Source: an uncultured Alphaproteobacteria bacterium
GTDB lineage: Bacteria > Pseudomonadota > Alphaproteobacteria > RF32 > CAG-239
DNA length: 64,000 nucleotides
Direction: 5' to 3'
Assembly (NCBI GenBank): GCA_944390455.1
Contig: CALXPU010000003.1
Location: forward strand, 89,882-153,881
Within the stretch, counting starts at the first letter, position 1. Each line of letters begins with the position of its first letter. The translations under genes were made by a program, and so were the position numbers. The notes beneath the pieces are model-generated. The model searched no databases, was not told where the DNA came from, and was given only the letters and a program-made list of their open reading frames with translations. Positions 1-64,000 of this stretch are shown here, one piece after another.

Positions 1-1389
1 CCGGTGGAACCATGACGGTGTTTACCGATAATTACTTCACCTAAATTTGCAGTTTCTCTATCTCGTTGTTGCCACTCCTCCGTTCTCTTAGCAAAGTGCT
101 CATCGGTTTCTCCGGTGTTTCTCTTTGGCTCGGCATTATGAATATAGTAGTTTTCACGGAACACAAACATTACAATATCCGCATCTTGCTCGATAGATCC
201 GGACTCACGCAAGTCGGACATTAATGGACGCTTATCATCTCTTTGTTCCAAACCACGGTTTAATTGGGATAGTGCAATTACAGGGACTTTCAGCTCTTTT
301 GCCAGAATCTTTAAGCCTCTGGAAATCTCTGATACTTCTTGCACACGGTTTCCCTCGCTCTTTTTATCTCCGGAACCACTAATTAATTGAATATAGTCAA
401 TCACAATTAAGCCTAAACCATTGGTTCTTTTTAAACGGCGCGCACGCGTACGAATTGTATTAATATTGATACCGGGGGTATCATCTATATATAATGGTAA
501 TTTTTGATATTCACGCACAGCCGCGGCAATACGATTAAATTCTCCAAGTTCCATATCACCAGTTCTTAATTTGTGTCCTGGGGTATCGGTAATGCTGGAC
601 AAGATACGGGCAGCCAATTGCTCGGCAGACATTTCCAGAGAAAAGATTGCCACACCCTTATCATGCGGATCCATTTTATCATTTGTACGCATATTCTCGG
701 CGACATTATATGCAATGTTCATGGCCAATGCTGATTTACCCATAGCCGGACGTCCTGCAAGGATGATTAAGTCAGAATCGTTTAAACCGCCCATTTTATA
801 GTCTAAATCATTTAGCCCTGTTGAAAGTCCGGAAACTTTGCCTTCTTTCTCGTAGGCTTTTTGAATCATCTGCAAAGTTGAATTTAAGGTTGTTCCGAAA
901 TCTTGAAATCCCTTTTGACCATCACCGTGCATCGCCAAATCAAACAATCTTTTTTCAGCTTTTTCAATTTGAGAGGCTGTAGAATCTTCAAAATTTTCAT
1001 TCATGGCCTCACTGGCAATATCATAACCGGTCGCAATTAACTCTCGACGTAAAAACTTATCATACACAAATTGCGCATAATATTCTATATTCGTTAATGG
1101 AGAAGACGCCTCGGATAACTTAATCAAATAAGCCATTCCCCCTACATCATTCAGGGTTCCTTCTTGCTCAAAGTAGTTTTTGAGCGTAATTACGTCGGCA
1201 ACGTGTCCTTTTTGAATTAAACGAGAAATGACATCATAAACTTTTACATGAATCGGATCTGAAAAATGTTCCGCACGCAAAAATTCCGAAACCTTTTCAT
1301 AGGCTTTGTTATTTGCCAATAATGCACCCAAAAGGGCTTGTTCTGCTTCAATATTACGCGGCAGACGCGTTACGTCCAGTTCTTCCATT
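1..1389 (-). CDS. dnaB: Replicative DNA helicase DnaB (C-terminus cut by window edge)
   Basis: Reading the minus strand from the ATG at 1389 gives 463 open codons that run off the window at base 1. The start MEELDVTRLPRNIEAEQALLG is the typical DnaB N-terminal domain. The RecA-like domain shows Walker A GRPAMGKS, the segment IFSLEMSAEQLAARIL, Walker B GLIVIDYIQLI, and the C-terminal LSQLNRGLEQR and LRESGSIEQDADI motifs. DnaB is the hexameric ring helicase that unwinds DNA at the replication fork. The ribosome site AGAGGA lies just upstream of the start. Only the extreme C-terminus appears to be missing. The gene is divergent from galE, sharing an upstream region of about 180 bp. Confidence 0.97.
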
Positions 1390-1477
1390 TTTAAGAATCC
1401 TCTATCATCTCGTTCTTAACGCGTTATGGAACAATCAGACCAGAAATGCACGTAAAAAAACTTTGTCTTGTGGATTG

Positions 1478-1486
1478 TGTGGATAA
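1478..1486 (-). promoter_or_regulatory. Perfect DnaA-box sequence in the dnaB-galE intergenic region
   Basis: The plus strand reads TGTGGATAA, which is the DnaA box TTATCCACA on the minus strand. A second, degenerate version (TTGTGGATT) directly precedes it. A DnaA site in the promoter region of dnaB could couple helicase expression to DnaA. Without a cluster of boxes or an AT-rich unwinding region it does not indicate an origin, and a 9-mer can occur by chance. Confidence 0.35.
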
Positions 1487-1571
1487 ACAGTTCTCACTCC
1501 TTTATTTTATAAGCTCTCGTGCTATCTTGACGGTGCTTTATATTACTTATCTATTAAGGGAGTTTTATATT

Positions 1572-2537
1572 TTGGAAAAAGTTTTAGTTGCCGGAGGCGC
1601 CGGCTATATTGGCAGTCATGTCCAAAAACAATTATTGGATGAAGGTTTTAAGGTTATTGTCTATGATGATTTATCCAGCGGGGATATTGTTAATGTTCTC
1701 CCTGGTGCGGAGTTTATTCAGGCTAATATCCTTGATAAAGATAAACTCAATAATGTTATGAAAGATGGGGTTGATGCCGTTATTCATTTGGCAGCAAAGA
1801 AAGCTGTTGGAGAATCGATGGTTAATCCGTCTCTTTATGCCGAAAATAATATTTCAGGCTCTATCAATATTTTAAACGCCATGGTTGAAAATCAGGTGAA
1901 GTATATTGTGTTCTCTTCTTCCGCAGCTGTTTACGGTATGCCGCAATATTGTCCGATTGATGAAAAACATCCGATTAATCCGATTAACTATTATGGTTAC
2001 ACTAAGCTTGCCATTGAAGACAATATGCGTTGGTTTTCTCAACTTGGTAAACTGAATTATGCCGCTTTACGCTATTTTAACGCGGTTGGTTATGATGCTG
2101 ATGGAGCTATTCGCGGCAAAGAAAGAAATCCACAAAACCTTATGCCTATCATTATGGAAGCGGCTACCGGTAAAAGAGAGAAACTTTCCATTTTTGGAAA
2201 TGATTATGATACTCCTGATGGAACTTGCGTGCGTGATTATGTTCATGTTTCCGATTTGGCTAAGGCTCACACTTTGGCGCTCAAATACCTTATGAATAAA
2301 AACACCTCCTTTGCCGTCAACCTTGGTACTGGCAGAGGTACAAGCGTGCAAGAAATTGTTGATGCCACCGAAAAGGTTATCGGTAAAAAATTAAATTATG
2401 ATTTTGCCCCACGCCGTCCGGGCGATCCGGCTAAATTGACCGCTAATGCTGATTTAGCTCATCAACTTTTGGGATGGTCTCCGCAATATACCAATATTGA
2501 AGAGATTATTCAAACGGTGTGGAATTTGGAAATTTAA
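1572..2537 (+). CDS. galE: UDP-glucose 4-epimerase GalE
   Basis: This extended short-chain dehydrogenase interconverts UDP-glucose and UDP-galactose for surface polysaccharide synthesis or galactose use. The Rossmann motif VAGGAGYIGSH is at the N-terminus, SSSAAVYG precedes the catalytic pair YYGYTKLAIE (Y-x-x-x-K), and RYFNAVGYDADG and the GTGRGTSVQEI substrate segment follow. A longer reading from an ATG at 1446 adds 42 residues unlike the family. The TTG at 1572, preceded by AAGGGAG about 9 bases upstream, gives the standard start MEKVLVAGGAGYIGSH and a 321-residue protein of normal family length. No terminator is obvious after the gene. Confidence 0.95.
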   Translation: MEKVLVAGGAGYIGSHVQKQLLDEGFKVIVYDDLSSGDIVNVLPGAEFIQANILDKDKLNNVMKDGVDAVIHLAAKKAVGESMVNPSLYAENNISGSINILNAMVENQVKYIVFSSSAAVYGMPQYCPIDEKHPINPINYYGYTKLAIEDNMRWFSQLGKLNYAALRYFNAVGYDADGAIRGKERNPQNLMPIIMEAATGKREKLSIFGNDYDTPDGTCVRDYVHVSDLAKAHTLALKYLMNKNTSFAVNLGTGRGTSVQEIVDATEKVIGKKLNYDFAPRRPGDPAKLTANADLAHQLLGWSPQYTNIEEIIQTVWNLEI

Positions 2538-2627
2538 CCTTGACATCTGCCGAATTTCAACGCTAATCGGTATCTATGGGTTTGTTTATCAGGTTTTATT
2601 TAATTTAACTTATACGGATTGGAAATT

Positions 2628-3626
2628 ATGTTAGAAAAATTACAATATCTTTTTACGCATCACGCCGTGCTTTCACAAGAGTTGATGTGGACTTGTTTCG
2701 GTATTGCCGTTATTGTCTTATTATTTTTGGATTTATGCGTGTTTAACCGCAAAAACGAAGTGCCGAGCTTTTCTCATACTTTATGGGTATGTGTTGCTTA
2801 TATCGGCGCCGGTCTTCTCTTCGGTGTTTTTGTTTGGTACGAAGAAGGGACCAATAAAGCTATGGAATATTTTACCGGCTTTTTAGTTGAAAAAAGCTTA
2901 TCTATGGATAATATTTTTGTTATGTCCATTATTTTTACCAGTATCGGTGTGCCGAGAATTTATCAACACCGTGTGCTCTTTTGGGGAATTCTCGGAGCTA
3001 TCGTTATGAGAGCTCTGCTCATCGGTGTAGGTGAAGCCTTAATTAAAAACTTCCATTGGGTACTTTATGTCTTCTCTGCTTTCCTTATTTATACCGGTGT
3101 CAAAATGGCTATGCACACTCTTAAGAAGGACGAAACCGAAGATAATGAGGAAAATATTAAAAATAGCGCTATCTATCGTTTTGTGGAAAAATATTTTCCG
3201 GTTACTCATGAAATTGATGGTCCTCACTTTATTACCAAGAAAAATGGCAAACATTATATTACTCCGTTGTTCTTTGCACTCATTACCATTGAGTTGATGG
3301 ACGTTGTATTTGCTCTGGATAGTATTCCTGCTATTTTCTTGCTGACTGATGACGTATTTATTGTTTACACCAGTAACATCTTCGCCATCTTAGGCTTGAG
3401 AGCGCTCTATTTCTTGCTTGAAGCGGCTGTTCATCGCTTTGTTTATCTCAAACAGGCTTTGTCTATCGTGCTTATCTTTATCGGACTTAAGATTTTCTTG
3501 CCTAAGTTTGGTTTAGAGCTCGAAACATGGCATTCTTTAACCGTTACTTTCTCTTTGTTATTTGGCAGTATCATTCTGTCTTTGTTCAAAGAGAAAAAGG
3601 AAAAAGCCTTAAAGCAACAGGCTTAA
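2628..3626 (+). CDS. TerC/Alx-family integral membrane protein
   Basis: The 332-residue polytopic membrane protein carries TerC-family hallmarks: the acidic membrane motif FLVEKSLSMDNIFVMS, the later ELMDVVFALDSIPAIF, and about seven to nine hydrophobic segments. TerC/Alx proteins are linked to tellurite resistance, alkaline pH and manganese export. Which applies here cannot be told from sequence. ATG 2628 is preferred to the TTG at 2619 because GGA lies 5 to 7 bases upstream of it. A weak promoter may lie at TTGACA 2539-2544. The gene ends just before a strong terminator. Confidence 0.9.
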   Translation: MLEKLQYLFTHHAVLSQELMWTCFGIAVIVLLFLDLCVFNRKNEVPSFSHTLWVCVAYIGAGLLFGVFVWYEEGTNKAMEYFTGFLVEKSLSMDNIFVMSIIFTSIGVPRIYQHRVLFWGILGAIVMRALLIGVGEALIKNFHWVLYVFSAFLIYTGVKMAMHTLKKDETEDNEENIKNSAIYRFVEKYFPVTHEIDGPHFITKKNGKHYITPLFFALITIELMDVVFALDSIPAIFLLTDDVFIVYTSNIFAILGLRALYFLLEAAVHRFVYLKQALSIVLIFIGLKIFLPKFGLELETWHSLTVTFSLLFGSIILSLFKEKKEKALKQQA

Positions 3627-3637
3627 TATTAAAAATC

Positions 3638-3658
3638 GGGGCGGAAACGCCCCTTTTT
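3638..3658 (+). terminator. Rho-independent terminator after the TerC-family gene
   Basis: GGGGCG, a GAAA tetraloop and CGCCCC form a perfect 6-bp stem directly followed by TTTTT. It lies 12 bases after the TerC stop codon and 20 bases before the next start codon. Confidence 0.9.
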
Positions 3659-3677
3659 GCCATTGGAGGGAGCTTAA

Positions 3678-5153
3678 ATGTTTAACTTTAATTCGCAAAC
3701 GCTTTTTAAGATTTCTTACGGCTATTTGGCTTTGCCGTTGTTTATCTTTATTTGCTCATGGTTAAATTATTTTTGCGCCCTTCCTTTGGCTATTTTATTT
3801 TTGTTGGCACTTTATAAAATTTATCGCGAAAATTCCTCTTCCCCCGTTGCATGGAGACTTGATGGCAAAACAACCACAGCTTTTATTATCTTAGCTTCCA
3901 TTTGGTGTTTTTTTGCCGGTATTGGTTACTTCTACTATCAATCCTTTGATTATCATTTCAGAAACGCCGTTTTTCGTGACCTACTGACTTATGACTGGCC
4001 GGTGTTTTATGACAAAGCAAACACTCCTATGGTTTATTATATGGGTTTTTGGCTGGTTCCTGCTCTTCTAGGTAAATTGACAGCGCTATTTGTACATAGT
4101 GCATATTGGAATTTTTATATCGCTAATATCTTTCTGCTTGTTTATTCTATTTGCGGAACAGTTTTAATCTTTGCTCATCTTTCGCTGGCGCTGAAATCGC
4201 ACTCTTGGAAAAAATCTATACTGATAGCCCTACTCTTTATCTTATTTTCCGGATTAGATTTTATTGGTATCATCTTTTTCAGAACACAGGCACAACCTTT
4301 TGTTTTCCATCTTGATTGGTGGGCAACTTTTATGCAATATTCCTCTTTTTCTACTGCAATGTTTTGGGTTTTTAATCAGTTTATTCCGATTGCTCTTATT
4401 ACGCTACTTGTTTTTAACGAGAGAAATATTCAGAATTTCGGCTTTTTGATTGTATTAACATTGTTCTTTTCTCCTTATCCGACTGCTTCTCTCGGTATCT
4501 TTATGCTTGCGTATGCTTTTCTGCAATTTATCTCATCGCAACAGAAAAAAACTTTTATTTTAACGCAAATTTTCTCTATTCAAAATATTGTCGGTGTTTT
4601 TTGGTTGTTACCGGTTTGTATCCTTTATTTTATAACAAACTCAGAAGGAATTGACCGTTTGTGGTATATTTTTGACCAAACTTCTCCTTGGAGATTGCTG
4701 ATTTTCTTGCTTCTGGAATTTCTACTCTATGCGCTTATTATAGCCCCCTCATACAAAAAGCATATTTTCTTTGTGACTTCTGTCGTTTTGTTATGCCTTA
4801 TTCCTTTTTTCAGACTTGACCAGCAAAATAATTTTTGTATGCGCGCATCATTACCTCCGCTCATTATTCTTTCCGTTTACATTTTTCGCTTTATTTTTGA
4901 GAAAGGGCAAAAAACTTTGGCTAAAGCTCTTCTCATACTGTTGCTTATTATTGGCGCGGTTACCCCCGGATTTGAATTTTTCAGAGGCTTATATTTTGTG
5001 CAAAAACACCATCAATTAAATCTGGTGGCCGATGAAATTTATACACTTAACCAAAAGATTGTTACTATGCCTATTTTTGGATGGAGTGCTAATCATCAAT
5101 TTACGGCCAAAGACTATCAAACGGATATTTTTTGGAATTATTTGGCTAAATAA
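3678..5153 (+). CDS. Unrecognised polytopic membrane protein (491 aa)
   Basis: I do not recognise this protein. It is strongly hydrophobic throughout with roughly ten to twelve predicted membrane segments and short loops, and has a hydrophilic tail of about 45 residues (EIYTLNQKIVTMPIFGWSAN). The overall plan, with a large first periplasmic-type loop containing FDYHFRNAVFRDLLTYDWP, resembles GT-C-fold glycosyltransferase or mannosyltransferase-like membrane proteins, but I see no diagnostic DE or DD catalytic motif I would trust. The ribosome site GGAGGG is 7 bases before ATG. Isolated between a terminator upstream and a probable separate transcription unit downstream. Confidence 0.8.
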   Translation: MFNFNSQTLFKISYGYLALPLFIFICSWLNYFCALPLAILFLLALYKIYRENSSSPVAWRLDGKTTTAFIILASIWCFFAGIGYFYYQSFDYHFRNAVFRDLLTYDWPVFYDKANTPMVYYMGFWLVPALLGKLTALFVHSAYWNFYIANIFLLVYSICGTVLIFAHLSLALKSHSWKKSILIALLFILFSGLDFIGIIFFRTQAQPFVFHLDWWATFMQYSSFSTAMFWVFNQFIPIALITLLVFNERNIQNFGFLIVLTLFFSPYPTASLGIFMLAYAFLQFISSQQKKTFILTQIFSIQNIVGVFWLLPVCILYFITNSEGIDRLWYIFDQTSPWRLLIFLLLEFLLYALIIAPSYKKHIFFVTSVVLLCLIPFFRLDQQNNFCMRASLPPLIILSVYIFRFIFEKGQKTLAKALLILLLIIGAVTPGFEFFRGLYFVQKHHQLNLVADEIYTLNQKIVTMPIFGWSANHQFTAKDYQTDIFWNYLAK

Positions 5154-5249
5154 CTTTGCGCTGTTCTTAGCTTATAACTCTTAAAAAAAATTTGACTTTG
5201 CTTATATATCATCCATACTTGTCGAAGATTGATTTTATTGAGGTTTGAA

Positions 5250-5780
5250 ATGTTGGCTTTATTTATTTTATCACTTTGTTTGATTAGCTTTCAGGCTCTT
5301 GCTAATCCCGCATGCGCCGTGTGCACTGTTGCTGTCGGGGCTTCTCTTGAAATTGCAAGAAGATTGGGCGTGGATGATGCCGTTGTCGGTGTTTGGTCCG
5401 GTGCTTTCTTGCTCCTTTTAGGATATTGGACACTCAAATGGATGGATAAGAAAAACTATTTCTTCAAGGGCAGAGATTTTATTGTTTTGGCTTTATCTGT
5501 CGCCATGATTGGATTTATCTATATTTCTCATCTGGTCTATACTCCTAAAGTAATTATTTTCTTCTGGATTGATCCGTTTTTATTTGCAACTATTTGCGGG
5601 GCTTTAGTTTTGCATTATTCTTCGGAATTTTATCAATGGATGAAAAGAAATAATGGTGGACATGCACACTTTCCTTTTGAAAAGGTTGTTGTTCCGGTTG
5701 TGGCTTTAGCTCTTACCTCTTGGTTGTTTGCTTATTTGCAACTTTGCACACCGGCGCTTCCGGATTTGAGTAATATTTAA
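5250..5780 (+). CDS. Small membrane protein with Cys-rich N-terminus (176 aa)
   Basis: The start ATG 5250 (TGAGG 6-7 bases upstream) is preferred to the TTG at 5229. The protein begins with a signal-like hydrophobic stretch ending FQALA, followed by NPACAVCTVAVGASLEIARRLGVDD with a C-x-x-C pair, then about four membrane helices. The CxxC next to the membrane suggests metal or redox chemistry, but that is inference. A family of unknown function; I cannot name it. It is followed 13 bases later by the next gene and is probably co-transcribed with it. Confidence 0.78.
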   Translation: MLALFILSLCLISFQALANPACAVCTVAVGASLEIARRLGVDDAVVGVWSGAFLLLLGYWTLKWMDKKNYFFKGRDFIVLALSVAMIGFIYISHLVYTPKVIIFFWIDPFLFATICGALVLHYSSEFYQWMKRNNGGHAHFPFEKVVVPVVALALTSWLFAYLQLCTPALPDLSNI

Positions 5781-5793
5781 GTGGAGATATGAT

Positions 5794-6402
5794 ATGAAAA
5801 AAGCTGAAAATGTTAAAGAATTTGTGGAACGCATTGATGCGACTAAAAAAGTTAATCCGAAAGATTTATCTTCCGATCAAGATTTAACCATCGCTATCAT
5901 GAACCTTATCTCTATTGAAGAGCACTTGGTCTTTTCTGGTGCTAAAACAGGTAAAACATCTTTTTATGATTTGATTGAAGACGTTCGCGAAACTCGTAAA
6001 AAGCTCATGTTGAAGATTATACCGAGCTATGAAGGAGAAGTTTGGTGCATTTCTAAACACTTGCTGGCTTCTTCTATGCGCTTGATGGAAGTCGGAACAA
6101 AACAGCAAAGTTTAGGCAATAAAGAACAAGCGTATGATCTTTTTAACAAGGCTTATGATTTATATTGTCTGTTTTGGGGACTTAATATGAATATGCTTGA
6201 TGTCAACAATGTAAAATGGATTGAGGACAGTGTTGATGATATCAAGAAAATCAGTGAAAAGATTGATGCTGCCGGTGTAGTTACGTCAACACATACAGAA
6301 GATGCTGTTGTTTCAGAATCTGTTGCTGATGCAGAACCTAAAACGGCTTTTGCTAAAATGAAGGCTTTCGTGCGTAAAGCTGTTGATTGCTGTATTGAGT
6401 AA
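5794..6402 (+). CDS. Hypothetical soluble helical protein (202 aa)
   Basis: No recognised family. The protein is predicted soluble and mainly helical, with charged N-terminus (MKKAENVKEFVERIDATKKV), a central helical region containing EQAYDLFNKAYDLY that resembles a TPR-like helix pair, an acidic low-complexity linker around residues 165-180 and a C-terminal amphipathic helix (KMKAFVRKAVDCCIE). The ribosome site GGAG precedes ATG, the gene follows the CxxC membrane protein by 13 bases, and it ends at a terminator, so the two probably form a bicistronic unit. Confidence 0.75.
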   Translation: MKKAENVKEFVERIDATKKVNPKDLSSDQDLTIAIMNLISIEEHLVFSGAKTGKTSFYDLIEDVRETRKKLMLKIIPSYEGEVWCISKHLLASSMRLMEVGTKQQSLGNKEQAYDLFNKAYDLYCLFWGLNMNMLDVNNVKWIEDSVDDIKKISEKIDAAGVVTSTHTEDAVVSESVADAEPKTAFAKMKAFVRKAVDCCIE

Positions 6403-6433
6403 TGTCTCTTAAAATATTGCATCTTATAAAATT

Positions 6434-6458
6434 AAGCGGTTCTTTAACCGCTTTTTTT
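6434..6458 (+). terminator. Rho-independent terminator
   Basis: AAGCGGTT / AACCGCTT form an 8-bp perfect stem with a CTTT loop followed by a run of T. It closes the 5250-6402 transcription unit. Confidence 0.9.
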
Positions 6459-6533
6459 AATGCTTGTTTTATTCTTGTACATTTCTTAACTATTTCTTTC
6501 TATGATAAATTAAACTAACATAGGAGAACATAT

Positions 6534-7373
6534 ATGGAAACTTTAACAACTAATGATGCTACTGAACAACTTGACAGTGCGTCTACGCAGATTTCTTATA
6601 GCTTGCCGGCCTCTTTTAATTGGTGGAAGTTTTTTGTTACTGATTTTTGGGGACGTAATTATTTTAATTTTAAAGGCCGAGCTTCCAGAAAAGAATATTG
6701 GGCTGGTATTGTTTTAGGATATATTTATTCTATCTTGCTTTTTCTGGTTATTTCTCTTATCGGGATTATTTTTTGGGGAGAAAACGCTAATCAACCTCAA
6801 GAATTCAACATTCTTGTAACTATCAATGATTTTATTTCATTTTTTCTTGTTTCTATTCCGACTATTTCTTTAATGGTTCGTCGTCTACACGACTTTAATC
6901 TGAGAGGTTGGTGGCTCTTGTTGTGCATCCCTGCTCTTTTTGCTCCTTTCTTTAGAGGGGATAGAGCCGATAATCGTTTTGACTCTAATATCTATGATGA
7001 ATACGAAGACCCTGAGGTTGAAAAAGTTAATTTTGCTAACCGTTCTGTCTGGCAAATTATTTGTTCTATTTTTACAGAGAACTTTTGTACTATCAATGGA
7101 CGAGCTTCACGTAAGGAATTTAATACCGCTTGGATGCTGTTAGTTTTGCTTCCTTATCTTATGGCTTATATCTTTCCGAATACTGCCTTTGTTTGGTTGA
7201 TGATTTTTATTCTAATCTTTATTTATCCGGCGATAAGCATTGCCATCAGACGTCTTCATGATTTAAACATGAGTGGATGGTGGCTGTTGCTTGGTGTATC
7301 TATTTTGGCTTTACCTTTTATCAAAGGAACAGAAGAAGATAATGATTATGGGCAGAATATTTATGTAAATTAA
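6534..7373 (+). CDS. Tandem DUF805-domain membrane protein
   Basis: Two copies of the DUF805 fold occur in one chain. Copy 1 (about residues 38-145) has FNFKGRASRKEYW, then several membrane helices and RRLHDFNLRGWWLLL. Copy 2 (about 185-279) has FCTINGRASRKEFN and RRLHDLNMSGWWLLL. Each copy ends with a short polar segment (PFFRGDRADNRFDSNIYDEY; PFIKGTEEDNDYGQNIYVN), a common end of DUF805 domains. The family's biochemical role is unknown; members sit in the inner membrane. The internal duplication suggests an in-frame gene duplication and fusion. The gene stands alone between terminators. Confidence 0.88.
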   Translation: METLTTNDATEQLDSASTQISYSLPASFNWWKFFVTDFWGRNYFNFKGRASRKEYWAGIVLGYIYSILLFLVISLIGIIFWGENANQPQEFNILVTINDFISFFLVSIPTISLMVRRLHDFNLRGWWLLLCIPALFAPFFRGDRADNRFDSNIYDEYEDPEVEKVNFANRSVWQIICSIFTENFCTINGRASRKEFNTAWMLLVLLPYLMAYIFPNTAFVWLMIFILIFIYPAISIAIRRLHDLNMSGWWLLLGVSILALPFIKGTEEDNDYGQNIYVN

Positions 7374-7394
7374 ATGTTGCTTCAATCATTAAAA

Positions 7395-7423
7395 AGCTCC
7401 CTTTCTTAAGGGAGCTCTTTTTG
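7395..7423. terminator. Bidirectional terminator between converging genes
   Basis: AGCTCCCTT / AAGGGAGCT form a 9-bp perfect stem with a TCTT loop, with A-run on the left and T-run on the right, so it can end both the DUF805 gene on the plus strand and the minus-strand gene cluster that begins at cysS. Confidence 0.88.
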
Positions 7424-7448
7424 TATAATGAATTATTAAGTTAATGGT

Positions 7449-7838
7449 TTAATCTCGGCTAAATTTTTTACTAGCCATTATTACTGAGTTTGCCAACTGC
7501 TTTGCGCTTTCTTCTTTTTCTTGACCGGTAATGTATTTATTCATTTCGGCTTTGAAAAATTTTACGCCTTTTTTGCTTATTTGTTGATACTTATCGGCAG
7601 CCATATTCACACAATCTTGATGCGATGTCCTTAACCCTTGGCTTGCATTAAATCTTGCAACTTGCGCATTTAGAGCAACCACCAAATCATTATCGCGGAC
7701 ATTTTGCAGACGATTTTTCAGAACTTCTTTATCCATTGTTTCTGACAACAGTCCAAATATGGCTCTTGGATTTTGGCAACCTTCAAGCTTCGCAACAAAT
7801 TCTTTGCCGTTCAGCTCCTTCTTGACTTCCTTACTCAT
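7449..7838 (-). CDS. Hypothetical protein (129 aa)
   Basis: I do not recognise this small, soluble, lysine-rich helical protein (MSKEVKKELNGKEFVAKLEGCQNP...). The strong ribosome site AGGAGGAGC lies before ATG 7838. It is the last gene before the bidirectional terminator and lies 99 bases beyond ispA, so it may share the ispA transcript or have its own promoter in that gap, where TATACT and similar AT-rich hexamers occur. Confidence 0.72.
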   Translation of the reverse strand: MSKEVKKELNGKEFVAKLEGCQNPRAIFGLLSETMDKEVLKNRLQNVRDNDLVVALNAQVARFNASQGLRTSHQDCVNMAADKYQQISKKGVKFFKAEMNKYITGQEKEESAKQLANSVIMASKKFSRD

Positions 7839-7937
7839 GGTTTGCTCCTCCTATAATAATTCTCTTCTATTTATAATTGGAGTATAGCAGATTTTTGAGA
7901 CCTTGGCAAGGTGTTTTTTATCACAAAATTGGTATAT

Positions 7938-8831
7938 TTAGTGATTTCTGGTTAAAATATATCTTGACAATTTTTTTAGGGTATGCGCTTTTTCTCCAAA
8001 TACAGACAGACTTGTTTCTGCCTCGTTTATGAGCTGTTCTGCTATATTTTTCGCCCCTTCAACACCATAGATACTTACAAAATTTAATTTATTTTGAGCT
8101 TTATCCTTTTTGAGAGTCTTGCCTACTAATTGCTCATCTCCTTCAACATCAAGAATATCATCTGTTATTTGAAAGGCTATACCAACATTACGAGAATATT
8201 GTATCAGCAATTTTCTTTCCTCTGTTGTTGCTCCTCCTAAAACACAACCAGCTTCACATGGATATCTCAGTAAACAGCCGGTTTTCAATTCTTCCGTTTG
8301 GCGAATTATCGCTTCAGGATTTGGAAAGTCTTTCTGCGTGTCTGTATATAAATCAAGAACCTGACCTGCTATCATCCCCTTAAACGCTCCGGCGGCTTTT
8401 GATAACAATAATGTTAACTCTACTTTTTTATTATCTTCCATCTCCGCATTGTTTAAAACTTCAAAAGCATAAGTCAACAAGCCATCTCCGGCCAGAATCG
8501 CCGTTGCTTCATCAAATGCTTTGTGACAGGTAGGTTTGCCACGGCGCATGTCATCATTGTCCATTGCCGGTAAATCATCATGTATCAGAGAATATGTATG
8601 CAACATTTCCAGAGATGCGGCAACAGGTAATGCTTTTTCATACGGCACACCAAATAATTTTGCAGTTTCATGTAATAAAAACGGACGCAATCTTTTGCCT
8701 CCGTTCATCACACTATAACGCATTGCTTTGACAGCACCTTGCTCCAAACTATCACTTATAGGAAAATACTTTTCCAGATCTTCATTAAACTTTTCTGAAT
8801 AACTTTTTAATATGCTTTCTATCTCTGTCAT
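7938..8831 (-). CDS. ispA: Polyprenyl (farnesyl/geranyl) diphosphate synthase IspA
   Basis: This 297-residue trans-prenyltransferase condenses isopentenyl diphosphate with allylic diphosphates to make the C15 (or C20) precursor of quinones and undecaprenyl carriers. GGKRLRP is at residues 44-50, the first aspartate-rich motif DDLPAMD at 85-91 followed by RRGKPT, the second QITDDILD near 221-228, and GKTLKKDKAQNKLNF later. Two residues before the first motif lie in SLIHDD, typical of the IspA type. xseB is immediately upstream, an arrangement common in Proteobacteria. Confidence 0.95.
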   Translation of the reverse strand: MTEIESILKSYSEKFNEDLEKYFPISDSLEQGAVKAMRYSVMNGGKRLRPFLLHETAKLFGVPYEKALPVAASLEMLHTYSLIHDDLPAMDNDDMRRGKPTCHKAFDEATAILAGDGLLTYAFEVLNNAEMEDNKKVELTLLLSKAAGAFKGMIAGQVLDLYTDTQKDFPNPEAIIRQTEELKTGCLLRYPCEAGCVLGGATTEERKLLIQYSRNVGIAFQITDDILDVEGDEQLVGKTLKKDKAQNKLNFVSIYGVEGAKNIAEQLINEAETSLSVFGEKAHTLKKLSRYILTRNH

Positions 8832-8873
8832 CGTATTTTCCTATCTTAGTCCCCGTCCTATTTAATACTCTGT

Positions 8874-9134
8874 TTATGCTTCTACATTATCCAGAGGTGC
8901 TGTGCTCAAACTGCCGTCTTTGTTTAATTCTATTTTTTCCACTTTAAGAGTTGCCGCGGCTAATTTATCTGAGCACAATTTTTTTAGAGCCATCGCTTTT
9001 TCATAGGCATTTACCGCATCATCTAATTTAATACGACCGCTTTCCAGCTCTCTTACGATATTCTCTAACTGAGCCAATGCATCTTCAAAGCTCAGATTAC
9101 TCAAATCTTCCATATTTTTATTTTCTTCTGTCAT
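8874..9134 (-). CDS. xseB: Exodeoxyribonuclease VII small subunit XseB
   Basis: The 86-residue protein contains LSFEDALAQLENIVRELESGRIKLDDAVNAYEKAMALKKLC in essence (residues about 13-55), the conserved core of XseB. It partners with XseA, which is not in this window, to degrade single-stranded DNA. The stop codon of the upstream SDR gene at 9137 and the start at 9134 nearly touch, and ispA follows 42 bases on, indicating one operon. The length matches the family. Confidence 0.95.
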   Translation of the reverse strand: MTEENKNMEDLSNLSFEDALAQLENIVRELESGRIKLDDAVNAYEKAMALKKLCSDKLAAATLKVEKIELNKDGSLSTAPLDNVEA

Positions 9135-9136
9135 AT

Positions 9137-9814
9137 TTATCTCCTAATTGTTTGATAGCTTCCGGCCATAAAACCGCCATCGACAATAATATCCTGACCA
9201 CTAATAAACGTATTGGCCGGATTGCCTAAAAAATATACCATCTTGGCTATATCTTCTGGTTCTGCCAAACGATTAATTGCTGTTTTGGCCGCTAATTCCG
9301 CTCTTTTCATCTCATTATTGTTTTGTTGGAACATCTTGGTATTTACGAACCCAGGTGACACTGTATTACAAAGCACATTATAAGGACCATACTCTAAAGC
9401 CAATGTTTTAATCAAACCGACCAACGCATGTTTAGAACATGTATAGGCGGCGCGACCTTCTCGGGATATGCTGGCATATAAAGAACCTATTCCCACGATA
9501 TGACCGCCATGTTCCTTAAAGTAAGAATCGTTGGCTTTTACAATTTCCAATAGTGAGATATAGTTGACGTATTGGGTCTTAATAAACTCTTCCAGAGGTA
9601 TTTCCGACGCAGGCATCGGCTTGTTATAACCGGCACAATGAATGATGACATCAAATTCGGCGCGATGTGTGTCAAACCATTGATGTATTGCCGACATATC
9701 CGATAAGTCTAACTCTGAGCTTCGGGGCGCAACCACCTCGTACCCGCTATGCAGATAAAGTTCTTTTATGGCGCTCCCTATTCCGCCACCGGCACCGGAA
9801 ATAAATGCTCTCAT
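9137..9814 (-). CDS. Short-chain dehydrogenase/reductase (225 aa)
   Basis: A classical SDR. The cofactor motif SGAGGGIGSAI is at the N-terminus, CAGYNKP represents the NAG region, catalytic serine lies in GIGSLYASIS, and Y-x-x-x-K is YTCSKHALVG, followed by NTVSPGFVNTKM and a C-terminal SGQDIIVDGGF. The acidic residue after the second strand (SSELDLSD) suggests some NAD(H) preference, but the substrate cannot be inferred. The ribosome site AAAGGAGGAAG precedes ATG. It sits between cysS (11 bases upstream) and xseB (2 bases downstream), so it is expressed with translation and isoprenoid genes. Confidence 0.9.
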   Translation of the reverse strand: MRAFISGAGGGIGSAIKELYLHSGYEVVAPRSSELDLSDMSAIHQWFDTHRAEFDVIIHCAGYNKPMPASEIPLEEFIKTQYVNYISLLEIVKANDSYFKEHGGHIVGIGSLYASISREGRAAYTCSKHALVGLIKTLALEYGPYNVLCNTVSPGFVNTKMFQQNNNEMKRAELAAKTAINRLAEPEDIAKMVYFLGNPANTFISGQDIIVDGGFMAGSYQTIRR

Positions 9815-9825
9815 ACTTCCTCCTT

Positions 9826-11247
9826 TCAGAGTTTTATCAATTCTATCTCTTTATTCGGTAAATCTTTTACACCAACACCGAGACTTGCCAATTTGTCACG
9901 AATTTCATCAGACTTTGCCCAATCTTTTGCGGCTCTGGCTTCGGCTCTTTGTTCCAATAAGGCTTTAATTTCCGGCGTCACCTCCACAGTTGCTTTTTGT
10001 TTTGGCGCAATATCCTTTAGGAACAAGTGCAAAACATCGTCCACATGCATTAAGAAAGCTAAACGCAAACCTGAGGATTTGCTATTATCTTTGACAACAT
10101 TCCACATATAGGACAGAGCTACAGGTGTTTTCAAATCATCAAACAAATATCCGTCAAATTCGGCAGTTAAGTTAGCCAGCTCTTCTTGTTCTTGAGCTGA
10201 TAAGGTCTTTCCTTCATTTTCAGCCTTAAATGTAGCCACATAATCTGCCAAATTTTCATAAGCTTTCTTTGCTGCGTCCATTGCTTCATCAGAGAATATC
10301 GCTGAACTACGATAATGTGATGTTAAGCAGAAATATTTGTAATGAACCGGCGCATATCCTTTTTCTTTCAATGTATCCAATGTTAAGAAACCACCTTTGG
10401 ATTTACTCATTTTACCGGATTTGTTATTCAAAAATTCCATATGAACCCAAAAGTTTACCCACTCATGACCTAAGTGCGCTTCACTTTGGGCTATTTCATT
10501 TTCGTGGTGAACCGGAATATGGTCAATACCACCGCAGTGAATATCTATTCTCTCGCCTAAATACTTTGTAGACATGGCTGAGCATTCTATATGCCATCCC
10601 GGGTACCCTCTTCCCCATGGAGAATCCCATTGCAAAATCTGATTTTCAAATTTTGATGAGGTAAACCATAATACGAAGTCTGATGGATTACGTTTATTTA
10701 AATCTTGCTCGGTACGGGCGCCATGTTTTAAATCATCGCGGCTTTGTCCTGATAAGCAGCCATATTTCGGGAATTTTGCCGTATCAAAGTAAACATTGCC
10801 ATTTGAAATATATGCAAAACCCTTGTTTTCCAGATCTTTTACAAAATCAATCATATCTTGAATATGCTCAGTTGCACGGCATACCACTGTCGGACGGGCC
10901 AAACCTAATTCTTTGGTATGACGGAAAAAGGCATCTTCATACATTCTGGCAATTTCTAAAACGCTTTTCTTTTCGCGTTCGGCTGCTACTTGCATTTTAT
11001 CTTCACCTTCGTCGCCATCACTGGTTAAGTGTCCTACGTCAGTTACATTCATAACATGCTTAACCTTATAACCGGCTAATTTTAAGGTGTTTACCAATAA
11101 ATCTTCAAATATATAGGTACGCAAATTTCCGATATGTGCATAGTTATATACGGTTGGACCACAACAATACATGGTTACCATCGGTGGGTTTAACGGCTTA
11201 AATTCATCTTTATTTCTGGTCCTTGTATTATATAAATATACACTCAT
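9826..11247 (-). CDS. cysS: Cysteinyl-tRNA synthetase
   Basis: This class I aminoacyl-tRNA synthetase charges tRNA-Cys. HIGN is at residues 38-41 inside YCCGPTVYNYAHIGNLRTY, with zinc ligand cysteine C29. HIECSAM and the HCGGIDHIPVHHENE zinc/active-site segment follow, with KMSKSKG near residue 272 and a C-terminal anticodon-binding region. The 473 residues match family length. The ribosome site AAGGAAAAG precedes ATG. It is the first main gene of the minus-strand operon cysS-SDR-xseB-ispA. A cysteine-codon leader peptide and intrinsic terminator lie directly upstream. Confidence 0.97.
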   Translation of the reverse strand: MSVYLYNTRTRNKDEFKPLNPPMVTMYCCGPTVYNYAHIGNLRTYIFEDLLVNTLKLAGYKVKHVMNVTDVGHLTSDGDEGEDKMQVAAEREKKSVLEIARMYEDAFFRHTKELGLARPTVVCRATEHIQDMIDFVKDLENKGFAYISNGNVYFDTAKFPKYGCLSGQSRDDLKHGARTEQDLNKRNPSDFVLWFTSSKFENQILQWDSPWGRGYPGWHIECSAMSTKYLGERIDIHCGGIDHIPVHHENEIAQSEAHLGHEWVNFWVHMEFLNNKSGKMSKSKGGFLTLDTLKEKGYAPVHYKYFCLTSHYRSSAIFSDEAMDAAKKAYENLADYVATFKAENEGKTLSAQEQEELANLTAEFDGYLFDDLKTPVALSYMWNVVKDNSKSSGLRLAFLMHVDDVLHLFLKDIAPKQKATVEVTPEIKALLEQRAEARAAKDWAKSDEIRDKLASLGVGVKDLPNKEIELIKL

Positions 11248-11270
11248 TTTCTTTTCCTTCTTGTTTTAAC

Positions 11271-11301
11271 AAAAAAGAGACAGTCCTTTTCAGGCTGCCT
11301 C
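11271..11301 (-). terminator. Attenuator terminator in the cysS leader
   Basis: On the minus strand GAGGCAGCCT, a GAAA loop and AGGACTGTCTC pair over about 10 bp with one bulged A and one G-T pair, followed at once by TTTTTT. It sits 24 bases before the cysS start and after the leader peptide, so it must be read through for cysS to be expressed. The arm GGCAGC (11294-11299) can instead pair with GCTGCC (11332-11337), which would form an antiterminator. Confidence 0.85.
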
Positions 11302-11332
11302 ACTTTCTTTTTTCACAGCTGAAACCAGCGTG

Positions 11333-11355
11333 GCAGCAATTCTATGCCTTGCCGC
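11333..11355 (-). promoter_or_regulatory. Leader hairpin (pause/protector stem) overlapping the Cys codons
   Basis: On the minus strand GCGGCAA and TTGCTGC pair over 7 bp (one G-T) around a 9-base loop that contains the leader stop codon. The left arm begins in the last of three Cys codons. The right arm includes GCTGCC, which is also complementary to GGCAGC in the terminator arm. The three mutually exclusive pairings 1:2, 2:3 and 3:4 are the classical attenuation arrangement. A small hairpin GCTG-GTTT-CAGC lies between segments 2 and 3. Confidence 0.75.
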
Positions 11356-11389
11356 AACAACACGCTTTGATTTCATTTATCTGTAACAT
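11342..11389 (-). CDS. Cysteine leader peptide MLQINEIKACCCGKA upstream of cysS
   Basis: A 15-codon open frame with ATG at 11389 and TAG at 11342-11344, preceded by the strong ribosome site AGAGAGGAAAG. Codons 10-12 are TGT TGT TGC, three consecutive cysteines, placed so that a ribosome stalled for lack of charged Cys-tRNA would cover the first leader hairpin arm. The peptide itself probably has no function beyond sensing. The tandem Cys codons, the good ribosome site and the downstream terminator support the call jointly; homology could not be checked. Confidence 0.82.
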   Translation of the reverse strand: MLQINEIKACCCGKA

Positions 11390-11412
11390 CTTTCCTCTCT
11401 TTGTTGGTTGTT

Positions 11413-11441
11413 AGTTTGGTATGTTTTATCATCTTTGTCAA
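11413..11441 (-). promoter_or_regulatory. Possible promoter for the cysS leader transcript
   Basis: A perfect -35 hexamer TTGACA occupies 11441-11436 on the minus strand. At 17-base spacing the -10 position reads CAAACT, a poor match. The location, 24 bases upstream of the leader peptide start, is right for an attenuated transcript, but the -10 box is weak. Confidence 0.4.
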
Positions 11442-11586
11442 GACTTTATCCGGCTTAATTACAGAAAATTTGCTTTTTAGGAACGTAAAATGTTTTTATG
11501 CAAAAAAATCTTGATTTTTTTCTTCCTTTCTCTTATCTTTTTCAAAGTTTTACAATTTTTATTTTAATCATTAATTCTATTATTTT

Positions 11587-12135
11587 ATGGTACATTTAAC
11601 TTTTGTTCGTTGCGCTGACTTGAATGCTTACGGCAGTATTTCCCTTGCTCACGCTAAGGCTTTATTTCTACTTTCTCGACTTATTGTTGAAAAATTCGGA
11701 AAACCGCAAGTGCTTTATGCTTCAGGTAATGACGAGGCTATTGCTTCTGCTCAAATTCTTAATCTGGGGTGTTCTGTTCGCGGAATTTTGGAAACAACGG
11801 CTCTTAATCACAAGGCTTCAGTTTCTGATACCAGAGCTTTTTTAGATTATCTTGAGAAAGAAGCCGAGCAAATTAACGCTGCACACGTTCTTTTGGTTTG
11901 CACTCATGAAGCGTTTGATAAAATTTTTCATAAAACGCCGATTTTTGCAAATGCTTACACTTTGTGCGCGCCAACCTGGAATAATATTATTCATAATTAC
12001 CAAGAAATGTGGTCGCCTTTTGTCTTATCTGACACTGATCCGCATCCGATTGATAATATTTCTCGGATACCTTGCAGCGCTTACGACTGCTTACTTATTG
12101 AAAAAACACTTCGTGAGTACAGTCGTTCTTATTAA
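11587..12135 (+). CDS. Hypothetical protein, possible degenerate histidine-phosphatase fold (182 aa)
   Basis: The start MVHLTFVRCADLNAYGS and the later HVLLVCTHEAFDKIF are laid out like the RHG...H motifs of the phosphoglycerate mutase/histidine phosphatase superfamily, and YASGNDEAIASAQIL resembles the segment following the catalytic loop. The RHG catalytic triad is RCA here, so if it is that fold it is probably inactive. No other family suggests itself. No convincing ribosome site precedes ATG 11587, and the upstream 120 bases are very AT-rich. A terminator follows. Confidence 0.6.
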   Translation: MVHLTFVRCADLNAYGSISLAHAKALFLLSRLIVEKFGKPQVLYASGNDEAIASAQILNLGCSVRGILETTALNHKASVSDTRAFLDYLEKEAEQINAAHVLLVCTHEAFDKIFHKTPIFANAYTLCAPTWNNIIHNYQEMWSPFVLSDTDPHPIDNISRIPCSAYDCLLIEKTLREYSRSY

Positions 12136-12145
12136 AACAATTAAA

Positions 12146-12182
12146 CCCCTAACAGATTATTTCTGTACAGGGGCTTTTTTTT
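12146..12182 (+). terminator. Rho-independent terminator
   Basis: CCCCT...AGGGG with an inner ACAGA/TCTGT stem is followed by eight T residues. It ends the 11587-12135 gene. Confidence 0.8.
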
Positions 12183-12201
12183 ATAGATTGTTTATTTCTG
12201 A

Positions 12202-12807
12202 TTATCCGTTTATTTGCTGTACTAATACCGCAACATTTGTAATAAATAATTTAACCGATATGGCTAGTAAAACCATTCCGAAAAATTTCTTCATCACATA
12301 TATTGTCGCTCCGCTTAAATGCTTTTTAAAAAAGCGTGACAATCTTATTGTTCCATATATAGCCATACAGTTTAGCAATACGGCTATCAACACATTGATG
12401 TCTGCGTATTGTGACCGAATTGCCAGTAGTGCCGTTAACACACCTGCTCCGACAAACAACGGAAAAACAACCGGTACAAAAGTGGCATCACTTGAAATAT
12501 CCGTTCCTTCACTTACCAAATTAATGTCTAAAATCATCTCTAAGCTGAACAAAAAGACAATTAAAGCACCGGCTATCGCAAATGATGAAATATCCAAGCC
12601 AAATAACTTCAAAAACGCCTCTCCGGCATAAAAGAAAAACACTAACAATACCAGCGAGTACCAAAATGCTCGGCGGGCACTGATGTGTATTCCTTTATTT
12701 TGCAAGTTAATAACTATCGGGATGTTTCCAGGTATATCCGTAATTGCTAATAATACGACAAACGCACTTAATAACTCTCGAATATTAAACTCTGAAAAGA
12801 AATTCAT
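12202..12807 (-). CDS. MarC-family (UPF0056) integral membrane protein
   Basis: The 201-residue protein has six predicted membrane helices and the MarC-family features LLAITDIPGNIPIVINL near the N-terminus, a central SLEMILDINLVSEGTDISSDATFVPVVFPLFVG segment in outline, and a C-terminal GMVLLAISVKLFITNV. The family's transport substrate is unknown, and the old link to multiple antibiotic resistance is not supported for most members. It is 20 bases downstream of nrdB, so possibly co-transcribed with nrdAB. Confidence 0.9.
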   Translation of the reverse strand: MNFFSEFNIRELLSAFVVLLAITDIPGNIPIVINLQNKGIHISARRAFWYSLVLLVFFFYAGEAFLKLFGLDISSFAIAGALIVFLFSLEMILDINLVSEGTDISSDATFVPVVFPLFVGAGVLTALLAIRSQYADINVLIAVLLNCMAIYGTIRLSRFFKKHLSGATIYVMKKFFGMVLLAISVKLFITNVAVLVQQING

Positions 12808-12826
12808 CGCTGCACCTATTTATTAA

Positions 12827-13861
12827 TTAAATTTCATCCCATCCTTCTACTGCCGTACTCTGATTGTATGACGATACATTGGCTTCAAAGAAATTTCCTT
12901 TTACATTTCCTTCACCATTCGTATCGGCGACTTTTTCTAATTGCTTATACGGATTTGTATCGTAACCTTCATATCTCGGCTGTAGACCGATATCCTTTAA
13001 CCGTTTATTGGCAATAAATTTTGTATATTCTTCTATTGTCTTTTCGGTTATTCCAATAATATTGCCGCCAATGATATGGTTGCTCCACGCAATCTCTTGT
13101 TCTACGGCTTTATCAAACATTGCATATATCTCATCTTGGTTAAAAAATCCTGAATTTTCTTTCATGATTTCTCTAATCATATTGGCAAATATCACACAAT
13201 GCGTTAACTCGTCACGGTTAATATATTTTATTTCATCCGCCGTTCCGATCATCAAACTTCTGGACGCCAAGTTGTAGAAGAAATTAAATCCATTATAGAA
13301 ATATACACCTTCCAGTAGATAGTTTGCAATCAATACGCGGGCGAAATTTACATCGCTCTTGTTATCTATGAAGTTCTGATAAATTTCAGCAATATATTTA
13401 TTTCTTTCCAACAAAATCTTGTCTTCACGCCACTTATCATATATTTCCGCACGCTTTGCTGCCGGAATGATACTCTCTATGATGTATGCATAACTTTGAG
13501 AGTGCACGGCTTCTTGGTAGGTTTGAATGGCTAAAATAAGATTAACTTCCGGCGCGGTAATATATTCACTGATGTTTGGCAAATTGTTGGTTTGAATACT
13601 ATCCAAAAATACCAAAAATGATAATATGCCGTCATAAGCTCTTTTCTCAGATGCTGTCAATTCATCATATGCGCGCTTATCATCAAACAACGACACTTTC
13701 TCCGGGATCCAAAAGTTTTCCATCATTAAGCGATAAACTTTATTTGCCCATTGATATTTTACGTTATTCAAATTGAATAAATTGGTCACATTACCGCCAA
13801 TCATGCGACGATTAATGATTTCATCATTACCTTCAATATTAAACAGTTTTTTTCTTTGCAT
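12827..13861 (-). CDS. nrdB: Ribonucleoside-diphosphate reductase beta subunit NrdB (class Ia)
   Basis: NrdB carries the diferric-tyrosyl radical cofactor used by NrdA to make deoxynucleotides. Metal-ligand segments include ILAIQTYQEAVHSQSYAYI and YINRDELTHCVIF, and the C-terminus ends in the acidic Y-containing tail needed for NrdA docking. A longer in-frame start (13894) overlaps nrdA, but the ATG at 13861 is preceded by AAGGAGAG, lies 13 bases after the nrdA stop, and gives the usual start MQRKKLFNIEGND. The protein is 344 residues. Confidence 0.95.
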   Translation of the reverse strand: MQRKKLFNIEGNDEIINRRMIGGNVTNLFNLNNVKYQWANKVYRLMMENFWIPEKVSLFDDKRAYDELTASEKRAYDGILSFLVFLDSIQTNNLPNISEYITAPEVNLILAIQTYQEAVHSQSYAYIIESIIPAAKRAEIYDKWREDKILLERNKYIAEIYQNFIDNKSDVNFARVLIANYLLEGVYFYNGFNFFYNLASRSLMIGTADEIKYINRDELTHCVIFANMIREIMKENSGFFNQDEIYAMFDKAVEQEIAWSNHIIGGNIIGITEKTIEEYTKFIANKRLKDIGLQPRYEGYDTNPYKQLEKVADTNGEGNVKGNFFEANVSSYNQSTAVEGWDEI

Positions 13862-13874
13862 TGTTCTCTCCTTA

Positions 13875-16154
13875 TTAGCCTGCGCAGCTGACACATTCTT
13901 CTTTTTCCAGACTTGATCCGTCTTTTTGAATCGTTCTGGTGTAGTATAGGGTTTTTATATCTTTTTTCCATGCGCTCATAATCGTATCATATATGTCTTT
14001 TGCTCGAATATTACGATTTAAGTTATACATCAGTTCTATGGAAATTCCCGTATCTATCCACTTATTTATGCGTGACATAACGTCTATTACCGTTTCTTGA
14101 TTAATATTGCGGTTTTCTTGATAGAACCAGAATTTTTCTCGAATATACGGCGGGCAGTTCGGTATAGAACCTTTACCATGTGTTTCTACAAAAAACTTGC
14201 TGTAAATCGGTAATACCGATGCCGTGCACCCTTGTATCAATGAAGAGCTGGTATTTGGAGCAATCGCTGCAATTTGGCTGTTACGGATACCATATTTTTT
14301 TAGGTCCGTAAAAATTTGCGACCACTCTGTAGGATGCTTCGCGTTTTTTGCAAACCAAATTTCGTCGTGCCCTAAAATAATCCCTTTGCTCCAATCCGAG
14401 CCTTCATAAGCGCCGAAACAACCTTTGGCTTTCGCTAACTTAATTGATGCTCTGATATTGTACAGTGCGATTTTTTCAAACAGCTCGTCAACGTATTCCG
14501 CTGACAAAATATAAGGAACATTGTTTTTAGCCAATTTATCCGCTAACCCCATTGCACCGACACCGATTGTACGATAGCGCTTATTGTGTTGTTGTCCCTC
14601 TAAAACAGGCACTTTCGTGAAATCTATCGCATTATCCAGCAAGCGAACGGATGTTTCGCACACACTTTCCAATTCTTCATCAGAATCTATATTGGCCAAG
14701 TTTATGGAAACTAAATTGCAAACGTGTACCAAACCTTCTGTTGCTCGTCTGGTAACTTTACCATTTTCCAAAACATCATCTTCTATGTGGCTCGGGCGAA
14801 CGTTACTATGTGATTCTGTGCAAAGATTGGTTCCTACAATTAAACCATCATGTTTATTTGGGTTATACTTATTCAACGTATCCTTAAAAGCAATATAAGG
14901 CATGCCGGTTTCTATTTGTGAACGCATTACTTTTTTCAGCAATTCCTTCGCCGGATAGAATTTGTATAGTTCCAATTTACCGAATGATGCTTCCAAATAT
15001 AACTGATTATAGGCCTTTTCAAATTCTTTTCCCCATAAATTGGCAAGCTCAATGCCGTATTTGGTTCGAACTTCATGTGGATCCACCATTAACCAATCTT
15101 CGTTGTTTTCCACTTTTTCCATAAATAAATCCGGCACCACAATTTGCGGGAATATATCATATGCTTTCATGCGTTGATCACCATTTTCCGTTCTCAACTC
15201 TAAGAAATCTTCAATATCCAAATGCCACATATCCAAAGAAACGGTTACCGCCCCTTTTCTCTTGCCTTGTTGATTTACGGCCACTGCGGTATCATTCAAA
15301 ATACGAATCCATGGTATAACACCTCCCGATGAATTCTTTATTCCTTTAATACGCGCGCCTTTGGCTCTGACGCGAGAAATATTTACGCCGACACCTCCGC
15401 CAAATTTTGATATTGATGCTACTTGGTCTATCACATAAAATATGGACTCTCTTGTATCATCCATCGCCGTTATAAAGCAGGAACTCAAATTGCCGTTAGG
15501 ACGTCTTAAATTCATCAGAAGCGGTGTTCCCAAAGAAATTTTACGGTCTGCCAACTTTTCATATGTATCTTTAACTTTTGCCATACGTGTCGCTTTATCT
15601 TCGTTTTGCTCTATCAGCAAAGCTATGGATAAAAACATATCTTGAGGCAATTCCACAATATTGTCATTAAATTCGCACAAATAACGTTTGATTAAAAGAT
15701 TGGCACCGGCATAATCATACACCATATCAAATTCAGGTTTAATGAAGTTTGCGGCCTCTTTAATTTCTGCATCCGTATATTTTTCTTTAATAACAGAATC
15801 ATAAATATTATTGCTGATAGCATACTCTAAAAAGCGCTCGTAATTATATGGCGTTTCATTTTTGGGAACTTGACGAAGCTGCGATACTTTTTTGTAAAGA
15901 GCCAACATTTTCATACGGCCAGCCACATTTTTCCACTCCGGCTCCTCAACCGATGTTAGATTTAGGACATTCATCGTTAACGCATTAAACAAATCCGATG
16001 TCGTCATTTCATCTTTCAAATATTCATCCAAATTTAGAAGCGGTTTGTGAGTATCAAGTTGATAACCTTTACAAACTTCATTTAACAATCTTTGGAGCTT
16101 AAATATTGAAAATTCTTCTTTTTTTCCATTTCTTTTAATTAAATTCACAGCCAT
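13875..16154 (-). CDS. nrdA: Ribonucleoside-diphosphate reductase alpha subunit NrdA
   Basis: The large subunit of aerobic class I ribonucleotide reductase. An ATP-cone-like start (MAVNLIKRNGKKEEFSIFKLQ) precedes the ten-stranded barrel. Active-site segments NLCTESHSNVRP and LVHVCNLVSINLAN are present, as are FGGGVGVNISRVRAKG and the C-terminal redox pair CVSCAG, which receives electrons from thioredoxin or glutaredoxin. ATG 16154 with AGAGGGAAAA just upstream is preferred to an ATG 21 bases earlier. The stop is 13 bases before the nrdB start, so the two genes form an operon. Confidence 0.96.
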   Translation of the reverse strand: MAVNLIKRNGKKEEFSIFKLQRLLNEVCKGYQLDTHKPLLNLDEYLKDEMTTSDLFNALTMNVLNLTSVEEPEWKNVAGRMKMLALYKKVSQLRQVPKNETPYNYERFLEYAISNNIYDSVIKEKYTDAEIKEAANFIKPEFDMVYDYAGANLLIKRYLCEFNDNIVELPQDMFLSIALLIEQNEDKATRMAKVKDTYEKLADRKISLGTPLLMNLRRPNGNLSSCFITAMDDTRESIFYVIDQVASISKFGGGVGVNISRVRAKGARIKGIKNSSGGVIPWIRILNDTAVAVNQQGKRKGAVTVSLDMWHLDIEDFLELRTENGDQRMKAYDIFPQIVVPDLFMEKVENNEDWLMVDPHEVRTKYGIELANLWGKEFEKAYNQLYLEASFGKLELYKFYPAKELLKKVMRSQIETGMPYIAFKDTLNKYNPNKHDGLIVGTNLCTESHSNVRPSHIEDDVLENGKVTRRATEGLVHVCNLVSINLANIDSDEELESVCETSVRLLDNAIDFTKVPVLEGQQHNKRYRTIGVGAMGLADKLAKNNVPYILSAEYVDELFEKIALYNIRASIKLAKAKGCFGAYEGSDWSKGIILGHDEIWFAKNAKHPTEWSQIFTDLKKYGIRNSQIAAIAPNTSSSLIQGCTASVLPIYSKFFVETHGKGSIPNCPPYIREKFWFYQENRNINQETVIDVMSRINKWIDTGISIELMYNLNRNIRAKDIYDTIMSAWKKDIKTLYYTRTIQKDGSSLEKEECVSCAG

Positions 16155-16481
16155 TTTTCCCTCTTTATTCAGCAATTATTTGTGGGCAGTATAAGTACGA
16201 GTTTTGGTGCTGTAAAGTAATGGATAAAGTTATACTAAGATTTTTTCTGCATTGTCCAGACTGTTACAAATAAGCCTTTCTTTTGCATTTTTTTGCATAA
16301 TTAGTGACTAAAATTTTAATTTATGTACATGAAATATAAAACTATTTTTTATGTCACTATAAGCTCTTACAGAATTTTTTATAATTATTTTTCACAATTT
16401 CAAAAAAAATGCTTGCATTTATATTTTTTTTGGCATAGATATGTTTTTGCTCAAGATGATTGAGATATTACCACAGATGAT
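16155..16481. promoter_or_regulatory. nrdA and tRNA-Gln upstream region with a distant inverted repeat
   Basis: The 327-base gap holds promoters for nrdA (minus) and tRNA-Gln (plus). TAGTGAC at 16302-16308 and GTCACTA at 16353-16359 form a 7-bp inverted repeat 44 bases apart. I do not see a clear pair of NrdR boxes. For the tRNA, TTGCAT (16413-16418), 17 bases, then TAGATA (16436-16441) is a reasonable promoter placed 41 bases before the mature 5' end. Confidence 0.45.
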
Positions 16482-16556
16482 TGGGGTGTCGCCAAGTGGT
16501 AAGGCATCGGCTTTTGGTGCCGACATTCGTTGGTTCGAATCCAGCCACCCCAGCCA
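16482..16556 (+). tRNA. tRNA-Gln (anticodon UUG)
   Basis: A full cloverleaf of 75 bases. The acceptor stem TGGGGTG / CACCCCA (7 bp), discriminator G and encoded CCA are present. The anticodon stem TCGGC / GCCGA encloses the loop TTTTGGT, with anticodon TTG reading CAA. The T arm contains GGTTCGAATCC. Its 3' end is the left attachment site of the 45 kb island, and the gene remains complete. Confidence 0.96.
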
Positions 16557-16558
16557 CA
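16539..16558 (+). repeat. attL: 20-bp direct repeat at the 3' end of tRNA-Gln
   Basis: ATCCAGCCACCCCAGCCACA covers the tRNA 3' end and two bases beyond. The identical 20-mer occurs at 61587-61606. Flanking bases differ (cgA...TT here, cgc...GA there), so the identity is confined to the core, as expected for tyrosine-integrase attachment sites in tRNA genes. Confidence 0.88.
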
Positions 16559-16565
16559 TTTTGCA

Positions 16566-16590
16566 AAGTCGCTGTTTTAGCGACTTTTTC
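16566..16590 (+). terminator. Terminator downstream of tRNA-Gln, supplied by the island
   Basis: AAGTCGCT / AGCGACTT form an 8-bp perfect stem with a GTTTT loop followed by TTTC. It lies 9 bases after the tRNA, on the island side of the attachment core. Confidence 0.85.
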
Positions 16591-17242
16591 TTTTATTTTC
16601 AAGTATTTAACCTTGTCCGAAAATTTATCTTACTATCTACCTAAATTCCAATCATCTTCGGACAACTTTTTATAACATTCTTTATTTTTCAATATGTTAA
16701 TAAAATTTATATCTCATTAGGTTTGGGATATTAAATAATGATTATATCAAAGTTTGTGACATCAACGACGAATTATTTTTATCTAAAACTTACGCACAGA
16801 TTGAATTTTTATCGCTCCGATTTAATGAATAACACGACAATATAAATGCGAGAGTTCATCAATCATATTGGTTAAATGACTTAAGATGCTAGGATTTAAC
16901 TATCTCTGTCTCTTTTTTTATATTATGCATAAGGTTGCTATAACCGGTATCGGATACCTAAGGTGCCATACCTTATACGGGAGCGATAGCCTGGCACATA
17001 CCGTACCGGATACTATACAGCCGTATATGGCAGGATCCCCTTCTATAGGCGGGTAAAAAAGCCTTTACGTGCGAAGATGTTTTAATCATAACCTTTTCAG
17101 TAGCTTACACCTAAAGACAACTTTCCGCTATGCATAGCAAGAAGTTATAAATCAATATCTGTTTTATTTTCGTTACAAAAAGTAATTAATCATTTTACTT
17201 TTCCAAAATTACTTAATATATTTTTAGCAAGAGGTATATTAT
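16591..17242. other. Gene-free island left end with a GC-rich, repeat-dense patch
   Basis: I see no credible gene in these 650 bases. Between about 16930 and 17060 the composition changes abruptly to GC-rich, with many small repeats: hairpin TAAGGT-GCCAT-ACCTTA (16959-16975), near-palindrome GGTATC/GGATACC (16946-16958), CGGATAC repeated at 16951 and 17007, and GTGCCA (16964) inverted as TGGCAC (16992). This could be a structured RNA or a protein-binding/processing region of the element. AACACGACA at 16831-16839 is one of four such motifs in the island, and 17127-17150 carries a recurring hairpin-type repeat. Confidence 0.5.
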
Positions 17243-18157
17243 ATGACAAATTTAAAAGAAGAGTTTCGAAGTTGGCTAATTAATCAAGGGTTACCTTCAA
17301 AAGGTAAAACTGGTAAAAATAGTACCGTTTATGACTACTTGAGATATATTGATAAAGCAATAAAGCTTCTTTATGAAGGCAGTGATTGGGAGGTTCTTGT
17401 TGAGGAATTTCCTTATGTGTGGTTATTCTACTTATTAAATGGCAAAAATAAATATAAACAAAATACTGCTTCTTTCGAAGAAATATCGCAATTCTTAAAT
17501 AAAAACGCGCATATAAATATTAAAAACGACTTAATGCAAGATTTCAAAATCTATAAAGCTAAAGAGCAATCCTACATCCAAAAATTAAATAATATAAATG
17601 AGAATAGAAAGACTGGAGCTGCTGTTTCAAAATTTTATCGCTTTTTACTTGAAACAAGGAATCTTTCTTCACATAAGTTTGATGACTACATAGAATTGGC
17701 CAATCGTCTTGTCGAATGTTGCATACAAATAAATAATATTACGGTTATTTCTGAAACTGCCAATTCACCTAAACAAATCAAAACTAAAAATAGCGTTTTA
17801 AAAGATGTTAGTTTGACCGAGTTTGCACAATTTCTTGAGTGCTCGGTTCAAAATGCTCTTCGTTTAATAAAAACAGAAAAAATCAATCGTACCGTTTCTG
17901 ACATAAATAACTATTTACATAAGCATTATCATCCTTCTACAAAGCGGAAAAGTGATGACTTAAACATTCTGTCTGCTGAGTGGTACACAATCGAAAAAGC
18001 CTGTGAAATACTTCATTGCTCAAAAACTACGATTAAAAGACTTATGAAAGATGGTTACATTGGATATACAGACTATACACCCAGAAAAATAAAGCTTTTG
18101 GCTGAAGATGTTAACGCATTAATAGGGTTGGATATAAGAAAAAACCATATAGAATAA
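17243..18157 (+). CDS. Excisionase/MerR-like HTH protein with integrase-like N-terminal region (304 aa)
   Basis: The C-terminal segment WYTIEKACEILHCSKTTIKRLMKDGYIGYTDYTPRKIKLLAEDV in outline (about 252-298) is a helix-turn-helix of the excisionase type. A second HTH-like stretch, SLTEFAQFLECSVQNALRLIK, lies near 195-215. The N-terminus (LKEEFRSWLINQGL...VYDYLRYIDKAIKLL) resembles the SAM-like core-binding domain of tyrosine recombinases but no catalytic domain follows. The island-encoded 89-aa protein at 23403-23672 has a similar N-terminus. Likely a DNA-binding regulator, recombination directionality factor or replication protein of the element. AGAGG precedes ATG, and a terminator follows. 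Confidence 0.75.
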   Translation: MTNLKEEFRSWLINQGLPSKGKTGKNSTVYDYLRYIDKAIKLLYEGSDWEVLVEEFPYVWLFYLLNGKNKYKQNTASFEEISQFLNKNAHINIKNDLMQDFKIYKAKEQSYIQKLNNINENRKTGAAVSKFYRFLLETRNLSSHKFDDYIELANRLVECCIQINNITVISETANSPKQIKTKNSVLKDVSLTEFAQFLECSVQNALRLIKTEKINRTVSDINNYLHKHYHPSTKRKSDDLNILSAEWYTIEKACEILHCSKTTIKRLMKDGYIGYTDYTPRKIKLLAEDVNALIGLDIRKNHIE

Positions 18158-18210
18158 AAATTTTTTAATTTAATTTTGTTTTCCCGTTGACAATAAAATC
18201 GTTTTGTGTT

Positions 18211-18249
18211 ACGACTCGTTTCAGGTTACAAAAAAAGAGTCGTTTTTTT
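18211..18249 (+). terminator. Rho-independent terminator
   Basis: ACGACTC / GAGTCGT (7 bp) with a 19-base A-rich loop is followed by seven T. It follows the HTH gene by 53 bases. A consensus-like TTGACA at 18187, with TACGAC 17 bases on, overlaps it, so a promoter with an early terminator is an alternative. Confidence 0.7.
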
Positions 18250-18329
18250 ATTATGATTCAAAAAATCCATATCAAAAAGATAGCTCAATTGATGTAACTT
18301 TGTAATAAATTTTAAAGAGGTAAAGAAAA

Positions 18330-18575
18330 TTGTTTGATATACACATTGACTTTGAATGTCCTCTTGATCTTGATATGGAGCACATTCAATATATTTTTGA
18401 TGTTTCTGATACATTCTTCAGAAAAATCACAGAAGCTAGCGTTGGTACAGATTTGCTAACGGTAGATATTCATACTGGTGATTATTGCTATAGCATGGAA
18501 ACAGGTTGTTGCACTACTCCCGAAGATGATAATTTTGAAGAAGTTAAAGATGAAAGTAAAGTACAACTAAATTAA
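18330..18575 (+). CDS. Small acidic hypothetical protein (81 aa)
   Basis: An acidic protein of unknown family (MFDIHIDFECPLDLDMEHIQYIFDVSD...) with a cluster of cysteines and tyrosine (DYCYSMETGCCTTPED). The start would be TTG at 18330, with AGAGGT about 10 bases upstream; no ATG fits. The composition and the ribosome site favour a real gene over the opposite-strand frame at 18226-18414. No function can be inferred. Confidence 0.55.
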   Translation: MFDIHIDFECPLDLDMEHIQYIFDVSDTFFRKITEASVGTDLLTVDIHTGDYCYSMETGCCTTPEDDNFEEVKDESKVQLN

Positions 18576-18605
18576 CTTTAATATTTCTGAGCTTTAAAGA
18601 AAAAA

Positions 18606-18637
18606 TGGATTGAAAATGTTGGCGCATTTTCAATCCA
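18606..18637. repeat. Perfect 13-bp hairpin
   Basis: TGGATTGAAAATG and CATTTTCAATCCA are perfect complements around the loop TTGGCG. No T-run follows, so it is not a simple terminator. It lies just upstream of a second inverted repeat (18655-18729), both in front of the MT-A70-like gene. Confidence 0.75.
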
Positions 18638-18654
18638 CCGCAAAGCTCGTCAAT

Positions 18655-18729
18655 GATTAAATCGGCGAACCTTACAACGTGCCTTATATTATAATTATAA
18701 ATATAAAAAAGTAAATAGCCGATTTAATC
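18655..18729. repeat. 12-bp inverted repeat enclosing an AT-rich 51-base segment
   Basis: GATTAAATCGGC (18655-18666) and GCCGATTTAATC (18718-18729) are perfect complements. The enclosed DNA is extremely AT-rich with TATATTATAATTATAAATATA-like sequence. It ends 33 bases before the start of the MT-A70-like gene, so it may be a leader structure, an operator pair or an invertible segment. Confidence 0.7.
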
Positions 18730-18762
18730 TTCATAAAAAAATTAATTTTTAAGGAAGAAAAA

Positions 18763-20073
18763 ATGGTAGGATTTAAAGCTACGGTTCTTGCTCACCAACA
18801 TAAAATAGATGAAAATCAAGATATTGTTGGTAGCAACATTGTTACTGAAAATATTATTGACGCAAACTGGGAAGAAATTCGCCAAATTAATAATGAACCG
18901 CCTATCCCATTCGCGGAAAATGATAATTCAACAAGTGAAAACGACGATGATGGAGGAGCTAGCTCTCCTCCACCGTCAATTGCAGAAGCTTCTATTGAAG
19001 ATAAAGATTCTTCAGATAATATTGCTCAAGAAGCTGAAAATACCTGCAACAGACTTAATCAACACGTTTCAATGCATGCCAATGCCTATACACCATCGGT
19101 ATTGGTTGCCACAGATACAGCCTTAAACTTTCCGGCAGTTCCTGACGATCCTCTTCAGCTTACAACTTTTGTAACTATCGGTGAAAAAGCTATTGATGCC
19201 GCAAAAATTTTGTGTGCCAAACCTAATTTATCAGCTCAGGAATATCTGGCTTTGCATAACAAGGCAAAAGAGCAAGGTTATATCCTTCTTGCTGCTGCAT
19301 TAAAGCTAAGTATACAAATAAATAACATTAAAACTCATCAAGGCAAGAAAGAATGTCGTACAAAAGAGCAAATTTTACAAGAAGATTTTCATCTCACTCA
19401 GGCTCAAGCTAGGAGAATTGATAAACTAACCGTTGAAGCTGTCGATAAAGAGAAAAAACGCGCTCGTGACCAGGATGATATTCCTACGGTTACAAGGGCT
19501 CTTAAGTACGCCAAAGCTGCTGACACAAAACTCAAAAAAGCTAAGGAAAAAGCAACTCAAAATGTTACTTGTAATGAGAATTCTCCTATTGTTTCTCAAA
19601 ATATTGAAAACCGATTCGACATCATCTATGCCGATTTTAATAAATTTGATGAAAATTTCAATCTATCAAAGGTGGCTAATGATAATGCCTTGCTTTATCT
19701 TTGGGTCAATAATACTCGATTAGCCGAAGGGATTAATGCTATTGCAGTCAATGGTTTTGAATATTCTGATAATGTAGCATTCATTCGCATTAACTGTCAA
19801 CGTAGCGGAAAATATATTCAAAATTATCACGACTTAATTTTGATTGCAGCTAAAGGTGATTTTCCAAAACCAGAATTGTTCAAAGATAAATCGGTCATCT
19901 ACGAGGCTGATGTTATTGAAAATGGTAGTTACAGATATTGTAAAGAAATAATACAAAAAATGTATCCTGATGCTTCTTTGCTCGATTTGACTGTAAATGA
20001 AATTTCGGAAGTAAAGACTGAAAATGCAGAGACCAAGGAAGAAGCTGACTTTCAGGAGAAGCATAATGGTTAA
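18763..20073 (+). CDS. MT-A70-like protein with degenerate catalytic motif (436 aa)
   Basis: Residues 1-110 are acidic and low-complexity (ENDNSTSENDDDGGASSPPPS). A lysine-rich helical middle follows (about 190-275). The C-terminal 150 residues have the layout of MT-A70 adenine methyltransferases: RFDIIYADFNKF where DPPW should be, NALLYLWVNNTRLAEGINAIAVNGFEY, then VAFIRINCQRSGKYIQNYHDLILIAAKG. The catalytic D-P-P-W reads A-D-F-N, so enzymatic activity is doubtful. It overlaps the C5 methyltransferase gene by 8 bases (ATGGTTAA), indicating translational coupling. A role as binding or specificity partner of that enzyme is inference. Confidence 0.75.
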   Translation: MVGFKATVLAHQHKIDENQDIVGSNIVTENIIDANWEEIRQINNEPPIPFAENDNSTSENDDDGGASSPPPSIAEASIEDKDSSDNIAQEAENTCNRLNQHVSMHANAYTPSVLVATDTALNFPAVPDDPLQLTTFVTIGEKAIDAAKILCAKPNLSAQEYLALHNKAKEQGYILLAAALKLSIQINNIKTHQGKKECRTKEQILQEDFHLTQAQARRIDKLTVEAVDKEKKRARDQDDIPTVTRALKYAKAADTKLKKAKEKATQNVTCNENSPIVSQNIENRFDIIYADFNKFDENFNLSKVANDNALLYLWVNNTRLAEGINAIAVNGFEYSDNVAFIRINCQRSGKYIQNYHDLILIAAKGDFPKPELFKDKSVIYEADVIENGSYRYCKEIIQKMYPDASLLDLTVNEISEVKTENAETKEEADFQEKHNG

Positions 20074-21118
20074 TACTCCATCTAAGATTAAGACTTTCTG
20101 TGGTTTTATGAGTGCATCGGTTGGATTTGAATTCGCTGAAGAAGTAGGTTTTGAAGTTGTGTTAGGCAATGAACGAAACCCTATCCGGGCTCGGTGGTCG
20201 CAAGACAAATATCCAAATGCAGACGTTGTAAACGGGTCTTTTATAGACCCTACCATCTTCGCTGATTTAGTTCGCAAATTTACCGAACTGAATTGCCAAT
20301 TAGCTACTTTTTCACCTTGTTGTCAACCTTTCTCAAGGGCTGGAATGCAACATTTACATTCAAAAGAAGCTTTTTTATTCTTGTATATTATAGAGTTTAT
20401 AAAATTAACCCAAACCCCATGGGCTTGGATTGAAAATGCATTAGAATTTCAAAATGCCATTTTGGATGATGATAACAGAACTGTTGAACAACGTATTCGT
20501 GATGAATTGGAACCTCTTGGCTATCATATCGAAGTGAAAATTCAAGATGCCGTTGGATTTGCTACACCTCAACACCGACGCAGAACAATTGTTTTAATAT
20601 CTCGTATTGGCGAATGGAAACATCCTCAGGAATGTGATGAAAGTCAGTACATTTCTGCTGAAACTGCTATTGGGCATTTACCTCCTGTCGATGCAGGTAA
20701 ACGAAGCGGAATATTTTTGCATAATGGACCATACTTACCAAAATGTCAGGTTGATATGTTGTCTGATACTCCTGAAGGCTGTTATCCTCAACAATTTATA
20801 AATAAAGATGGAACAATATATCCGACGAACAAACCAAATTTTGTAGCAAGACGAGGCCTAAGAGATAAACCTTGGGGAACAATTGTTCAGAAAAGCGACA
20901 GTTTAACGGGTTTTAATACGGTACACTATGAACAAAATCGAACTTTAACTACTTTGGAAACTATTTTGTTAACAGGTTTACCTCAAAACTGGTTCATTCC
21001 TTTATGGGCTAGAAATAATGAAGAATTAATCCGTGATGTAATAGGAGAAGCCTTTGCTCCGCTCCATGTTAAGGCTTTATTACAGTCTTTGAGAAATTGT
21101 TGCATTGATGATAAATAA
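20066..21118 (+). CDS. DNA (cytosine-5-)-methyltransferase
   Basis: A 350-residue C5 methylase. Motif I is FCGFMSASVGFEFA, motif IV with the catalytic cysteine is SPCCQPFSRAG (PCQ with the preceding proline replaced by Cys), motif VI IENA, motif VIII TPQHRRRTIVLISR, and motif X is in the C-terminus (IGEAFAPLHVKALL). ATG 20066 overlaps the end of the MT-A70-like gene. No restriction endonuclease gene is adjacent, so it is probably an orphan or anti-restriction methylase of the element. A terminator follows closely. Confidence 0.9.
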   Translation: MVNTPSKIKTFCGFMSASVGFEFAEEVGFEVVLGNERNPIRARWSQDKYPNADVVNGSFIDPTIFADLVRKFTELNCQLATFSPCCQPFSRAGMQHLHSKEAFLFLYIIEFIKLTQTPWAWIENALEFQNAILDDDNRTVEQRIRDELEPLGYHIEVKIQDAVGFATPQHRRRTIVLISRIGEWKHPQECDESQYISAETAIGHLPPVDAGKRSGIFLHNGPYLPKCQVDMLSDTPEGCYPQQFINKDGTIYPTNKPNFVARRGLRDKPWGTIVQKSDSLTGFNTVHYEQNRTLTTLETILLTGLPQNWFIPLWARNNEELIRDVIGEAFAPLHVKALLQSLRNCCIDDK

Positions 21119-21124
21119 AAAGGA

Positions 21125-21152
21125 AGAGGAGTTACTTCGCTCCTCTTTTTTT
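21125..21152 (+). terminator. Rho-independent terminator after the C5 methyltransferase
   Basis: AGAGGAG / CTCCTCT, 7 bp, loop of 8 bases, then a T run, starting 7 bases after the stop codon. Confidence 0.88.
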
Positions 21153-21183
21153 ACTTCTTGCTATGCACAACAAGAAGTTAAAA
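21151..21183. repeat. Dispersed hairpin repeat (also at 17127, 22709 and 22999)
   Basis: ACTTCTTG...CAAGAAGT inverted repeat with the centre CTATGCACAA. Related copies are GCTATGCATAGCAAGAAGTT at 17127, ACTTCTTGTTATGCTCAACA plus GGAAG at 22711, and a more degenerate ACTTGTTGTCATTAAGGTTA plus AGAAGTT at 23001. All lie in gene-free parts of the first 7 kb of the island, at its gene borders. Confidence 0.6.
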
Positions 21184-21669
21184 ATTGGAGTTTGTGATTA
21201 AATTTTATGTCATTTATAAAAAATTGGTAGTTCTAAAGTTTTCGTCGTCAATGACAAGAACTTTTCTGTAAAAAAAATCAAACAACCTAATTCTTATTGA
21301 GAATGAACCTAAGATATTATTTTTATGTGATTTTATACATGCAATGTCATGAAAAATAAAAATGTAAAACCAAAAAATTTTTATCTTTAAGAAATTTCAT
21401 CATTAGATTTTGTGAAAAAAACAATTCTATATAAATGTATCATGAACCATTGAATGGATACCATACATTGGATAATGACTGCCTAAAAGCGTTAAATAGC
21501 ATTATCCAAGCTGATTTTAAGCATGGGATACGAAGAAGCAAAACAAATGCGTCTTTTGTTATTATTATACTCAAAATAAATTATAAATAAATGAATTAAA
21601 ATAAATAAAAATAATAACTTAAGTAAAATTAAATATAAAAAATAAATGTAAAAAGTAAGAATAAAGAAG
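21184..21669. other. Gene-free region upstream of the first HUH Rep-like gene
   Basis: No open frame here looks coding. TTGGATAATG (21468-21477) and CATTATCCAA (21500-21509) form a perfect 10-bp inverted repeat with a 22-base loop. GTCGTCAATGACAAGAACTT at 21247 closely matches the 3' end of the small gene at 31056-31244 and translates in one frame to VVNDKNFS against VVDDKNFS, so it is probably a gene remnant. The inverted repeat, about 160 bases before a HUH protein gene, is a candidate replication or nicking site. Confidence 0.5.
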
Positions 21670-22695
21670 ATGAAAATAAGAAAGAATAAACAAAAATATA
21701 AACAAGTATTGTTGCAAGAGATAATGGCACAAATACCTAAAAACAATATGCCAAAGAGTAATGCAACGATAAGTATTGAAGATTATATATATGTATTAGG
21801 TATTATAAGAAGATATGGATTAAATTATATTTTTGATAAAGTAAAAGATAAATTTGAATTAAGTAATTTTGTTTTACCTTTATTTGAATATGGTATTTCT
21901 TTTAATGATTATTTAGTTACTTCTTCTATTTTATCTGTTTATCCTAATATTAGATATGATAATAATAATTTTAAAAAGATGTATAGCGGTAAACTTAATG
22001 GGAATCAAATAAACCGTATCCAAGAAATAGTTAATAAAATATCTAGTATTTCCAAATGTTTGAATAATCTAAAACTTAATCAAAACACTCACATAAACAA
22101 GCCTAAAGCAACCACAGATTCACAAAATAATATTAATCTAAGCAAACCTATACTAAATAAAAAAGCTGAATCCTACGGTCAAAAAACGGATACTTCTAAT
22201 AATCAAGTAAATTACAATAAATCAGACTATATTAAACTAATTATGAGCAATTGGATTACAGGAATATATAAACCTGCTTATTTTTTATCAATTCGATTAC
22301 CTGAACATCAAGCAACAAATAATGAGTTTAAGTCTAATACACATTTAAGAATGATTATGAAAGTATTTGAAAAGAAATTATTAGGTAGGCATTGGAATAA
22401 ACATCATCTTCGTTTTATTGCTTTTGCAGAAAATGGAACAAATACAAATTGGCATTATCATGTTTTGTTTAATCAAAGTAACTTTACTGAAGATGAATTA
22501 CAAGAAACTATATTACAAACAAGTATTACATTAAAGCTGCCTTCATATTGTTTGTTGCTAGAACCAATAACCCATAATGCGGAAAATGTTAACTTTTATT
22601 GTGAAAAAGAAATTGAGGTATTAGAAAATGGAAATTTTAACAGTGACAGTATTATTTTATCTGATTGTTTGTTTTACATCTTCAAAAATGCATAA
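21670..22695 (+). CDS. HUH Rep-like replication/nicking protein (341 aa)
   Basis: The C-terminal third has HLRFIAFAENGTNTNWHYHVLFN, an H-x-H metal-binding motif with a preceding acidic residue, followed by NVNFYCEKEI, in which Tyr is three residues before Lys (Y-x-x-K), the order of motifs in rolling-circle Rep and phage/plasmid initiators. The N-terminal half is helical, lysine/asparagine-rich and unrecognised. Probably a replication initiator or relaxase-like nickase of the element. A second, shorter protein with the same motif logic is encoded at 38585. Base composition is extremely AT-rich. Confidence 0.7.
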   Translation: MKIRKNKQKYKQVLLQEIMAQIPKNNMPKSNATISIEDYIYVLGIIRRYGLNYIFDKVKDKFELSNFVLPLFEYGISFNDYLVTSSILSVYPNIRYDNNNFKKMYSGKLNGNQINRIQEIVNKISSISKCLNNLKLNQNTHINKPKATTDSQNNINLSKPILNKKAESYGQKTDTSNNQVNYNKSDYIKLIMSNWITGIYKPAYFLSIRLPEHQATNNEFKSNTHLRMIMKVFEKKLLGRHWNKHHLRFIAFAENGTNTNWHYHVLFNQSNFTEDELQETILQTSITLKLPSYCLLLEPITHNAENVNFYCEKEIEVLENGNFNSDSIILSDCLFYIFKNA

Positions 22696-23085
22696 AATAA
22701 TAAAAAAGTAACTTCTTGTTATGCTCAACAGGAAGATAAATTATAAAAAAACATCATAATGGAAATTTAACCGTTTACAAATCCCAATATTCACGACATT
22801 ACAATTATATCAGATTCTTTTTGATGGTTATAACACATTGTAAATAGGTATTATTATGTTTAACTTCTGCTAAATTTTGCAAAAGTTATATCTCATTACT
22901 CCATAAACAACCCGTGGATATCCAAATTTAATAAAAGTAATAAAACCTATATCAAATAAAATGATTGTATCCACGGGTTAAAAAATGAGATGTTTAAAAT
23001 AACTTGTTGTCATTAAGGTTAAGAAGTTAAAATATCAAAAATAAAAAAATCCGACTTGATATTACTCAAATCGGACTAAATTTTT
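22696..23085. other. Gene-free region with a 12-bp inverted repeat after the HUH gene
   Basis: AACCCGTGGATA (22909-22920) and TATCCACGGGTT (22968-22979) are perfect complements 47 bases apart. ATCTCATT occurs outside each arm in inverted orientation as well. Copies of the dispersed hairpin repeat are at 22709 and 22999, and CACGACATTACAA occurs at 22792. The converging gene orientation and the GTGGATA content fit a replication-associated or regulatory site; nothing more can be said. Confidence 0.55.
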
Positions 23086-23403
23086 TTAATACTCATGAGA
23101 TAACATAATCGTCATAACTCGGTTGATTATATTTGGATTACATGGATTTTCTGAATAAAATCGATAATTTTTATCATAATAATCAATTTTCCAATAAATT
23201 TGTTCTCCTTTATAGTAAAAACTGCCAAAATCATGCTCGTTGTATGGATCGTTTGCTTTGGTGAAATTATTAAAACATCTAACTTGATTTAATATTTCAG
23301 TTAATTCACTTTGGCTTTTAGCTGATATTCCACAGGATAATGTAACTCTTCCTCCGCTAAAGCTTTTTCTAAAGTGATCATTTAATGTTTTGATATCAGT
23401 CAT
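23086..23403 (-). CDS. DUF3768 protein (copy 1)
   Basis: The 105-residue protein has the DUF3768 signature: LNDHFRKSFSGGRVTLSCGISAK, then NDPYNEHDFGSFYYKGEQIYWKIDYYD and the end RVMTIMLSHEY. The family is frequent on alphaproteobacterial mobile elements and its function is unknown. A second copy is at 41910-42245. Its start overlaps the stop of the 89-aa gene by one base, so the two are translationally coupled. Confidence 0.88.
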   Translation of the reverse strand: MTDIKTLNDHFRKSFSGGRVTLSCGISAKSQSELTEILNQVRCFNNFTKANDPYNEHDFGSFYYKGEQIYWKIDYYDKNYRFYSENPCNPNIINRVMTIMLSHEY

Positions 23404-23672
23404 TAGTTTACACTTTCAATGAGGTTGTTTGATACCAAAAACATTTTAAAACGTCTCAAGGCTTGTCTAACAGAAGTATGGCTTCTTTTGCCATAACTTG
23501 ATTTTTTACCGTTAATTTCATATTCAGGTAAAATTAAAGCAATATTTTCAACCAAATGAGACAGAGTATAACCTTCAGCACGACACAATCTTTCAATTCT
23601 TCCTTGATAATCAAAAGCGGTGGTAGGTTTGTAATTATTGTTTAACAACCAATTTTCAAATTCTTTCAACAT
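23403..23672 (-). CDS. Integrase N-terminal-like small protein (89 aa)
   Basis: MLKEFENWLLNNNYKPTTAFDYQGRIERLC and VRQALRRFKMFLVSNNL have the pattern of the SAM-like core-binding domain of tyrosine recombinases, but the protein ends there, without a catalytic domain. It resembles the N-terminus of the 17243 protein. It could be a stand-alone DNA-binding protein rather than a broken integrase, since it is in an operon with intact small genes. GGAG precedes the ATG. Confidence 0.72.
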   Translation of the reverse strand: MLKEFENWLLNNNYKPTTAFDYQGRIERLCRAEGYTLSHLVENIALILPEYEINGKKSSYGKRSHTSVRQALRRFKMFLVSNNLIESVN

Positions 23673-23683
23673 AGCAAATCTCC

Positions 23684-23812
23684 TTATAAACGAACAATTT
23701 CAGTCATAACAGTGCAGCCTCTTGCTTTTTCAGCTGCACAAGCATCCATTGCTTCGGATAAGGACCAATAAATAGTAGGTAACAAGATACCGTTAACTTT
23801 AATTTGATACAT
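23684..23812 (-). CDS. Small protein MYQIKVNG... (42 aa)
   Basis: ATG 23812, preceded by AAGGA, opens a 42-codon frame (MYQIKVNGILLPTIYWSLSE...CTVMTEIVRL) ending 11 bases before the next gene of the same strand. The sequence is protein-like, with a short beta-hairpin followed by a helix. The close spacing 23812-23684-23672 argues for a real first gene of the DUF3768 operon. No function is known. Confidence 0.65.
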   Translation of the reverse strand: MYQIKVNGILLPTIYWSLSEAMDACAAEKARGCTVMTEIVRL

Positions 23813-23997
23813 TGCATTTTCCTTTCATAAATAGTTGTTTACTCACTAACTATTTAAATCATGCCGTGTATTTTCTAATTCGGGAGCCCCTTTTTTTCTA
23901 CTTCCTGGTAACATTTTGCTACGATTGGATTAAGTGATTAGATTTAAAAGATTTTTTATTAGTATATTGTAAAAGTGTCATTTTTTAGAAAAATAAA

Positions 23998-24021
23998 ACC
24001 TCTGTAAAAATTAACAGAGGT
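23998..24021 (-). terminator. Terminator of the lipoprotein operon
   Basis: On the minus strand ACCTCTGT / ACAGAGGT (8 bp, 8-base loop) is followed by TTTATTTTT. It lies 27 bases after the CsgG-like stop codon. Confidence 0.85.
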
Positions 24022-24048
24022 CTTATTTCCATATAGAGAAAGTCAAAA

Positions 24049-25302
24049 TTACCACTCATCTTCCGATATTTTTTTCTTTATCGGCTTTTTATTTTTAGTG
24101 GTCGTCTTAGGAGTGGGATTTAAATAGCGACAAATCTGCCCCTTTTTAATCTTTGCAATATCTCCGCTTTCTAATATTCCGACTGAATATTTAGGTTTAA
24201 CCTCGGAAATGCGTAAAGTTGCAATTTGAGTTTCTTCTGCACCTAAAGATTCTCCGGTATATGGATCTATAATTTTTTCTCCAACACTATATACCGCATA
24301 AAGAGAACCTTTTTTGATATTTTCTCCACCAATATTAAGATATATGTTGTTGCCATTTATATTAACGATTAAGGGGGGATAAATATTCTCAATACATCTG
24401 TCGACAATCTGTGCAGCCGCTTTCTGCATAAGCAATGACAAAATATCCTGACATTTTTTACCGGATATCTCTGAGTGGCTTAACGAAACCCGAACAGAAG
24501 AAGCAAATTTAACCTGCCTGGTTGCAAATGCCAACAATCTGAAGTCTATTACGGCAGAAGCACTATAAGTTGTGAATGTATCTCCGGATAATGCTATTTT
24601 TCGCTTGTTCGCACTAATATTTAAACTTTTTATAGTTCCGGTCACAATATAGTCAGTGCCTTTGACCTGACCCAATTTTGCAATTTCGGAGCGTTTGGCG
24701 TCTTCACTTAATACAAGAGATTTTTCAAGAGCATATACATCTTCATTATCCCTGTCTAAAACCGAAAATTTTCTGGTTGCCGTAAATGCATTAACCAAGG
24801 CATCAGTTATTCCTTCAATTTGCCGGTCTGCTGTTAAAGTCGTTCCCATACAGGAAGATTTTTCGGCTTTAAAACCTAATACGGCAATTCCGCGGCGGTT
24901 ATTATCTTGTCCGGGAACTTCATATTTTTCAATTTCAACAACCATATCAACCTGATAAGTTCCGTCATCGTCTTTAATGCTGCTGACAACCTGATAACCA
25001 GAAATATAGCCGTTAATTTGTGTTAAGATACCGCTTTGGGTTTCTTTGCTAAAATGTTGTTTCGATTTTGTTTCATCGTTGTTGGTCTGTTCTGCAACGA
25101 TTGAGGATAAAGACATTGCATCTACGGCATTAACGCTGATACCGGAAACTTGGGCGATTGCTTCTTTCAATCCTTCAATAACGGCAATTTTATGACTTGC
25201 GCCATAACCGGTAACCTCAACCGAAATAGTTTTAGCCTCGGCTTGTATTGCCCATAAACAAAAAATACTGATTGCTGCAATATATTTAAAAATCGTAATC
25301 AT
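24049..25302 (-). CDS. Secreted CsgG/HfaB-FlgT-like protein (417 aa)
   Basis: A signal peptide (MITIFKYIAAISIFCLWAIQ, then AEA) is followed by VEVTGYGASHKIAVIEGLKEAI, which resembles the FlgT N-terminal domain. A CsgG-type domain comes next: GIAVLGFKAEKSS, ADRQIEGITDALVNAF, RKFSVLDRDN, and LGQVKGTDYIVTGTIKSL. The C-terminus is Lys-rich (residues about 395-417). CsgG-family proteins assemble outer-membrane secretion channels or surface-anchoring complexes, e.g. curli and holdfast. ATG 25302 is preferred to TTG 25305. It overlaps the upstream gene by 17 bases. Last gene of the six-gene phase-variable operon. Confidence 0.8.
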   Translation of the reverse strand: MITIFKYIAAISIFCLWAIQAEAKTISVEVTGYGASHKIAVIEGLKEAIAQVSGISVNAVDAMSLSSIVAEQTNNDETKSKQHFSKETQSGILTQINGYISGYQVVSSIKDDDGTYQVDMVVEIEKYEVPGQDNNRRGIAVLGFKAEKSSCMGTTLTADRQIEGITDALVNAFTATRKFSVLDRDNEDVYALEKSLVLSEDAKRSEIAKLGQVKGTDYIVTGTIKSLNISANKRKIALSGDTFTTYSASAVIDFRLLAFATRQVKFASSVRVSLSHSEISGKKCQDILSLLMQKAAAQIVDRCIENIYPPLIVNINGNNIYLNIGGENIKKGSLYAVYSVGEKIIDPYTGESLGAEETQIATLRISEVKPKYSVGILESGDIAKIKKGQICRYLNPTPKTTTKNKKPIKKKISEDEW

Positions 25303-26704
25303 CAAATTCTACTCCTCTTTGTGTGCCGGATTCTTGAGGATTATAAGTTTCTGGTGTTGAATTGGTTGTTGTAGCTTTAGCATTTTTAATGCCTTTAGCA
25401 TGTGCGGCAGTCTTTGGGGACCACATCAAAATAGTTCCTACAACTTCATGTCCCAATTGCGGATGAATATAACTCCAGCTGTGTAGCTCTCTTATTCCGG
25501 CAAAGTTAGTAATTTGAGATCTAGTCGTTGACATATTGTCTGTTGAATTTGTATAGTCAACGGATTCTATCATCTCTTCTGTAATCCCGTCATCTTCGGA
25601 AATAAGTTTCATATCTGTAGCAGCTTTACTAACCTGTGTAACCACAGATTTAAATACTGTTGATGAACGTAACAAATTTGTTAATGCCGCTCTGGCATTT
25701 GTTTTAGCCAGATTTCTGGCAGATTCCAGTTTTACCGCTTTCATTGCTTCGCTGCCTGAATTGATAACACCGGCTTGTCCGAATGATATTAATACGGGAT
25801 AACCTTCCTTATCGTATAAAAGTCTGGTTCCAAATTGATTGAATAAAACATCATCTGGCAAAATAACTTGCTCTTCTATTGTCTTAGATGATTTTTTGTT
25901 TGCTTGTGCCGGAACATTACTGCCGTTCCGCAACATAGATTTCACTAATGCAATTCTGTTCGGAGATTTGGAGACAGCAACTCTGACGGCATAGTTTCCT
26001 TTTCCGTCCGTGCCTTCAAAAGTTTGCAAAGGTATCATCCCGGATGTATCGGCAAGAGCCTTTGTTATGCTTTTTTGAGTAATAGCACTTTTTAATAATG
26101 TTTTTTTCTTTTCCTTTGGAGCAGCTTTGTATTGCGTCGAGTCAATACCTAATTTTTCCAGTTCTTGATCTAACTTTCCTCCGGTAAGAGCAACAGCTTT
26201 ATCAAACAACACATCTAATTGTTTTGCTGCCTTTTCACCAGCAAAGTCTTCTATTTTATCCCAAACAGTACCTTCTTTTCGTTCTGTTTTTAAATCCTCT
26301 TCAGTTAAAGGAGTTTGATCATCAATAAGTTCTTTCAAAATAATATTTTGATTGGTTGTTGACTGTTCCAACGCAATTTTTGTATAAGCATCGACTAATG
26401 CTTCTGTATATGCCATAGAACGGGCATCGACCCATTTGTAATTATCTGATTTAACCTTAACAATAGCATCACCATAAGCAATATTGGCACTGAAATCACA
26501 TTCCGGAAGATTTGTATCAATACCTTTTGCTTCGCAATTACTCAACATTTTGTTGGATACATTGCGTCTCCAGTTATTGTAATTGTCATCAACTTGCATA
26601 GAAGCAGATTTTTGCGGAATATTTTCAACTTCTTCCGCTGCTACAGCCAAACAGGTATTTACTGACAACAAAACTGTTGATATCATTAGCATATATTTAA
26701 ACAT
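25286..26704 (-). CDS. Secreted protein of unknown function (472 aa)
   Basis: A signal peptide (about residues 1-23, ending CLAVAA) leads an entirely extracytoplasmic protein. The recognisable part is YAVRVAVSKSPNRIALVKSMLR followed by a domain with KLESARNLAKTNARAALTNLL, a pattern of DUF6844-like proteins that I recall near CsgG/HfaB genes; the name is tentative. The C-terminus is low-complexity and ends in EFDDYDF. The position between a lipoprotein and the CsgG-like gene suggests a shared envelope complex. Confidence 0.72.
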   Translation of the reverse strand: MFKYMLMISTVLLSVNTCLAVAAEEVENIPQKSASMQVDDNYNNWRRNVSNKMLSNCEAKGIDTNLPECDFSANIAYGDAIVKVKSDNYKWVDARSMAYTEALVDAYTKIALEQSTTNQNIILKELIDDQTPLTEEDLKTERKEGTVWDKIEDFAGEKAAKQLDVLFDKAVALTGGKLDQELEKLGIDSTQYKAAPKEKKKTLLKSAITQKSITKALADTSGMIPLQTFEGTDGKGNYAVRVAVSKSPNRIALVKSMLRNGSNVPAQANKKSSKTIEEQVILPDDVLFNQFGTRLLYDKEGYPVLISFGQAGVINSGSEAMKAVKLESARNLAKTNARAALTNLLRSSTVFKSVVTQVSKAATDMKLISEDDGITEEMIESVDYTNSTDNMSTTRSQITNFAGIRELHSWSYIHPQLGHEVVGTILMWSPKTAAHAKGIKNAKATTTNSTPETYNPQESGTQRGVEFDDYDF

Positions 26705-26763
26705 TGTTATACCTCATACAAAGAGGGAGAAGCAAACACTTCTCCCTTGTTTACAATCAAAGA

Positions 26764-27468
26764 CTAAAAACCGGCGGCTTTAGACATTTCTGATTTTGCT
26801 TTTTTTACATCAATACCTTGTGCCGATGCATACTCAACAAAACTATTTCCTGTGGAAATCAAATTTTTAGTTAAAGAAGGAATTTCTTTTGCAACATTAA
26901 GTGCAACAGTCATATCTCCGCTTAAAGCTCCTGCTCTTTGGGTCCAAGGCAATGATGCTATATAGCTGCTTGTGTCTGTTACAACATTCTTTGCCGTATT
27001 AATCAACATTGCCGTACCGGCTGTTCCCACAGAATATTTTACTAAAGCACTACCAACTTTTTTCTTAGCCTGAGCATCAAGTTCTGTTTGTTCTTTCATT
27101 TTTTCTTCAATAGCTTTATTGGCCTTTTCAGAAAGTTCGACAACTTTTTCTGCGTCATCTGAGGTCAAATTCCCTGATTTTAATGCAGTTTTCTGTGTTT
27201 CCAGCTCATTGGCCAAGTCATCCAAATTAAATGCTTTAGCCAAATCAGACTGGGCTTCGGTAACGCCAGCCATAGCAACAGCATAACTAGCTACCAATTT
27301 GGCTCCAGTTAGACTGACAGCTTCAACATCAACTGTCGTTTTTTTAGCTTCTGTTCCAGAAGACGAAGCAAAATTTGCAGCATCTTTTAAACTGTCAACT
27401 GAACATCCACACATTGGAGCTACAATAAGTGCAGCGGCCAACATTTTCGTTAAATTATTTTGTAACAT
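26764..27468 (-). CDS. Putative lipoprotein (234 aa)
   Basis: The signal sequence MLQNNLTKMLAAALIVAPMCGC ends in a lipobox-like M-C-G-C, with the acylated cysteine expected near residue 22. The rest is helical, Ala/Lys-rich and probably coiled-coil (ANELETQKTALKSG..., EKANKAIEEKMKEQTEL), with one Gly/Ala-rich stretch (VGSALVKYSVGTAGTAMLI) that might insert into a membrane. No known family. In the operon, 59 bases before the 472-aa gene. Confidence 0.75.
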   Translation of the reverse strand: MLQNNLTKMLAAALIVAPMCGCSVDSLKDAANFASSSGTEAKKTTVDVEAVSLTGAKLVASYAVAMAGVTEAQSDLAKAFNLDDLANELETQKTALKSGNLTSDDAEKVVELSEKANKAIEEKMKEQTELDAQAKKKVGSALVKYSVGTAGTAMLINTAKNVVTDTSSYIASLPWTQRAGALSGDMTVALNVAKEIPSLTKNLISTGNSFVEYASAQGIDVKKAKSEMSKAAGF

Positions 27469-27497
27469 ATTATCAGTCCTTTCGTTAAAGTTAAGTT

Positions 27498-28580
27498 TTA
27501 GTACAAATCCTTGTTACCAAGTTGGTTAGATACTGTTTCAGCAGCAGATTTAGCGGCTAGACGCAACGCGTTTCTTCTTGCAGTATCTTTGTCCGGTCCC
27601 AATCCGAAGTATTGAACTGGTCCGACAGAAGCAACCTTGCGGGGAAGCTTCTTATCAATGTTCCAAACCATACCGTTAATGGAAACAATAACTTTTTGTT
27701 CACCGGAAACCGGATCAAGTTCGGGAACGGAAACATTCATATAACCAACTGCAAAATATTTGACATCACAGGATTTAGCTCCTTTGATTGCTTTATTGCG
27801 AAGATTTTGCGGAAGCTCATCGCTGGCAGAGAAAGCATTTTTTATTGAGTCAATGGAAGCACCACCACAGTTTGACAAGACATCAGCGTAATCAACAGTT
27901 TCATAGCCCATTCCGGTCAAGACCTCGTTAAAAGCAGCATCAAAATCGGTTGTGGCTAATGTTCTGTATTTTTCCTGACTGGTCTTGCGAACAATATTGC
28001 CGCCGGACGTTGTTTTGGAATAATTACTGACGCTTTCGTTAATACCGCTGCCGCTGACATGCTGTCTGGCATCGTGTTCCTGCTCGCCTTGTGAAATTGT
28101 TGTGTCCCGTGTTTTGAAAACTTTGCTTTCCGTAATTTCTCGCGCAACGAACATAAACGAGAAAGCACTTCCGTCGCCGGAAGCCATCGTGCCGGCAGTT
28201 GTTGTTCCTTTAAGCTGGGCATTAATTTTATTTTCGTTAATATCGGCCCTGATAACCAGGTTAAGCAGTTTCAGGTTTTCGTTAACATCTTCTGCAACAA
28301 TCGTATAGGAAGAAATATAGTCATCAATGTTTTTAACAACTTCATCTTCAATTTTGCTGTATTGTTGCTGCTTTGAAACATTAAAAGTTGAAACATACTG
28401 CTTTAAAGCTGCCAGCTTTGCTGCTTTTACAGCTTCAACTTTATCCTCATCTGACGGAGAACTGCTAAACAGACCTCCTTCATATTGATGCGATACCTGG
28501 CCTTTGACTTCCAGTGCTTGTGCTGAGGTTGAAGTAAACATCATTCCCAGCAGAGATAAATATGCCAATTGCTTTTTCAT
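27498..28580 (-). CDS. Secreted protein of unknown function (360 aa)
   Basis: The start is ATG 28580 (MKKQLAYLSLLGMMFTSTSA), with GGAG six bases upstream; an upstream ATG gives a poorer signal peptide. The mature part starts with LEVKGQVSHQYEGGLFSSSPSDEDKVEAVKAAKLAALKQYV, a FlgT/LPP20-like N-terminal pattern (domain in which a conserved A-x-x-x-A-L helix follows a beta strand). The C-terminal ARRNALRLAAKSAAETVSNQL is similar. A Ser/Gly-rich linker lies at about 165-205. Probably periplasmic or surface-associated with the CsgG-like protein. Confidence 0.72.
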   Translation of the reverse strand: MKKQLAYLSLLGMMFTSTSAQALEVKGQVSHQYEGGLFSSSPSDEDKVEAVKAAKLAALKQYVSTFNVSKQQQYSKIEDEVVKNIDDYISSYTIVAEDVNENLKLLNLVIRADINENKINAQLKGTTTAGTMASGDGSAFSFMFVAREITESKVFKTRDTTISQGEQEHDARQHVSGSGINESVSNYSKTTSGGNIVRKTSQEKYRTLATTDFDAAFNEVLTGMGYETVDYADVLSNCGGASIDSIKNAFSASDELPQNLRNKAIKGAKSCDVKYFAVGYMNVSVPELDPVSGEQKVIVSINGMVWNIDKKLPRKVASVGPVQYFGLGPDKDTARRNALRLAAKSAAETVSNQLGNKDLY

Positions 28581-28591
28581 AATTACTCCAT

Positions 28592-29770
28592 TCATTTACA
28601 ACGGTTAACAATTTCGTGAACCTGCTCAAATTCTTTTTCCATTTTATCAAAGGTTGCCGGATGGAATGTTTTTTCATACCATTCATCATTTACTTCACTG
28701 ATATTTTGCGAAAAACCATCAAACAGATTCATTAAAGTTTCAAGATAAGACAATCTCAAAGCAGGTTGTTGTCCTTTTAGCAAAATAACATGTTCTGTAC
28801 CTCTGAATTTGCTGTCCATATATTTTTTGTTCAAATCCGGTTGCAACATTTCAATATTTGTATAGGCAAAGAAACCTTGGGTTTGGGTTGTTTTGCTTTG
28901 TGCGTTGTCTGTCAATGTTTTGAAATTGAGAACATCAATATTGAAAACATAATCAGCACTGGGAATTTCCAAGTTATATATATCACCATTTACAAATCTG
29001 GCGGCCATTTTGCTCCCGATTGTCTGTCCTTTTGTATAGGGAAGCATCGCAACTTGTTGATTGTCTACTAAATAACGGGAAAAAGACTGTGCTATTATAG
29101 TCTTGAAATTATCTTCCTGTTGTCCCAAAGAAGATAAAATCTTTTTCGCTTCAGGCGAAATTTCTACACGATTAACTTTTAACCGGTTGCCATATTTGGG
29201 TTTTATTTGAATGTTGTTCATTTTTTCAATGGCCAAATCAAACAGATTCGTTTTTACTTCGGGATTTTCTCCGGTATAGAAACCTTCAAAAATGGCGCTT
29301 ATTTCCCTTTGGGCAGGTTTATGATCAAACAAAGTAATGTATTGTAAATTTATAGGATAAGAATTGATAACTTTCTTTTCGTTAAAGTCAAAAACCAAAA
29401 TTTGCGTATATAAATCAGCAACTAATTTATATTGAGTTGAACTTATCTGAGAAACACTAGTCGTTTCCAAATCAATTGCTAGTGACATAGCCAGAGCATC
29501 AGCGCTTTCTGTATTGCCTAAAGATGTTAAAATATTAAGGGAAGGATTATTTAGTGTTTTTAATTTTTTTACAAACATAGTATCCAAAGGCTTGTTTTTT
29601 GAAATATCATAGCTGTACGGATAATTAAGTTTATTATCTTTAAAGTCTCCGGTAAAAGAAACGCCGGCGAAATATACGTTTTGCGGAGCTTGGTACTTAG
29701 TGGTTTTAATTCCTTGTGACGCGCAAGATGATAACAGCAAAACGGCAACAAACAGTTTAATGTATTTCAT
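28592..29770 (-). CDS. Putative outer-membrane lipoprotein (392 aa)
   Basis: ATG 29770 with AAGGAAAAGC upstream gives the signal peptide MKYIKLFVAVLLLSSCASQ, whose LLSSC is a good lipobox with acylated Cys at residue 16. No family is recognised. The mature protein is a mixed alpha/beta protein with a segment resembling TolB/CsgG-like accessory folds (ADYVFNIDVLNFKTLT). The next gene starts 11 bases after its stop, and its own start overlaps the previous gene. Confidence 0.75.
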   Translation of the reverse strand: MKYIKLFVAVLLLSSCASQGIKTTKYQAPQNVYFAGVSFTGDFKDNKLNYPYSYDISKNKPLDTMFVKKLKTLNNPSLNILTSLGNTESADALAMSLAIDLETTSVSQISSTQYKLVADLYTQILVFDFNEKKVINSYPINLQYITLFDHKPAQREISAIFEGFYTGENPEVKTNLFDLAIEKMNNIQIKPKYGNRLKVNRVEISPEAKKILSSLGQQEDNFKTIIAQSFSRYLVDNQQVAMLPYTKGQTIGSKMAARFVNGDIYNLEIPSADYVFNIDVLNFKTLTDNAQSKTTQTQGFFAYTNIEMLQPDLNKKYMDSKFRGTEHVILLKGQQPALRLSYLETLMNLFDGFSQNISEVNDEWYEKTFHPATFDKMEKEFEQVHEIVNRCK

Positions 29771-30086
29771 TTGCTTTTCCTTCAACCTTAATGACATTAG
29801 AATTTAGTTTTACCGGATAAGCATAACCAAAAAATTTCTGTGTTTTTTGAAAAACCATTTCCGGAGCTAATTTTGAAGTATAGCTTATCTCTGCATAATC
29901 TTTATTAATGACCAAGACCTTGTGAGTTGTATAATATGATTGTTTTGCCATATATTTGGCATAATCAAAAACATCTTCTTCATTAATGTTTGAAAGGTAT
30001 ATGTCATATTTCTTCGGAGCCTCCAGCGTGGCCGTATAACAGCCTGATAAAAACAGTCCAAATATAAAAGTTGCAAGTATTTTCAA
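29757..30086 (-). CDS. Small putative lipoprotein, first gene of the phase-variable operon (109 aa)
   Basis: The strong ribosome site GGAGGGG at 30096-30090 lies inside the frame that opens at ATG 30098, so I place the start at TTG 30086, giving MKILATFIFGLFLSGCYTA with the lipobox L-S-G-C. No family is recognised for the short mature domain (YDIYLSNINEEDVFDYAKY...). Its promoter is on the invertible segment 71 bases upstream. The stop overlaps the next start by 14 bases. Confidence 0.72.
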   Translation of the reverse strand: MKILATFIFGLFLSGCYTATLEAPKKYDIYLSNINEEDVFDYAKYMAKQSYYTTHKVLVINKDYAEISYTSKLAPEMVFQKTQKFFGYAYPVKLNSNVIKVEGKANEIH

Positions 30087-30106
30087 AAGCCCCTCCATAC
30101 ATAAAC

Positions 30107-30244
30107 CACCGTCTATTTGTCATACTTCATCACATAAAAGAATTTTATCTATTTTTGTGATTTCATGTAGATTATACTCAATAAAAACCAATGATTGCAA
30201 GTCTTTTTAGGATATTATCCCACATTTCTATCAAATAGACGGTG
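30107..30244 (-). promoter_or_regulatory. Invertible promoter: 13-bp inverted repeats around a consensus promoter
   Basis: CACCGTCTATTTG (30107-30119) and its exact inverse CAAATAGACGGTG (30232-30244) bracket 112 bases. Inside, on the minus strand, TTGCAA (30200-30195), 18 bases, then TATAAT (30176-30171) forms a strong promoter pointing at the lipoprotein operon. Inversion would turn it toward the serine recombinase gene at 30336. The arrangement is that of Mpi/Hin-type phase-variation switches. In the orientation assembled here the operon is ON. Confidence 0.85.
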
Positions 30245-30335
30245 ATATTTGTATATCGTTTATTTTATATATCTGTTTTAGCAGTAGTTTTGTTAGTTCT
30301 TATAATCAGAAGTTAACGATTATAAGGATTTTTTT

Positions 30336-30923
30336 ATGTACTATGCATATATTCGGGTCAGTACCGACCATCAACATGTTGAAAATCAAAAGCACGAAAT
30401 TTTAACTTACAGCCAAAAACACGACATTCAGATTGATAAATGGATAGATGAAACCATTTCTTCGCGTAAACCGCTAACGGAACGAAAGCTTGGAAAATTG
30501 CTTAAGCGACTAAAGAAAGGCGATATTTTGATTGCAACGGAATTATCCCGATTGGGTCGTAATCTACTTGAAGTGATGGGAATCTTACAAAATTGTCTTG
30601 AAAAAGACTGTCAAATCTGGACATTAAAAGAAAATTATCGCCTTGGCTCAGATATACAAAGCAAAGTTTTAGCATTTGCTTTTAGTTTAGCTAGTGAAAT
30701 TGAACGACAACTAATCTCAGAGAGGACAAAAAATTCTTTGCAGCGGTTAAAAGATGAAGGCAAACACCTCGGTCGTCCACATGGATTTTCTTATCAAAAG
30801 CTTCAAAAGAAACATGCTAAAATCAAAGAACTGCTGGATAAAAATGTTTCTAAAGCGGAAATTGCCCGACTGATGGGCTGTTCTTGGATTACATTACATA
30901 GATATATAAGGAATTGTGTTTAG
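30336..30923 (+). CDS. Mpi/Hin-type serine DNA invertase (195 aa)
   Basis: A serine recombinase: YAYIRVSTDHQ contains the catalytic Ser, followed by ATELSRLGRNLLEVM (R-L-x-R) and the E-helix FAFSLASEIERQLISERT, then a C-terminal HTH (SKAEIARLMGCSWITLHRYI). The size and the KENYRLGSDIQSKVLAFAF segment match master-invertase (Mpi)-like enzymes that flip promoters. AAGGA precedes the ATG. It lies 92 bases from the right inverted repeat, so the adjacent invertible promoter is its likely target. A closely similar protein (roughly three quarters identical by eye) is encoded at 61858. Confidence 0.93.
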   Translation: MYYAYIRVSTDHQHVENQKHEILTYSQKHDIQIDKWIDETISSRKPLTERKLGKLLKRLKKGDILIATELSRLGRNLLEVMGILQNCLEKDCQIWTLKENYRLGSDIQSKVLAFAFSLASEIERQLISERTKNSLQRLKDEGKHLGRPHGFSYQKLQKKHAKIKELLDKNVSKAEIARLMGCSWITLHRYIRNCV

Positions 30924-31055
30924 ATTATTTAATTTAACTTAGAAGAATGGCTTAACCTTTAACATAACTATGTTAAAAGTTAAAAAATATACTATTTGGA
31001 AAATTTATTTCAAAAAATTTAGTAGAAAATAGCTTGAGTCATACTTCTATAATGT

Positions 31056-31244
31056 ATGACAAATACATATAACCAACTCAAAAAAGAGTTATCAATTCTT
31101 TATCCCGACGTTACGGATATTGAATTAAACGAAATGACAAACAACCTGATTGATTTTTTTACAACCATTGTAAAGTCTGTTTTGGAAGATGATAACCAAG
31201 ACCAAAAAGAACTTGTCGTTGATGACAAGAACTTTTCTTCATAA
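31056..31244 (+). CDS. Small hypothetical protein (62 aa)
   Basis: MTNTYNQLKKELSILYPDVTDIELNEMTNNL... is acidic and helical with a hydrophobic face; no family. There is no ribosome site. TATAAT ends 2 bases before the ATG, so translation might be leaderless or the -10 box fortuitous. The 3' end of the gene resembles a remnant at 21247. Confidence 0.5.
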   Translation: MTNTYNQLKKELSILYPDVTDIELNEMTNNLIDFFTTIVKSVLEDDNQDQKELVVDDKNFSS

Positions 31245-31380
31245 CCTCATTTATTTTGTAAATCAGGTTAATGCTTTGAAAAATATATAAAAAATATTTT
31301 TAAAATCTGTTTTACATTTGTTTTCAAACACGACATTACAAAATTGTTTTTAATTTTAACCATAAAAAGGAGTATATAAA

Positions 31381-31869
31381 ATGACTCAAGCAATTATTTA
31401 TGCAAGAGTAGCATCCCAACATTCTAATCTTGATACTAAAATTGATAACTTAGTAAACTATTGTAGTAACCATAAGCTATCTATAATTAAAGAATATTCT
31501 ATTTGTGCAAAACGTAAAGATACCCGTTATATCAAAAATCTATATGAAGATGTTAAGGCCCTCCCAAACAAACATATAAATATAGTAGCTTATAGTGTTA
31601 ATGACTTACTGCCAGATACAAAAATGTTAGAATTGTTTGATAACCTGATTAAAACAGGAAAGGTTAATTTGCATTTTTGTAGAGAAAATTTGATATATAA
31701 TTCTCAAACGCCAGATTCTGAATTTGTCAGGCTTCATGCTGTAGTCTTATTTTCTCAATATCACAACATAAAATCCATACCTAAGGAGAATTTACAATCC
31801 TTAGCTAACGAGATGTATATACGGCAAATGCAAGAGAATATAAGAGCTAACATTTTGAAAAATCAGTAA
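31381..31869 (+). CDS. Serine-recombinase-like protein lacking the catalytic Ser (162 aa)
   Basis: The N-terminus AIIYARVASQHSNLDTKIDNLVNYCSNHKLSIIKEYSI follows the resolvase fold of the large recombinase at 32485 (AIVFARVSSKKQ...), but the nucleophile position R-V-S reads R-V-A, and the downstream arginine motif (D-R-L-x-R) reads VNDLLPDTK. The chain stops near the end of the catalytic domain. The good ribosome site AAGGAG and intact frame argue against a decayed gene. A regulatory partner of the large recombinase is possible. Confidence 0.75.
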   Translation: MTQAIIYARVASQHSNLDTKIDNLVNYCSNHKLSIIKEYSICAKRKDTRYIKNLYEDVKALPNKHINIVAYSVNDLLPDTKMLELFDNLIKTGKVNLHFCRENLIYNSQTPDSEFVRLHAVVLFSQYHNIKSIPKENLQSLANEMYIRQMQENIRANILKNQ

Positions 31870-31969
31870 AATATTAGCAAAAAAGTTACAAACGGGTGCA
31901 TTTTTTTGCGTACATTCCCAAAATAACACGACATAATAAATATAGTGTAAAAACAAAGGAGTAGTAAAG

Positions 31970-32482
31970 ATGAATACATTTACAAAATATGTCGTAACCG
32001 ATCCTTGTTATATTCTTTCAGATGACAAATGGGACGAGTGTTGCAAATTTTTAGATGACAGCCCGAAAGCATTTAATGAAGCTGTTTCTAAGGCTTTGAC
32101 AAATTTAACAGGTTTTCCGGCTTATGTTTGTGATACCGGTTTTGGCGATTGGAATAATAAAATTTATGGCAGCTATATTATCTATAAAGAATTTTGCGCT
32201 GATTCCGGTATGGTTTGCGTTTGTCGGTTAACCTCAGAAATTGAAAACCATTTTGCAAAAGAATACTCAGATATTTATTCGCGTAGTGCGGCAGTTTTTG
32301 AAGGTTCGGAAGATATTAACGTTGATTTTGACATATCAGATCCTTCCTGGACGGTCGTAAAAATCCATGACAACCAAACCGGAAATTTTATCGAAACCAT
32401 GAGTTCAGATGATTTTTACGCAGAAAACGAAGATTTTGATGATGAAGATGATAACTATTTTGATGAAGAGGAGGATTATTAA
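31970..32482 (+). CDS. Hypothetical protein with TDPCYIL motif and acidic tail (170 aa)
   Basis: MNTFTKYVVTDPCYILSDDKWDECC, then CDTGFGDWNNKIYG and DSGMVCVCRL, form a compact domain I know from phage and mobile-element hypothetical proteins but cannot name. The last 30 residues are almost all Asp/Glu (DFYAENEDFDDEDDNYFDEE), as in DNA mimics and anti-restriction proteins, an inference only. AAGGAG precedes the ATG; the large serine recombinase starts 2 bases after the stop, so they are co-transcribed. Confidence 0.7.
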   Translation: MNTFTKYVVTDPCYILSDDKWDECCKFLDDSPKAFNEAVSKALTNLTGFPAYVCDTGFGDWNNKIYGSYIIYKEFCADSGMVCVCRLTSEIENHFAKEYSDIYSRSAAVFEGSEDINVDFDISDPSWTVVKIHDNQTGNFIETMSSDDFYAENEDFDDEDDNYFDEEEDY

Positions 32483-32484
32483 AA

Positions 32485-34134
32485 ATGGCTAAGAAATTAA
32501 ATTATGATCCAAATGAAAAATGCACACAAGCAATCGTCTTCGCTCGTGTGTCCAGTAAAAAACAAAAAGACAAAGGTGTTTCTCTTGATGTGCAGATGGA
32601 AACAATTACTCAATATTGTATTGATAATGGATTAAAAATTGTAAAAGACTTGAGTATTGATGAAAGTTCAACCAAAGGCGAACGCAAACAATATCATGAA
32701 ATGCTTGACTTTGCAAAAACTTGTCCTGGTAAAATTGCTATTATTGTTAATTATGTTGACAGATTGCAACGTTCTTATGATGACACTTACGAATTAAACA
32801 AATTGCGCAAAGAAGGTAAAATTGAAATTCACTTTCTGAAAGAAAGCCTAATTATTACCAAAGATTCTGCTGCTATGGATTTAACCTTCTGGAATATGCA
32901 TGTTTTAATGGCTAACTTCCAAGTTAATACAATGATAGATAAAGTAAAAGCCAGCCAAACACAAAACTGGACTGCCGGAAAATGGCAAGGATTGGCACCT
33001 ATTGGATATTTAAACACCAAAGATGAAGACAGAAAAGCTACACTTATTATTGACACTGAACGCGCGCCAATCATTAAAATATTGTTTGAAGAGTATGCGA
33101 CCGGTTTGCATTCTTTACAAAGTCTTTGGTATAAAGCAAGAGAGTTAGGTTTAACATCTAAAGAAAAAAATCATTATAAAAAATCACCTAAATTTGGTAA
33201 ACGCACTTTTATCAGCCGCAATAAAATTGAAGATATTCTCAAGAATCCTTTTTATTATGGAATGATGAAAGTAAAAGGCAACCTTATCCCTCATATATAC
33301 AAGCCAATCATTTCAAAAGCTTTATTTGACAAAGTTCAAGAGGTGTTTCAATCCAAAAGCCGCGATGTTTTTAGTCATCAACAAGAATATAAAGCCATTC
33401 AATTTGCATTTAGAGGCTTGATTAAATGCGATACTTGTGGTTGTGCCATTACGCCTGAACATAAAATTAAAAAAAATGGCAAAAGATATGTGTATCTCAA
33501 ATGCAGCCATTTACGCGGTAACTGTAAACAAGGCTTGGTTAATGAAAATGTATTGTTTGAACAGCTGGATAATGAATTGTTTAGCAAAATACAAATACCA
33601 ACCAGAGTTTTTGAGGCATTAAAGAAAAATGTTTTAAATAATTTGGAAGAAGAAGCTGTCATGAATGCTAATCTGAAACGCAATTTACAGACGGAACTTC
33701 AAATCTTAATCAATAAAGAAGATAATTTAACTGATTTATATGTATCTGGTAAAATCAAAGAAGCCATATACAACCGTCAAATAAATGCTATTGCTGATGA
33801 AAAAACACGATTGGAAGAATCTATTGCAAAATATAAAGAAATTACAAAAGACATAAAAGCAACCGTTGACAATTTGCTTGATATTGCCGGTAATTTATCA
33901 GACATTATACACAATGCATCACCTAATAAACAAAACAAACTTCTAAAACTGCTTATAAAAGACTGCACATTACATGATAAAAAGTTGAAATATACAGTCA
34001 GAGCGCCTTTTGATAAATTTATAAAATGCAATAGCCCGACACAATGGTTCAAGCACCCTACTCAAGATTTGGATACATACGCCAATATTGCTGATGAAGT
34101 AAAAATGGTTAAGCAACAGGTTTTGGTTAGTTGA
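32485..34134 (+). CDS. Large serine recombinase (549 aa)
   Basis: Resolvase catalytic domain with ARVSSKKQKDKGVSLD (catalytic Ser) and VDRLQRSYDD, followed by the Recombinase domain (PIGYLNTK...RAPIIKILFEEYATG...), a zinc ribbon (IKCDTCGCAITPEH...YLKCSH...GNCKQG) and a long coiled-coil region (about 395-465), the order seen in phage-type large serine integrases. The gene starts 2 bases after the TDPCYIL gene, with GAGGAGG in that gene's end. It can integrate or excise DNA; its att sites are not apparent. Confidence 0.93.
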   Translation: MAKKLNYDPNEKCTQAIVFARVSSKKQKDKGVSLDVQMETITQYCIDNGLKIVKDLSIDESSTKGERKQYHEMLDFAKTCPGKIAIIVNYVDRLQRSYDDTYELNKLRKEGKIEIHFLKESLIITKDSAAMDLTFWNMHVLMANFQVNTMIDKVKASQTQNWTAGKWQGLAPIGYLNTKDEDRKATLIIDTERAPIIKILFEEYATGLHSLQSLWYKARELGLTSKEKNHYKKSPKFGKRTFISRNKIEDILKNPFYYGMMKVKGNLIPHIYKPIISKALFDKVQEVFQSKSRDVFSHQQEYKAIQFAFRGLIKCDTCGCAITPEHKIKKNGKRYVYLKCSHLRGNCKQGLVNENVLFEQLDNELFSKIQIPTRVFEALKKNVLNNLEEEAVMNANLKRNLQTELQILINKEDNLTDLYVSGKIKEAIYNRQINAIADEKTRLEESIAKYKEITKDIKATVDNLLDIAGNLSDIIHNASPNKQNKLLKLLIKDCTLHDKKLKYTVRAPFDKFIKCNSPTQWFKHPTQDLDTYANIADEVKMVKQQVLVS

Positions 34135-34385
34135 TAAATTGCGGTTGTTGAGATACTGAGTTAAGAATTATACTGTTTTATTTTTCTCTTAATATTTGCT
34201 GCTTCCTATTGACTTTCTCATTTTATATGCTTTAATATAAATATGCTTGTTGGTAAGCTCGGTCATTCGCCCAAAGATTTATTCAACCAACATTGTGATG
34301 ATAATAACAACTTTGGTTAATTGTCATTTATTTGTTTGCGAATGCTTATATTTGATAATTAACACAGTTAGAAGGAGTTATTGTT

Positions 34386-34829
34386 ATGACAACAATAGAA
34401 TATTATAAACAACAAGCTAAACTTTTACTAAAAGATTATAACTTATTCAAAGAAAATAATTTCAATCAAAATGAGGCTGCATTTGATGAGCCTCAAGAAC
34501 ATTTTGACATTAATAATGTTTTTTCTAAAGCTAATAAATCGAAAAATGAGTCTATTACCTTAATGAATGCACAACATATTGTTGCTAAAATTTCTGATTT
34601 TAAGGATTGGAATGATTTACTACATTCATCAGAACCTCAAAGAGAAATAGGTGCACTGAAATTAAATGCTTATAAAATTGGAATGGATCCTAATATTATA
34701 GATGCCGCTGAAACGCTTGTATCCCATGAGTTATTTGCTGAATATGTTGATGATGAAGGAAACTTGAATTATACAGATGATGAAGAATTGGAAATGTGGA
34801 AGCATGTGATGAAAAGACTATTATTATAA
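34386..34829 (+). CDS. Hypothetical protein with glyoxalase-related N-terminal motif (147 aa)
   Basis: AKLLLKDYNLFKEN...ITLMNAQHIVAKISDFKDWNDLLHS resembles a short helical domain annotated in related genomes as glyoxalase-related, in which an AQ-x-IA-x-x-F-x-x-W segment is conserved; the assignment is tentative. The acidic C-terminus (EYVDDEGNLNYTDDEELEMWKH) is unrecognised. AAGGAG precedes the ATG. No clear operon partner. Confidence 0.65.
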   Translation: MTTIEYYKQQAKLLLKDYNLFKENNFNQNEAAFDEPQEHFDINNVFSKANKSKNESITLMNAQHIVAKISDFKDWNDLLHSSEPQREIGALKLNAYKIGMDPNIIDAAETLVSHELFAEYVDDEGNLNYTDDEELEMWKHVMKRLLL

Positions 34830-34906
34830 TTATCTGTATATGGAAAGTTGAAGAAATAAAAATATAGTCCGCGAATTGCGAAATCGCTCCAGCCAATTTT
34901 GAAATA

Positions 34907-34935
34907 AAGCCTTGTTTTTGCAAGGCTTTTTCTTT
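34907..34935 (+). terminator. Terminator with a tRNA-like 3' fragment upstream
   Basis: AAGCCTTG / CAAGGCTT form an 8-bp stem with a TTTTTG loop followed by TTTC. Just upstream, GCGAAATCGCTCCAGCCA (34880-34898 region) looks like the 3' end of a tRNA or tmRNA gene, including CCA. It may be a relic attachment site for the integrase encoded 80 bases on. Confidence 0.6.
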
Positions 34936-34947
34936 TTATAAATCAAT

Positions 34948-34972
34948 AACTGCTAATAACTTCTGCTAATAA
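34948..34972 (+). repeat. Integrase arm-type repeats upstream of the tyrosine integrase
   Basis: CTGCTAATAA occurs twice with a 13-bp period (34950-34959, 34963-34972). AACTGCTAATAACTT (34948-34962) is identical to a 15-mer in the right-end repeats at 59.6 and 61.5 kb, where TGCTAAT occurs four times in 42 bases. This looks like the arm-site motif of the adjacent integrase. Confidence 0.65.
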
Positions 34973-35012
34973 ATCTCATTGGAATTAGCCTTAAATCATC
35001 GGAGGCTTGTTC

Positions 35013-36755
35013 ATGCATTTATACAATCGCGGAAGCTCATATTACTTGGTGGTTAACGTTCCTTGCGACCTCATTCCCATATACCGCAAAAAACAAATTT
35101 GGGTTTCTTTACGGACTAAAGACAAAAATATTGCAAATATCAGATCGTTAATGATATTATCTAAGTTGGAACATCAGTTTTTGGTTGAAAGGCAAAATAT
35201 GTCAGTTTTCAAAAATACTCCTTTTCGGTTCGTTATTGATTATAGCGGTGTACCGTGTCCTAAAGGCTCATTTACATATGGTGAAGCTGATATTGAAAGT
35301 TTCGCGTTAGATTTTTGTATTACCAAAACCGAAGATGAACTCCCTACTCTTTCCAAAGATTTTTCGACTCTGCAATACTATAAACATCTTCATGACGAAT
35401 ATGTTTTAGCCTACAAAAACAATGATTTTCACTTAGTACAAGATGCAGTTGACATTTATATTGCAAGCCACAAAATGCAAACTCCTACCAAAGAATGTCT
35501 TCCTGTTTTTCTCAAGTCATTTATGTTGGCTTATATTCAATATCTTGAAATGGCTATCAACTATTTGCAAGGAGCCGAATTAAAGCGCCCGACGCATTTA
35601 TGTCCTCACATGTTTAGCAATGAACAACCAAATTCTGTTTTTCCTGTTCAAGCTCCTTATTCTGTCAACACACCAACGCAAACCGAAGTTTACAAAAAGC
35701 CCAATTTAAATTTATTTGAGCTTGTTAAAGTATATAACGGTGAAGCATCCAGACACAATGTTTCAAACGCTCAAAAAGACAAAATCAATAAACGTATTGA
35801 GACCATTAATTTGCTGTTGAATAACAAAAAAATCCGCGACATTACGGCTGATGACCTGCAAGAATTGGTGTATTTAGTTAAATTTCTCCCTCCTCGTCTC
35901 AACAAAACCGAGGCTTACAGCAACATCAAAAAAATTATTGAATATGGAAAAAAGCATCCAGAAAATTGCATCTCCGATAAAACTGCATCCGACTATATTC
36001 AAAACCTCAAGACGTTATTTGCATGGGCTTGCAAACGCAAATACATAAAAGAAAACCCGATTGATGAAATTGACATTCCAGTATTTGAAACGACTAAGAC
36101 CACCGCGAAATATCAATCGTTCACCGTGCAGCAACTACAAAAAATCTTTCACAGTGAGTTTTACTCCAAACATTGGGATAATAACCGACAACGACGCTCT
36201 TTCTTTTGGATTGGGCTTTTGGGCTTATATACAGGAGCCAGACTTAATGAAATTTGTCAGCTCCAATTTGATGATATTCAAGAAGAAGACGGCATTAAAT
36301 TTATAAGTATCAACGAAAATGATGGTAAACACGTCAAGACCAAAGCCGGTATCCGCAAAATTCCTATTCATCAGGAACTTATCAAATTAGGATTTTTGGA
36401 ATTTGTAAATTTAATGCAAAAACAAAGCCCTGCCAAAAACAAACGCATTTTTATGGATTTAGTGCCAAACACACGCGGAGAGTTGTCTGCTCAACCGTCT
36501 AAATGGTTTGGAAAGCTTCTTGATTCTCTCGGTTTGAAGGACAAAGGACTTGTTTTTCACTCATTCCGACATACTGTTCGAACGATTCTACGCAATAACA
36601 ACTGTCCGATTGACCGCGTACAAAGACTTTGTGGCTGGGAGGGTTCTAATTCCCTCTCCGAACACTATGGAACAATCAGTATCAAAGTCTTAGCTGATGA
36701 ATTAAACGAAAAATTAGTATATGAAGGGTTAGACTTAAGCCATCTGTATATTTAG
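35013..36755 (+). CDS. int: Tyrosine recombinase/integrase (580 aa)
   Basis: The DUF6538-like N-terminus (MHLYNRGSSYYLVVNVPCDLIPIYRKKQIWVSLRT) is followed by a SAM-like core-binding domain and the catalytic domain with TGARLNEICQLQ (first Arg), KTKAGIRKIPIH (Lys), HSFRHT (His-x-x-Arg, about residue 516-519), GWEG, and SEHYG with nucleophile Tyr near 552. ATG 35013 has GGAGG 7 bases upstream and is preferred to TTG 35007. A tRNA 3'-end target fits this enzyme class, and its arm-type repeats occur both before the gene and at the island's right end. Confidence 0.94.
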   Translation: MHLYNRGSSYYLVVNVPCDLIPIYRKKQIWVSLRTKDKNIANIRSLMILSKLEHQFLVERQNMSVFKNTPFRFVIDYSGVPCPKGSFTYGEADIESFALDFCITKTEDELPTLSKDFSTLQYYKHLHDEYVLAYKNNDFHLVQDAVDIYIASHKMQTPTKECLPVFLKSFMLAYIQYLEMAINYLQGAELKRPTHLCPHMFSNEQPNSVFPVQAPYSVNTPTQTEVYKKPNLNLFELVKVYNGEASRHNVSNAQKDKINKRIETINLLLNNKKIRDITADDLQELVYLVKFLPPRLNKTEAYSNIKKIIEYGKKHPENCISDKTASDYIQNLKTLFAWACKRKYIKENPIDEIDIPVFETTKTTAKYQSFTVQQLQKIFHSEFYSKHWDNNRQRRSFFWIGLLGLYTGARLNEICQLQFDDIQEEDGIKFISINENDGKHVKTKAGIRKIPIHQELIKLGFLEFVNLMQKQSPAKNKRIFMDLVPNTRGELSAQPSKWFGKLLDSLGLKDKGLVFHSFRHTVRTILRNNNCPIDRVQRLCGWEGSNSLSEHYGTISIKVLADELNEKLVYEGLDLSHLYI

Positions 36756-36768
36756 AGGGAGCAGGTAA

Positions 36769-37671
36769 ATGTTTGACAATCAAGATACATCGACTATAAA
36801 AAACAATTTAATTATTGATTTTCCTTATTTAGATTATCAGTTTGGGAAAAATATAGCCGTAAAAGAGATACTGTTACTTCATCTATTCCCTTATATTTTA
36901 TCAGCGTATCAGCTTGAAAATATTAAAAGCTATCAAGCTCCTGTTACTTTGATGACAATGAATATGATTCTTGCTGATGAAACTGAAAAGACGCAAAAAA
37001 AGTTTATAACTAATGCTCTCAACGATATAAAAACCAAGACAAAAACAAGTTGTTATTTCGCTTATAAGCTTGAATATGATGAATTTCAAAGAGTTGGTGG
37101 CTATGAAAGTATTTTATATAATAAAAATTGGGCTTCAATTGAACAAGAAATAAAGGAGAATGCGGAAAGTTTTTTCACAATTCATGCAATTGTAAGACGT
37201 TTGCTAAAAAATTATTCTCCTGACTATAAAAACTCTTATTCATATGAGCAAGCTTTTATAGATGCCAAATCTGTAAATGATAAGTATAGCCAATTGATCT
37301 TACTAGGAAGCAAAAAGATTGAAGAAGAGTTCTGGGCTAAATTTAAATATGTTGCTCCAATAATTTACGGATATATAGAAGCTTTGTATGTTAATAATCA
37401 AATTCCGGAAATTCCAGAGCAAATTAAGAATATATCTGACAAGAAACTATATCGAGCAGAATTAAGAAAATATATTAACACAGAACTTGGTGCAATTCTC
37501 GCTGACACAGAACAAAATGCAAAATTTATGAATCATATTATAGGATATGCATTGTATGCTCAACAAATATTTCCTTTGATTAAACATAGAAATAACTCTC
37601 ATAATTTTTACAAGATTCTTCTTCCGGAAGAAAAATTGAAACAAAATTATCGTTTTAAAGCTATAAAATAG
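36769..37671 (+). CDS. Hypothetical protein co-transcribed with the integrase (300 aa)
   Basis: A soluble, helical protein rich in Lys, Tyr and Asn, with no recognised domain (MFDNQDTSTIKNNLIIDFPYLDYQFGKNIAVKEILLLHLFPYIL...). The start lies 13 bases after the integrase stop with GAGGGAGCAGG upstream. Coupled expression suggests a role in integration or excision, but nothing in the sequence shows it. Confidence 0.7.
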   Translation: MFDNQDTSTIKNNLIIDFPYLDYQFGKNIAVKEILLLHLFPYILSAYQLENIKSYQAPVTLMTMNMILADETEKTQKKFITNALNDIKTKTKTSCYFAYKLEYDEFQRVGGYESILYNKNWASIEQEIKENAESFFTIHAIVRRLLKNYSPDYKNSYSYEQAFIDAKSVNDKYSQLILLGSKKIEEEFWAKFKYVAPIIYGYIEALYVNNQIPEIPEQIKNISDKKLYRAELRKYINTELGAILADTEQNAKFMNHIIGYALYAQQIFPLIKHRNNSHNFYKILLPEEKLKQNYRFKAIK

Positions 37672-37698
37672 CACTTTTTATAGATTTTTTTAGCTCAG

Positions 37699-37811
37699 AT
37701 AGTAGTCGTACTTTTATTGCGATTACTATTTTTATTTATGTCTTAATTTTCTAAAATATATCAATAAAAATCAATATGTTATTTGCTAGTCGTAAAATAT
37801 TTGCGACTAGC
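37699..37811. repeat. Two similar palindromes (TAGTCG...CGAYTA)
   Basis: ATAGTAGTCG (37699-37708) / CGATTACTAT (37720-37729), 9 of 10 complementary, and GCTAGTCG (37785-37792) / CGACTAGC (37804-37811), perfect. Both have 11-base AT-rich centres and share TAGTCGTA...TTGCGAyTA. They lie in the 245-base gap before the 188-aa gene and look like operators or iteron-type sites. Confidence 0.65.
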
Positions 37812-37916
37812 TACATTTTCAAATATTGCCGTATTTTTCTAAAAAAAATGAAATAATAAAGGTATCAAGCAAGGAATATTGTTTGATATTGTTTTAATAA
37901 TTTTAGGAGAAAAGAT

Positions 37917-38483
37917 ATGTCAAAATCTAATAAAAATTTAAACACAAAAGAAGCTAATAAAGTTAAGAATAAAGTATTCGCATTGTTTAAAAATGCATAC
38001 GCATTAGAAGATGAAGTAAAGACAATAAATCTTCAAAGCAATCTTATGAAACAGAAAGCTATTGCGGAATTATATAAATACTCGAAACGCACTATAAACG
38101 CATCATCCAAAGCTGAATATGGAGAACAAATCAAACAGTTTGTTGCACAGTTTTTCTCTACTTATTCAGACAAGAGAATTACAAGATTAAAAGCCAAAAT
38201 TGTTCGTGCACTTACTGTAATGAGCAATAAGGATGTCAAAAAGAAAGAGGCTTTAAAATTCATAAAAAAACACACTCTAAAAAATTTGTATAACGGATTA
38301 ACTGCACCGGAAGCGCAAAAGAGATATAAGCAAAATGCAGATAATCGTAACAGCATTATGAATATTTTGAAACAAAAAACGGTTGCATACATCAAATTTG
38401 GTAATGAAAGCTATGTTATCAAAGATAAAAGCTTCCTGAAAAAAATAATCTCATCCTCAAAATGTGAGCAGTTACCGCAATAA
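37917..38483 (+). CDS. Basic hypothetical protein (188 aa)
   Basis: Very Lys-rich helical protein (MSKSNKNLNTKEANKVKNKVFALFKNAYALEDEV...) of unknown family with likely nucleic-acid affinity. AGGAG precedes the ATG. It sits 100 bases before the HUH Rep-like gene, separated by a strongly structured spacer, so it may be part of the same replication or mobilisation module. Confidence 0.68.
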   Translation: MSKSNKNLNTKEANKVKNKVFALFKNAYALEDEVKTINLQSNLMKQKAIAELYKYSKRTINASSKAEYGEQIKQFVAQFFSTYSDKRITRLKAKIVRALTVMSNKDVKKKEALKFIKKHTLKNLYNGLTAPEAQKRYKQNADNRNSIMNILKQKTVAYIKFGNESYVIKDKSFLKKIISSSKCEQLPQ

Positions 38484-38496
38484 TTGTCACTTGTGT

Positions 38497-38533
38497 AGGT
38501 GCTGGTCTCTGCATCAAACCAGCACCTGCAGAG
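38497..38533 (+). promoter_or_regulatory. Possible H-type pseudoknot upstream of the HUH Rep-like gene
   Basis: AGGTGCTGGT (38497-38506) pairs perfectly with ACCAGCACCT (38518-38527). The loop begins CTCTGCA (38507-38513), which is complementary to TGCAGAG (38527-38533) directly after the stem. The two pairings share only one base, so an H-type pseudoknot is possible. It lies 52 bases before the Rep ATG. Translational control or a replication/nicking structure are both possible. Confidence 0.7.
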
Positions 38534-38584
38534 CTGTATACATCATAAAATACACAAAAACGATAGTATTGAAAGGATAAAACC

Positions 38585-39346
38585 ATGATTATTTCAAAGA
38601 AATCATATGAATCAAAGTTTGAAGAAAATGCAAGTTGGCAAATAAACATTCTTAATAAGTCAATCGCACAATACGGAAATTCATTAGAAGAACAAACCAA
38701 GTTATATAAGTATATTCTAAGTACTAAACAGTTTGGATTAATGCAACCATTAGCATTAAAAGTTTTTGCAAATATTATTCATAAACACCTAAAAAAGGTT
38801 GTTAAGCCAAATCAACAAGGCAAATACACCATGTTCACCATAGTTTGTGGCTATAACTTTGGTAAAGATAAATGGAATATGAATTATGAAAAACTGCAAA
38901 ACAGAGTAAAAAAACTACTCAAAGGTTATGATTATATAGCTACAGTAGCTCTTGATGAATTTCCTCGAGAAAAGTACTTAGGCAACGGAACCTTAATGTC
39001 TTGGCACGTACACGGAATATTCTTTAAGAAACCTTCACGTTGGCATATTGGAAAAATCAACAAAAGGATCAAACAAAAAGGGCATAAAATAATTCCTCTA
39101 AAAAATGCATCATTCTTTCAAATAATAGACTGTATTTACTATGCATTCAAAGGTCCATTTGGAGGAAAAGTACTAACAACTGATAAAAATGGAAAAGAAA
39201 GATTTAGACACGTAAAACTTCCTTTGTCCTCTTACTATGAGAACTTAATCAAACTGAAAGACTATAAAATTTACGACTTTATGTTTGCTGGGGGAAAAGG
39301 AAAAAAAGTGTTAAACAAAATTCTTAAGGAGGTAGGTCATGACTAA
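38585..39346 (+). CDS. HUH Rep-like protein (253 aa)
   Basis: TMFTIVCGYNFGKDKW and YIATVALDEFPREKYLGNGTLMSWHVHGIFF contain an H-x-H metal-binding motif, and CIYYAFKGPFGG provides Tyr three residues before Lys. This order matches rolling-circle replication initiators and related single-strand nickases. Helicase gene 39339 overlaps the end by 8 bases. The 253-aa length is typical of small plasmid Reps. Probably nicks and joins a single-strand origin or transfer site of the element. Confidence 0.75.
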   Translation: MIISKKSYESKFEENASWQINILNKSIAQYGNSLEEQTKLYKYILSTKQFGLMQPLALKVFANIIHKHLKKVVKPNQQGKYTMFTIVCGYNFGKDKWNMNYEKLQNRVKKLLKGYDYIATVALDEFPREKYLGNGTLMSWHVHGIFFKKPSRWHIGKINKRIKQKGHKIIPLKNASFFQIIDCIYYAFKGPFGGKVLTTDKNGKERFRHVKLPLSSYYENLIKLKDYKIYDFMFAGGKGKKVLNKILKEVGHD

Positions 39347-40646
39347 TATTACTCTCAATATACAACAAACTTTTGCTGTTAATTCAACTTCTCGTATCAC
39401 TTATGTTAACGCAGGAGCTGGAACTGGAAAAACAACAACTTTGGAAGCAAGGATTGAAAAAATAGCTAGGAATACTCTTCCTTGGAACATCATCATATTA
39501 GCTTTTAATAATTCTATTGTTAATGATATCAAGGATAGATTAAAAAAGCATATTAGTGCTAAAAAAGTTGACAAGATGCAGATTTACACAATCCATGCGT
39601 ATGCACTAAAAATAATTTCTAAGCAAGTTAAAATGAAGAACGAGCTTTTAGATCAAGAAAAACTGGTTAAGTTTATTAGAAACACATGGAACAAATATAA
39701 AAAATTGAACAACTATAAACGACAAAGCAGAACATATAACGAAAAGAAGACCAGACAAGTAATTGATATTGTTCTAAAATGTAGAGAAAATAACAGTTAC
39801 ATAAAACAATGTTCTAAAGAAATGCAATTATTTTATAGAGTGTTCAAACAAGAATTGAAAGCTACTAAAAGTTATGATTTTGCAAGAATTGTAAAGGTGG
39901 CTAAAAATCACATTCCATCAAGTAATACACCACAATATATATTTGTTGATGAGTTTCAAGATACTTCAGAAGCAAGATTTAATTTTATCAAGGCTTTAGT
40001 TGGAAAGAACAATTATCTTTTTGCTGCGGGGGATGAAGATCAACAAATCTTAGAGTGGTGTGGCGTTAAAAATAACAATGTCAATAAATTGTCTCAGCTC
40101 TATAAAGAAGAGTTTAAAGAGTATAAATTGGAATATAGTTATCGGTTGACAAAGACACTGGCTCAAAAATCCAATCAACTCTTACGAGTATTTAATAACA
40201 GAATCTCAAAAACTTTAATAGGTGCAAATAGAGCTAGAGGAAGCTTTAATATTAAAAAATTCACCAGTAGTTCTCAAGAAGTTAATTGGTGTAAGAATTT
40301 TATTCGCAATTTGTTAAAAAGTCGCGTTAAAGCTCAAGACATTGCTGTATTGTATAGATGCGAAAATATGATGTATAGTGATATTGCTAACATGGGTATT
40401 TATCAGTCGACCATTCACAAAGCTAAAGGTCTTGAATTTGAATATGTTATTATTATTGGTGTTGAAGAAGGAATTTTTCCTCGTAGTAACGAATCTATCG
40501 AAGAAGAACTTCGGGTATTATATGTGGGTATGACAAGGGCTAAAAAAAGTTTGACTATTACATACATTGATAATACTATGAGAAAGCTTAATAACCATAC
40601 CTACATACAGGTCAAAAAATCAACATTTCTGGATTACTTGAAATAA
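39339..40646 (+). CDS. Compact UvrD/PcrA-type superfamily 1 helicase (435 aa)
   Basis: Walker A GAGTGKTTT at 27-35, motif Ia ILAFNNSIVNDI, motif II YIFVDEFQDTSEA, motif III AGDEDQQI with WCGV, motif IV-like YSYRLTKTLA, motif V TIHKAKGLEFEYVII and motif VI LRVLYVGMTRAKKSL. It is much shorter than the 650-750 residues of UvrD or PcrA, with most 1B/2B insertions missing. Coupled to the HUH gene by an ATGACTAA overlap, it is a natural unwinding partner, as PcrA is for plasmid Reps. Confidence 0.92.
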   Translation: MTNITLNIQQTFAVNSTSRITYVNAGAGTGKTTTLEARIEKIARNTLPWNIIILAFNNSIVNDIKDRLKKHISAKKVDKMQIYTIHAYALKIISKQVKMKNELLDQEKLVKFIRNTWNKYKKLNNYKRQSRTYNEKKTRQVIDIVLKCRENNSYIKQCSKEMQLFYRVFKQELKATKSYDFARIVKVAKNHIPSSNTPQYIFVDEFQDTSEARFNFIKALVGKNNYLFAAGDEDQQILEWCGVKNNNVNKLSQLYKEEFKEYKLEYSYRLTKTLAQKSNQLLRVFNNRISKTLIGANRARGSFNIKKFTSSSQEVNWCKNFIRNLLKSRVKAQDIAVLYRCENMMYSDIANMGIYQSTIHKAKGLEFEYVIIIGVEEGIFPRSNESIEEELRVLYVGMTRAKKSLTITYIDNTMRKLNNHTYIQVKKSTFLDYLK

Positions 40647-40668
40647 AGGTCTACGGTAGACTCATTCT

Positions 40669-40705
40669 CGGTATGTGGTTTATTTATCGCATACCGATTT
40701 TTTTT
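40669..40705 (+). terminator. Terminator of the Rep-helicase operon
   Basis: CGGTATG / CATACCG with a 14-base loop, then A and eight T. It runs into the end of the converging resolvase gene. Confidence 0.85.
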
Positions 40706-41258
40706 ATGACTTTAAGACTTGATACAACAAACATCGGCTGATTTTGTATTCTTTAGCGAGTGCTGTTGCATTTGTATTCCTATCAGCCATTTTAATTTTG
40801 ATTTCATTTATTTGTTCTTTCGATAATTTCTTCTTTCTTTCCTTTGAATAAGCTCCACGTTGTTTTGCGCATCGAATTCCTTCTCTTTGGATTTCTAATA
40901 AGTTTTCTCTATAAAATTGATTTATAGCTCCAAGCATCGAAAGCATTAAGTTTTGAAAAGGATCATTCCTATCGGGAGTGAATGTTAAATGTTCTTTTTC
41001 AAAACTAATTGTAGCTCCTTTTGACGTAATCTCTTTAACCAGATTAATCAAATCAGTTAATGAACGACTTAACCGATCCATTGATAAACAAGAAATTTTA
41101 TCTCCTTCACGTAAATTTGATAACATAGCTTGCAGTTGTTCTCTGTTAACATTTTTACCAGATTGTTTATCACAGTATAATCTGTCGCATTCGACTTCTT
41201 GTATTTGTCGGTCAAGGTTTTGGTCTGTTGTAGAAACTCTTGCATAATGAAATAACAT
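40704..41258 (-). CDS. Resolvase/invertase-type serine recombinase (184 aa)
   Basis: FHYARVSTTDQNLDRQI has the catalytic Ser in R-V-S, then CLSMDRLSRSLTDLINLV and INQFYRENLLEIQREGI as the E helix, with a C-terminal HTH region (TNATALAKEYKISRCLLYQVL). It belongs to the PinR/Hin/Tn3-resolvase group and differs clearly from the Mpi-type enzymes here. AAGGAGAT precedes the ATG. Its sites are not obvious. Confidence 0.92.
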   Translation of the reverse strand: MLFHYARVSTTDQNLDRQIQEVECDRLYCDKQSGKNVNREQLQAMLSNLREGDKISCLSMDRLSRSLTDLINLVKEITSKGATISFEKEHLTFTPDRNDPFQNLMLSMLGAINQFYRENLLEIQREGIRCAKQRGAYSKERKKKLSKEQINEIKIKMADRNTNATALAKEYKISRCLLYQVLKS

Positions 41259-41382
41259 TTTATCTCCTTAATTGTTTATTTAACATTTAGTTGTCGCTAT
41301 ACATTTGTAAAATTGCTGCAAAAGATATTTTAATTACACACTTTGGGAGCTAATTTTACTGTTTAGATAAGTTATACTTTAA

Positions 41383-41910
41383 TTATACAGCCTCCAGAGA
41401 GAGGAAATACACTTGTCGCAAACATATTTGATACTTCCTACAGTTGGTTGTATCTATGTTCTTGAGCAGGATATCCTCTAAGTCGGAGCTGTCATAAAAT
41501 TTTATTTTGTCTTTGGTTATTCGTTTTATAACAGTGTAGTGGTCTATCTTCTCGCTTTTAATGCGGATGTGAGTCACCTTCCCCGCTGCGGACTGTTGTT
41601 TTGCATAATCGATAAATTCGGTTAAAGTTAGACGTTTATTCCAAAATGGTCGATGATACACAAACTTTTGGTTACGGTTAGTTGTCAGCCACTCATTTGC
41701 ATATTTGAAAACAACTTCTAAAAGTCGGTAGTCTGCTCCATTCGTATTCAAATCGAATAACACATCTAAGCAACTAATTCCATATATCAAATGGTCATAA
41801 AGCTCCTGCCACTCATTGTATTTAAGTTTTAAGCCAAGAGCTTGTAACGCATTAAGTGTTGAGTAAACCGAACAATACCTCGAAAAATATCCTTGGCGAA
41901 AAGCTTTCAT
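41383..41910 (-). CDS. Papain-like (C39-type) cysteine peptidase-like protein (175 aa)
   Basis: RQGYFSRYCSVYSTLNALQAL has the Gln/Cys arrangement of C39-like and papain-fold peptidases. KIDHYTVIKRITKDKIKFYDSSDLE offers the His and Asp/Asn of the triad. So it is likely a cysteine peptidase or a deaminase/acetyltransferase-like relative; the assignment comes from motif spacing. It starts at the base overlapping the DUF3768 stop (TGATG), making a coupled pair. Confidence 0.65.
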   Translation of the reverse strand: MKAFRQGYFSRYCSVYSTLNALQALGLKLKYNEWQELYDHLIYGISCLDVLFDLNTNGADYRLLEVVFKYANEWLTTNRNQKFVYHRPFWNKRLTLTEFIDYAKQQSAAGKVTHIRIKSEKIDHYTVIKRITKDKIKFYDSSDLEDILLKNIDTTNCRKYQICLRQVYFLSLEAV

Positions 41911-42245
41911 CAGTATTCATCCGCAAACATAATGGTTAAGACACGGTTGGTTTGTGTCTCATCATCGGGCTGTGGAGAATAAAACTCATAATTCAAGTCA
42001 TACATATCAATTTTCCAGAAGATTTGTTGTCCACGATATTCAAAACAGCCAAAGTCGTGTTCACCATACGGATCGTTATCTTCATTAAAATCCGCAAACT
42101 CTCTAACTTTTTGTATAATCTCGTTTTGTTGTAACAGTGGCAGAGATGAAATACCGCAAGTCAACAGCACCTTGCCACCGCAGAAGGTTTTACGGAACTT
42201 GTCGTTTTGTTCTGCAATTTTTTTCACATCAATTTTATTTTCCAT
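41910..42245 (-). CDS. DUF3768 protein (copy 2)
   Basis: NDKFRKTFCGGKVLLTCGISSL, NDPYGEHDFGCFEYRGQQIFWKIDMYD and NRVLTIMFADEY match the family and the paralogue at 23086-23403, to which it is roughly half identical by eye. Unknown function. AAGGAG precedes the ATG. In both loci it is the middle or last gene of a short minus-strand operon with a different partner. Confidence 0.88.
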   Translation of the reverse strand: MENKIDVKKIAEQNDKFRKTFCGGKVLLTCGISSLPLLQQNEIIQKVREFADFNEDNDPYGEHDFGCFEYRGQQIFWKIDMYDLNYEFYSPQPDDETQTNRVLTIMFADEY

Positions 42246-42256
42246 GTCAAAGCTCC

Positions 42257-42460
42257 TTATTCAATATCAAACCAAGTCATAGCTGTGGCTAATAAATGAT
42301 TGTAGTCACCGGACATAGCTTCTTTCATGAATTGGTCGATTTCTTCTTGCGGGAGGTGAGCTCTTTCCATAGCTCTTTTGCATAAGCCTAAAATCATAAA
42401 TGCATTTCCGTCTTGCCCTGAAAGCTGAATTGTTATCTCTGGGTGTTTTATATTTGTCAT
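42257..42460 (-). CDS. Small hypothetical protein MTNIKHPEITIQLSG... (67 aa)
   Basis: ATG 42460 is preceded by AAAGGAG and is preferred to a longer frame from 42499. The sequence GQDGNAFMILGLCKRAMERAHLPQEEIDQFMKEAMSGDY is protein-like and helical, with a domain I recall in small element-borne proteins but cannot name. Its transcript must pass the terminator at 42481-42512 unless a promoter lies within 20 bases. Confidence 0.72.
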   Translation of the reverse strand: MTNIKHPEITIQLSGQDGNAFMILGLCKRAMERAHLPQEEIDQFMKEAMSGDYNHLLATAMTWFDIE

Positions 42461-42480
42461 TGTTTTTACTCCTTTAAAAT

Positions 42481-42512
42481 AAAAAAAGAGCCTCAACACT
42501 GGGTTGAAGCTC
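42481..42512 (-). terminator. Intrinsic terminator directly before the 67-aa gene
   Basis: On the minus strand GAGCTTCAAC / GTTGAGGCTC (9 of 10 paired) with a CCAGT loop is followed by seven T. The next ribosome site is 14 bases away, so this is either the end of the upstream 30-aa gene or an attenuator for the DUF3768 operon. Confidence 0.8.
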
Positions 42513-42585
42513 TGTAAACGTTACAATTTAGGTGGACGATATGTCCTATAACAAACTTATTTCCGCATTTGTAGGTTATGAACAT
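42493..42585 (-). CDS. Possible 30-aa leader or small protein
   Basis: ATG 42585 with GAGGA six bases upstream opens 30 codons (MFITYKCGNKFVIGHIVHLN...) whose TGA lies inside the 3' arm of the terminator stem. A translating ribosome would open that stem, so translation could prevent termination. It also starts inside the right arm of a long hairpin. Small size makes the call uncertain. Confidence 0.45.
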   Translation of the reverse strand: MFITYKCGNKFVIGHIVHLNCNVYRASTQC

Positions 42586-42592
42586 ATCGTCC
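42534..42592. repeat. Long imperfect hairpin GGACGATATGT / ACATATCGTCC
   Basis: A perfect 11-bp outer stem (42534-42544 with 42582-42592) continues imperfectly with CTATAACAAA / TTTGTAGGTTATG. The start codon of the 30-aa frame lies in it. The remaining 350 bases to 42947 hold no gene that I can support; GAACGACGAT / ATCGGTTC near 42680-42705 is a weak inverted repeat. Confidence 0.65.
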
Positions 42593-42947
42593 TCACTTTC
42601 ATACAATAAAAGTCCTTTCTGCATTAGCTACGGTGCAGACTATACCTCTATCGAATTGTTAGTGAAATATAATAAAAACGAACGACGATAAAACGAATCG
42701 GTTCAATTTTTATTATATGTAATTATAACATATTCTAATATAAATTGCAAGTTAAACATTGATAAAAATTAAGGAAAATCAATAAATTACACCATATTTT
42801 GACGTATAAACCAAGTTTATTTTCGGAGTAAAAATAATTCTTGTAATATTTTGCAATATCAATATTCAATTAAAACTCCATTTACTAACATATAAGCTAA
42901 AATCATTCTATTGTATATTTTTATGAAAATAAAATGAAAAAAATTGT

Positions 42948-44213
42948 TTAACTTTCTTTTGTTTTTAAAAGTTGTTGTATATGTTTATCAAAAATTTCTT
43001 CATATAAAATATAATAGTGTTTTTTCATTTTATAATATTCATCAATAAGATACTGAAAATCCTCCTTTAGCAATATATGAAGACCGCATTGAACAATGGT
43101 AAAAAAAACGAATTGATTAAAATTTTTTTGCCAAGACTTATTATCTCTAAAAAAAGAATATGGTTTTCTTAAAAATTTTAAAGAGTTCAAATAAATTTTC
43201 CTCACAGAATTAAAATAGTTTTCACCTAAATATAAAATAAGTTCAGAAAAAACATCTGTGATTTTTAAAGTTTCAATATTGAATTTTTCAAAATCTAAAT
43301 CAAAAATTTTATCACATAACCATTGCGACAATTGGTGCTTTGAATCATCTCTTTCTATATTTTGTATGACATGATATAATAATATATAAGATCTGGGAGC
43401 AATGTTATATGCTTCTAAAAATTTTTTAGAAATTCTATTTAACAAATGTCTTTGTTGCAATTTATATAAAATATTCTGAAATTGATTCACCTTATTATTA
43501 TATGAACAAAACCTGATAGCAAAATAAATAATTACAAATAATTTTTCATCATCAGAGAAAAAAGATTCTAATATAGAATTTATAAATTGTTCTGAAGGTA
43601 TTTCTTCAAATTTGTAATATAACTGTAAACAATAGAACATCTTTATAAAAAAATTTTGAGAATTACTATATTTTAGACTATCTAATTTAAAAAAATTTCC
43701 CAAACAAAATAAATCATCTATAAGAAGATATTTTAAATCTTCCCGGCTCGTATTTTTAAGCCAAAGATCAAATTTGCTAAAATCTATAAACATCAAAAAT
43801 TCTAAAATTTTTTTAATACCATATTTATCTTTAAATATAGCTGTTTCTTGATATAGAAAAATTCTATTAAAAGTTTCTACCGAACATCCGTTTAAAATTA
43901 AGTCTTGAAAAAACTTTATTCTATAATCATACTTATTGAATTCTAAAACAGGAATTTTGGAATCAAGAGAATTTATAAAATTATCAAAATTTTGCGAAAT
44001 AATTTTAAATAACTTATTTGATAAAAGTTCTGATCTAGAATACCCTAACAATGAACAAATAGCACATACATTTTCAAATGGAGGATTTTTATCCAAAAAC
44101 AATATAGCTTTATTAATATGCTTATCTTCAATTTTGACAGAATTGCCAAGATTCTCATTACCTTCAAAAATTATATTTTTTATATTTGAAAAAAATATTT
44201 CATTTTCAATCAT
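42948..44213 (-). CDS. Unrecognised all-helical protein, last gene of the four-gene cassette (421 aa)
   Basis: No motif I can name. The protein is very rich in Phe, Leu, Lys and Asn and appears to be wholly helical, possibly a repeat (HEAT/TPR-like) solenoid (VCAICSLLGYSRSELLSNKLFKIISQNF; NILYKLQQRHLLNRISKKFLEAY). The start overlaps the end of the PLD-like gene by 8 bases, so it is translated from the same message. A sensor or scaffold role would fit a defence cassette; this is inference. Confidence 0.68.
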   Translation of the reverse strand: MIENEIFFSNIKNIIFEGNENLGNSVKIEDKHINKAILFLDKNPPFENVCAICSLLGYSRSELLSNKLFKIISQNFDNFINSLDSKIPVLEFNKYDYRIKFFQDLILNGCSVETFNRIFLYQETAIFKDKYGIKKILEFLMFIDFSKFDLWLKNTSREDLKYLLIDDLFCLGNFFKLDSLKYSNSQNFFIKMFYCLQLYYKFEEIPSEQFINSILESFFSDDEKLFVIIYFAIRFCSYNNKVNQFQNILYKLQQRHLLNRISKKFLEAYNIAPRSYILLYHVIQNIERDDSKHQLSQWLCDKIFDLDFEKFNIETLKITDVFSELILYLGENYFNSVRKIYLNSLKFLRKPYSFFRDNKSWQKNFNQFVFFTIVQCGLHILLKEDFQYLIDEYYKMKKHYYILYEEIFDKHIQQLLKTKES

Positions 44214-45753
44214 TTTTTACTTTCGGATATACTAAGCTATTTAAATCACATTTTTTTAACAATTTTTCCAAATCTTGAACTACTTTTATTTTAGCCTCTT
44301 CATTAAACTCAAATACAGACAAATCATATTTTTTTAATAAATTATTTAAGCTATTACTAATAGAAAAAACTCTAACATTATTAGTAGTGTTTGGTTTAAT
44401 ATAAATATACCTATCATGAAAAGAAGATTTATGTAAATTATACCACTTTACTTTCGATATTGGTAACGACAAAAAATCAACACTTTTAATTAATTCTATT
44501 GTTCTATCCTGAATATCTTTAATTTCCTTTTTTTCTGCAATATCAGGATCTTCATCAGGATCTTTTGTATCCCATGCTGAAACAATATAAAGATTAACTT
44601 TAGACTTATTTATCCCCATTAAAGGCAATATTGATTGTTTTGAAATAAACGGATCTATAAAATATATTGAACTATCTTCAACGAAAATATTTTCATTAAA
44701 AAAATCAATTACTGCCTGTAAAGGATTTTGTTTTGTTTGATAAACATCTTCTCTAGAAAAATATTTTTGTAATAAATTTTCTTTCAAATTAATCTTTGGT
44801 TTGATACTATTATATATATTATTTTGACGAATATTTATTATATTATTTATTTCATTTTGAGGTGCTTTCACACTAATATTTGTTGAATATCCTCCTTTTG
44901 ATGTGATTATTTCTTTTTCTTTATCATACTGAATATGTATATTTTGTCCTAAAACATGCATTCCCAAATTAATTTCCTGCATCCAATAACAAAACTCATT
45001 ATGCAATAATATTCCTTGCTCATCAAAAACCCAATATTCATAGCTATCATCATTATCTAAGAATCTAGCAAATTTATATTCTTTAGTATTAGTATCCAAC
45101 TGATGCAATTCATCTAAAATAATTTCTTTATTTCTAGAATATACTTTTAAATGTAAAAAAATATGACCTTTATAAAAACCTTTATTAAAAATATACTGAC
45201 TGTCCTTTTTTGAAATAGAAAAAGGCGGGACATCATCTGTCCAAATAGGATCTATTGTATATTCATAGCATCCTAACCTTTTACAATATCCATCTGTAAA
45301 ATTCTGACCAGTATCCTTTTCTAATATTTCCAATAATGCTAACAATGCTTGATGATTATTTTTTTTTAACAATGCACCTTCTTTATATTCAAAAAAATCT
45401 TTTGTATAAAATACATTCATATGTATACTTGACGCTGTTGGAGAAGAAGGAATTGCCATATTATAATGGTTTTTGTTTTGAATAATTAAGGAATGTTTTA
45501 CATAGTTAATAACTTGGTTTATATTACTATTTATATTATTAAAATAAATACTATGTTCATCTATAACATCATGAAAATTAAACTCATTTACGCTAAAATA
45601 GACCTTTATTTTTTCTTTTGTAGGTAATATTCCTATTTTTTTAGATGTTGAGTTCATAATTATGGATTCATTATAAGGTAACGTAATCCCATATAAAAAA
45701 ATTTCCTGATCAGAATCTTTATTTTCTAAAAAATATAGCCAAGATACATACAT
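44206..45753 (-). CDS. Phospholipase D-like C-terminal domain protein, VPA1262-like (515 aa)
   Basis: The start MYVSWLYFLENKDSDQEIFLYGI at ATG 45753 is chosen over an ATG at 45798 that overlaps the upstream gene. The N-terminal ~330 residues are unrecognised mixed alpha/beta. The C-terminal ~160 residues show SIYFIDPFISKQSILPLM, VNLYIVSAWDTKDPD, WYNLHKSSFHDRYIYIKP and VRVFSISNSLNNLLKKYDLSVF, the strand order of phospholipase-D-fold nucleases with H-D-R in place of HKD. I recall VPA1262-family proteins with such a tail, but could not check. Probably the effector of the cassette. Confidence 0.65.
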   Translation of the reverse strand: MYVSWLYFLENKDSDQEIFLYGITLPYNESIIMNSTSKKIGILPTKEKIKVYFSVNEFNFHDVIDEHSIYFNNINSNINQVINYVKHSLIIQNKNHYNMAIPSSPTASSIHMNVFYTKDFFEYKEGALLKKNNHQALLALLEILEKDTGQNFTDGYCKRLGCYEYTIDPIWTDDVPPFSISKKDSQYIFNKGFYKGHIFLHLKVYSRNKEIILDELHQLDTNTKEYKFARFLDNDDSYEYWVFDEQGILLHNEFCYWMQEINLGMHVLGQNIHIQYDKEKEIITSKGGYSTNISVKAPQNEINNIINIRQNNIYNSIKPKINLKENLLQKYFSREDVYQTKQNPLQAVIDFFNENIFVEDSSIYFIDPFISKQSILPLMGINKSKVNLYIVSAWDTKDPDEDPDIAEKKEIKDIQDRTIELIKSVDFLSLPISKVKWYNLHKSSFHDRYIYIKPNTTNNVRVFSISNSLNNLLKKYDLSVFEFNEEAKIKVVQDLEKLLKKCDLNSLVYPKVKND

Positions 45754-45769
45754 TATCTTTTCTCTAACC

Positions 45770-46318
45770 TTATTTACATAATATATCTGTATCTTCACAT
45801 TGAATAATTTTAGATTTTAATCTGCAATCAGTTGTATCAATCTTTATTTTATACTCATTATCATTAAACACACGTACTATTTGATTAACTAAATTTAATG
45901 TAAATTTTCGCATATCATCGCTAAAATTATCTGGATTACATAAAATTTGTGTATACTTTTTTGAAGGAATAGCTAAAAAAAATTTTGTATTATACGGTCG
46001 AAACAAACTAGGTTCATGGTCATGCAAATATTGCATTGTTTCTTTGATTTTTAGTGAAACATCGCTTATTTCAATATTGGATGGTTTTTGATTTTTAATT
46101 TCTAGTAATACGACACCATTATTAGAAGCATCTTTGATACAATCAACAGAAGCTATGTTTTCTTTTGTTGATGGTCTCAAGACTCCTTTAGTAATTGCAT
46201 CAAAACAGCAATATTCCAAATTTGTAGACAGTTGCACAGAGCATTTTGTTTCACAACATTCACACAACCTTTTGTTATAAACAATTTGTCTTTTTGTTCC
46301 AGATGAAAGAATCAACAT
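45770..46318 (-). CDS. Small protein with CxxC cluster and nuclease-like ExK motif (182 aa)
   Basis: The Cys cluster RLCECCETKCSVQL suggests a zinc-binding knuckle. Further on, ENIASVDCIKDASNNGVVLLEIKNQKPS has the D...(9-12)...E-x-K spacing of PD-(D/E)XK nucleases. Whether it is an active nuclease is open. Starts 8 bases after the ATPase stop with a poor ribosome site, so translation probably depends on coupling. Confidence 0.62.
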   Translation of the reverse strand: MLILSSGTKRQIVYNKRLCECCETKCSVQLSTNLEYCCFDAITKGVLRPSTKENIASVDCIKDASNNGVVLLEIKNQKPSNIEISDVSLKIKETMQYLHDHEPSLFRPYNTKFFLAIPSKKYTQILCNPDNFSDDMRKFTLNLVNQIVRVFNDNEYKIKIDTTDCRLKSKIIQCEDTDILCK

Positions 46319-46326
46319 ATTTCTAA

Positions 46327-47724
46327 TTAGCCTTTACATTTATGATTTATTTCTGAATAAATATCATCCAATATTTCTATTGGGGAATACAAACTCTGAA
46401 AAATTCGGCTATCATTAAAAATGCCATCTTCATTTCTAACGTTTTCAATAATACTGTAATTTTTTCCATTTTTATCTTTTGATGCAAAATAAAAATTAAC
46501 TTTTTTATCAAAAATTTCTTCTTTTTCAGAATAAGTACGCAACGCCTGAATCATATAAGGACTATGGCTTGTTAATAGGACATAAAAACCTTTCTTCACC
46601 ATTTTGCATATAATTTCAGCATACTTAATCTGCCACTCGGGATGTAAGTGGTTTTCTGGTTCATCTAAAATAAGGATACCATTTTTTGTGATTACTCCTG
46701 TTTTTAACAAAATATATAGTAGACCAAAAGATTTACAACCACTCGCAATATTAGAAATTTCCAATTCTTTTGCTTTAGAGTCTACTTTATACTTTAATCT
46801 TCCATCACTTGAACTGTACTTAAACTGTGCTGAATGAAATACTTCTTCAAATTCTTTCAACAAATCTTCATGGTAAGTTTCTTTGTGAAGTTTTTTTGCT
46901 GCCGATCTTTCTTTCTCTACTAAATCTGTAGATGTATCAATAATTTTTGAATCTACGGGTCTCATTACTACCGGTACAAATCTATCTCTGTAGTCACTAT
47001 ATATACTAAAATTATTCTCCAATAAAAAAGGATTTTCTATCAAAGTTGCATCAGAAAAAACCGTCATCCCTTCATTAAATGAAGTACAGCTAATGCTATC
47101 ATTGTTAGAAATTAAGGATAGCACTTGAACTCCGTCAGTTTCAAAAATAATATTTGCGACATCTTTTCTGTAAAGTGAATTATTTATATTATTTTCAAAT
47201 ACATCTTGAAAAATTCTATTAGAAATCAATTGAATTTTATCTTTAGACGTCTTATCTTTGTTCAAAAACTTCATAGCATCTGAAACTAAATATTCAATAT
47301 ACTCTTTATTTCTAAAACCATTAATATTCTTACGTACAACATCTAATAAATCAGAAATTTCTTCGTTATTTAATATATTATCACGAGCACGATATAAATC
47401 GTGGATAACCCTCAATAATTTTCTCTTGCTTTGCGGAGATATTTTGGCTTCTATAAAAAGAGGAACTTGTTGAGATTGCATAAGCTCATCTCTTTCGATT
47501 GTCCTCAACTCTAAATGTAATGGATTTAAATATTCTTTATAAAGCTTATCTCTTTGAATTTGCTCAAATAAAGCTGGATAATTTGCAATTGATTTCATCA
47601 ATGCAAATAAAACTTTACCTACTGTAGATTTACCTGAGTCGTTCGGACCTGCAATCAAAGTAAGGCCTGATAACTCTATATCTGCTTCTTTAATTTTTCC
47701 TACATTTTTTAATTTTAATTTCAT
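46327..47724 (-). CDS. AAA15/ABC-type ATPase of a defence cassette (465 aa)
   Basis: MKLKLKNVGKIKEADIELSGLTLIAGPNDSGKSTVGK is an ABC-type Walker A (GPNDSGKST near residues 29-37) of the OLD/AAA15 group. ISNIASGCKSFGLLYILLKTG is the signature-like region and GILILDEPENHLHPEWQ is Walker B. ADP release via a trailing H-loop (LLTSHSPYMIQAL) completes the set. No TOPRIM nuclease follows. AAGGAA precedes ATG. It is the first gene of the cassette, 75 bases beyond the DUF5655 gene. Confidence 0.88.
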   Translation of the reverse strand: MKLKLKNVGKIKEADIELSGLTLIAGPNDSGKSTVGKVLFALMKSIANYPALFEQIQRDKLYKEYLNPLHLELRTIERDELMQSQQVPLFIEAKISPQSKRKLLRVIHDLYRARDNILNNEEISDLLDVVRKNINGFRNKEYIEYLVSDAMKFLNKDKTSKDKIQLISNRIFQDVFENNINNSLYRKDVANIIFETDGVQVLSLISNNDSISCTSFNEGMTVFSDATLIENPFLLENNFSIYSDYRDRFVPVVMRPVDSKIIDTSTDLVEKERSAAKKLHKETYHEDLLKEFEEVFHSAQFKYSSSDGRLKYKVDSKAKELEISNIASGCKSFGLLYILLKTGVITKNGILILDEPENHLHPEWQIKYAEIICKMVKKGFYVLLTSHSPYMIQALRTYSEKEEIFDKKVNFYFASKDKNGKNYSIIENVRNEDGIFNDSRIFQSLYSPIEILDDIYSEINHKCKG

Positions 47725-47799
47725 ATTTTTCCTTTAGCTCTTCACTCTTCATAAAGTACATTTATTTATAACAAACATAATTTAACATTAACTTAATTA

Positions 47800-48729
47800 T
47801 CAAGAATTTTCTAAACTTTGCTGGATTAATGGTTTAGCTTTTTCAAGTTCTTCCACATTTTTAATTGTAATTTCCAATTTTCCTGTACCAAAATGTCCAA
47901 GGTTGCGAACATCACGAGTAAAACCTTTTTCCAGTTTTATGTTTTCTGCATCAATATTCACATAAACAATTATTTTGTTTAGGTTAAATTGTACCGATGC
48001 AAAATTTTTCAAGCGTCTGTATGCTATATAATGCATTAATGTCTTTTTCTGCACATCATCTCCCAAAGACAATAAGTAATCATCCAAAGTGTCATAAAGA
48101 GCCTTAATTTCAGGAGAAGCTGCATCAAGTTTTTCTAAAACTGTTTTTACTTTTTTATCAGAACTGTGTTCTTTCTTATCATCTGGTATATTATGTATAC
48201 TGTTTTTTGTAATTACGTCATTAGAACTGTTTACTAATTCAAATAAGAGATGGTCGTTCTCATAAATCCGATAACGAATTAAATCAATATTTGCTGGCAT
48301 TTGTTTTATTGCGAATTCATCATAACGGCTAAAATCTTGGGCTATACATATCAAACGTGGTTGAGACCAATCTAATGCATCAGCGACTTGTTTCCCAAAT
48401 TTTTCAAGGACTAACCATGCAAAATCTTTAGGATGTTTTACTAACCAATCCATATAAAATAAACCTTGATTAATAACAGTATCTTTCCCATCCTTTTTAT
48501 ATTCAATAATAACCGGACAATTATTTTCATCTAGCCCTAATGTATCAATACGTGCATTATGTCCATCATCAGCCTTAAAAGCGTGCTCAGTCTTAAGAAA
48601 ACGAACATTCAATAACGTTTCACTATTTTCTTCAACAAGCCTTTGAATATTGCGTTCTTTTGCAACGATTGAAGTATTTAGCTCAACAGCTTTTCCATTT
48701 TGAATATTAAACAATTTTAAATCAGACAT
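47800..48729 (-). CDS. DUF5655/NucS-like protein next to the type III restriction subunit (309 aa)
   Basis: Residues 25-110 contain LVEENSETLLNVRFLKTEHAF, ARIDTLGLDENNCPVIIEYKKDGKDTVINQGLFYMDWL, i.e. D...E-x-K spacing in a NucS-like nuclease fold. The C-terminal 100 residues (IYAYRRLKNFASVQFNLNKIIVYVNID...RDVRNLGHFGTGKLEI) are the DUF5655 domain. AGGAG precedes ATG. It starts 3 bases after the Res stop, so it belongs to the type III locus. Possibly an auxiliary nuclease. Confidence 0.85.
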   Translation of the reverse strand: MSDLKLFNIQNGKAVELNTSIVAKERNIQRLVEENSETLLNVRFLKTEHAFKADDGHNARIDTLGLDENNCPVIIEYKKDGKDTVINQGLFYMDWLVKHPKDFAWLVLEKFGKQVADALDWSQPRLICIAQDFSRYDEFAIKQMPANIDLIRYRIYENDHLLFELVNSSNDVITKNSIHNIPDDKKEHSSDKKVKTVLEKLDAASPEIKALYDTLDDYLLSLGDDVQKKTLMHYIAYRRLKNFASVQFNLNKIIVYVNIDAENIKLEKGFTRDVRNLGHFGTGKLEITIKNVEELEKAKPLIQQSLENS

Positions 48730-48732
48730 CGT

Positions 48733-51333
48733 TTAATCTCCTATAATAGCGTTTAATTGTTCGTCAACATTCAGACCATCTTTTGTTTTTTGAACAATGA
48801 AAAATAAACCTTTACCATTAGATTTACTTTCCCAAAGTTTGCCAATATTATTTTTTTCTCTCGTATCTGCATTATCGACAATATGTTGTCCTTTATACTC
48901 AACGACTAAAATTCTGCCGTCATTTAGCATTGCAACAAAATCGGGATAAAATTTATCAGTTGAAGTTGGCAACCAAAAGGAACTTCTGTGTCGTGCAACA
49001 TTCCTTATCCAGAATTTAACCTTTTTATTTCTATCTAGTGCTTGTGCACATTGAAATTCTTCTCCATTTTGCCCTCCATCAAACTGTGGTACACGGTTTG
49101 AACCAAGATAATGCTTTGTAAATTTATAACTTCCTCGGTAATACAACTCTCCATCATACATATTATCAAAAAACTCAAAGCCATTATCAAAATTTAATTC
49201 TATACGGGCTTCAGGACTTAAAAATGATAATTGAAATGATTGTGTTCTAGCTTTAGCAAAAGCATCATGTATTTTGGCTTTCAGCTTATTTGCCAATGCA
49301 TATTTTGCAATCATGAGCTCTGAAATGCTAATATTTCTATTTTTAACCAAATAATCGACTACTTTTGTTAGCCAAGAAATCATTATACCTTGTGAAAAAT
49401 ACGAGTTTCTTAATTGAGCATCTAACCACTTAACTAAATGAGCTTCCGTCCAATTAGAAGTATCAACAAAAGACATTGCTAATTGGTCTTCTCCTGCAAT
49501 TGAATATCTCAAACAATTATTATCAAGGTCAATCATAAAACCATTACCTTGTTTTGAAATTTTAAATTCATCAGCATCAAGTTTGTATGATGCATACTCT
49601 TCAAGATTCCAGTCAAAATCTTCAAAAACAACCTCCGCATCAGCAAACTCAAGTTGTCCTTGCACTTCAACCATCATACAAGGGACATTAAATTTTTCTC
49701 CACTTTTAGCCGGACAAGGCTCATTAAGTGTTTGTTTGTAGTTTGCAAATTTAGTTTCTAACTCAAATACTTTTATATCATCTAAATATGGCTTAATTTG
49801 TTCAATTTCTTCTTTACTGGTTTCTGCTGTAAAACAAAGGCTTTGAGTTCCATCACTCTCTTTTTGCAAAGTAATTGTTTTTGGTAACACCTTTTGCTCG
49901 ATAACAGTTTCTGGACTTAACACGATTTTGTTTTGAGATTTTACACCAAACAATCCAAAATCCGCTGGTTTTTGTTCCACAACAGACAAAGCTTCTTCAT
50001 CTGAAAATCCTTTATTTTCAAGTTTTTTAACAATACAGTCTGTTGAATCTCCAAATTTTGCAGACAATACATATGCGTAAGCCTTGTTTAAAGCCGAAAT
50101 TTTACGACTTTTTGCATATGGCATACGCATAACTCGACCTAATAACTGTTCAACCGCCGTATCACTATGTACGTTTGCTAAAGAACATAAAACATACGCA
50201 AAAGAACAATCCCAACCTTCTTTTAATGCCTGCACAGTAATAATATATCTAATAGGACAGTTTGCATCAAAAACATTTATCCCATCAAGTTCTTTTTGCT
50301 CTCCTGTTGCAATTGCTATTTCATTTTCAGGAATGTTTTGCACTTCTACTAAATGTTTTTTCAACACCTCTACATTTACTTCACCATCTTTGTCTTGTGC
50401 TTGAAACAACAAAATCGGTCGTACATAATCTTTTTCATATTCTGCAGCTTTTTCTAACTCGGCTCTTTTAGCAATAGCCTCTGTTACAGCGAATTCCCAA
50501 TTGTTATGCTCCGTCAACACAATTGGAAGTTTTATCATTTCTTCTTCTTTGAGTTCCGTGGCTCTAACATTGTATAAAGTATTATTTTTCAAACGTGGAG
50601 TTGCCGTAAATTCAATAATAGCCGAAGGATTAATACGTCCTTGCATTTCTGCACTTAAATTCGTAACAGCATTGTGTGCTTCATCAATAATCATAATCGG
50701 TCTATGAAAATATAGCAAATTTGCAAAAGAAAATTTTAATTTTCCGTTTTCATCTTTTTCCATACCTTCTGTTGCAGTTATATGTGAAAAATGAGGTTCA
50801 AAGTTTTCGTTATGTTTATAAACATTATACTTTGATGTATCTTTTTTACTAAAGGCTTGTATGGTAGATACAACAATACACAAATTTTGCTCAATATCAC
50901 TTTCTCGTATATTAAACTTTTCATCAATATCAAAAACTTTTACTTTAGAATTAAATTGCTCATCCAAAGCTTCTCTATATGGATGACGAGGATTTTTCAG
51001 AGCTTCTGAAGTTTGTTTCCTAATAGTATCAGACGGACAAAACCACAAAACAAACGGAAAATCTTTCTCCAACCAAGTTTCAGAAGCTATTTTAATTGAA
51101 TGAGCTGCTAAAATAGTCTTTCCGCCACCTGTTGGTACTTTTAAACATATTCTGGGAGTATTCGGTATGCTATCCCAAACAATATAATCTGATGCAAGTT
51201 TAGACAATCTATTTTTAATTTCTGGTTCAGAAGTAATACGTTCAAATGCATTTTTTGCACCGCATATACGAGCTGTTTCAAAAAACTTTTGTAATACATT
51301 CAGGGTATTAATTTGATATTGTTTTAATTGCAT
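48733..51333 (-). CDS. res: Type III restriction enzyme Res subunit (866 aa)
   Basis: A superfamily 2 helicase: LKVPTGGGKTILAAHS (Walker A), MIIDEAHNAV (DEAH-like), FTATPRLKNN, ALKEGWDCSFAYVLCSLAN and EQLLGRVMRMPYA (motif VI). The C-terminal nuclease is FYPDFVAMLNDGRILVVEYKGQ, with D...E-x-K. Together with the Mod methyltransferase it cleaves unmodified DNA. ATG is preceded by AAGGA. In the operon, after the coiled-coil membrane protein by 2 bases. Confidence 0.93.
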   Translation of the reverse strand: MQLKQYQINTLNVLQKFFETARICGAKNAFERITSEPEIKNRLSKLASDYIVWDSIPNTPRICLKVPTGGGKTILAAHSIKIASETWLEKDFPFVLWFCPSDTIRKQTSEALKNPRHPYREALDEQFNSKVKVFDIDEKFNIRESDIEQNLCIVVSTIQAFSKKDTSKYNVYKHNENFEPHFSHITATEGMEKDENGKLKFSFANLLYFHRPIMIIDEAHNAVTNLSAEMQGRINPSAIIEFTATPRLKNNTLYNVRATELKEEEMIKLPIVLTEHNNWEFAVTEAIAKRAELEKAAEYEKDYVRPILLFQAQDKDGEVNVEVLKKHLVEVQNIPENEIAIATGEQKELDGINVFDANCPIRYIITVQALKEGWDCSFAYVLCSLANVHSDTAVEQLLGRVMRMPYAKSRKISALNKAYAYVLSAKFGDSTDCIVKKLENKGFSDEEALSVVEQKPADFGLFGVKSQNKIVLSPETVIEQKVLPKTITLQKESDGTQSLCFTAETSKEEIEQIKPYLDDIKVFELETKFANYKQTLNEPCPAKSGEKFNVPCMMVEVQGQLEFADAEVVFEDFDWNLEEYASYKLDADEFKISKQGNGFMIDLDNNCLRYSIAGEDQLAMSFVDTSNWTEAHLVKWLDAQLRNSYFSQGIMISWLTKVVDYLVKNRNISISELMIAKYALANKLKAKIHDAFAKARTQSFQLSFLSPEARIELNFDNGFEFFDNMYDGELYYRGSYKFTKHYLGSNRVPQFDGGQNGEEFQCAQALDRNKKVKFWIRNVARHRSSFWLPTSTDKFYPDFVAMLNDGRILVVEYKGQHIVDNADTREKNNIGKLWESKSNGKGLFFIVQKTKDGLNVDEQLNAIIGD

Positions 51334-51335
51334 CG

Positions 51336-52589
51336 TTATTTATCCTTTTTATCGCAAAAACGCATAAATTTTTCTAATAAATCAATCATATCTTTAGGAA
51401 TAACAATATTATCAGTGTCTTTTATTTCATGTCTTCCGAAAAATTCTTTTGCGAGTTCGAGTTTTAATTCTCTTGCTGTTTTGCTGCCTTCTGGAATATT
51501 TTGTTTTGCTTCTCTTTCAGATTCCACAAAATCAATATTTTTGAGATATGGATCAACATTAGCTATTTTAATTTCAAAATCTCTAAGTAAAATTTCTTGG
51601 TTTCTTCTCTTTCTTGCTTCAATAGCTGTATAGAAAGCAGGTAACAGCACAACTAAAGCTATTGGTAAACGTGTTAAGACTGTCCACCAAGAGAATTCAC
51701 CTTCACTACGCATTTCAACAATTAAAGCCGCAATCATTACTATTGAAGCCATACAAAACAACCCAAATGAAATCCAAAATAGATTGTTCGCTTTTTTATG
51801 CTCTTCTTCAGCATATTTTTTATATTCACCACAAGAAACAACATCTCCAACTAAACCATATATTTTATTTATTTCATCTCTACGAGTTTCTAGTTCTGAA
51901 ATTATTTCTTTTGTTTGATTATCTAAAGCAATATATTTTTCGTTAAATCTCTTTTGTATCTCTTCTTCTGAAGCTTTTATCTGCTCAGAATATCTTTGTC
52001 CTGCAGCATCCCATTCAGAAACTATACGATTTTGTTTAGAATGAAAAGCATTATTACGAATCTTTTGATCTGTTTCAAACTGTTGTTTAAAGTTGTCTAA
52101 TAATGAATTTAACTCATTTTCTTTTTCAGTGATTTGCTTTTTTAATTCATCTACTTGCTGTTTTAAAGTTAGCACCTCATCTTCTAGAGTCTTTTTTTCA
52201 GAATTAACTTGAGCAATAACATTTTCATTTTGTCGTTTATAACTATCAATGATCTGATTGAGAGATTGCTTTGTTGCCATCTTATTAACATCAGGAATAT
52301 ATATAAGCTGAGAAATAATGTTATCAATTAATCCTGAAACATCATCAATATTGTGTGATGACTGGCTCAATATATCTTTATTTACACAATACTGGATTGC
52401 ATCTAAATGTGCTTTGATATTACTTAAATACATAGGATTACATACAATAGCACCAATTCCATTTACTCGGCTCTCCAAAATCGGGATAATTGATTTGAGA
52501 CGTTCATATATAGCCGTATTTTGGTCATTAAGTTGAACTTTTTCTAGTGTTTCTTTTAATTTGGCTATTGGTGTAATTAAATCTATCAT
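51336..52589 (-). CDS. Coiled-coil membrane protein inside the type III R-M operon (417 aa)
   Basis: A long coiled coil runs from about 120 to 245 (EKKTLEDEVLTLKQQVDELKKQITEKENELNS...). Two membrane helices follow (FWISFGLFCMASIVMIAALIV; LPIALVVLLPAFYTAI) and a soluble C-terminus of about 90 residues. I cannot name the family. It stops 2 bases before the Res start; a membrane component between Mod and Res is not part of standard type III systems. Confidence 0.78.
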   Translation of the reverse strand: MIDLITPIAKLKETLEKVQLNDQNTAIYERLKSIIPILESRVNGIGAIVCNPMYLSNIKAHLDAIQYCVNKDILSQSSHNIDDVSGLIDNIISQLIYIPDVNKMATKQSLNQIIDSYKRQNENVIAQVNSEKKTLEDEVLTLKQQVDELKKQITEKENELNSLLDNFKQQFETDQKIRNNAFHSKQNRIVSEWDAAGQRYSEQIKASEEEIQKRFNEKYIALDNQTKEIISELETRRDEINKIYGLVGDVVSCGEYKKYAEEEHKKANNLFWISFGLFCMASIVMIAALIVEMRSEGEFSWWTVLTRLPIALVVLLPAFYTAIEARKRRNQEILLRDFEIKIANVDPYLKNIDFVESEREAKQNIPEGSKTARELKLELAKEFFGRHEIKDTDNIVIPKDMIDLLEKFMRFCDKKDK

Positions 52590-52765
52590 TTTTAAAATCC
52601 TAAAATTTTTTACGAATATATCATACTTCGCTTCGTCTTGTAAATTTCAAACAATATTTTTTTTATAATAGTACGAATATTTTTTAACCTTTCTTTAATC
52701 GTTGAAGACAGATATAACGATTGTTGTAGTTCTTTTGTTTGCTCTAATAATTCATTTTTTTGCAC

Positions 52766-52777
52766 CACATATATGTG
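52766..52777. promoter_or_regulatory. 12-bp palindrome CACATATATGTG
   Basis: A perfect palindrome in the 218-base gap between the DUF4393 gene and the coiled-coil gene, within GCACCACATATATGTGC. The gap is long enough for a promoter driving the coiled-coil/Res/DUF5655 genes. It may be a dimeric repressor site. Confidence 0.45.
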
Positions 52778-52807
52778 CTGTTTCAATAAACTAGTACATT
52801 GAAAATA

Positions 52808-53614
52808 TTATTCTGATATTCTTTCATCCTCATTTATTCTTTTCCTTTCTAAACAGTCTAGCATTGAATACCCAAATTCCGTAAGATAGACTCCTATCAT
52901 AGGTTCATTTGGTTGGCGACTATTTGATAACCTTTGATTAAAAAATTTTGTAATTATTCCGAGTTTTTCTAACAATATAATCGATGTACTATTTTCATTA
53001 TAGATTGGATATAATGCATCTATGATATTTTCTCGGTTAAAGGTTTCACCATTATAGTACACGCTATGAATTTTTCCATAAGCTCCAGTTATTTGATTTA
53101 TTATCACCCAAATATTATCGTGAATAGATATTTGAGATTGCTTTTGATAAATTTCTTTCAGTAAGATTGCTTCTTCACTACTAATCTGGGATAGTATTTC
53201 TGCATATTGTAATTGTATCGGATTATAACTTGTTGCTGCTTCAACTAGTAATTTTGCCCATAAATCATGCATTTTTTCTTCGTGTTCTAAAGATAGCTTA
53301 TCAAATAATGGAATTGCACCTTTTGGGGGAATAGGATTTATTTGAATGCCCAAAATTTTTATAATATGTTCAGCTTTTAATCCTATACGATAAAATGTTT
53401 CTGCTCTATATCTTTCAACCTTTGCTTCTCTCATTGATGGAAAAAACATTGCAATAGCATCGGCTATATTATTAAAGCACCCATTAAAACTCATTAAAGT
53501 ATTTTGACTAAAATTATCGCTTCCTATATTGTTGTTACTAGCAATTGCATTATTATTGAGATTATCGCTTAATGCTTTATTATCACTTATAAATTTATTT
53601 TTACTAAATCCCAT
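52808..53614 (-). CDS. DUF4393 (Abi-alpha-like) protein (268 aa)
   Basis: After an Asn/Ser-rich N-terminus (about 1-45), MFFPSMREAKVERYRAETFYRIGLKAEHIIKILG, PPKGAIPLFDKLSLEHEEKMHDLWAKLLVEAATS and ILSQISSEEAILLKEIY match the DUF4393 pattern, a family associated with abortive infection. Its gene lies 3 bases after the Mod stop. The function in the locus is unknown. Confidence 0.8.
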   Translation of the reverse strand: MGFSKNKFISDNKALSDNLNNNAIASNNNIGSDNFSQNTLMSFNGCFNNIADAIAMFFPSMREAKVERYRAETFYRIGLKAEHIIKILGIQINPIPPKGAIPLFDKLSLEHEEKMHDLWAKLLVEAATSYNPIQLQYAEILSQISSEEAILLKEIYQKQSQISIHDNIWVIINQITGAYGKIHSVYYNGETFNRENIIDALYPIYNENSTSIILLEKLGIITKFFNQRLSNSRQPNEPMIGVYLTEFGYSMLDCLERKRINEDERISE

Positions 53615-53617
53615 TAT

Positions 53618-55165
53618 TTACCTCGCTTTGATGTCATAAGGAGTTTGTTTGAATTCTATATTAAGAGCTTTAAGGCGAGGCAGGCTAATACGAGAACTCT
53701 CTCCATAAATAACCAACTTATCATACGGTTTATGTTCCATATCACTCAAAATTACGTCTAAAGTTTTTGATGTGAGGACATTTCCACCATCAATTCTTTT
53801 ATCTCTTAAAATACCATTATACAGCAATGCATAAGCCACATTATCTTTCATTCCTAAAAAAGTTGATTTCACGGCTGGCTTATTAAATGGTGTTTTTGTT
53901 TCCGTAAACCAAATATGGGCTGACAAGTTTTCAAAACTTATCCTTTCGTTAATCTGTCCTTCTGAATTGAAGACTTCATCTCCTAATTTATAAAAACGAA
54001 ATCCGCCACCGCCTTGCCAATTAACAAATTTAGAAATACCACCTTGTTCACCATCAACTACCGCTTTCAATCTTGGGACACAATGTGTAACAGCATGATT
54101 TCCCATTTCTATGCCGATATACCTCCGCCCCATTTTTTGTGCAACAGCAGCCGTTGTACCTGACCCAAGGAAACTATCAAGGACTAAATCTCCGGGGTTA
54201 GAGGCAAGTATTAAAACACGTTCAATCAATCTTTCTGGTTTTGGTGTTGCAAAAACGTCATTCGAATTAAATTCTTTTACTTCTTTTTTAGCATCTTGAT
54301 TATGCCCCACTTCTGTATATGGCCAAACAGTTAGAGATGTAGAACCTTGTTTTACATCAGAAAGAAACCTTTTTATAGCTGGAACATTATTACCTGTAGG
54401 GCCAAACCAAATTCTATTATCCCGTTGCAATTCTTCAAAGCGTTCTTTACTCACTACCCAACATCGACTTTCTGGAGGTGTGACTATTCTCCCTGTTGGT
54501 GTTTTAATTGGATAATCACAGTTGGCGGTATAGGTTTTTACAGATAAATCTCCCGCCTTCCATGGTCCTCTTGGATCATTATCAGGATTTTTATATCTTG
54601 CATTCATTTCATCTGAACGAGGCAATAGATTAGGACGCCATATCGTTTTATTTTTTGCATAAACCATTATGAAATCATGATTATCTGACAACCATTTTGC
54701 ATCATTTGCCGGAGCATATTTTTTTTGCCATATTACATTACACACAAAATTCTGTCGTCCAAAAATTTCATCACAAAGAACCTTGCAATATGCTTGTTCT
54801 GTATCATCCAAGGAAATCCATATACTTCCATCTTCTCTAAGAAATTCTTTTAAGAGCTCTAATCTTGGCTGCATCATAGAAAGCCAAGTTGAATGTTCAA
54901 GATTATCGTCATATTGAAGAGTTTTTCCATCGCTTGTAAAACGAGAGCCTGTATTGTAAGGTGGATCAATATAGATACACTTTACTTGTCCTGCATAAAA
55001 TGGCAATAAAGCCTTTAATGCATCAAGATTATCACCTTGAACAACCATGTTTTCAGTATTTTTGTCTCCATAACCAAGCTCCGGAACTTCTTCCAACAGA
55101 CGATATGGCGTATTATTTGCTACTTTTAAAGCTTCATCCCGACCTAACCAATCCAAAATAGGCAT
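53618..55165 (-). CDS. mod: Type III DNA-methyltransferase Mod (adenine, beta class; 515 aa)
   Basis: VVQGDNLDALKALLPFYAGQVKCIYIDPPYNTGSRF is motif IV with DPPYNTGS, and LVLDSFLGSGTTAAVAQKMGRRYIGIEMG is motif I. Motif order IV then I is that of beta-class N6-adenine methylases of type III systems. The target-recognition segment lies between (about 190-300). Its final ~90 residues look like the Mod C-terminal domain (LSDMEHKPYDKLVIYGESSRI). It recognises the site for both modification and restriction; the specificity is not inferable. Confidence 0.92.
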   Translation of the reverse strand: MPILDWLGRDEALKVANNTPYRLLEEVPELGYGDKNTENMVVQGDNLDALKALLPFYAGQVKCIYIDPPYNTGSRFTSDGKTLQYDDNLEHSTWLSMMQPRLELLKEFLREDGSIWISLDDTEQAYCKVLCDEIFGRQNFVCNVIWQKKYAPANDAKWLSDNHDFIMVYAKNKTIWRPNLLPRSDEMNARYKNPDNDPRGPWKAGDLSVKTYTANCDYPIKTPTGRIVTPPESRCWVVSKERFEELQRDNRIWFGPTGNNVPAIKRFLSDVKQGSTSLTVWPYTEVGHNQDAKKEVKEFNSNDVFATPKPERLIERVLILASNPGDLVLDSFLGSGTTAAVAQKMGRRYIGIEMGNHAVTHCVPRLKAVVDGEQGGISKFVNWQGGGGFRFYKLGDEVFNSEGQINERISFENLSAHIWFTETKTPFNKPAVKSTFLGMKDNVAYALLYNGILRDKRIDGGNVLTSKTLDVILSDMEHKPYDKLVIYGESSRISLPRLKALNIEFKQTPYDIKAR

Positions 55166-55250
55166 CTCATTTTCCTAAAACATTCAAAATTTATCTGATT
55201 TTATCTACTTTAATTTCAAAAAGCAAGTGTTTGATTATTTTGCCACATTA

Positions 55251-55334
55251 TTTCCTTATCAGCCAACGCATATTCAGTAAAATAATAACAAATGATACAC
55301 ACAACATAAATCCACTCATTGGCTGGTAAGGAAA
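55251..55334. repeat. 16-bp inverted repeat and direct repeat of 57167-57194
   Basis: TTTCCTTATCAGCCAA (55251-55266) and TTGGCTGGTAAGGAAA (55319-55334) are complementary at 15 of 16 positions, 52 bases apart. The stretch from 55251 to 55278 also recurs directly at 57167-57194 with 25 of 28 identities (CGCATATTCAGT in both). The intervening 1.9 kb holds the small zinc-ribbon gene, the membrane protein gene and its structured leader. Confidence 0.65.
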
Positions 55335-55394
55335 TCGACTAAAAATAATAATTTTGTTTTGTAAATCAACAATTACTTTACAAAGGATATTGCT

Positions 55395-55565
55395 ATGAAT
55401 GAAATTACAGAAATTCGTAAAATTTTAGATAGATTAGCTAAATATATCATGAAACCTAAAGGCTACATATGTCAATTTTGCGGACATAAAAGCTTGCAGC
55501 CATATGGTGGAAAATGCGCCCAATCAAAATCTGGACATCATCACTATATCGCTGCGGAACATTAA
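55395..55565 (+). CDS. Small zinc-ribbon-like protein (56 aa)
   Basis: Opening at ATG 55395 with AAGGAT upstream, the frame reads MNEITEIRKILDRLAKYIMK, then PKGYICQFCGHKSLQPYGGKCAQSKSGHHHYIAAEH. C-x-x-C and C plus a His-rich end make a plausible zinc site. It ends at a bidirectional terminator. It is too short for many gene callers, but the residue pattern, ribosome site and terminator support it. Confidence 0.7.
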   Translation: MNEITEIRKILDRLAKYIMKPKGYICQFCGHKSLQPYGGKCAQSKSGHHHYIAAEH

Positions 55566-55569
55566 ACAA

Positions 55570-55599
55570 AGCCCCGAATGAGAATCGGGGCTAATTTTT
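55570..55599. terminator. Bidirectional terminator between the 56-aa and 381-aa genes
   Basis: AGCCCCGA / TCGGGGCT, 8-bp perfect stem, 7-base loop, followed by AATTTTTT on the plus side and preceded by AAAC on the other. Confidence 0.85.
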
Positions 55600-56741
55600 T
55601 ATAGTAAATCTTGTTCTGTGTAACCTTTTCGAATTTGTCTCCCATATGCGTCTTTAATTCCATAACGATAATATTCGCATGTCAATTCCCAGACACAGCA
55701 CAAAGCTCTTGCCGTTCCGCTATCTTCTACATATGCAACTCTTTTCCCATTTTCATTAAGAATTGCACAATAAAAACCATCGGAAAATTCATCTTTTACA
55801 TTTTGGCTGTATGCTAATTTTGCTCCGTCAGGACAAGTTTCAAAACTTATTGGATCATTTTTTACTTGTTTCATTTTCAATTCTTCTCCTTCTTTCAATA
55901 TAGCTTTCATGCATAATTCTGCATCAGATAATTTTTCTTTGGTGTCATTGTCTGGAATTAACTTATGATTTTTAGAATCTTTAATTTTCGCTATTTGTTC
56001 CGGTGATGGACATTTTCCTTCTGTTGCACTAACTCCATAGAAAAAAGATAAAATCTGAAGCGGATAACTGTCTATCTCTTTTGTTTGAGGTTGCCAAAAT
56101 CCAATGTAATCATTCCCCAAAAATCCATCTTTATAATAAATGACGTATTCGTTATGACATGGTAAAATCATTGGATTTACATAAAGTAACGGATTTTTTT
56201 CAAACTCTTTCATAATTTCTTTTTCTGTTGCTATTTGTTCATCACTTTTAAAATATCCGTCATCTTCAACCATTGCGTTTGCCAGAAATCTCATATAGTT
56301 ATCACTACTTATATTACCTTCTGCCATATTGGACGCTTCATTAAAGGAACGCTCATAGTTATTACAAGTTACTTTCCCATAAAATTTGGGTAATGAAACC
56401 GTCTGAAAAGTAGAGCTCAAACAATATACTCCCATTTTTTCATTTTCAGAATCTGTTACATTATACCGCAAAATAGACCGTCCTCGACCGCATTCTTTCG
56501 TATCAACATATTCTATTTGCTCTATATCATCCATAGTTTTTAACAAAGCTCGACATGATGATGTATCTGACTCTGAAAATAAAATTTTGAATATTCCTGT
56601 CGGAATCGAAATTATAATAAACAGAAGAACCGTGGCTGAAAAAATCAACTGTTTCTTTTCTCTTGCGATATAATTTTTAAGTTTATGTTTAAAATTCTGT
56701 TCTGAATTTTCATCATTTGTGTTATTTGTTTTTTGTTCCAT
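55599..56741 (-). CDS. Membrane-anchored, Cys-rich protein with structured RNA leader (380 aa)
   Basis: ATG 56741 with AGGAGAG upstream is preferred to a start 27 bases earlier. One membrane helix (QLIFSATVLLFIIISIPTGIF, about 33-53) separates a short polar N-terminus from a large extracytoplasmic part with many cysteines (TSSCRALLK, TKECGRGR, VYCLSS, GKCPSPEQ, FETCPDG, ALCCVWELTCEYY). No family is recognised. The message must pass the structured leader and terminator at 56781-57030. Confidence 0.72.
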   Translation of the reverse strand: MEQKTNNTNDENSEQNFKHKLKNYIAREKKQLIFSATVLLFIIISIPTGIFKILFSESDTSSCRALLKTMDDIEQIEYVDTKECGRGRSILRYNVTDSENEKMGVYCLSSTFQTVSLPKFYGKVTCNNYERSFNEASNMAEGNISSDNYMRFLANAMVEDDGYFKSDEQIATEKEIMKEFEKNPLLYVNPMILPCHNEYVIYYKDGFLGNDYIGFWQPQTKEIDSYPLQILSFFYGVSATEGKCPSPEQIAKIKDSKNHKLIPDNDTKEKLSDAELCMKAILKEGEELKMKQVKNDPISFETCPDGAKLAYSQNVKDEFSDGFYCAILNENGKRVAYVEDSGTARALCCVWELTCEYYRYGIKDAYGRQIRKGYTEQDLL

Positions 56742-56780
56742 GTGCTCTCTCCTAAACCACATTTGCATTTATTGACAACT

Positions 56781-57030
56781 AAAAAAACCACCTTGATTAG
56801 GTGGCCGGAGAGTTCGAAAATCATATCGTGTAAAATGACTCTTTTAGCCTTTCAGCCGAGGCCTTGAACATACGCTAAAAGCTCCCCGACCATATTTTAT
56901 GTTCGGGGATATATTTATTGTTTGCCTGATTACGAGCAGACAATTTATCGATGTTATATCCTAACACCGTACACGATAGAGCTTTCGACAGCTCCGTACC
57001 ACTAAAGATACTAAGCTCGGAGAAAATCCC
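56781..57030 (-). ncRNA. Structured RNA ending in an intrinsic terminator (novel candidate)
   Basis: Nested, perfectly complementary segments occur within 250 bases: TATCGTGT (56824-56831) with ACACGATA (56971-56978) encloses CTTTTAGC / GCTAAAAG (56841-56848, 56874-56881), TCCCCGA...TCGGGGA (56883-56909) and TGTTTGC / GCAGACA (56919-56942). Outside lie GAGCT-TTCGAC-AGCTC (56979-56994) and CTCCG / CGGAG. On the minus strand it ends in CCACCT / AGGTGG followed by seven T (56781-56804). The composition is far more GC-rich than its surroundings. Either an independent small RNA or a riboswitch-like leader of the membrane protein gene. Ends are approximate. Confidence 0.7.
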
Positions 57031-57298
57031 CTAGCCTATGGATATGTTATAAGTAGAGCTACTAAATTGCAATTAAAATTACATTACCATGTGGAAATTG
57101 TTTTATATCTATTTTGATGTCATATAGTTTTTGCGATGCGTTGTATATAAATTGCGATTTGTGTGATTTCTTTATCAACCAATGCATATTCAGTCAGATT
57201 TGATAAAATATTCAAATTTGTGTTGTATACTCAGAAAAAGGTGCATGGCTTTAATATTTTCATCTTACTAAACAACTGAACTCATTAAGTTTAGAAGA
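57031..57298. other. AT-rich gap with a direct repeat
   Basis: Between the structured RNA and rloB-like gene I see no gene. TTTCTTTATCAACCAA plus TGCATATTCAGT (57167-57194) repeats the sequence at 55251-55278. Minus-strand promoter sequences for the structured RNA should lie here, for instance around TATAACATAT just upstream. Confidence 0.5.
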
Positions 57299-57955
57299 CT
57301 ATTCCTGCATTTTCTTTTCCATCGCTTCTATCAACTCATAAAAGTTAGTTGAAGGCCTAGAGTACCAGTTTTTACCTTGGTCTTTATTATTTTGAGCTAA
57401 TCGTTTAGCTCTTTCTTTAGCCAATTCTTGCTTATTACCTACAAGCATCTTTTGTACATCAAAGCGTTTATTTCTTGAAGGATGATATTCGGGCATATAA
57501 TTACTTAGCTTAGAAGAACATTCATCCACAGGAGCACTTTCTTCAAAATGAAGTAAAGCCCATAGTTCAATTGAACGATTTGAGCAGATAACTTTGATAT
57601 TATTTTTTGTAGCTTTTTCAATTGCATTCAGAAAATTAGTTTTATTTTTTCCTGAGATACTTCTATCATCTTCATCAAAAACAACGAATAATGTATCAAA
57701 ATCTTCATAACTTCTTTTATCATTCAAAATGTTTTCAACAATTTTTCCTGGCTCTGTTTCTCCACTAGAAGGAATTATTCTAAATTTATAACGAGCTTTA
57801 ACTTGATTAATCTTTTTTTGTTTTGCATATTCATCAATCCATGTACGTAAATATTCAGGTTCTGTTATACTACCTTCAGTATATATAATAAATTTACCTG
57901 CATCTCTATTTTTACGTGATGTTCGCTTTTCTCGAGCTAAATTATATTTCGGCAT
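57299..57955 (-). CDS. RloB-like protein, TOPRIM-type nuclease partner of the ATPase (218 aa)
   Basis: MPKYNLAREKRTSRKNRDAGKFIIYTEGSITEPEYLRTW gives the conserved E-G-x-x-x-E-x-x-Y-L motif, and TLFVVFDEDDRSISG (D-x-D) and KVICSNRSIELWALLHFEE complete the RloB/TOPRIM-like core. ATG 57955 follows the ATPase stop by 4 bases, with AAGGA upstream. RloB is known with AAA ATPases in AbiL-type abortive infection. Confidence 0.9.
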   Translation of the reverse strand: MPKYNLAREKRTSRKNRDAGKFIIYTEGSITEPEYLRTWIDEYAKQKKINQVKARYKFRIIPSSGETEPGKIVENILNDKRSYEDFDTLFVVFDEDDRSISGKNKTNFLNAIEKATKNNIKVICSNRSIELWALLHFEESAPVDECSSKLSNYMPEYHPSRNKRFDVQKMLVGNKQELAKERAKRLAQNNKDQGKNWYSRPSTNFYELIEAMEKKMQE

Positions 57956-57959
57956 TAGC

Positions 57960-59378
57960 TTAATCCTTCTTTGATAGAACGTCCGCAAGTTCATTAATTT
58001 CGTTCAAATATGGAATTGCACCAAAGCGTCCTTCCCAATAGCCTTTTTCATAGTTAAATCCTTTTCTAATAGCATTAAAATCAGTTAAAGGATAAATTTC
58101 AGAACAACCTTCATCATTCTTTTCAACAAACCAAATTTCATCTCTTTTTAAAATATCATTCCTTAGAATAGAGGTATTATGAGAACTAAATATTAATTGA
58201 GCTTTTCCAATATTAATTTTGGGATCATTAAACAATTCAATTATTTTTGCCAATATCATTGGATGTAAATTACTTTCTAGCTCATCAATAACAAACACAC
58301 CTCCATTTAGTAAAGCAGGTATAAATTTCATAAGATATTTAGCAAACTTGAACGTTCCTAAGCTTTCATTTTCTATAGTAAAATATTCTTTTTTTCCATT
58401 CACGCCTTTATGAATGAAGTATATATTATACTTTTCATTTGAATCGCTAAGTACCTTCTGTAGATTTTCATAAAAGTGTTTACTATCGAAATATTCTTCA
58501 AAAAATTCCTGTGGCTTTAGCCCTTTATGTAAAGGATCTTTTACAGTTTCTTCAATCGTTTGATTTAAAATATTATCAGTAAAATTTGTTGATAAATTTT
58601 TAGAATAAAATACAGAACTATCTATTGTTACTTTAATATCTTCAATACCTAAATCCGCATATTTTAAAAATTCAACAAATCTATTCTTTAGCGATTTATC
58701 TTCATATAGTTTTTTTGCAAACGTTGTAAAAAAATATTCGTCATCTTTTTTTGTATTATCTTTAATTTGTATTAATGTTTTCAAACCTTCAAATATTTTG
58801 TGAAAATGTTCAATTCCTCTTGTATCCAAAATATCAAGAACCAACAAATCATTTCTTTTACCTAGTGTATCTTCTATATATTGAATATCAAACTGTGAGA
58901 CTTTTAATTTATCAATTTTCTTTAGCTTTTCTTTTTTTCTATTATACAAAATATTTTTTACTTTACCTCGATATTCTGTTAAAATTTCACTAATTATACC
59001 TTCAAAACTAAAAGATATATCCAATACATATCTATAATTATCACAACAAAAATCTATTACCAATTTAGATGGTGACATCACGCTTTTTTCATCTAACATA
59101 AAAGGCTGATAATAACCGATATAATGTTTTTTGTTTGTATTCCCTAGCATAGAAGATAAGATATCAAAAATTTTAATAAAATTACTTTTACCAGATGCAT
59201 TAGCGCCATAAAGTGCAGTCACCGGTGCTATCACATTATCTTCTATAGCTTCAATATTGTTAATATAGCATTCTGGAGTTTCATTATATTTAGATTCTGC
59301 TGTAAATAAAATTTCTTGTTCATCTTTAAAGGATAATATGTTAGAAAAGAACAATCTTAGTAAATTAAGCTGTGACAT
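57960..59378 (-). CDS. RloA/AbiLi-like AAA15 ATPase (472 aa)
   Basis: LLRLFFSNILSFKDEQEILFTAES precedes VTALYGANASGKSNFIKIF (Walker A GANASGKS). SLGTFKFAKYLMKFIPALLNGGVFVIDELESNLHPMI gives signature region and Walker B, with LIFSSHNTSIL as H-loop. Paired with the RloB-like gene this makes an AbiL-like two-gene defence system. The start is ATG 59378, with GAGAGG upstream, rather than TTG 59393. Confidence 0.88.
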   Translation of the reverse strand: MSQLNLLRLFFSNILSFKDEQEILFTAESKYNETPECYINNIEAIEDNVIAPVTALYGANASGKSNFIKIFDILSSMLGNTNKKHYIGYYQPFMLDEKSVMSPSKLVIDFCCDNYRYVLDISFSFEGIISEILTEYRGKVKNILYNRKKEKLKKIDKLKVSQFDIQYIEDTLGKRNDLLVLDILDTRGIEHFHKIFEGLKTLIQIKDNTKKDDEYFFTTFAKKLYEDKSLKNRFVEFLKYADLGIEDIKVTIDSSVFYSKNLSTNFTDNILNQTIEETVKDPLHKGLKPQEFFEEYFDSKHFYENLQKVLSDSNEKYNIYFIHKGVNGKKEYFTIENESLGTFKFAKYLMKFIPALLNGGVFVIDELESNLHPMILAKIIELFNDPKINIGKAQLIFSSHNTSILRNDILKRDEIWFVEKNDEGCSEIYPLTDFNAIRKGFNYEKGYWEGRFGAIPYLNEINELADVLSKKD

Positions 59379-59532
59379 TGGGAAACCTCTCAACTGATTT
59401 ATTGTTATTACTTTATCATTTTTATTGTGAAAATCAATATTTTTATGTAAAATCTGTAAAAAAAATGCAGATTCATCGATAAAATAATATTTACCAGATA
59501 ATTTATCTTGTATTTATATTATTAAACACATA

Positions 59533-59725
59533 TCTTTCAATTCTCACGTAAGTTCTTTTTTCCTAATTGACAGCGAATTTGTGCTAATATATTTTATTAG
59601 CAGTGCTAATGAAAACTGCTAATAACTTTGAGGTTTACACCCCAGACGATATTTAGATAAGTTATTGATTTTACACAAAACAAGGTTTTATGGGTTGGTA
59701 TTGACGCATCCAGCCTCCTCAGACA
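59533..59725. repeat. att-like repeat R1 with arm-type sites
   Basis: Nearly identical for about 170 bases to 61413-61606, including four TGCTAAT motifs in both orientations, AACTGCTAATAACTT and GGGTTGGT. The core reads ATCCAGCCTCCTCAG, mismatched from the tRNA end at three positions. Upstream to 59379 there is only AT-rich spacer. Confidence 0.8.
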
Positions 59726-59783
59726 ATTTTTAATTAAGAAATTGTTTTTGCAAACTTTTTTAAAATCTAAAAACTGAAAAATT

Positions 59784-59880
59784 TGAGGTTCACGCCCCAG
59801 ATGATATTTAGATAAGCTATTGATTTTATACAAAACAATGTTTTATGAATTGGCATTGACACATCAAGTCTCCCTTGCCA
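59784..59880. repeat. Degenerate att-like repeat R2
   Basis: GAGGTTCACGCCCCAGATGA and the following 70 bases match the second half of R1 and R3 with scattered differences; the core is ATCAAGTCTCCCTTGCCA. It appears to be an older, decayed copy. Confidence 0.7.
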
Positions 59881-59970
59881 AATTTCAGATAGGACCTTGT
59901 TTTTCAGAGATTTTTTACCTATAAAAAAGGCCTAAATTTTCCTTTTAAAGTTGAATAAACTAAAATTAAC

Positions 59971-61287
59971 TCAATCAAAATCTAATAACCACTTAAGCAC
60001 ATTTATGTGTTTAATTCCTTTATTATCACTTTCATCATAGTCCATCGTTAATAAAAATTTTGGGAAATTATCATCAATTGCTTGCAGTGGTTCTAATTCT
60101 CTCTCTAATGTTTGAGTATCTTGAACACTCAAAGATACTTGATAATATTCAACAATACCGCCACTTTTTGTCGCAACAAAATCTACTTCAACTAACCGCC
60201 CTTTGGAATAAACTTTACCCAAAGAGACTTTATACCCTCTTCTTATTAATTCAAGATAAACGACATTTTCAAGTATATGACCTGAATCAGCTCCCTCTTT
60301 TCCCAATAACGCTGTCCTCAAGCCAATATCGGCGACATAATATTTGGCATTTGTTTCTAAAAGTTGCTTACCTTTAATGTCAAAAGGTTCACATTTATAA
60401 AGCAAATAACTATCTTGCAGACCTTGAATATACTGACTAATAGTTGGAACGGAAACACTAAAACCCGTAGATTTTAGACCGCGTTCTATTCCTCGAATAG
60501 ATGTCTCATTACCAATATTGTCAAATAGATAGCGAACAACACCTTCTAACTTATTTCCATCTGCAATACCAAAACGACGAACAACATCTTTTTGAATAGT
60601 ATTTAAATATACCGTATCCATTAAATAATCATTTATTAGCTGCTTATCATACACAAGGCTTAATGTTTGAGGGAAACCACCTTCTTTTATATAATGGGTA
60701 TACAAATATACAGGGTGACGCAAACTTTCAATATCTTTTCTTGTTCTCACATAATGTTGAGCGAACATTGGATATGCATCAAAATATTCTCTAAAAGATA
60801 GAGGTTGCATTTTGATTTCTATATATCTTCCTCCCAATTGATTGGCTAAATCACTAGAAAACATATACGCATTTGAACCTGTCAAATAAACATCTATATT
60901 ATCTCTCAGTCTCAATGTGTTTGCTACAACTTGCCAATCATCTAGCAATTGTATTTCATCTAGAAAAACATAATTCATTTTGTTTGGCTGAAGCTTTTTA
61001 ACAATATAATCCAATAACGCATCTGTTCCGCTCAATCGATTATTAGCCTCAAGCGTTAAACCTATTTCTCTTGTCATCAAACGGTCTTCTAGGTTTATAT
61101 TGATAATTTGACTATAATCTGCTTCTTTATGGGCGAGCAAATCTAATTGATATAAGTAAAAAAGTTTAGACTTACCACAACGCCTAACTCCTGTTATGAT
61201 TTTAATCAAATCAGGTTGATTTTTCCACTTTTTTAATTGTTCTAAATATTGTGGTCTTCCTATTATTATTTCCGATCCATTTTGCAT
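59971..61287 (-). CDS. AAA_14/DUF4143 ATPase (438 aa)
   Basis: IIGRPQYLEQLKKWKNQPDLIKIITGVRRCGKSKLFYLYQLDLL gives Walker A TGVRRCGKS; MNYVFLDEIQLLDDWQ is Walker B; YLTGSNAYMFSSDLANQLGGRYIEIKMQPLSFREY is the sensor-type region, then an HTH-like middle and a DUF4143-type nuclease-like C-terminus (YVADIGLRTALLG, YLELIRRGYKVSLGKV...VDFVATKSG). ATG 61287 with AAGGAGA upstream. Single cargo gene between repeats R2 and R3. Function unknown. Confidence 0.88.
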   Translation of the reverse strand: MQNGSEIIIGRPQYLEQLKKWKNQPDLIKIITGVRRCGKSKLFYLYQLDLLAHKEADYSQIININLEDRLMTREIGLTLEANNRLSGTDALLDYIVKKLQPNKMNYVFLDEIQLLDDWQVVANTLRLRDNIDVYLTGSNAYMFSSDLANQLGGRYIEIKMQPLSFREYFDAYPMFAQHYVRTRKDIESLRHPVYLYTHYIKEGGFPQTLSLVYDKQLINDYLMDTVYLNTIQKDVVRRFGIADGNKLEGVVRYLFDNIGNETSIRGIERGLKSTGFSVSVPTISQYIQGLQDSYLLYKCEPFDIKGKQLLETNAKYYVADIGLRTALLGKEGADSGHILENVVYLELIRRGYKVSLGKVYSKGRLVEVDFVATKSGGIVEYYQVSLSVQDTQTLERELEPLQAIDDNFPKFLLTMDYDESDNKGIKHINVLKWLLDFD

Positions 61288-61412
61288 ATTAGTTCTCCTT
61301 ATATTGTTAAATATAATTAACAAAGAAGTAAAAGTCAACAGTTTTGTTAATTGTATTTAACAACAATATATAGTTAATGATATTTGTAAAATGGATTTTA
61401 CAATCTTTTTAC

Positions 61413-61606
61413 TCTTTCAATTCTCCACAAGCCTTGACATGCCTAATTGACAGCGATGTTGTGCTAATATATTTTATTAGCAGTGCTAATGAAAACTGCT
61501 AATAACTTTGAGGTTTACACCCCAGACGACATTTAGATAAGTTATTGATTTTACACAAACAAGGTTTTATGGGTTGGTGGTGACGCATCCAGCCACCCCA
61601 GCCACA
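61413..61606. repeat. Right end of the island: repeat R3 containing attR
   Basis: The 20-bp core ATCCAGCCACCCCAGCCACA at 61587-61606 equals the tRNA-Gln 3' end. The 150 bases before it match R1 and contain TGCTAAT at 61462, 61484 and 61497 and its inverse ATTAGCA at 61476, presumed arm sites for the tyrosine integrase. Confidence 0.85.
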
Positions 61607-61857
61607 GAATACAAACTGTCAAAAATCACCATGTTAGCAACCTGATTGCTAACTAACTATAAATACAATAAAAACACATTATTTTCTTTTGTGTGTAAAT
61701 AAAAAACATTTATCTTGAAAATATTTGATATGATAACCGTACTTAATATTAAAAATAAATTATGGTTTTTGAACGATGCTTATTTTTTAGCATACTTTAT
61801 CTGATAATTCTTTTCTGTTCTTATAAGTAGTTTAACAACTATTTATGAGGACTAATT
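61607..61857. other. Backbone side of attR and upstream region of the second Mpi-type gene
   Basis: GTTAGCAA / TTGCTAAC (61628-61650 region) is an 8-bp hairpin, perhaps the original tRNA-Gln terminator. Further on ATGCT-TATTTTTT-AGCAT is another small stem. CTTATAA...GTTTAAC preceding the ATG resembles the region before the 30336 recombinase (CTTATAATC...GTTAACG). No perfect inverted repeats like those at 30.1 kb were found here. Confidence 0.5.
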
Positions 61858-62448
61858 ATGATATATGGGTATATAAGGGTCAGTACTGACCATCAAAATA
61901 CAGCGAATCAACATCATGAAATTGAATTATTTGCTCAAAAACAAGAAATTATCATTGATAAATGGATTCAAGAAGTCATTTCGTCCAGAAAGCCTTTATC
62001 GGAGCGTAAATTAGGAAAACTTCTTAAAAAGCTAAAAAAAGGTGATATTCTTATAGCAACAGAATTATCTAGATTAGGTAGAAATTTGCTTGAAGTTATG
62101 GGAATTTTACAAAAATGTTTGGAAAAAGATTGCCAAATTTGGACCTTAAAAGAAAATTATAGATTAGGTGCAGATATACAATCCAAAGTATTAGCCTTTG
62201 CTTTTAGTTTAGCTAGTGAAATTGAACGACAACTCATTTCTGAACGCACTAGACTTTCTCTTCAAAGGCTTAAAGATGAAGGAAAACATCTTGGTCGCCC
62301 TTATGGAACTTCTTATCAAAAACTCCAAAAGGAACATGATAGAATAAAAAGATTAGTAGAAAAAGGCTTAACCAAAGCGGAAATAGCTCGAAGTCTTGGA
62401 TGTTCTTGGTTGACTATTCACCGATACATACAAAGAAATTTCAAGTAA
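61858..62448 (+). CDS. Mpi-type serine recombinase, chromosomal copy (196 aa)
   Basis: YGYIRVSTDHQ carries the catalytic Ser, then ATELSRLGRNLLEVM and FAFSLASEIERQLISERT as in the island copy at 30336, including long identical blocks (for instance KENYRLG.DIQSKVLAFAF). The C-terminal HTH is TKAEIARSLGCSWLTIHRYI. It lies 250 bases outside attR, so it is probably backbone-encoded. GAGGA precedes ATG. A terminator follows. Confidence 0.93.
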   Translation: MIYGYIRVSTDHQNTANQHHEIELFAQKQEIIIDKWIQEVISSRKPLSERKLGKLLKKLKKGDILIATELSRLGRNLLEVMGILQKCLEKDCQIWTLKENYRLGADIQSKVLAFAFSLASEIERQLISERTRLSLQRLKDEGKHLGRPYGTSYQKLQKEHDRIKRLVEKGLTKAEIARSLGCSWLTIHRYIQRNFK

Positions 62449-62457
62449 CCGGCTTAG

Positions 62458-62493
62458 GACTTCCTTTTCTCTACAGAAAGGAAGTCTTTTTTT
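62458..62493 (+). terminator. Terminator of the Mpi-type recombinase gene
   Basis: GACTTCCTTT / AAAGGAAGTC, 10-bp perfect stem, 9-base loop, then seven T. Confidence 0.9.
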
Positions 62494-62810
62494 ATATTTT
62501 CAAAATATTACAATCTCAGCCTTTCTATGATTATAAGATATTATCTGCTCTTTATGAAGTTTTAGTTTCTTTATTAAGACTTTTGGATAGAGCAACAGCA
62601 TTCATTTATTATAAACTCGAAAATAAACAAATTTTGTTTCTAATATTATCTGAGGTCATAAATGGTTTCCATAATTAGCTTTCACCAACAATTTTAATCT
62701 TTATAAAATATCCAATTTTCTTATTTCAATAGACTGTACATTATGAAGTTGTACTAAAATATATAATAATATCTCGCTAGATATTATTTTCTACTCAAGG
62801 CTAAGAACAT
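62494..62810. other. Gene-free gap before the nitroreductase gene
   Basis: AATAATATCT / AGATATTATT (62765-62774, 62779-62788) with a CGCT loop lies after the minus-strand nitroreductase gene and may be its terminator, though the T-run is interrupted. CAATAGACTGTAC at 62737 faintly resembles the inverted repeat CAAATAGACGGTG of the invertible promoter, but no partner was found. A frame overlapping the recombinase end (62400-62678) is not convincing. Confidence 0.5.
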
Positions 62811-63353
62811 TTATTCTAATATCGTCAAAATGTCATTTATAGATTTTCTTTTGGGTGCAGGAATATCTATAATTGAGCGATACCCTAAAGCAATAACAGC
62901 TCCAACATCTTCTGTCTCAGGTATGTTTAAAACTTTTCTCAAAGCATCGCCATCACGTAAGCCAAGAATGACACTATCAATGCCCATGTCAGTCGCTTTG
63001 AGACAAAGTAGAGCATTTTGCAAACCTAAATCATAACACCCCCAACCATTACCCAGTTCATTCTCGCTTACCCCCTCTCGAGTAAAACCTGAACGGTTTT
63101 TAACATACGTCGTTACGAGTAAAACATTGACGTCTTTTGTTACACTCTGGTTTTGTTCTGCCAAACAATGACGAACTTCTAAAAGTTTATTCGGATTAAA
63201 AATAGCATAGTAACGAGCTGTTTGTGAATTTTTCCAAGAAGGAGCTTGTTGAGCTACTTTTATCATTTCCAATATTTGCTCTTTGCTCACTTTTTTGTTA
63301 GCATCATAATTTCTGATACTTCTTCTTTTATAAATAACATCATCAAAATTCAT
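62811..63353 (-). CDS. Nitroreductase-family protein (180 aa)
   Basis: MNFDDVIYKRRSIRNYDANKKVSKEQILEMIKVAQQAPSWKNSQTAR is the flavin-binding start (R-R-S-x-R), GWGCYDLGLQNALLCLKATDMGIDSVILG and IALGYR follow, as in NAD(P)H nitroreductases. The 180-residue length is usual for the short type. Probably an FMN-dependent oxidoreductase. It is divergent from pflB. Confidence 0.92.
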   Translation of the reverse strand: MNFDDVIYKRRSIRNYDANKKVSKEQILEMIKVAQQAPSWKNSQTARYYAIFNPNKLLEVRHCLAEQNQSVTKDVNVLLVTTYVKNRSGFTREGVSENELGNGWGCYDLGLQNALLCLKATDMGIDSVILGLRDGDALRKVLNIPETEDVGAVIALGYRSIIDIPAPKRKSINDILTILE

Positions 63354-63368
63354 TTTATAACCTCTCAG

Positions 63369-63386
63369 AATACAAAATTTTGTATT
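63369..63386. promoter_or_regulatory. 18-bp perfect palindrome in the nitroreductase-pflB gap
   Basis: AATACAAAATTTTGTATT is perfectly self-complementary, 16 bases upstream of the nitroreductase start. A dimeric regulator site is likely. The same gap contains TTTGATTAAAA near 63518 and the hairpin ATGTTG...CAACAT just before pflB. Confidence 0.55.
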
Positions 63387-63563
63387 ATTAGAGCATGATG
63401 TATCTTTATAAATAATTAAAATCGGAAAGATGATTATATTTGTTTGACAAACTTAAAATAATAGTTATAGTCTAGGCGATTTTAATTTATATTATTGTAT
63501 TTTATGAAGAGATTTTGATTAAAAAATGTTGTTATGACAGCAACATAAAATAAGGAGATAAAT

Positions 63564-64000
63564 ATGTCAGAATTAGATACTCAATCTGCTTATGATGGTT
63601 TCGTTGGCGGTAAATGGCAATCTGAAATCAATGTAAGAGATTTTATTCAAAAAAACTATACCCCTTATGAAGGTGACGCAAGTTTCTTGGCTGGTCCTAC
63701 AGAAGCTACAAAAAAATTGTGGGACATGTGCTGTGAATTGAGTAAAAAAGAACGCGAGAAAGGCGGCGTTCTGGATATGGACACTAAAGTTGTGTCTTCT
63801 ATCGTATCTCACGGTGCCGGCTATTTGGATAAAAACCTGGAAACTATCGTTGGCTTCCAAACAGATGCTCCATTCAAACGTTCTTTGCAACCATTTGGTG
63901 GTATCAGAATGGCTGAAACTTCTTGCAAATCTTATGGCTATGAAGTAGATCCTGAAATTTCTGAAATCTTCACAAAATACAGAAAAACTCACAACCAAGG
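63564..64000 (+). CDS. pflB: Formate acetyltransferase (pyruvate formate-lyase), 5' part
   Basis: ATG 63564 with TAAGGAGA upstream opens a frame that runs off the window: [45 protein letters not shown], then [44 protein letters not shown], the N-terminus of PflB. The enzyme splits pyruvate with CoA into acetyl-CoA and formate by a glycyl radical and works only anaerobically. The catalytic cysteines and the radical glycine lie beyond the window. Confidence 0.95.

Follow-up and report, generated by a model that had tools for sequence, protein, structure and literature searches.

The stretch of DNA analysed here, a 64-kb window on the genome of an uncultured bacterium that is probably a gut-dwelling alphaproteobacterium (its family is found mainly in animal-gut MAGs), contains a short intergenic segment framed by inverted repeats (Table 1). 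Six open reading frames on the same strand run left from this segment (24049-30098), and a gene for a serine invertase of the Mpi family lies to its right. As the original prediction had described them, the repeats are perfect over 13 bp, reading CACCGTCTATTTG on the left and CAAATAGACGGTG on the right, and they enclose a spacer of 112 bases. When extended, the arms reach 23 bp (87%), and the left arm contains ATACATAAACCACCGTCTATTTG. Inverted repeats around an intergenic promoter-like site are the arrangement by which invertons are recognised.

Table 1. Features of the locus, with positions in the window.
Feature	Position	Strand	Description
Left inverted repeat	30097..30119	+	23-bp arm; perfect 13-bp core 30107-30119, core found in G040 too
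Right inverted repeat	30232..30254	-	23-bp arm; perfect 13-bp core 30232-30244
Invertible segment	30107..30244	.	138 bp including cores; opposite way round in G040 (L149 2509-2645)
Predicted promoter in segment	30171..30200	-	TTGCAA (30195-30200) N18 TATAAT (30176-30171), faces operon
Gene 1	29757..30098	-	Small lipoprotein; lipobox LSGC; probable start TTG 30086
Gene 2	28592..29797	-	401-aa predicted lipoprotein (LSSC); no Pfam family over cut-off
Gene 3	27498..28595	-	365 aa, signal-like N terminus; no Pfam family over cut-off
Gene 4	26764..27468	-	234 aa, signal-like N terminus; no Pfam family over cut-off
Gene 5	25286..26704	-	DUF6844 protein, 472 aa; Pfam PF20891
Gene 6	24049..25305	-	CsgG-domain protein, 418 aa; Pfam PF03783; fold searches
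Predicted own promoter of invertase, outside segment	30278..30306	+	TTAGCA N17 TATAAT; in G040 too
Leader dyad/hairpin	30299..30326	+	30299-30307 with 30318-30326; overlaps part of invertase ribosome-binding site
Mpi-family serine invertase	30336..30923	+	195 aa; Pfam PF00239; NCBIfam NF009949

The probable TTG start of gene 1 lies behind GGAGGGG (30090-30096, minus strand), and from this start the product carries a lipoprotein-like signal ending in LSGC. Sequence searches of the PDB returned no match for gene 3 and nothing significant for gene 6. The gene 6 product contains a CsgG domain at residues 132-284 (43.7 bits, cut-off 20.8), and its AlphaFold2 model has a mean pLDDT of 79 and a pTM of 0.65. 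The best full-length Foldseek match of this model is FlgT, over 407 columns and at a low TM of 0.26-0.30, and by Z-score CsgG and FlgT are about equal (13.6 and 13.0). The earlier description of the protein as CsgG/HfaB-type thus holds for its middle domain but not for its full length. A flagellar role is unlikely because FlgI (PF02119), used as a single marker, had no match in the window genome, G000, which is 91.9% complete; the product may instead act as an assembly associated with the outer membrane.

Within the segment, a left-facing promoter-like site matches the consensus at 10 of 12 positions. Its place and direction are those predicted, although the word consensus is generous for the -35 box, which matches at 4 of 6. 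Sites of this kind are near chance in number in the A+T-rich DNA here (3 found, 2.0 expected). TTGCAA N18 TATAAT elements recur in the corresponding segments of two other genomes, G040 and G042.

In G040 (CALXTF010000022.1), which belongs to the same family and a different genus, the same locus is present with the segment inverted. Window positions 27598-30922 align to it at 89% identity, with 30097-30253 on the opposite strand at 94.9%; for the segment, 136 of 138 positions match when it is inverted, as against 93 of 154 columns in the same strand. The flanks are 94-99% identical (283 of 301 columns on the left and 90 of 91 on the right). The original prediction had proposed a search of other assemblies of the species for the inverted form; G040, of another genus, provides a natural inverted copy with unchanged outer flanks, as would be expected of a promoter on an invertible segment beside an Mpi-type invertase. 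The 13-bp arms are perfect and the recombinase frame is intact in both genomes, the operon, switch and invertase form a unit common to both that extends to where the invertase gene ends, and the promoter in the inverted segment of G040 faces the invertase gene. The G040 contig begins within gene 3, so that only operon genes 1-3 are visible. What can be read directly from the DNA is therefore two orientations between unchanged outer flanks, the repeats and a conserved promoter-like site, the orientations being seen between two genomes that are each represented by one assembly.

The arm score of the window switch, 14, was equalled or beaten in 0.32% of 2780 dinucleotide shuffles, which were generated from sequence upstream of 139 related recombinases, not from the window site alone. 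A perfect inverted repeat of at least 13 bp with a spacer of 60-200 bases occurs at one other place in the window (42929-43033), an A+T-rich repeat of 14 bp with a 77-base spacer at the low end of the open reading frame 42948-44213. In the window genome, the exact 13-mer has two copies, both at the window switch. One copy with a single mismatch lies on another contig, its nearest neighbouring match of any kind being more than 3 kb off, and 22 matches have two mismatches, giving 25 at up to two mismatches against 58 for the reversed control pattern. A master invertase, in which one recombinase serves many scattered sites, was also considered; the confinement of the exact 13-mer to the window switch speaks against it, and looser sites are possible. 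With no further copy of the exact 13-bp site in the genome, the invertase appears to form a local unit with its sites.

The invertase matches the NCBIfam Mpi model over residues 1-193 (275.8 bits, cut-off 272), and its open reading frame begins 91 bases past the right repeat; family and place agree with the original prediction, and the distance is one base shorter than the 92 it gave. The YxRxS and SRLGR motifs, whose serine and arginines are presumably the catalytic residues, are intact, as shown by alignment with the invertase 4m6f and with paralogues in which these motifs are missing. This DNA invertase of known structure, which we take to be Gin, is a sequence relative of the window protein (E 4.9e-12). 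The genome of the window holds seven matches to the invertase at E ≤ 0.001. The original prediction placed the envelope operon on an island; integrase and recombinase genes lie nearby, and a large serine recombinase is encoded at 32485. A second Mpi-type invertase (61858-62448) is 81% identical to the first; its upstream repeat is degraded-looking (61620-61632 versus 61755-61772), and its switch looks as if locked. Just downstream of the first invertase, a resolvase-domain open reading frame (31381-31869, 162 aa) lacks the catalytic serine (YARVAS) and the SRLGR arginines, and its product is probably inactive. The window also contains a restriction-like cluster (48733-55165) with ResIII helicase and N6/N4 methylase genes and an AAA ATPase gene nearby. 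Viral contigs searched for an encoder of such a recombinase gave none; the best match in the phage search was 57% identical, and among plasmids the one match was distant, to an Mpi-family gene of Aureispira.

Gene 2 is encoded in 4 of the 152 family genomes searched (G000, G040, G128 and G133), and the DUF6844 gene likewise in four (G000, G128, G133 and G159); the G133 contig begins within gene 2. G128 carries all six operon genes in the same order, at 51-83% amino acid identity. The 19 kb fetched around its operon contain no Mpi match, and its nearest Mpi-like gene, 58% identical, is on another contig. Upstream of the G128 operon, TTGCAA is found with a -10-like TATAGT, and a 48-column stretch aligns in the operon-facing direction to the segment promoter with a score of 24, against at most 15 in 200 mononucleotide shuffles and 11 on the opposite strand. 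The 400 bases around this site contain neither CACCG nor CGGTG and no inverted repeat above score 9, the best being 9 bp long and A+T-rich. Because the operon of G128 is likewise faced by a homologous promoter-like site, with neither an invertase gene nor such a repeat beside it, the window most likely shows the ON state. The orientation originally proposed for the operon as drawn is thus supported by both G128 and the inverted copy in G040. The promoter seems native to this operon, with framing repeats in the window and in G040.

We interpret the 138-bp segment as a phase-variation switch of the six-gene envelope operon that is flipped by the adjacent Mpi-type invertase, and assign this reading a probability of roughly 0.88. 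The invertase would invert the segment at the 13-bp repeats. In the ON state, as in the window, the segment promoter would be active and drive the operon; in the OFF state, as in G040, it would point away from the operon and toward the invertase gene, and cells of both states would be expected within one population.

This reading has to be weighed against others. The segment might be invertible but owe most of its flipping to a different recombinase, in which case the adjacent gene would be a passenger. Candidates exist among the seven recombinase matches in the genome, which has both the second Mpi-type enzyme and the large serine recombinase, but the exact 13-bp site is found at the window switch only, the repeats keep a similar distance to the adjacent recombinase in close relatives, and the whole unit is shared with G040; we regard a passenger role as quite unlikely. 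It is also unlikely that a once-active switch has since become locked, with each orientation a fixed relic of old events. The comparison used one genome per species, a single old inversion could separate two genera, and the degraded-looking repeat at the second Mpi locus suggests that decay does happen in this genome; against this, arms and recombinase frame are intact in both genomes and the recombinase keeps its serine and arginine motifs.

Inverted repeats are common in A+T-rich DNA, and those described here could be an operator or a hairpin, with the arrangement in G040 an assembly error. This is highly improbable given a segment that matches in inverted form at 136 of 138 positions between unaltered flanks, and like pairs are seen at other loci, such as L214 and L218. 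A mis-join at the repeats is itself unlikely, because the perfect arms of 13 bp are shorter than the k-mers that assemblers usually employ and thus too short to mislead them.

If the segment is a switch flipped by its neighbour, expression of the invertase may itself depend on orientation. The promoter of G040 faces the invertase gene, and by position it is possible that the OFF orientation raises recombinase levels, a feedback that had been proposed. Among 33 switches judged at a 2-bit margin, the promoter points to the invertase in 17 and to the left gene in 5 and is undecided in 11; 11 of the 33 promoter scores lie above the shuffled 95th percentile, so many of these directions are soft, and two of the switches (L157 and L191) have arms made only or nearly only of A and T and may be chance. 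Read-through transcripts of the OFF state would include a leader hairpin that takes in part of the ribosome-binding site and would probably weaken invertase translation, and a transcript starting at the predicted promoter of the invertase itself, being shorter, would be free of the 5' arm of this hairpin.

The hairpin is conserved in 17 distinct leaders: of its 13 pairs, 4 show changes on both sides, and 91.9% of the cells pair (G-U in 23 of 221). These leaders come from a set of 18 of 39 that was chosen by leader type and ease of reference and is biased toward the hairpin. When partners were dealt anew, 86.8% of cells paired on average and 9 of 500 shuffles reached four such pairs; slid pairing gave 35-51%. 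A dyad of score at least 8 is present in 15 of the 39 leaders. Leader hairpins guarding against read-through are known for some transposases, and our reading is that the predicted hairpin would protect the invertase in this way. Alternatively, the dyad may be a protein-binding operator.

The window switch is apparently one of many in its bacterial family. In a sample of 90 genomes, an Mpi-like match at E < 1e-40 was found in 39 of 50 genomes of the family and in 0 of 40 outside it. A wider comparison used 161 distinct recombinases from fetched loci, with genes located by tblastn, matches below 100 residues dropped and identical copies merged. This is a convenience sample in which 73 of the 161 come from one locus set, mostly Alphaproteobacteria MAGs with non-alphaproteobacterial records that include L202 (Bacteroidota) and L186 and L204 (Gastranaerophilales). 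The repeat census covered the 139 recombinases with 300 bases upstream and a matched start, the other 22 being dropped. Repeats scoring at least 11 lie upstream of 24 of the 41 recombinases at 72% identity or more, 3 of 13 at 62-72% and 10 of 85 below 62%, compared with 4.9% of 2780 shuffles and 2.8% of 318 other stretches. At the other 17 of these 41 close relatives, no repeat reaches this score, and a recognisable switch is thus not universal. Where close relatives have repeats, these lie at a similar distance from the adjacent recombinase; a AAACCACCGTTT-like arm motif is found in many of them, and AACGAAC-type arms in some more distant relatives. The remark in the original prediction that few such switches are known in Alphaproteobacteria fits the literature covered, but in this family they look common.

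Further pairs of inverted segments, with shorter or trivial minus-strand pairs left uncounted, were found between G042 and G040 (78.6% over 84 columns) and between L053 and L153 (71.3% over 150 columns). The segment of L214 is inverted relative to those of L107, L117, L207, L210, L212, L213, L218 and L222 at 80.8-99.2% (99.2% for L218), and that of L221 is likewise inverted relative to five of these eight at 72-82%. The L214 group is a second switch family. Before the invertase, its segment occupies positions of about -178 to -49, and its left-hand genes differ among the loci whose left gene was listed. Contigs end within 300 bases of the invertase upstream in 17 of 161 cases and downstream in 8 of 161, a weak enrichment that is suggestive only (one truncated gene was left out upstream and one counted downstream).

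The genes placed beside such switches, referred to here as cargo, were surveyed at 65 loci with at least 60% identity and 300 bases upstream, the cargo gene being the longest left-facing open reading frame with a start at a distance of 60-450 bases from the invertase; up to 2500 bases of it were read. One was found at 55 loci and absent at 10; besides the window's own gene, 30 of the 55 were scanned with Pfam, and the cargo of L199 with PADLOC only. Where repeats score at least 11, the Pfam families comprise glycosyltransferase 2 (L150, L186), MBOAT (L170) and hexapeptide transferase (L192), and the same class of loci holds type III methyltransferases (L081, L158), type II methyltransferases by PADLOC (L183, L189, L200), BrxA (L057), a YadA anchor (L209) and resolvase paralogues (L159, L178, L195). 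At score 10, which 12% of shuffles attain, are found SNF2/HKD (L082), an EcoRI methylase (L089), an M23 peptidase (L157), a restriction enzyme (L188) and ankyrins (L191), and the scanned loci L053, L087, L171, L174, L155 and L199 have weaker repeats (score 7-9). For 9 of the 30 scanned cargo genes, no Pfam family was found (L153, L166, L183, L171, L152, L189, L090, L182 and L200). The BrxA gene of L057 (1878-2462), a component of BREX defence, adjoins a repeat-flanked segment and an Mpi-like invertase, and phase-variable BREX is a possible reading of this locus.

In 11 of the 65 loci the left gene is a resolvase relative, and a fragment of such a gene is present at L041. Both SRLGR arginines are missing from all 12 of these left-side paralogues, and the catalytic serine is replaced by Asn in nine and kept in three; those of L203 and L204 are near-identical. 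Invertase and paralogue stand head to head at L153, L159, L178, L176, L165, L083, L180, L195, L203, L204, L095 and L041, and several of these pairs enclose a repeat-flanked segment. We propose that the catalytically dead paralogues may bind the sites without cutting them.

The best-known cases of promoter inversion by site-specific recombinases come from Bacteroidales and Gammaproteobacteria. Like the Mpi promoters of Bacteroides fragilis, the window switch combines a recombinase of the NCBIfam Mpi family with short repeats around a promoter and envelope or surface targets (PMC4747536; PMC8375218). The B. fragilis enzyme is described as a master for 13 regions (PMC4747536), whereas the window genome has only one exact site pair. 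The published Mpi repeat, ARACGTTCGTN (PMC8375218), differs from the window left arm, AAACCACCGT, with which it agrees by eye at 7 of 10 positions, and is resembled by the AACGAAC-type arms of the distant relatives. As with the Hin/Gin serine invertases, the invertase gene adjoins its segment and its product is related in sequence to 4m6f; unlike Hin, whose gene lies within its own segment (PMC5903667), the window invertase is encoded outside it, and just 138 bp are inverted, in contrast to Hin and Gin.

The gut invertons of hCom2 (PMC11892184) are similar in that they bear promoters and lie near surface genes and invertases. That study describes nearby invertases as generally “non-regulatable” by the promoter of the inverton, inverton group 145 being the one possible exception, whereas the promoter of the window switch faces the invertase when the segment lies in one of its two orientations. 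None of the terms Alphaproteobacteria, Proteobacteria and Pseudomonadota turned up in a word search of the text of PMC11892184, and a read-based survey reports inversions in 0 of 4 alphaproteobacterial samples (PMC5903667). No title on Mpi-type switches in Alphaproteobacteria appeared among the matches listed, and Jiang et al. (2019) may list alphaproteobacterial invertons. Related literature includes PMC10939037, PMC11868660, PMC12306168 and PMC13001222.

Taken together, these comparisons invite a broader and more tentative reading, to which we would give somewhat less than an even chance. A portable cassette of less than 1 kb, made up of a dedicated Mpi-type invertase and its own invertible promoter, would have spread through an uncultured family of gut Alphaproteobacteria and been placed before envelope operons, glycan genes and anti-phage systems including BREX. 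The leader hairpin would guard against read-through from the cassette's own flipped promoter, and in a subset of loci the flip would alternate between the active invertase and a head-to-head dead paralogue, forming a self-limiting toggle. An invertible promoter with its own invertase is a known kind of system, and the larger set has apparently been little described so far. The family, represented mainly by animal-gut MAGs, seems to rely on many units of one enzyme and one switch each. The promoter of one operon is free of repeats in G128 and framed by them in G040 and the window, so that the way in which a phase-variable operon arises becomes testable. Defence genes under phase variation would, in uncultured gut bacteria, be important for the dynamics between phages and their hosts.
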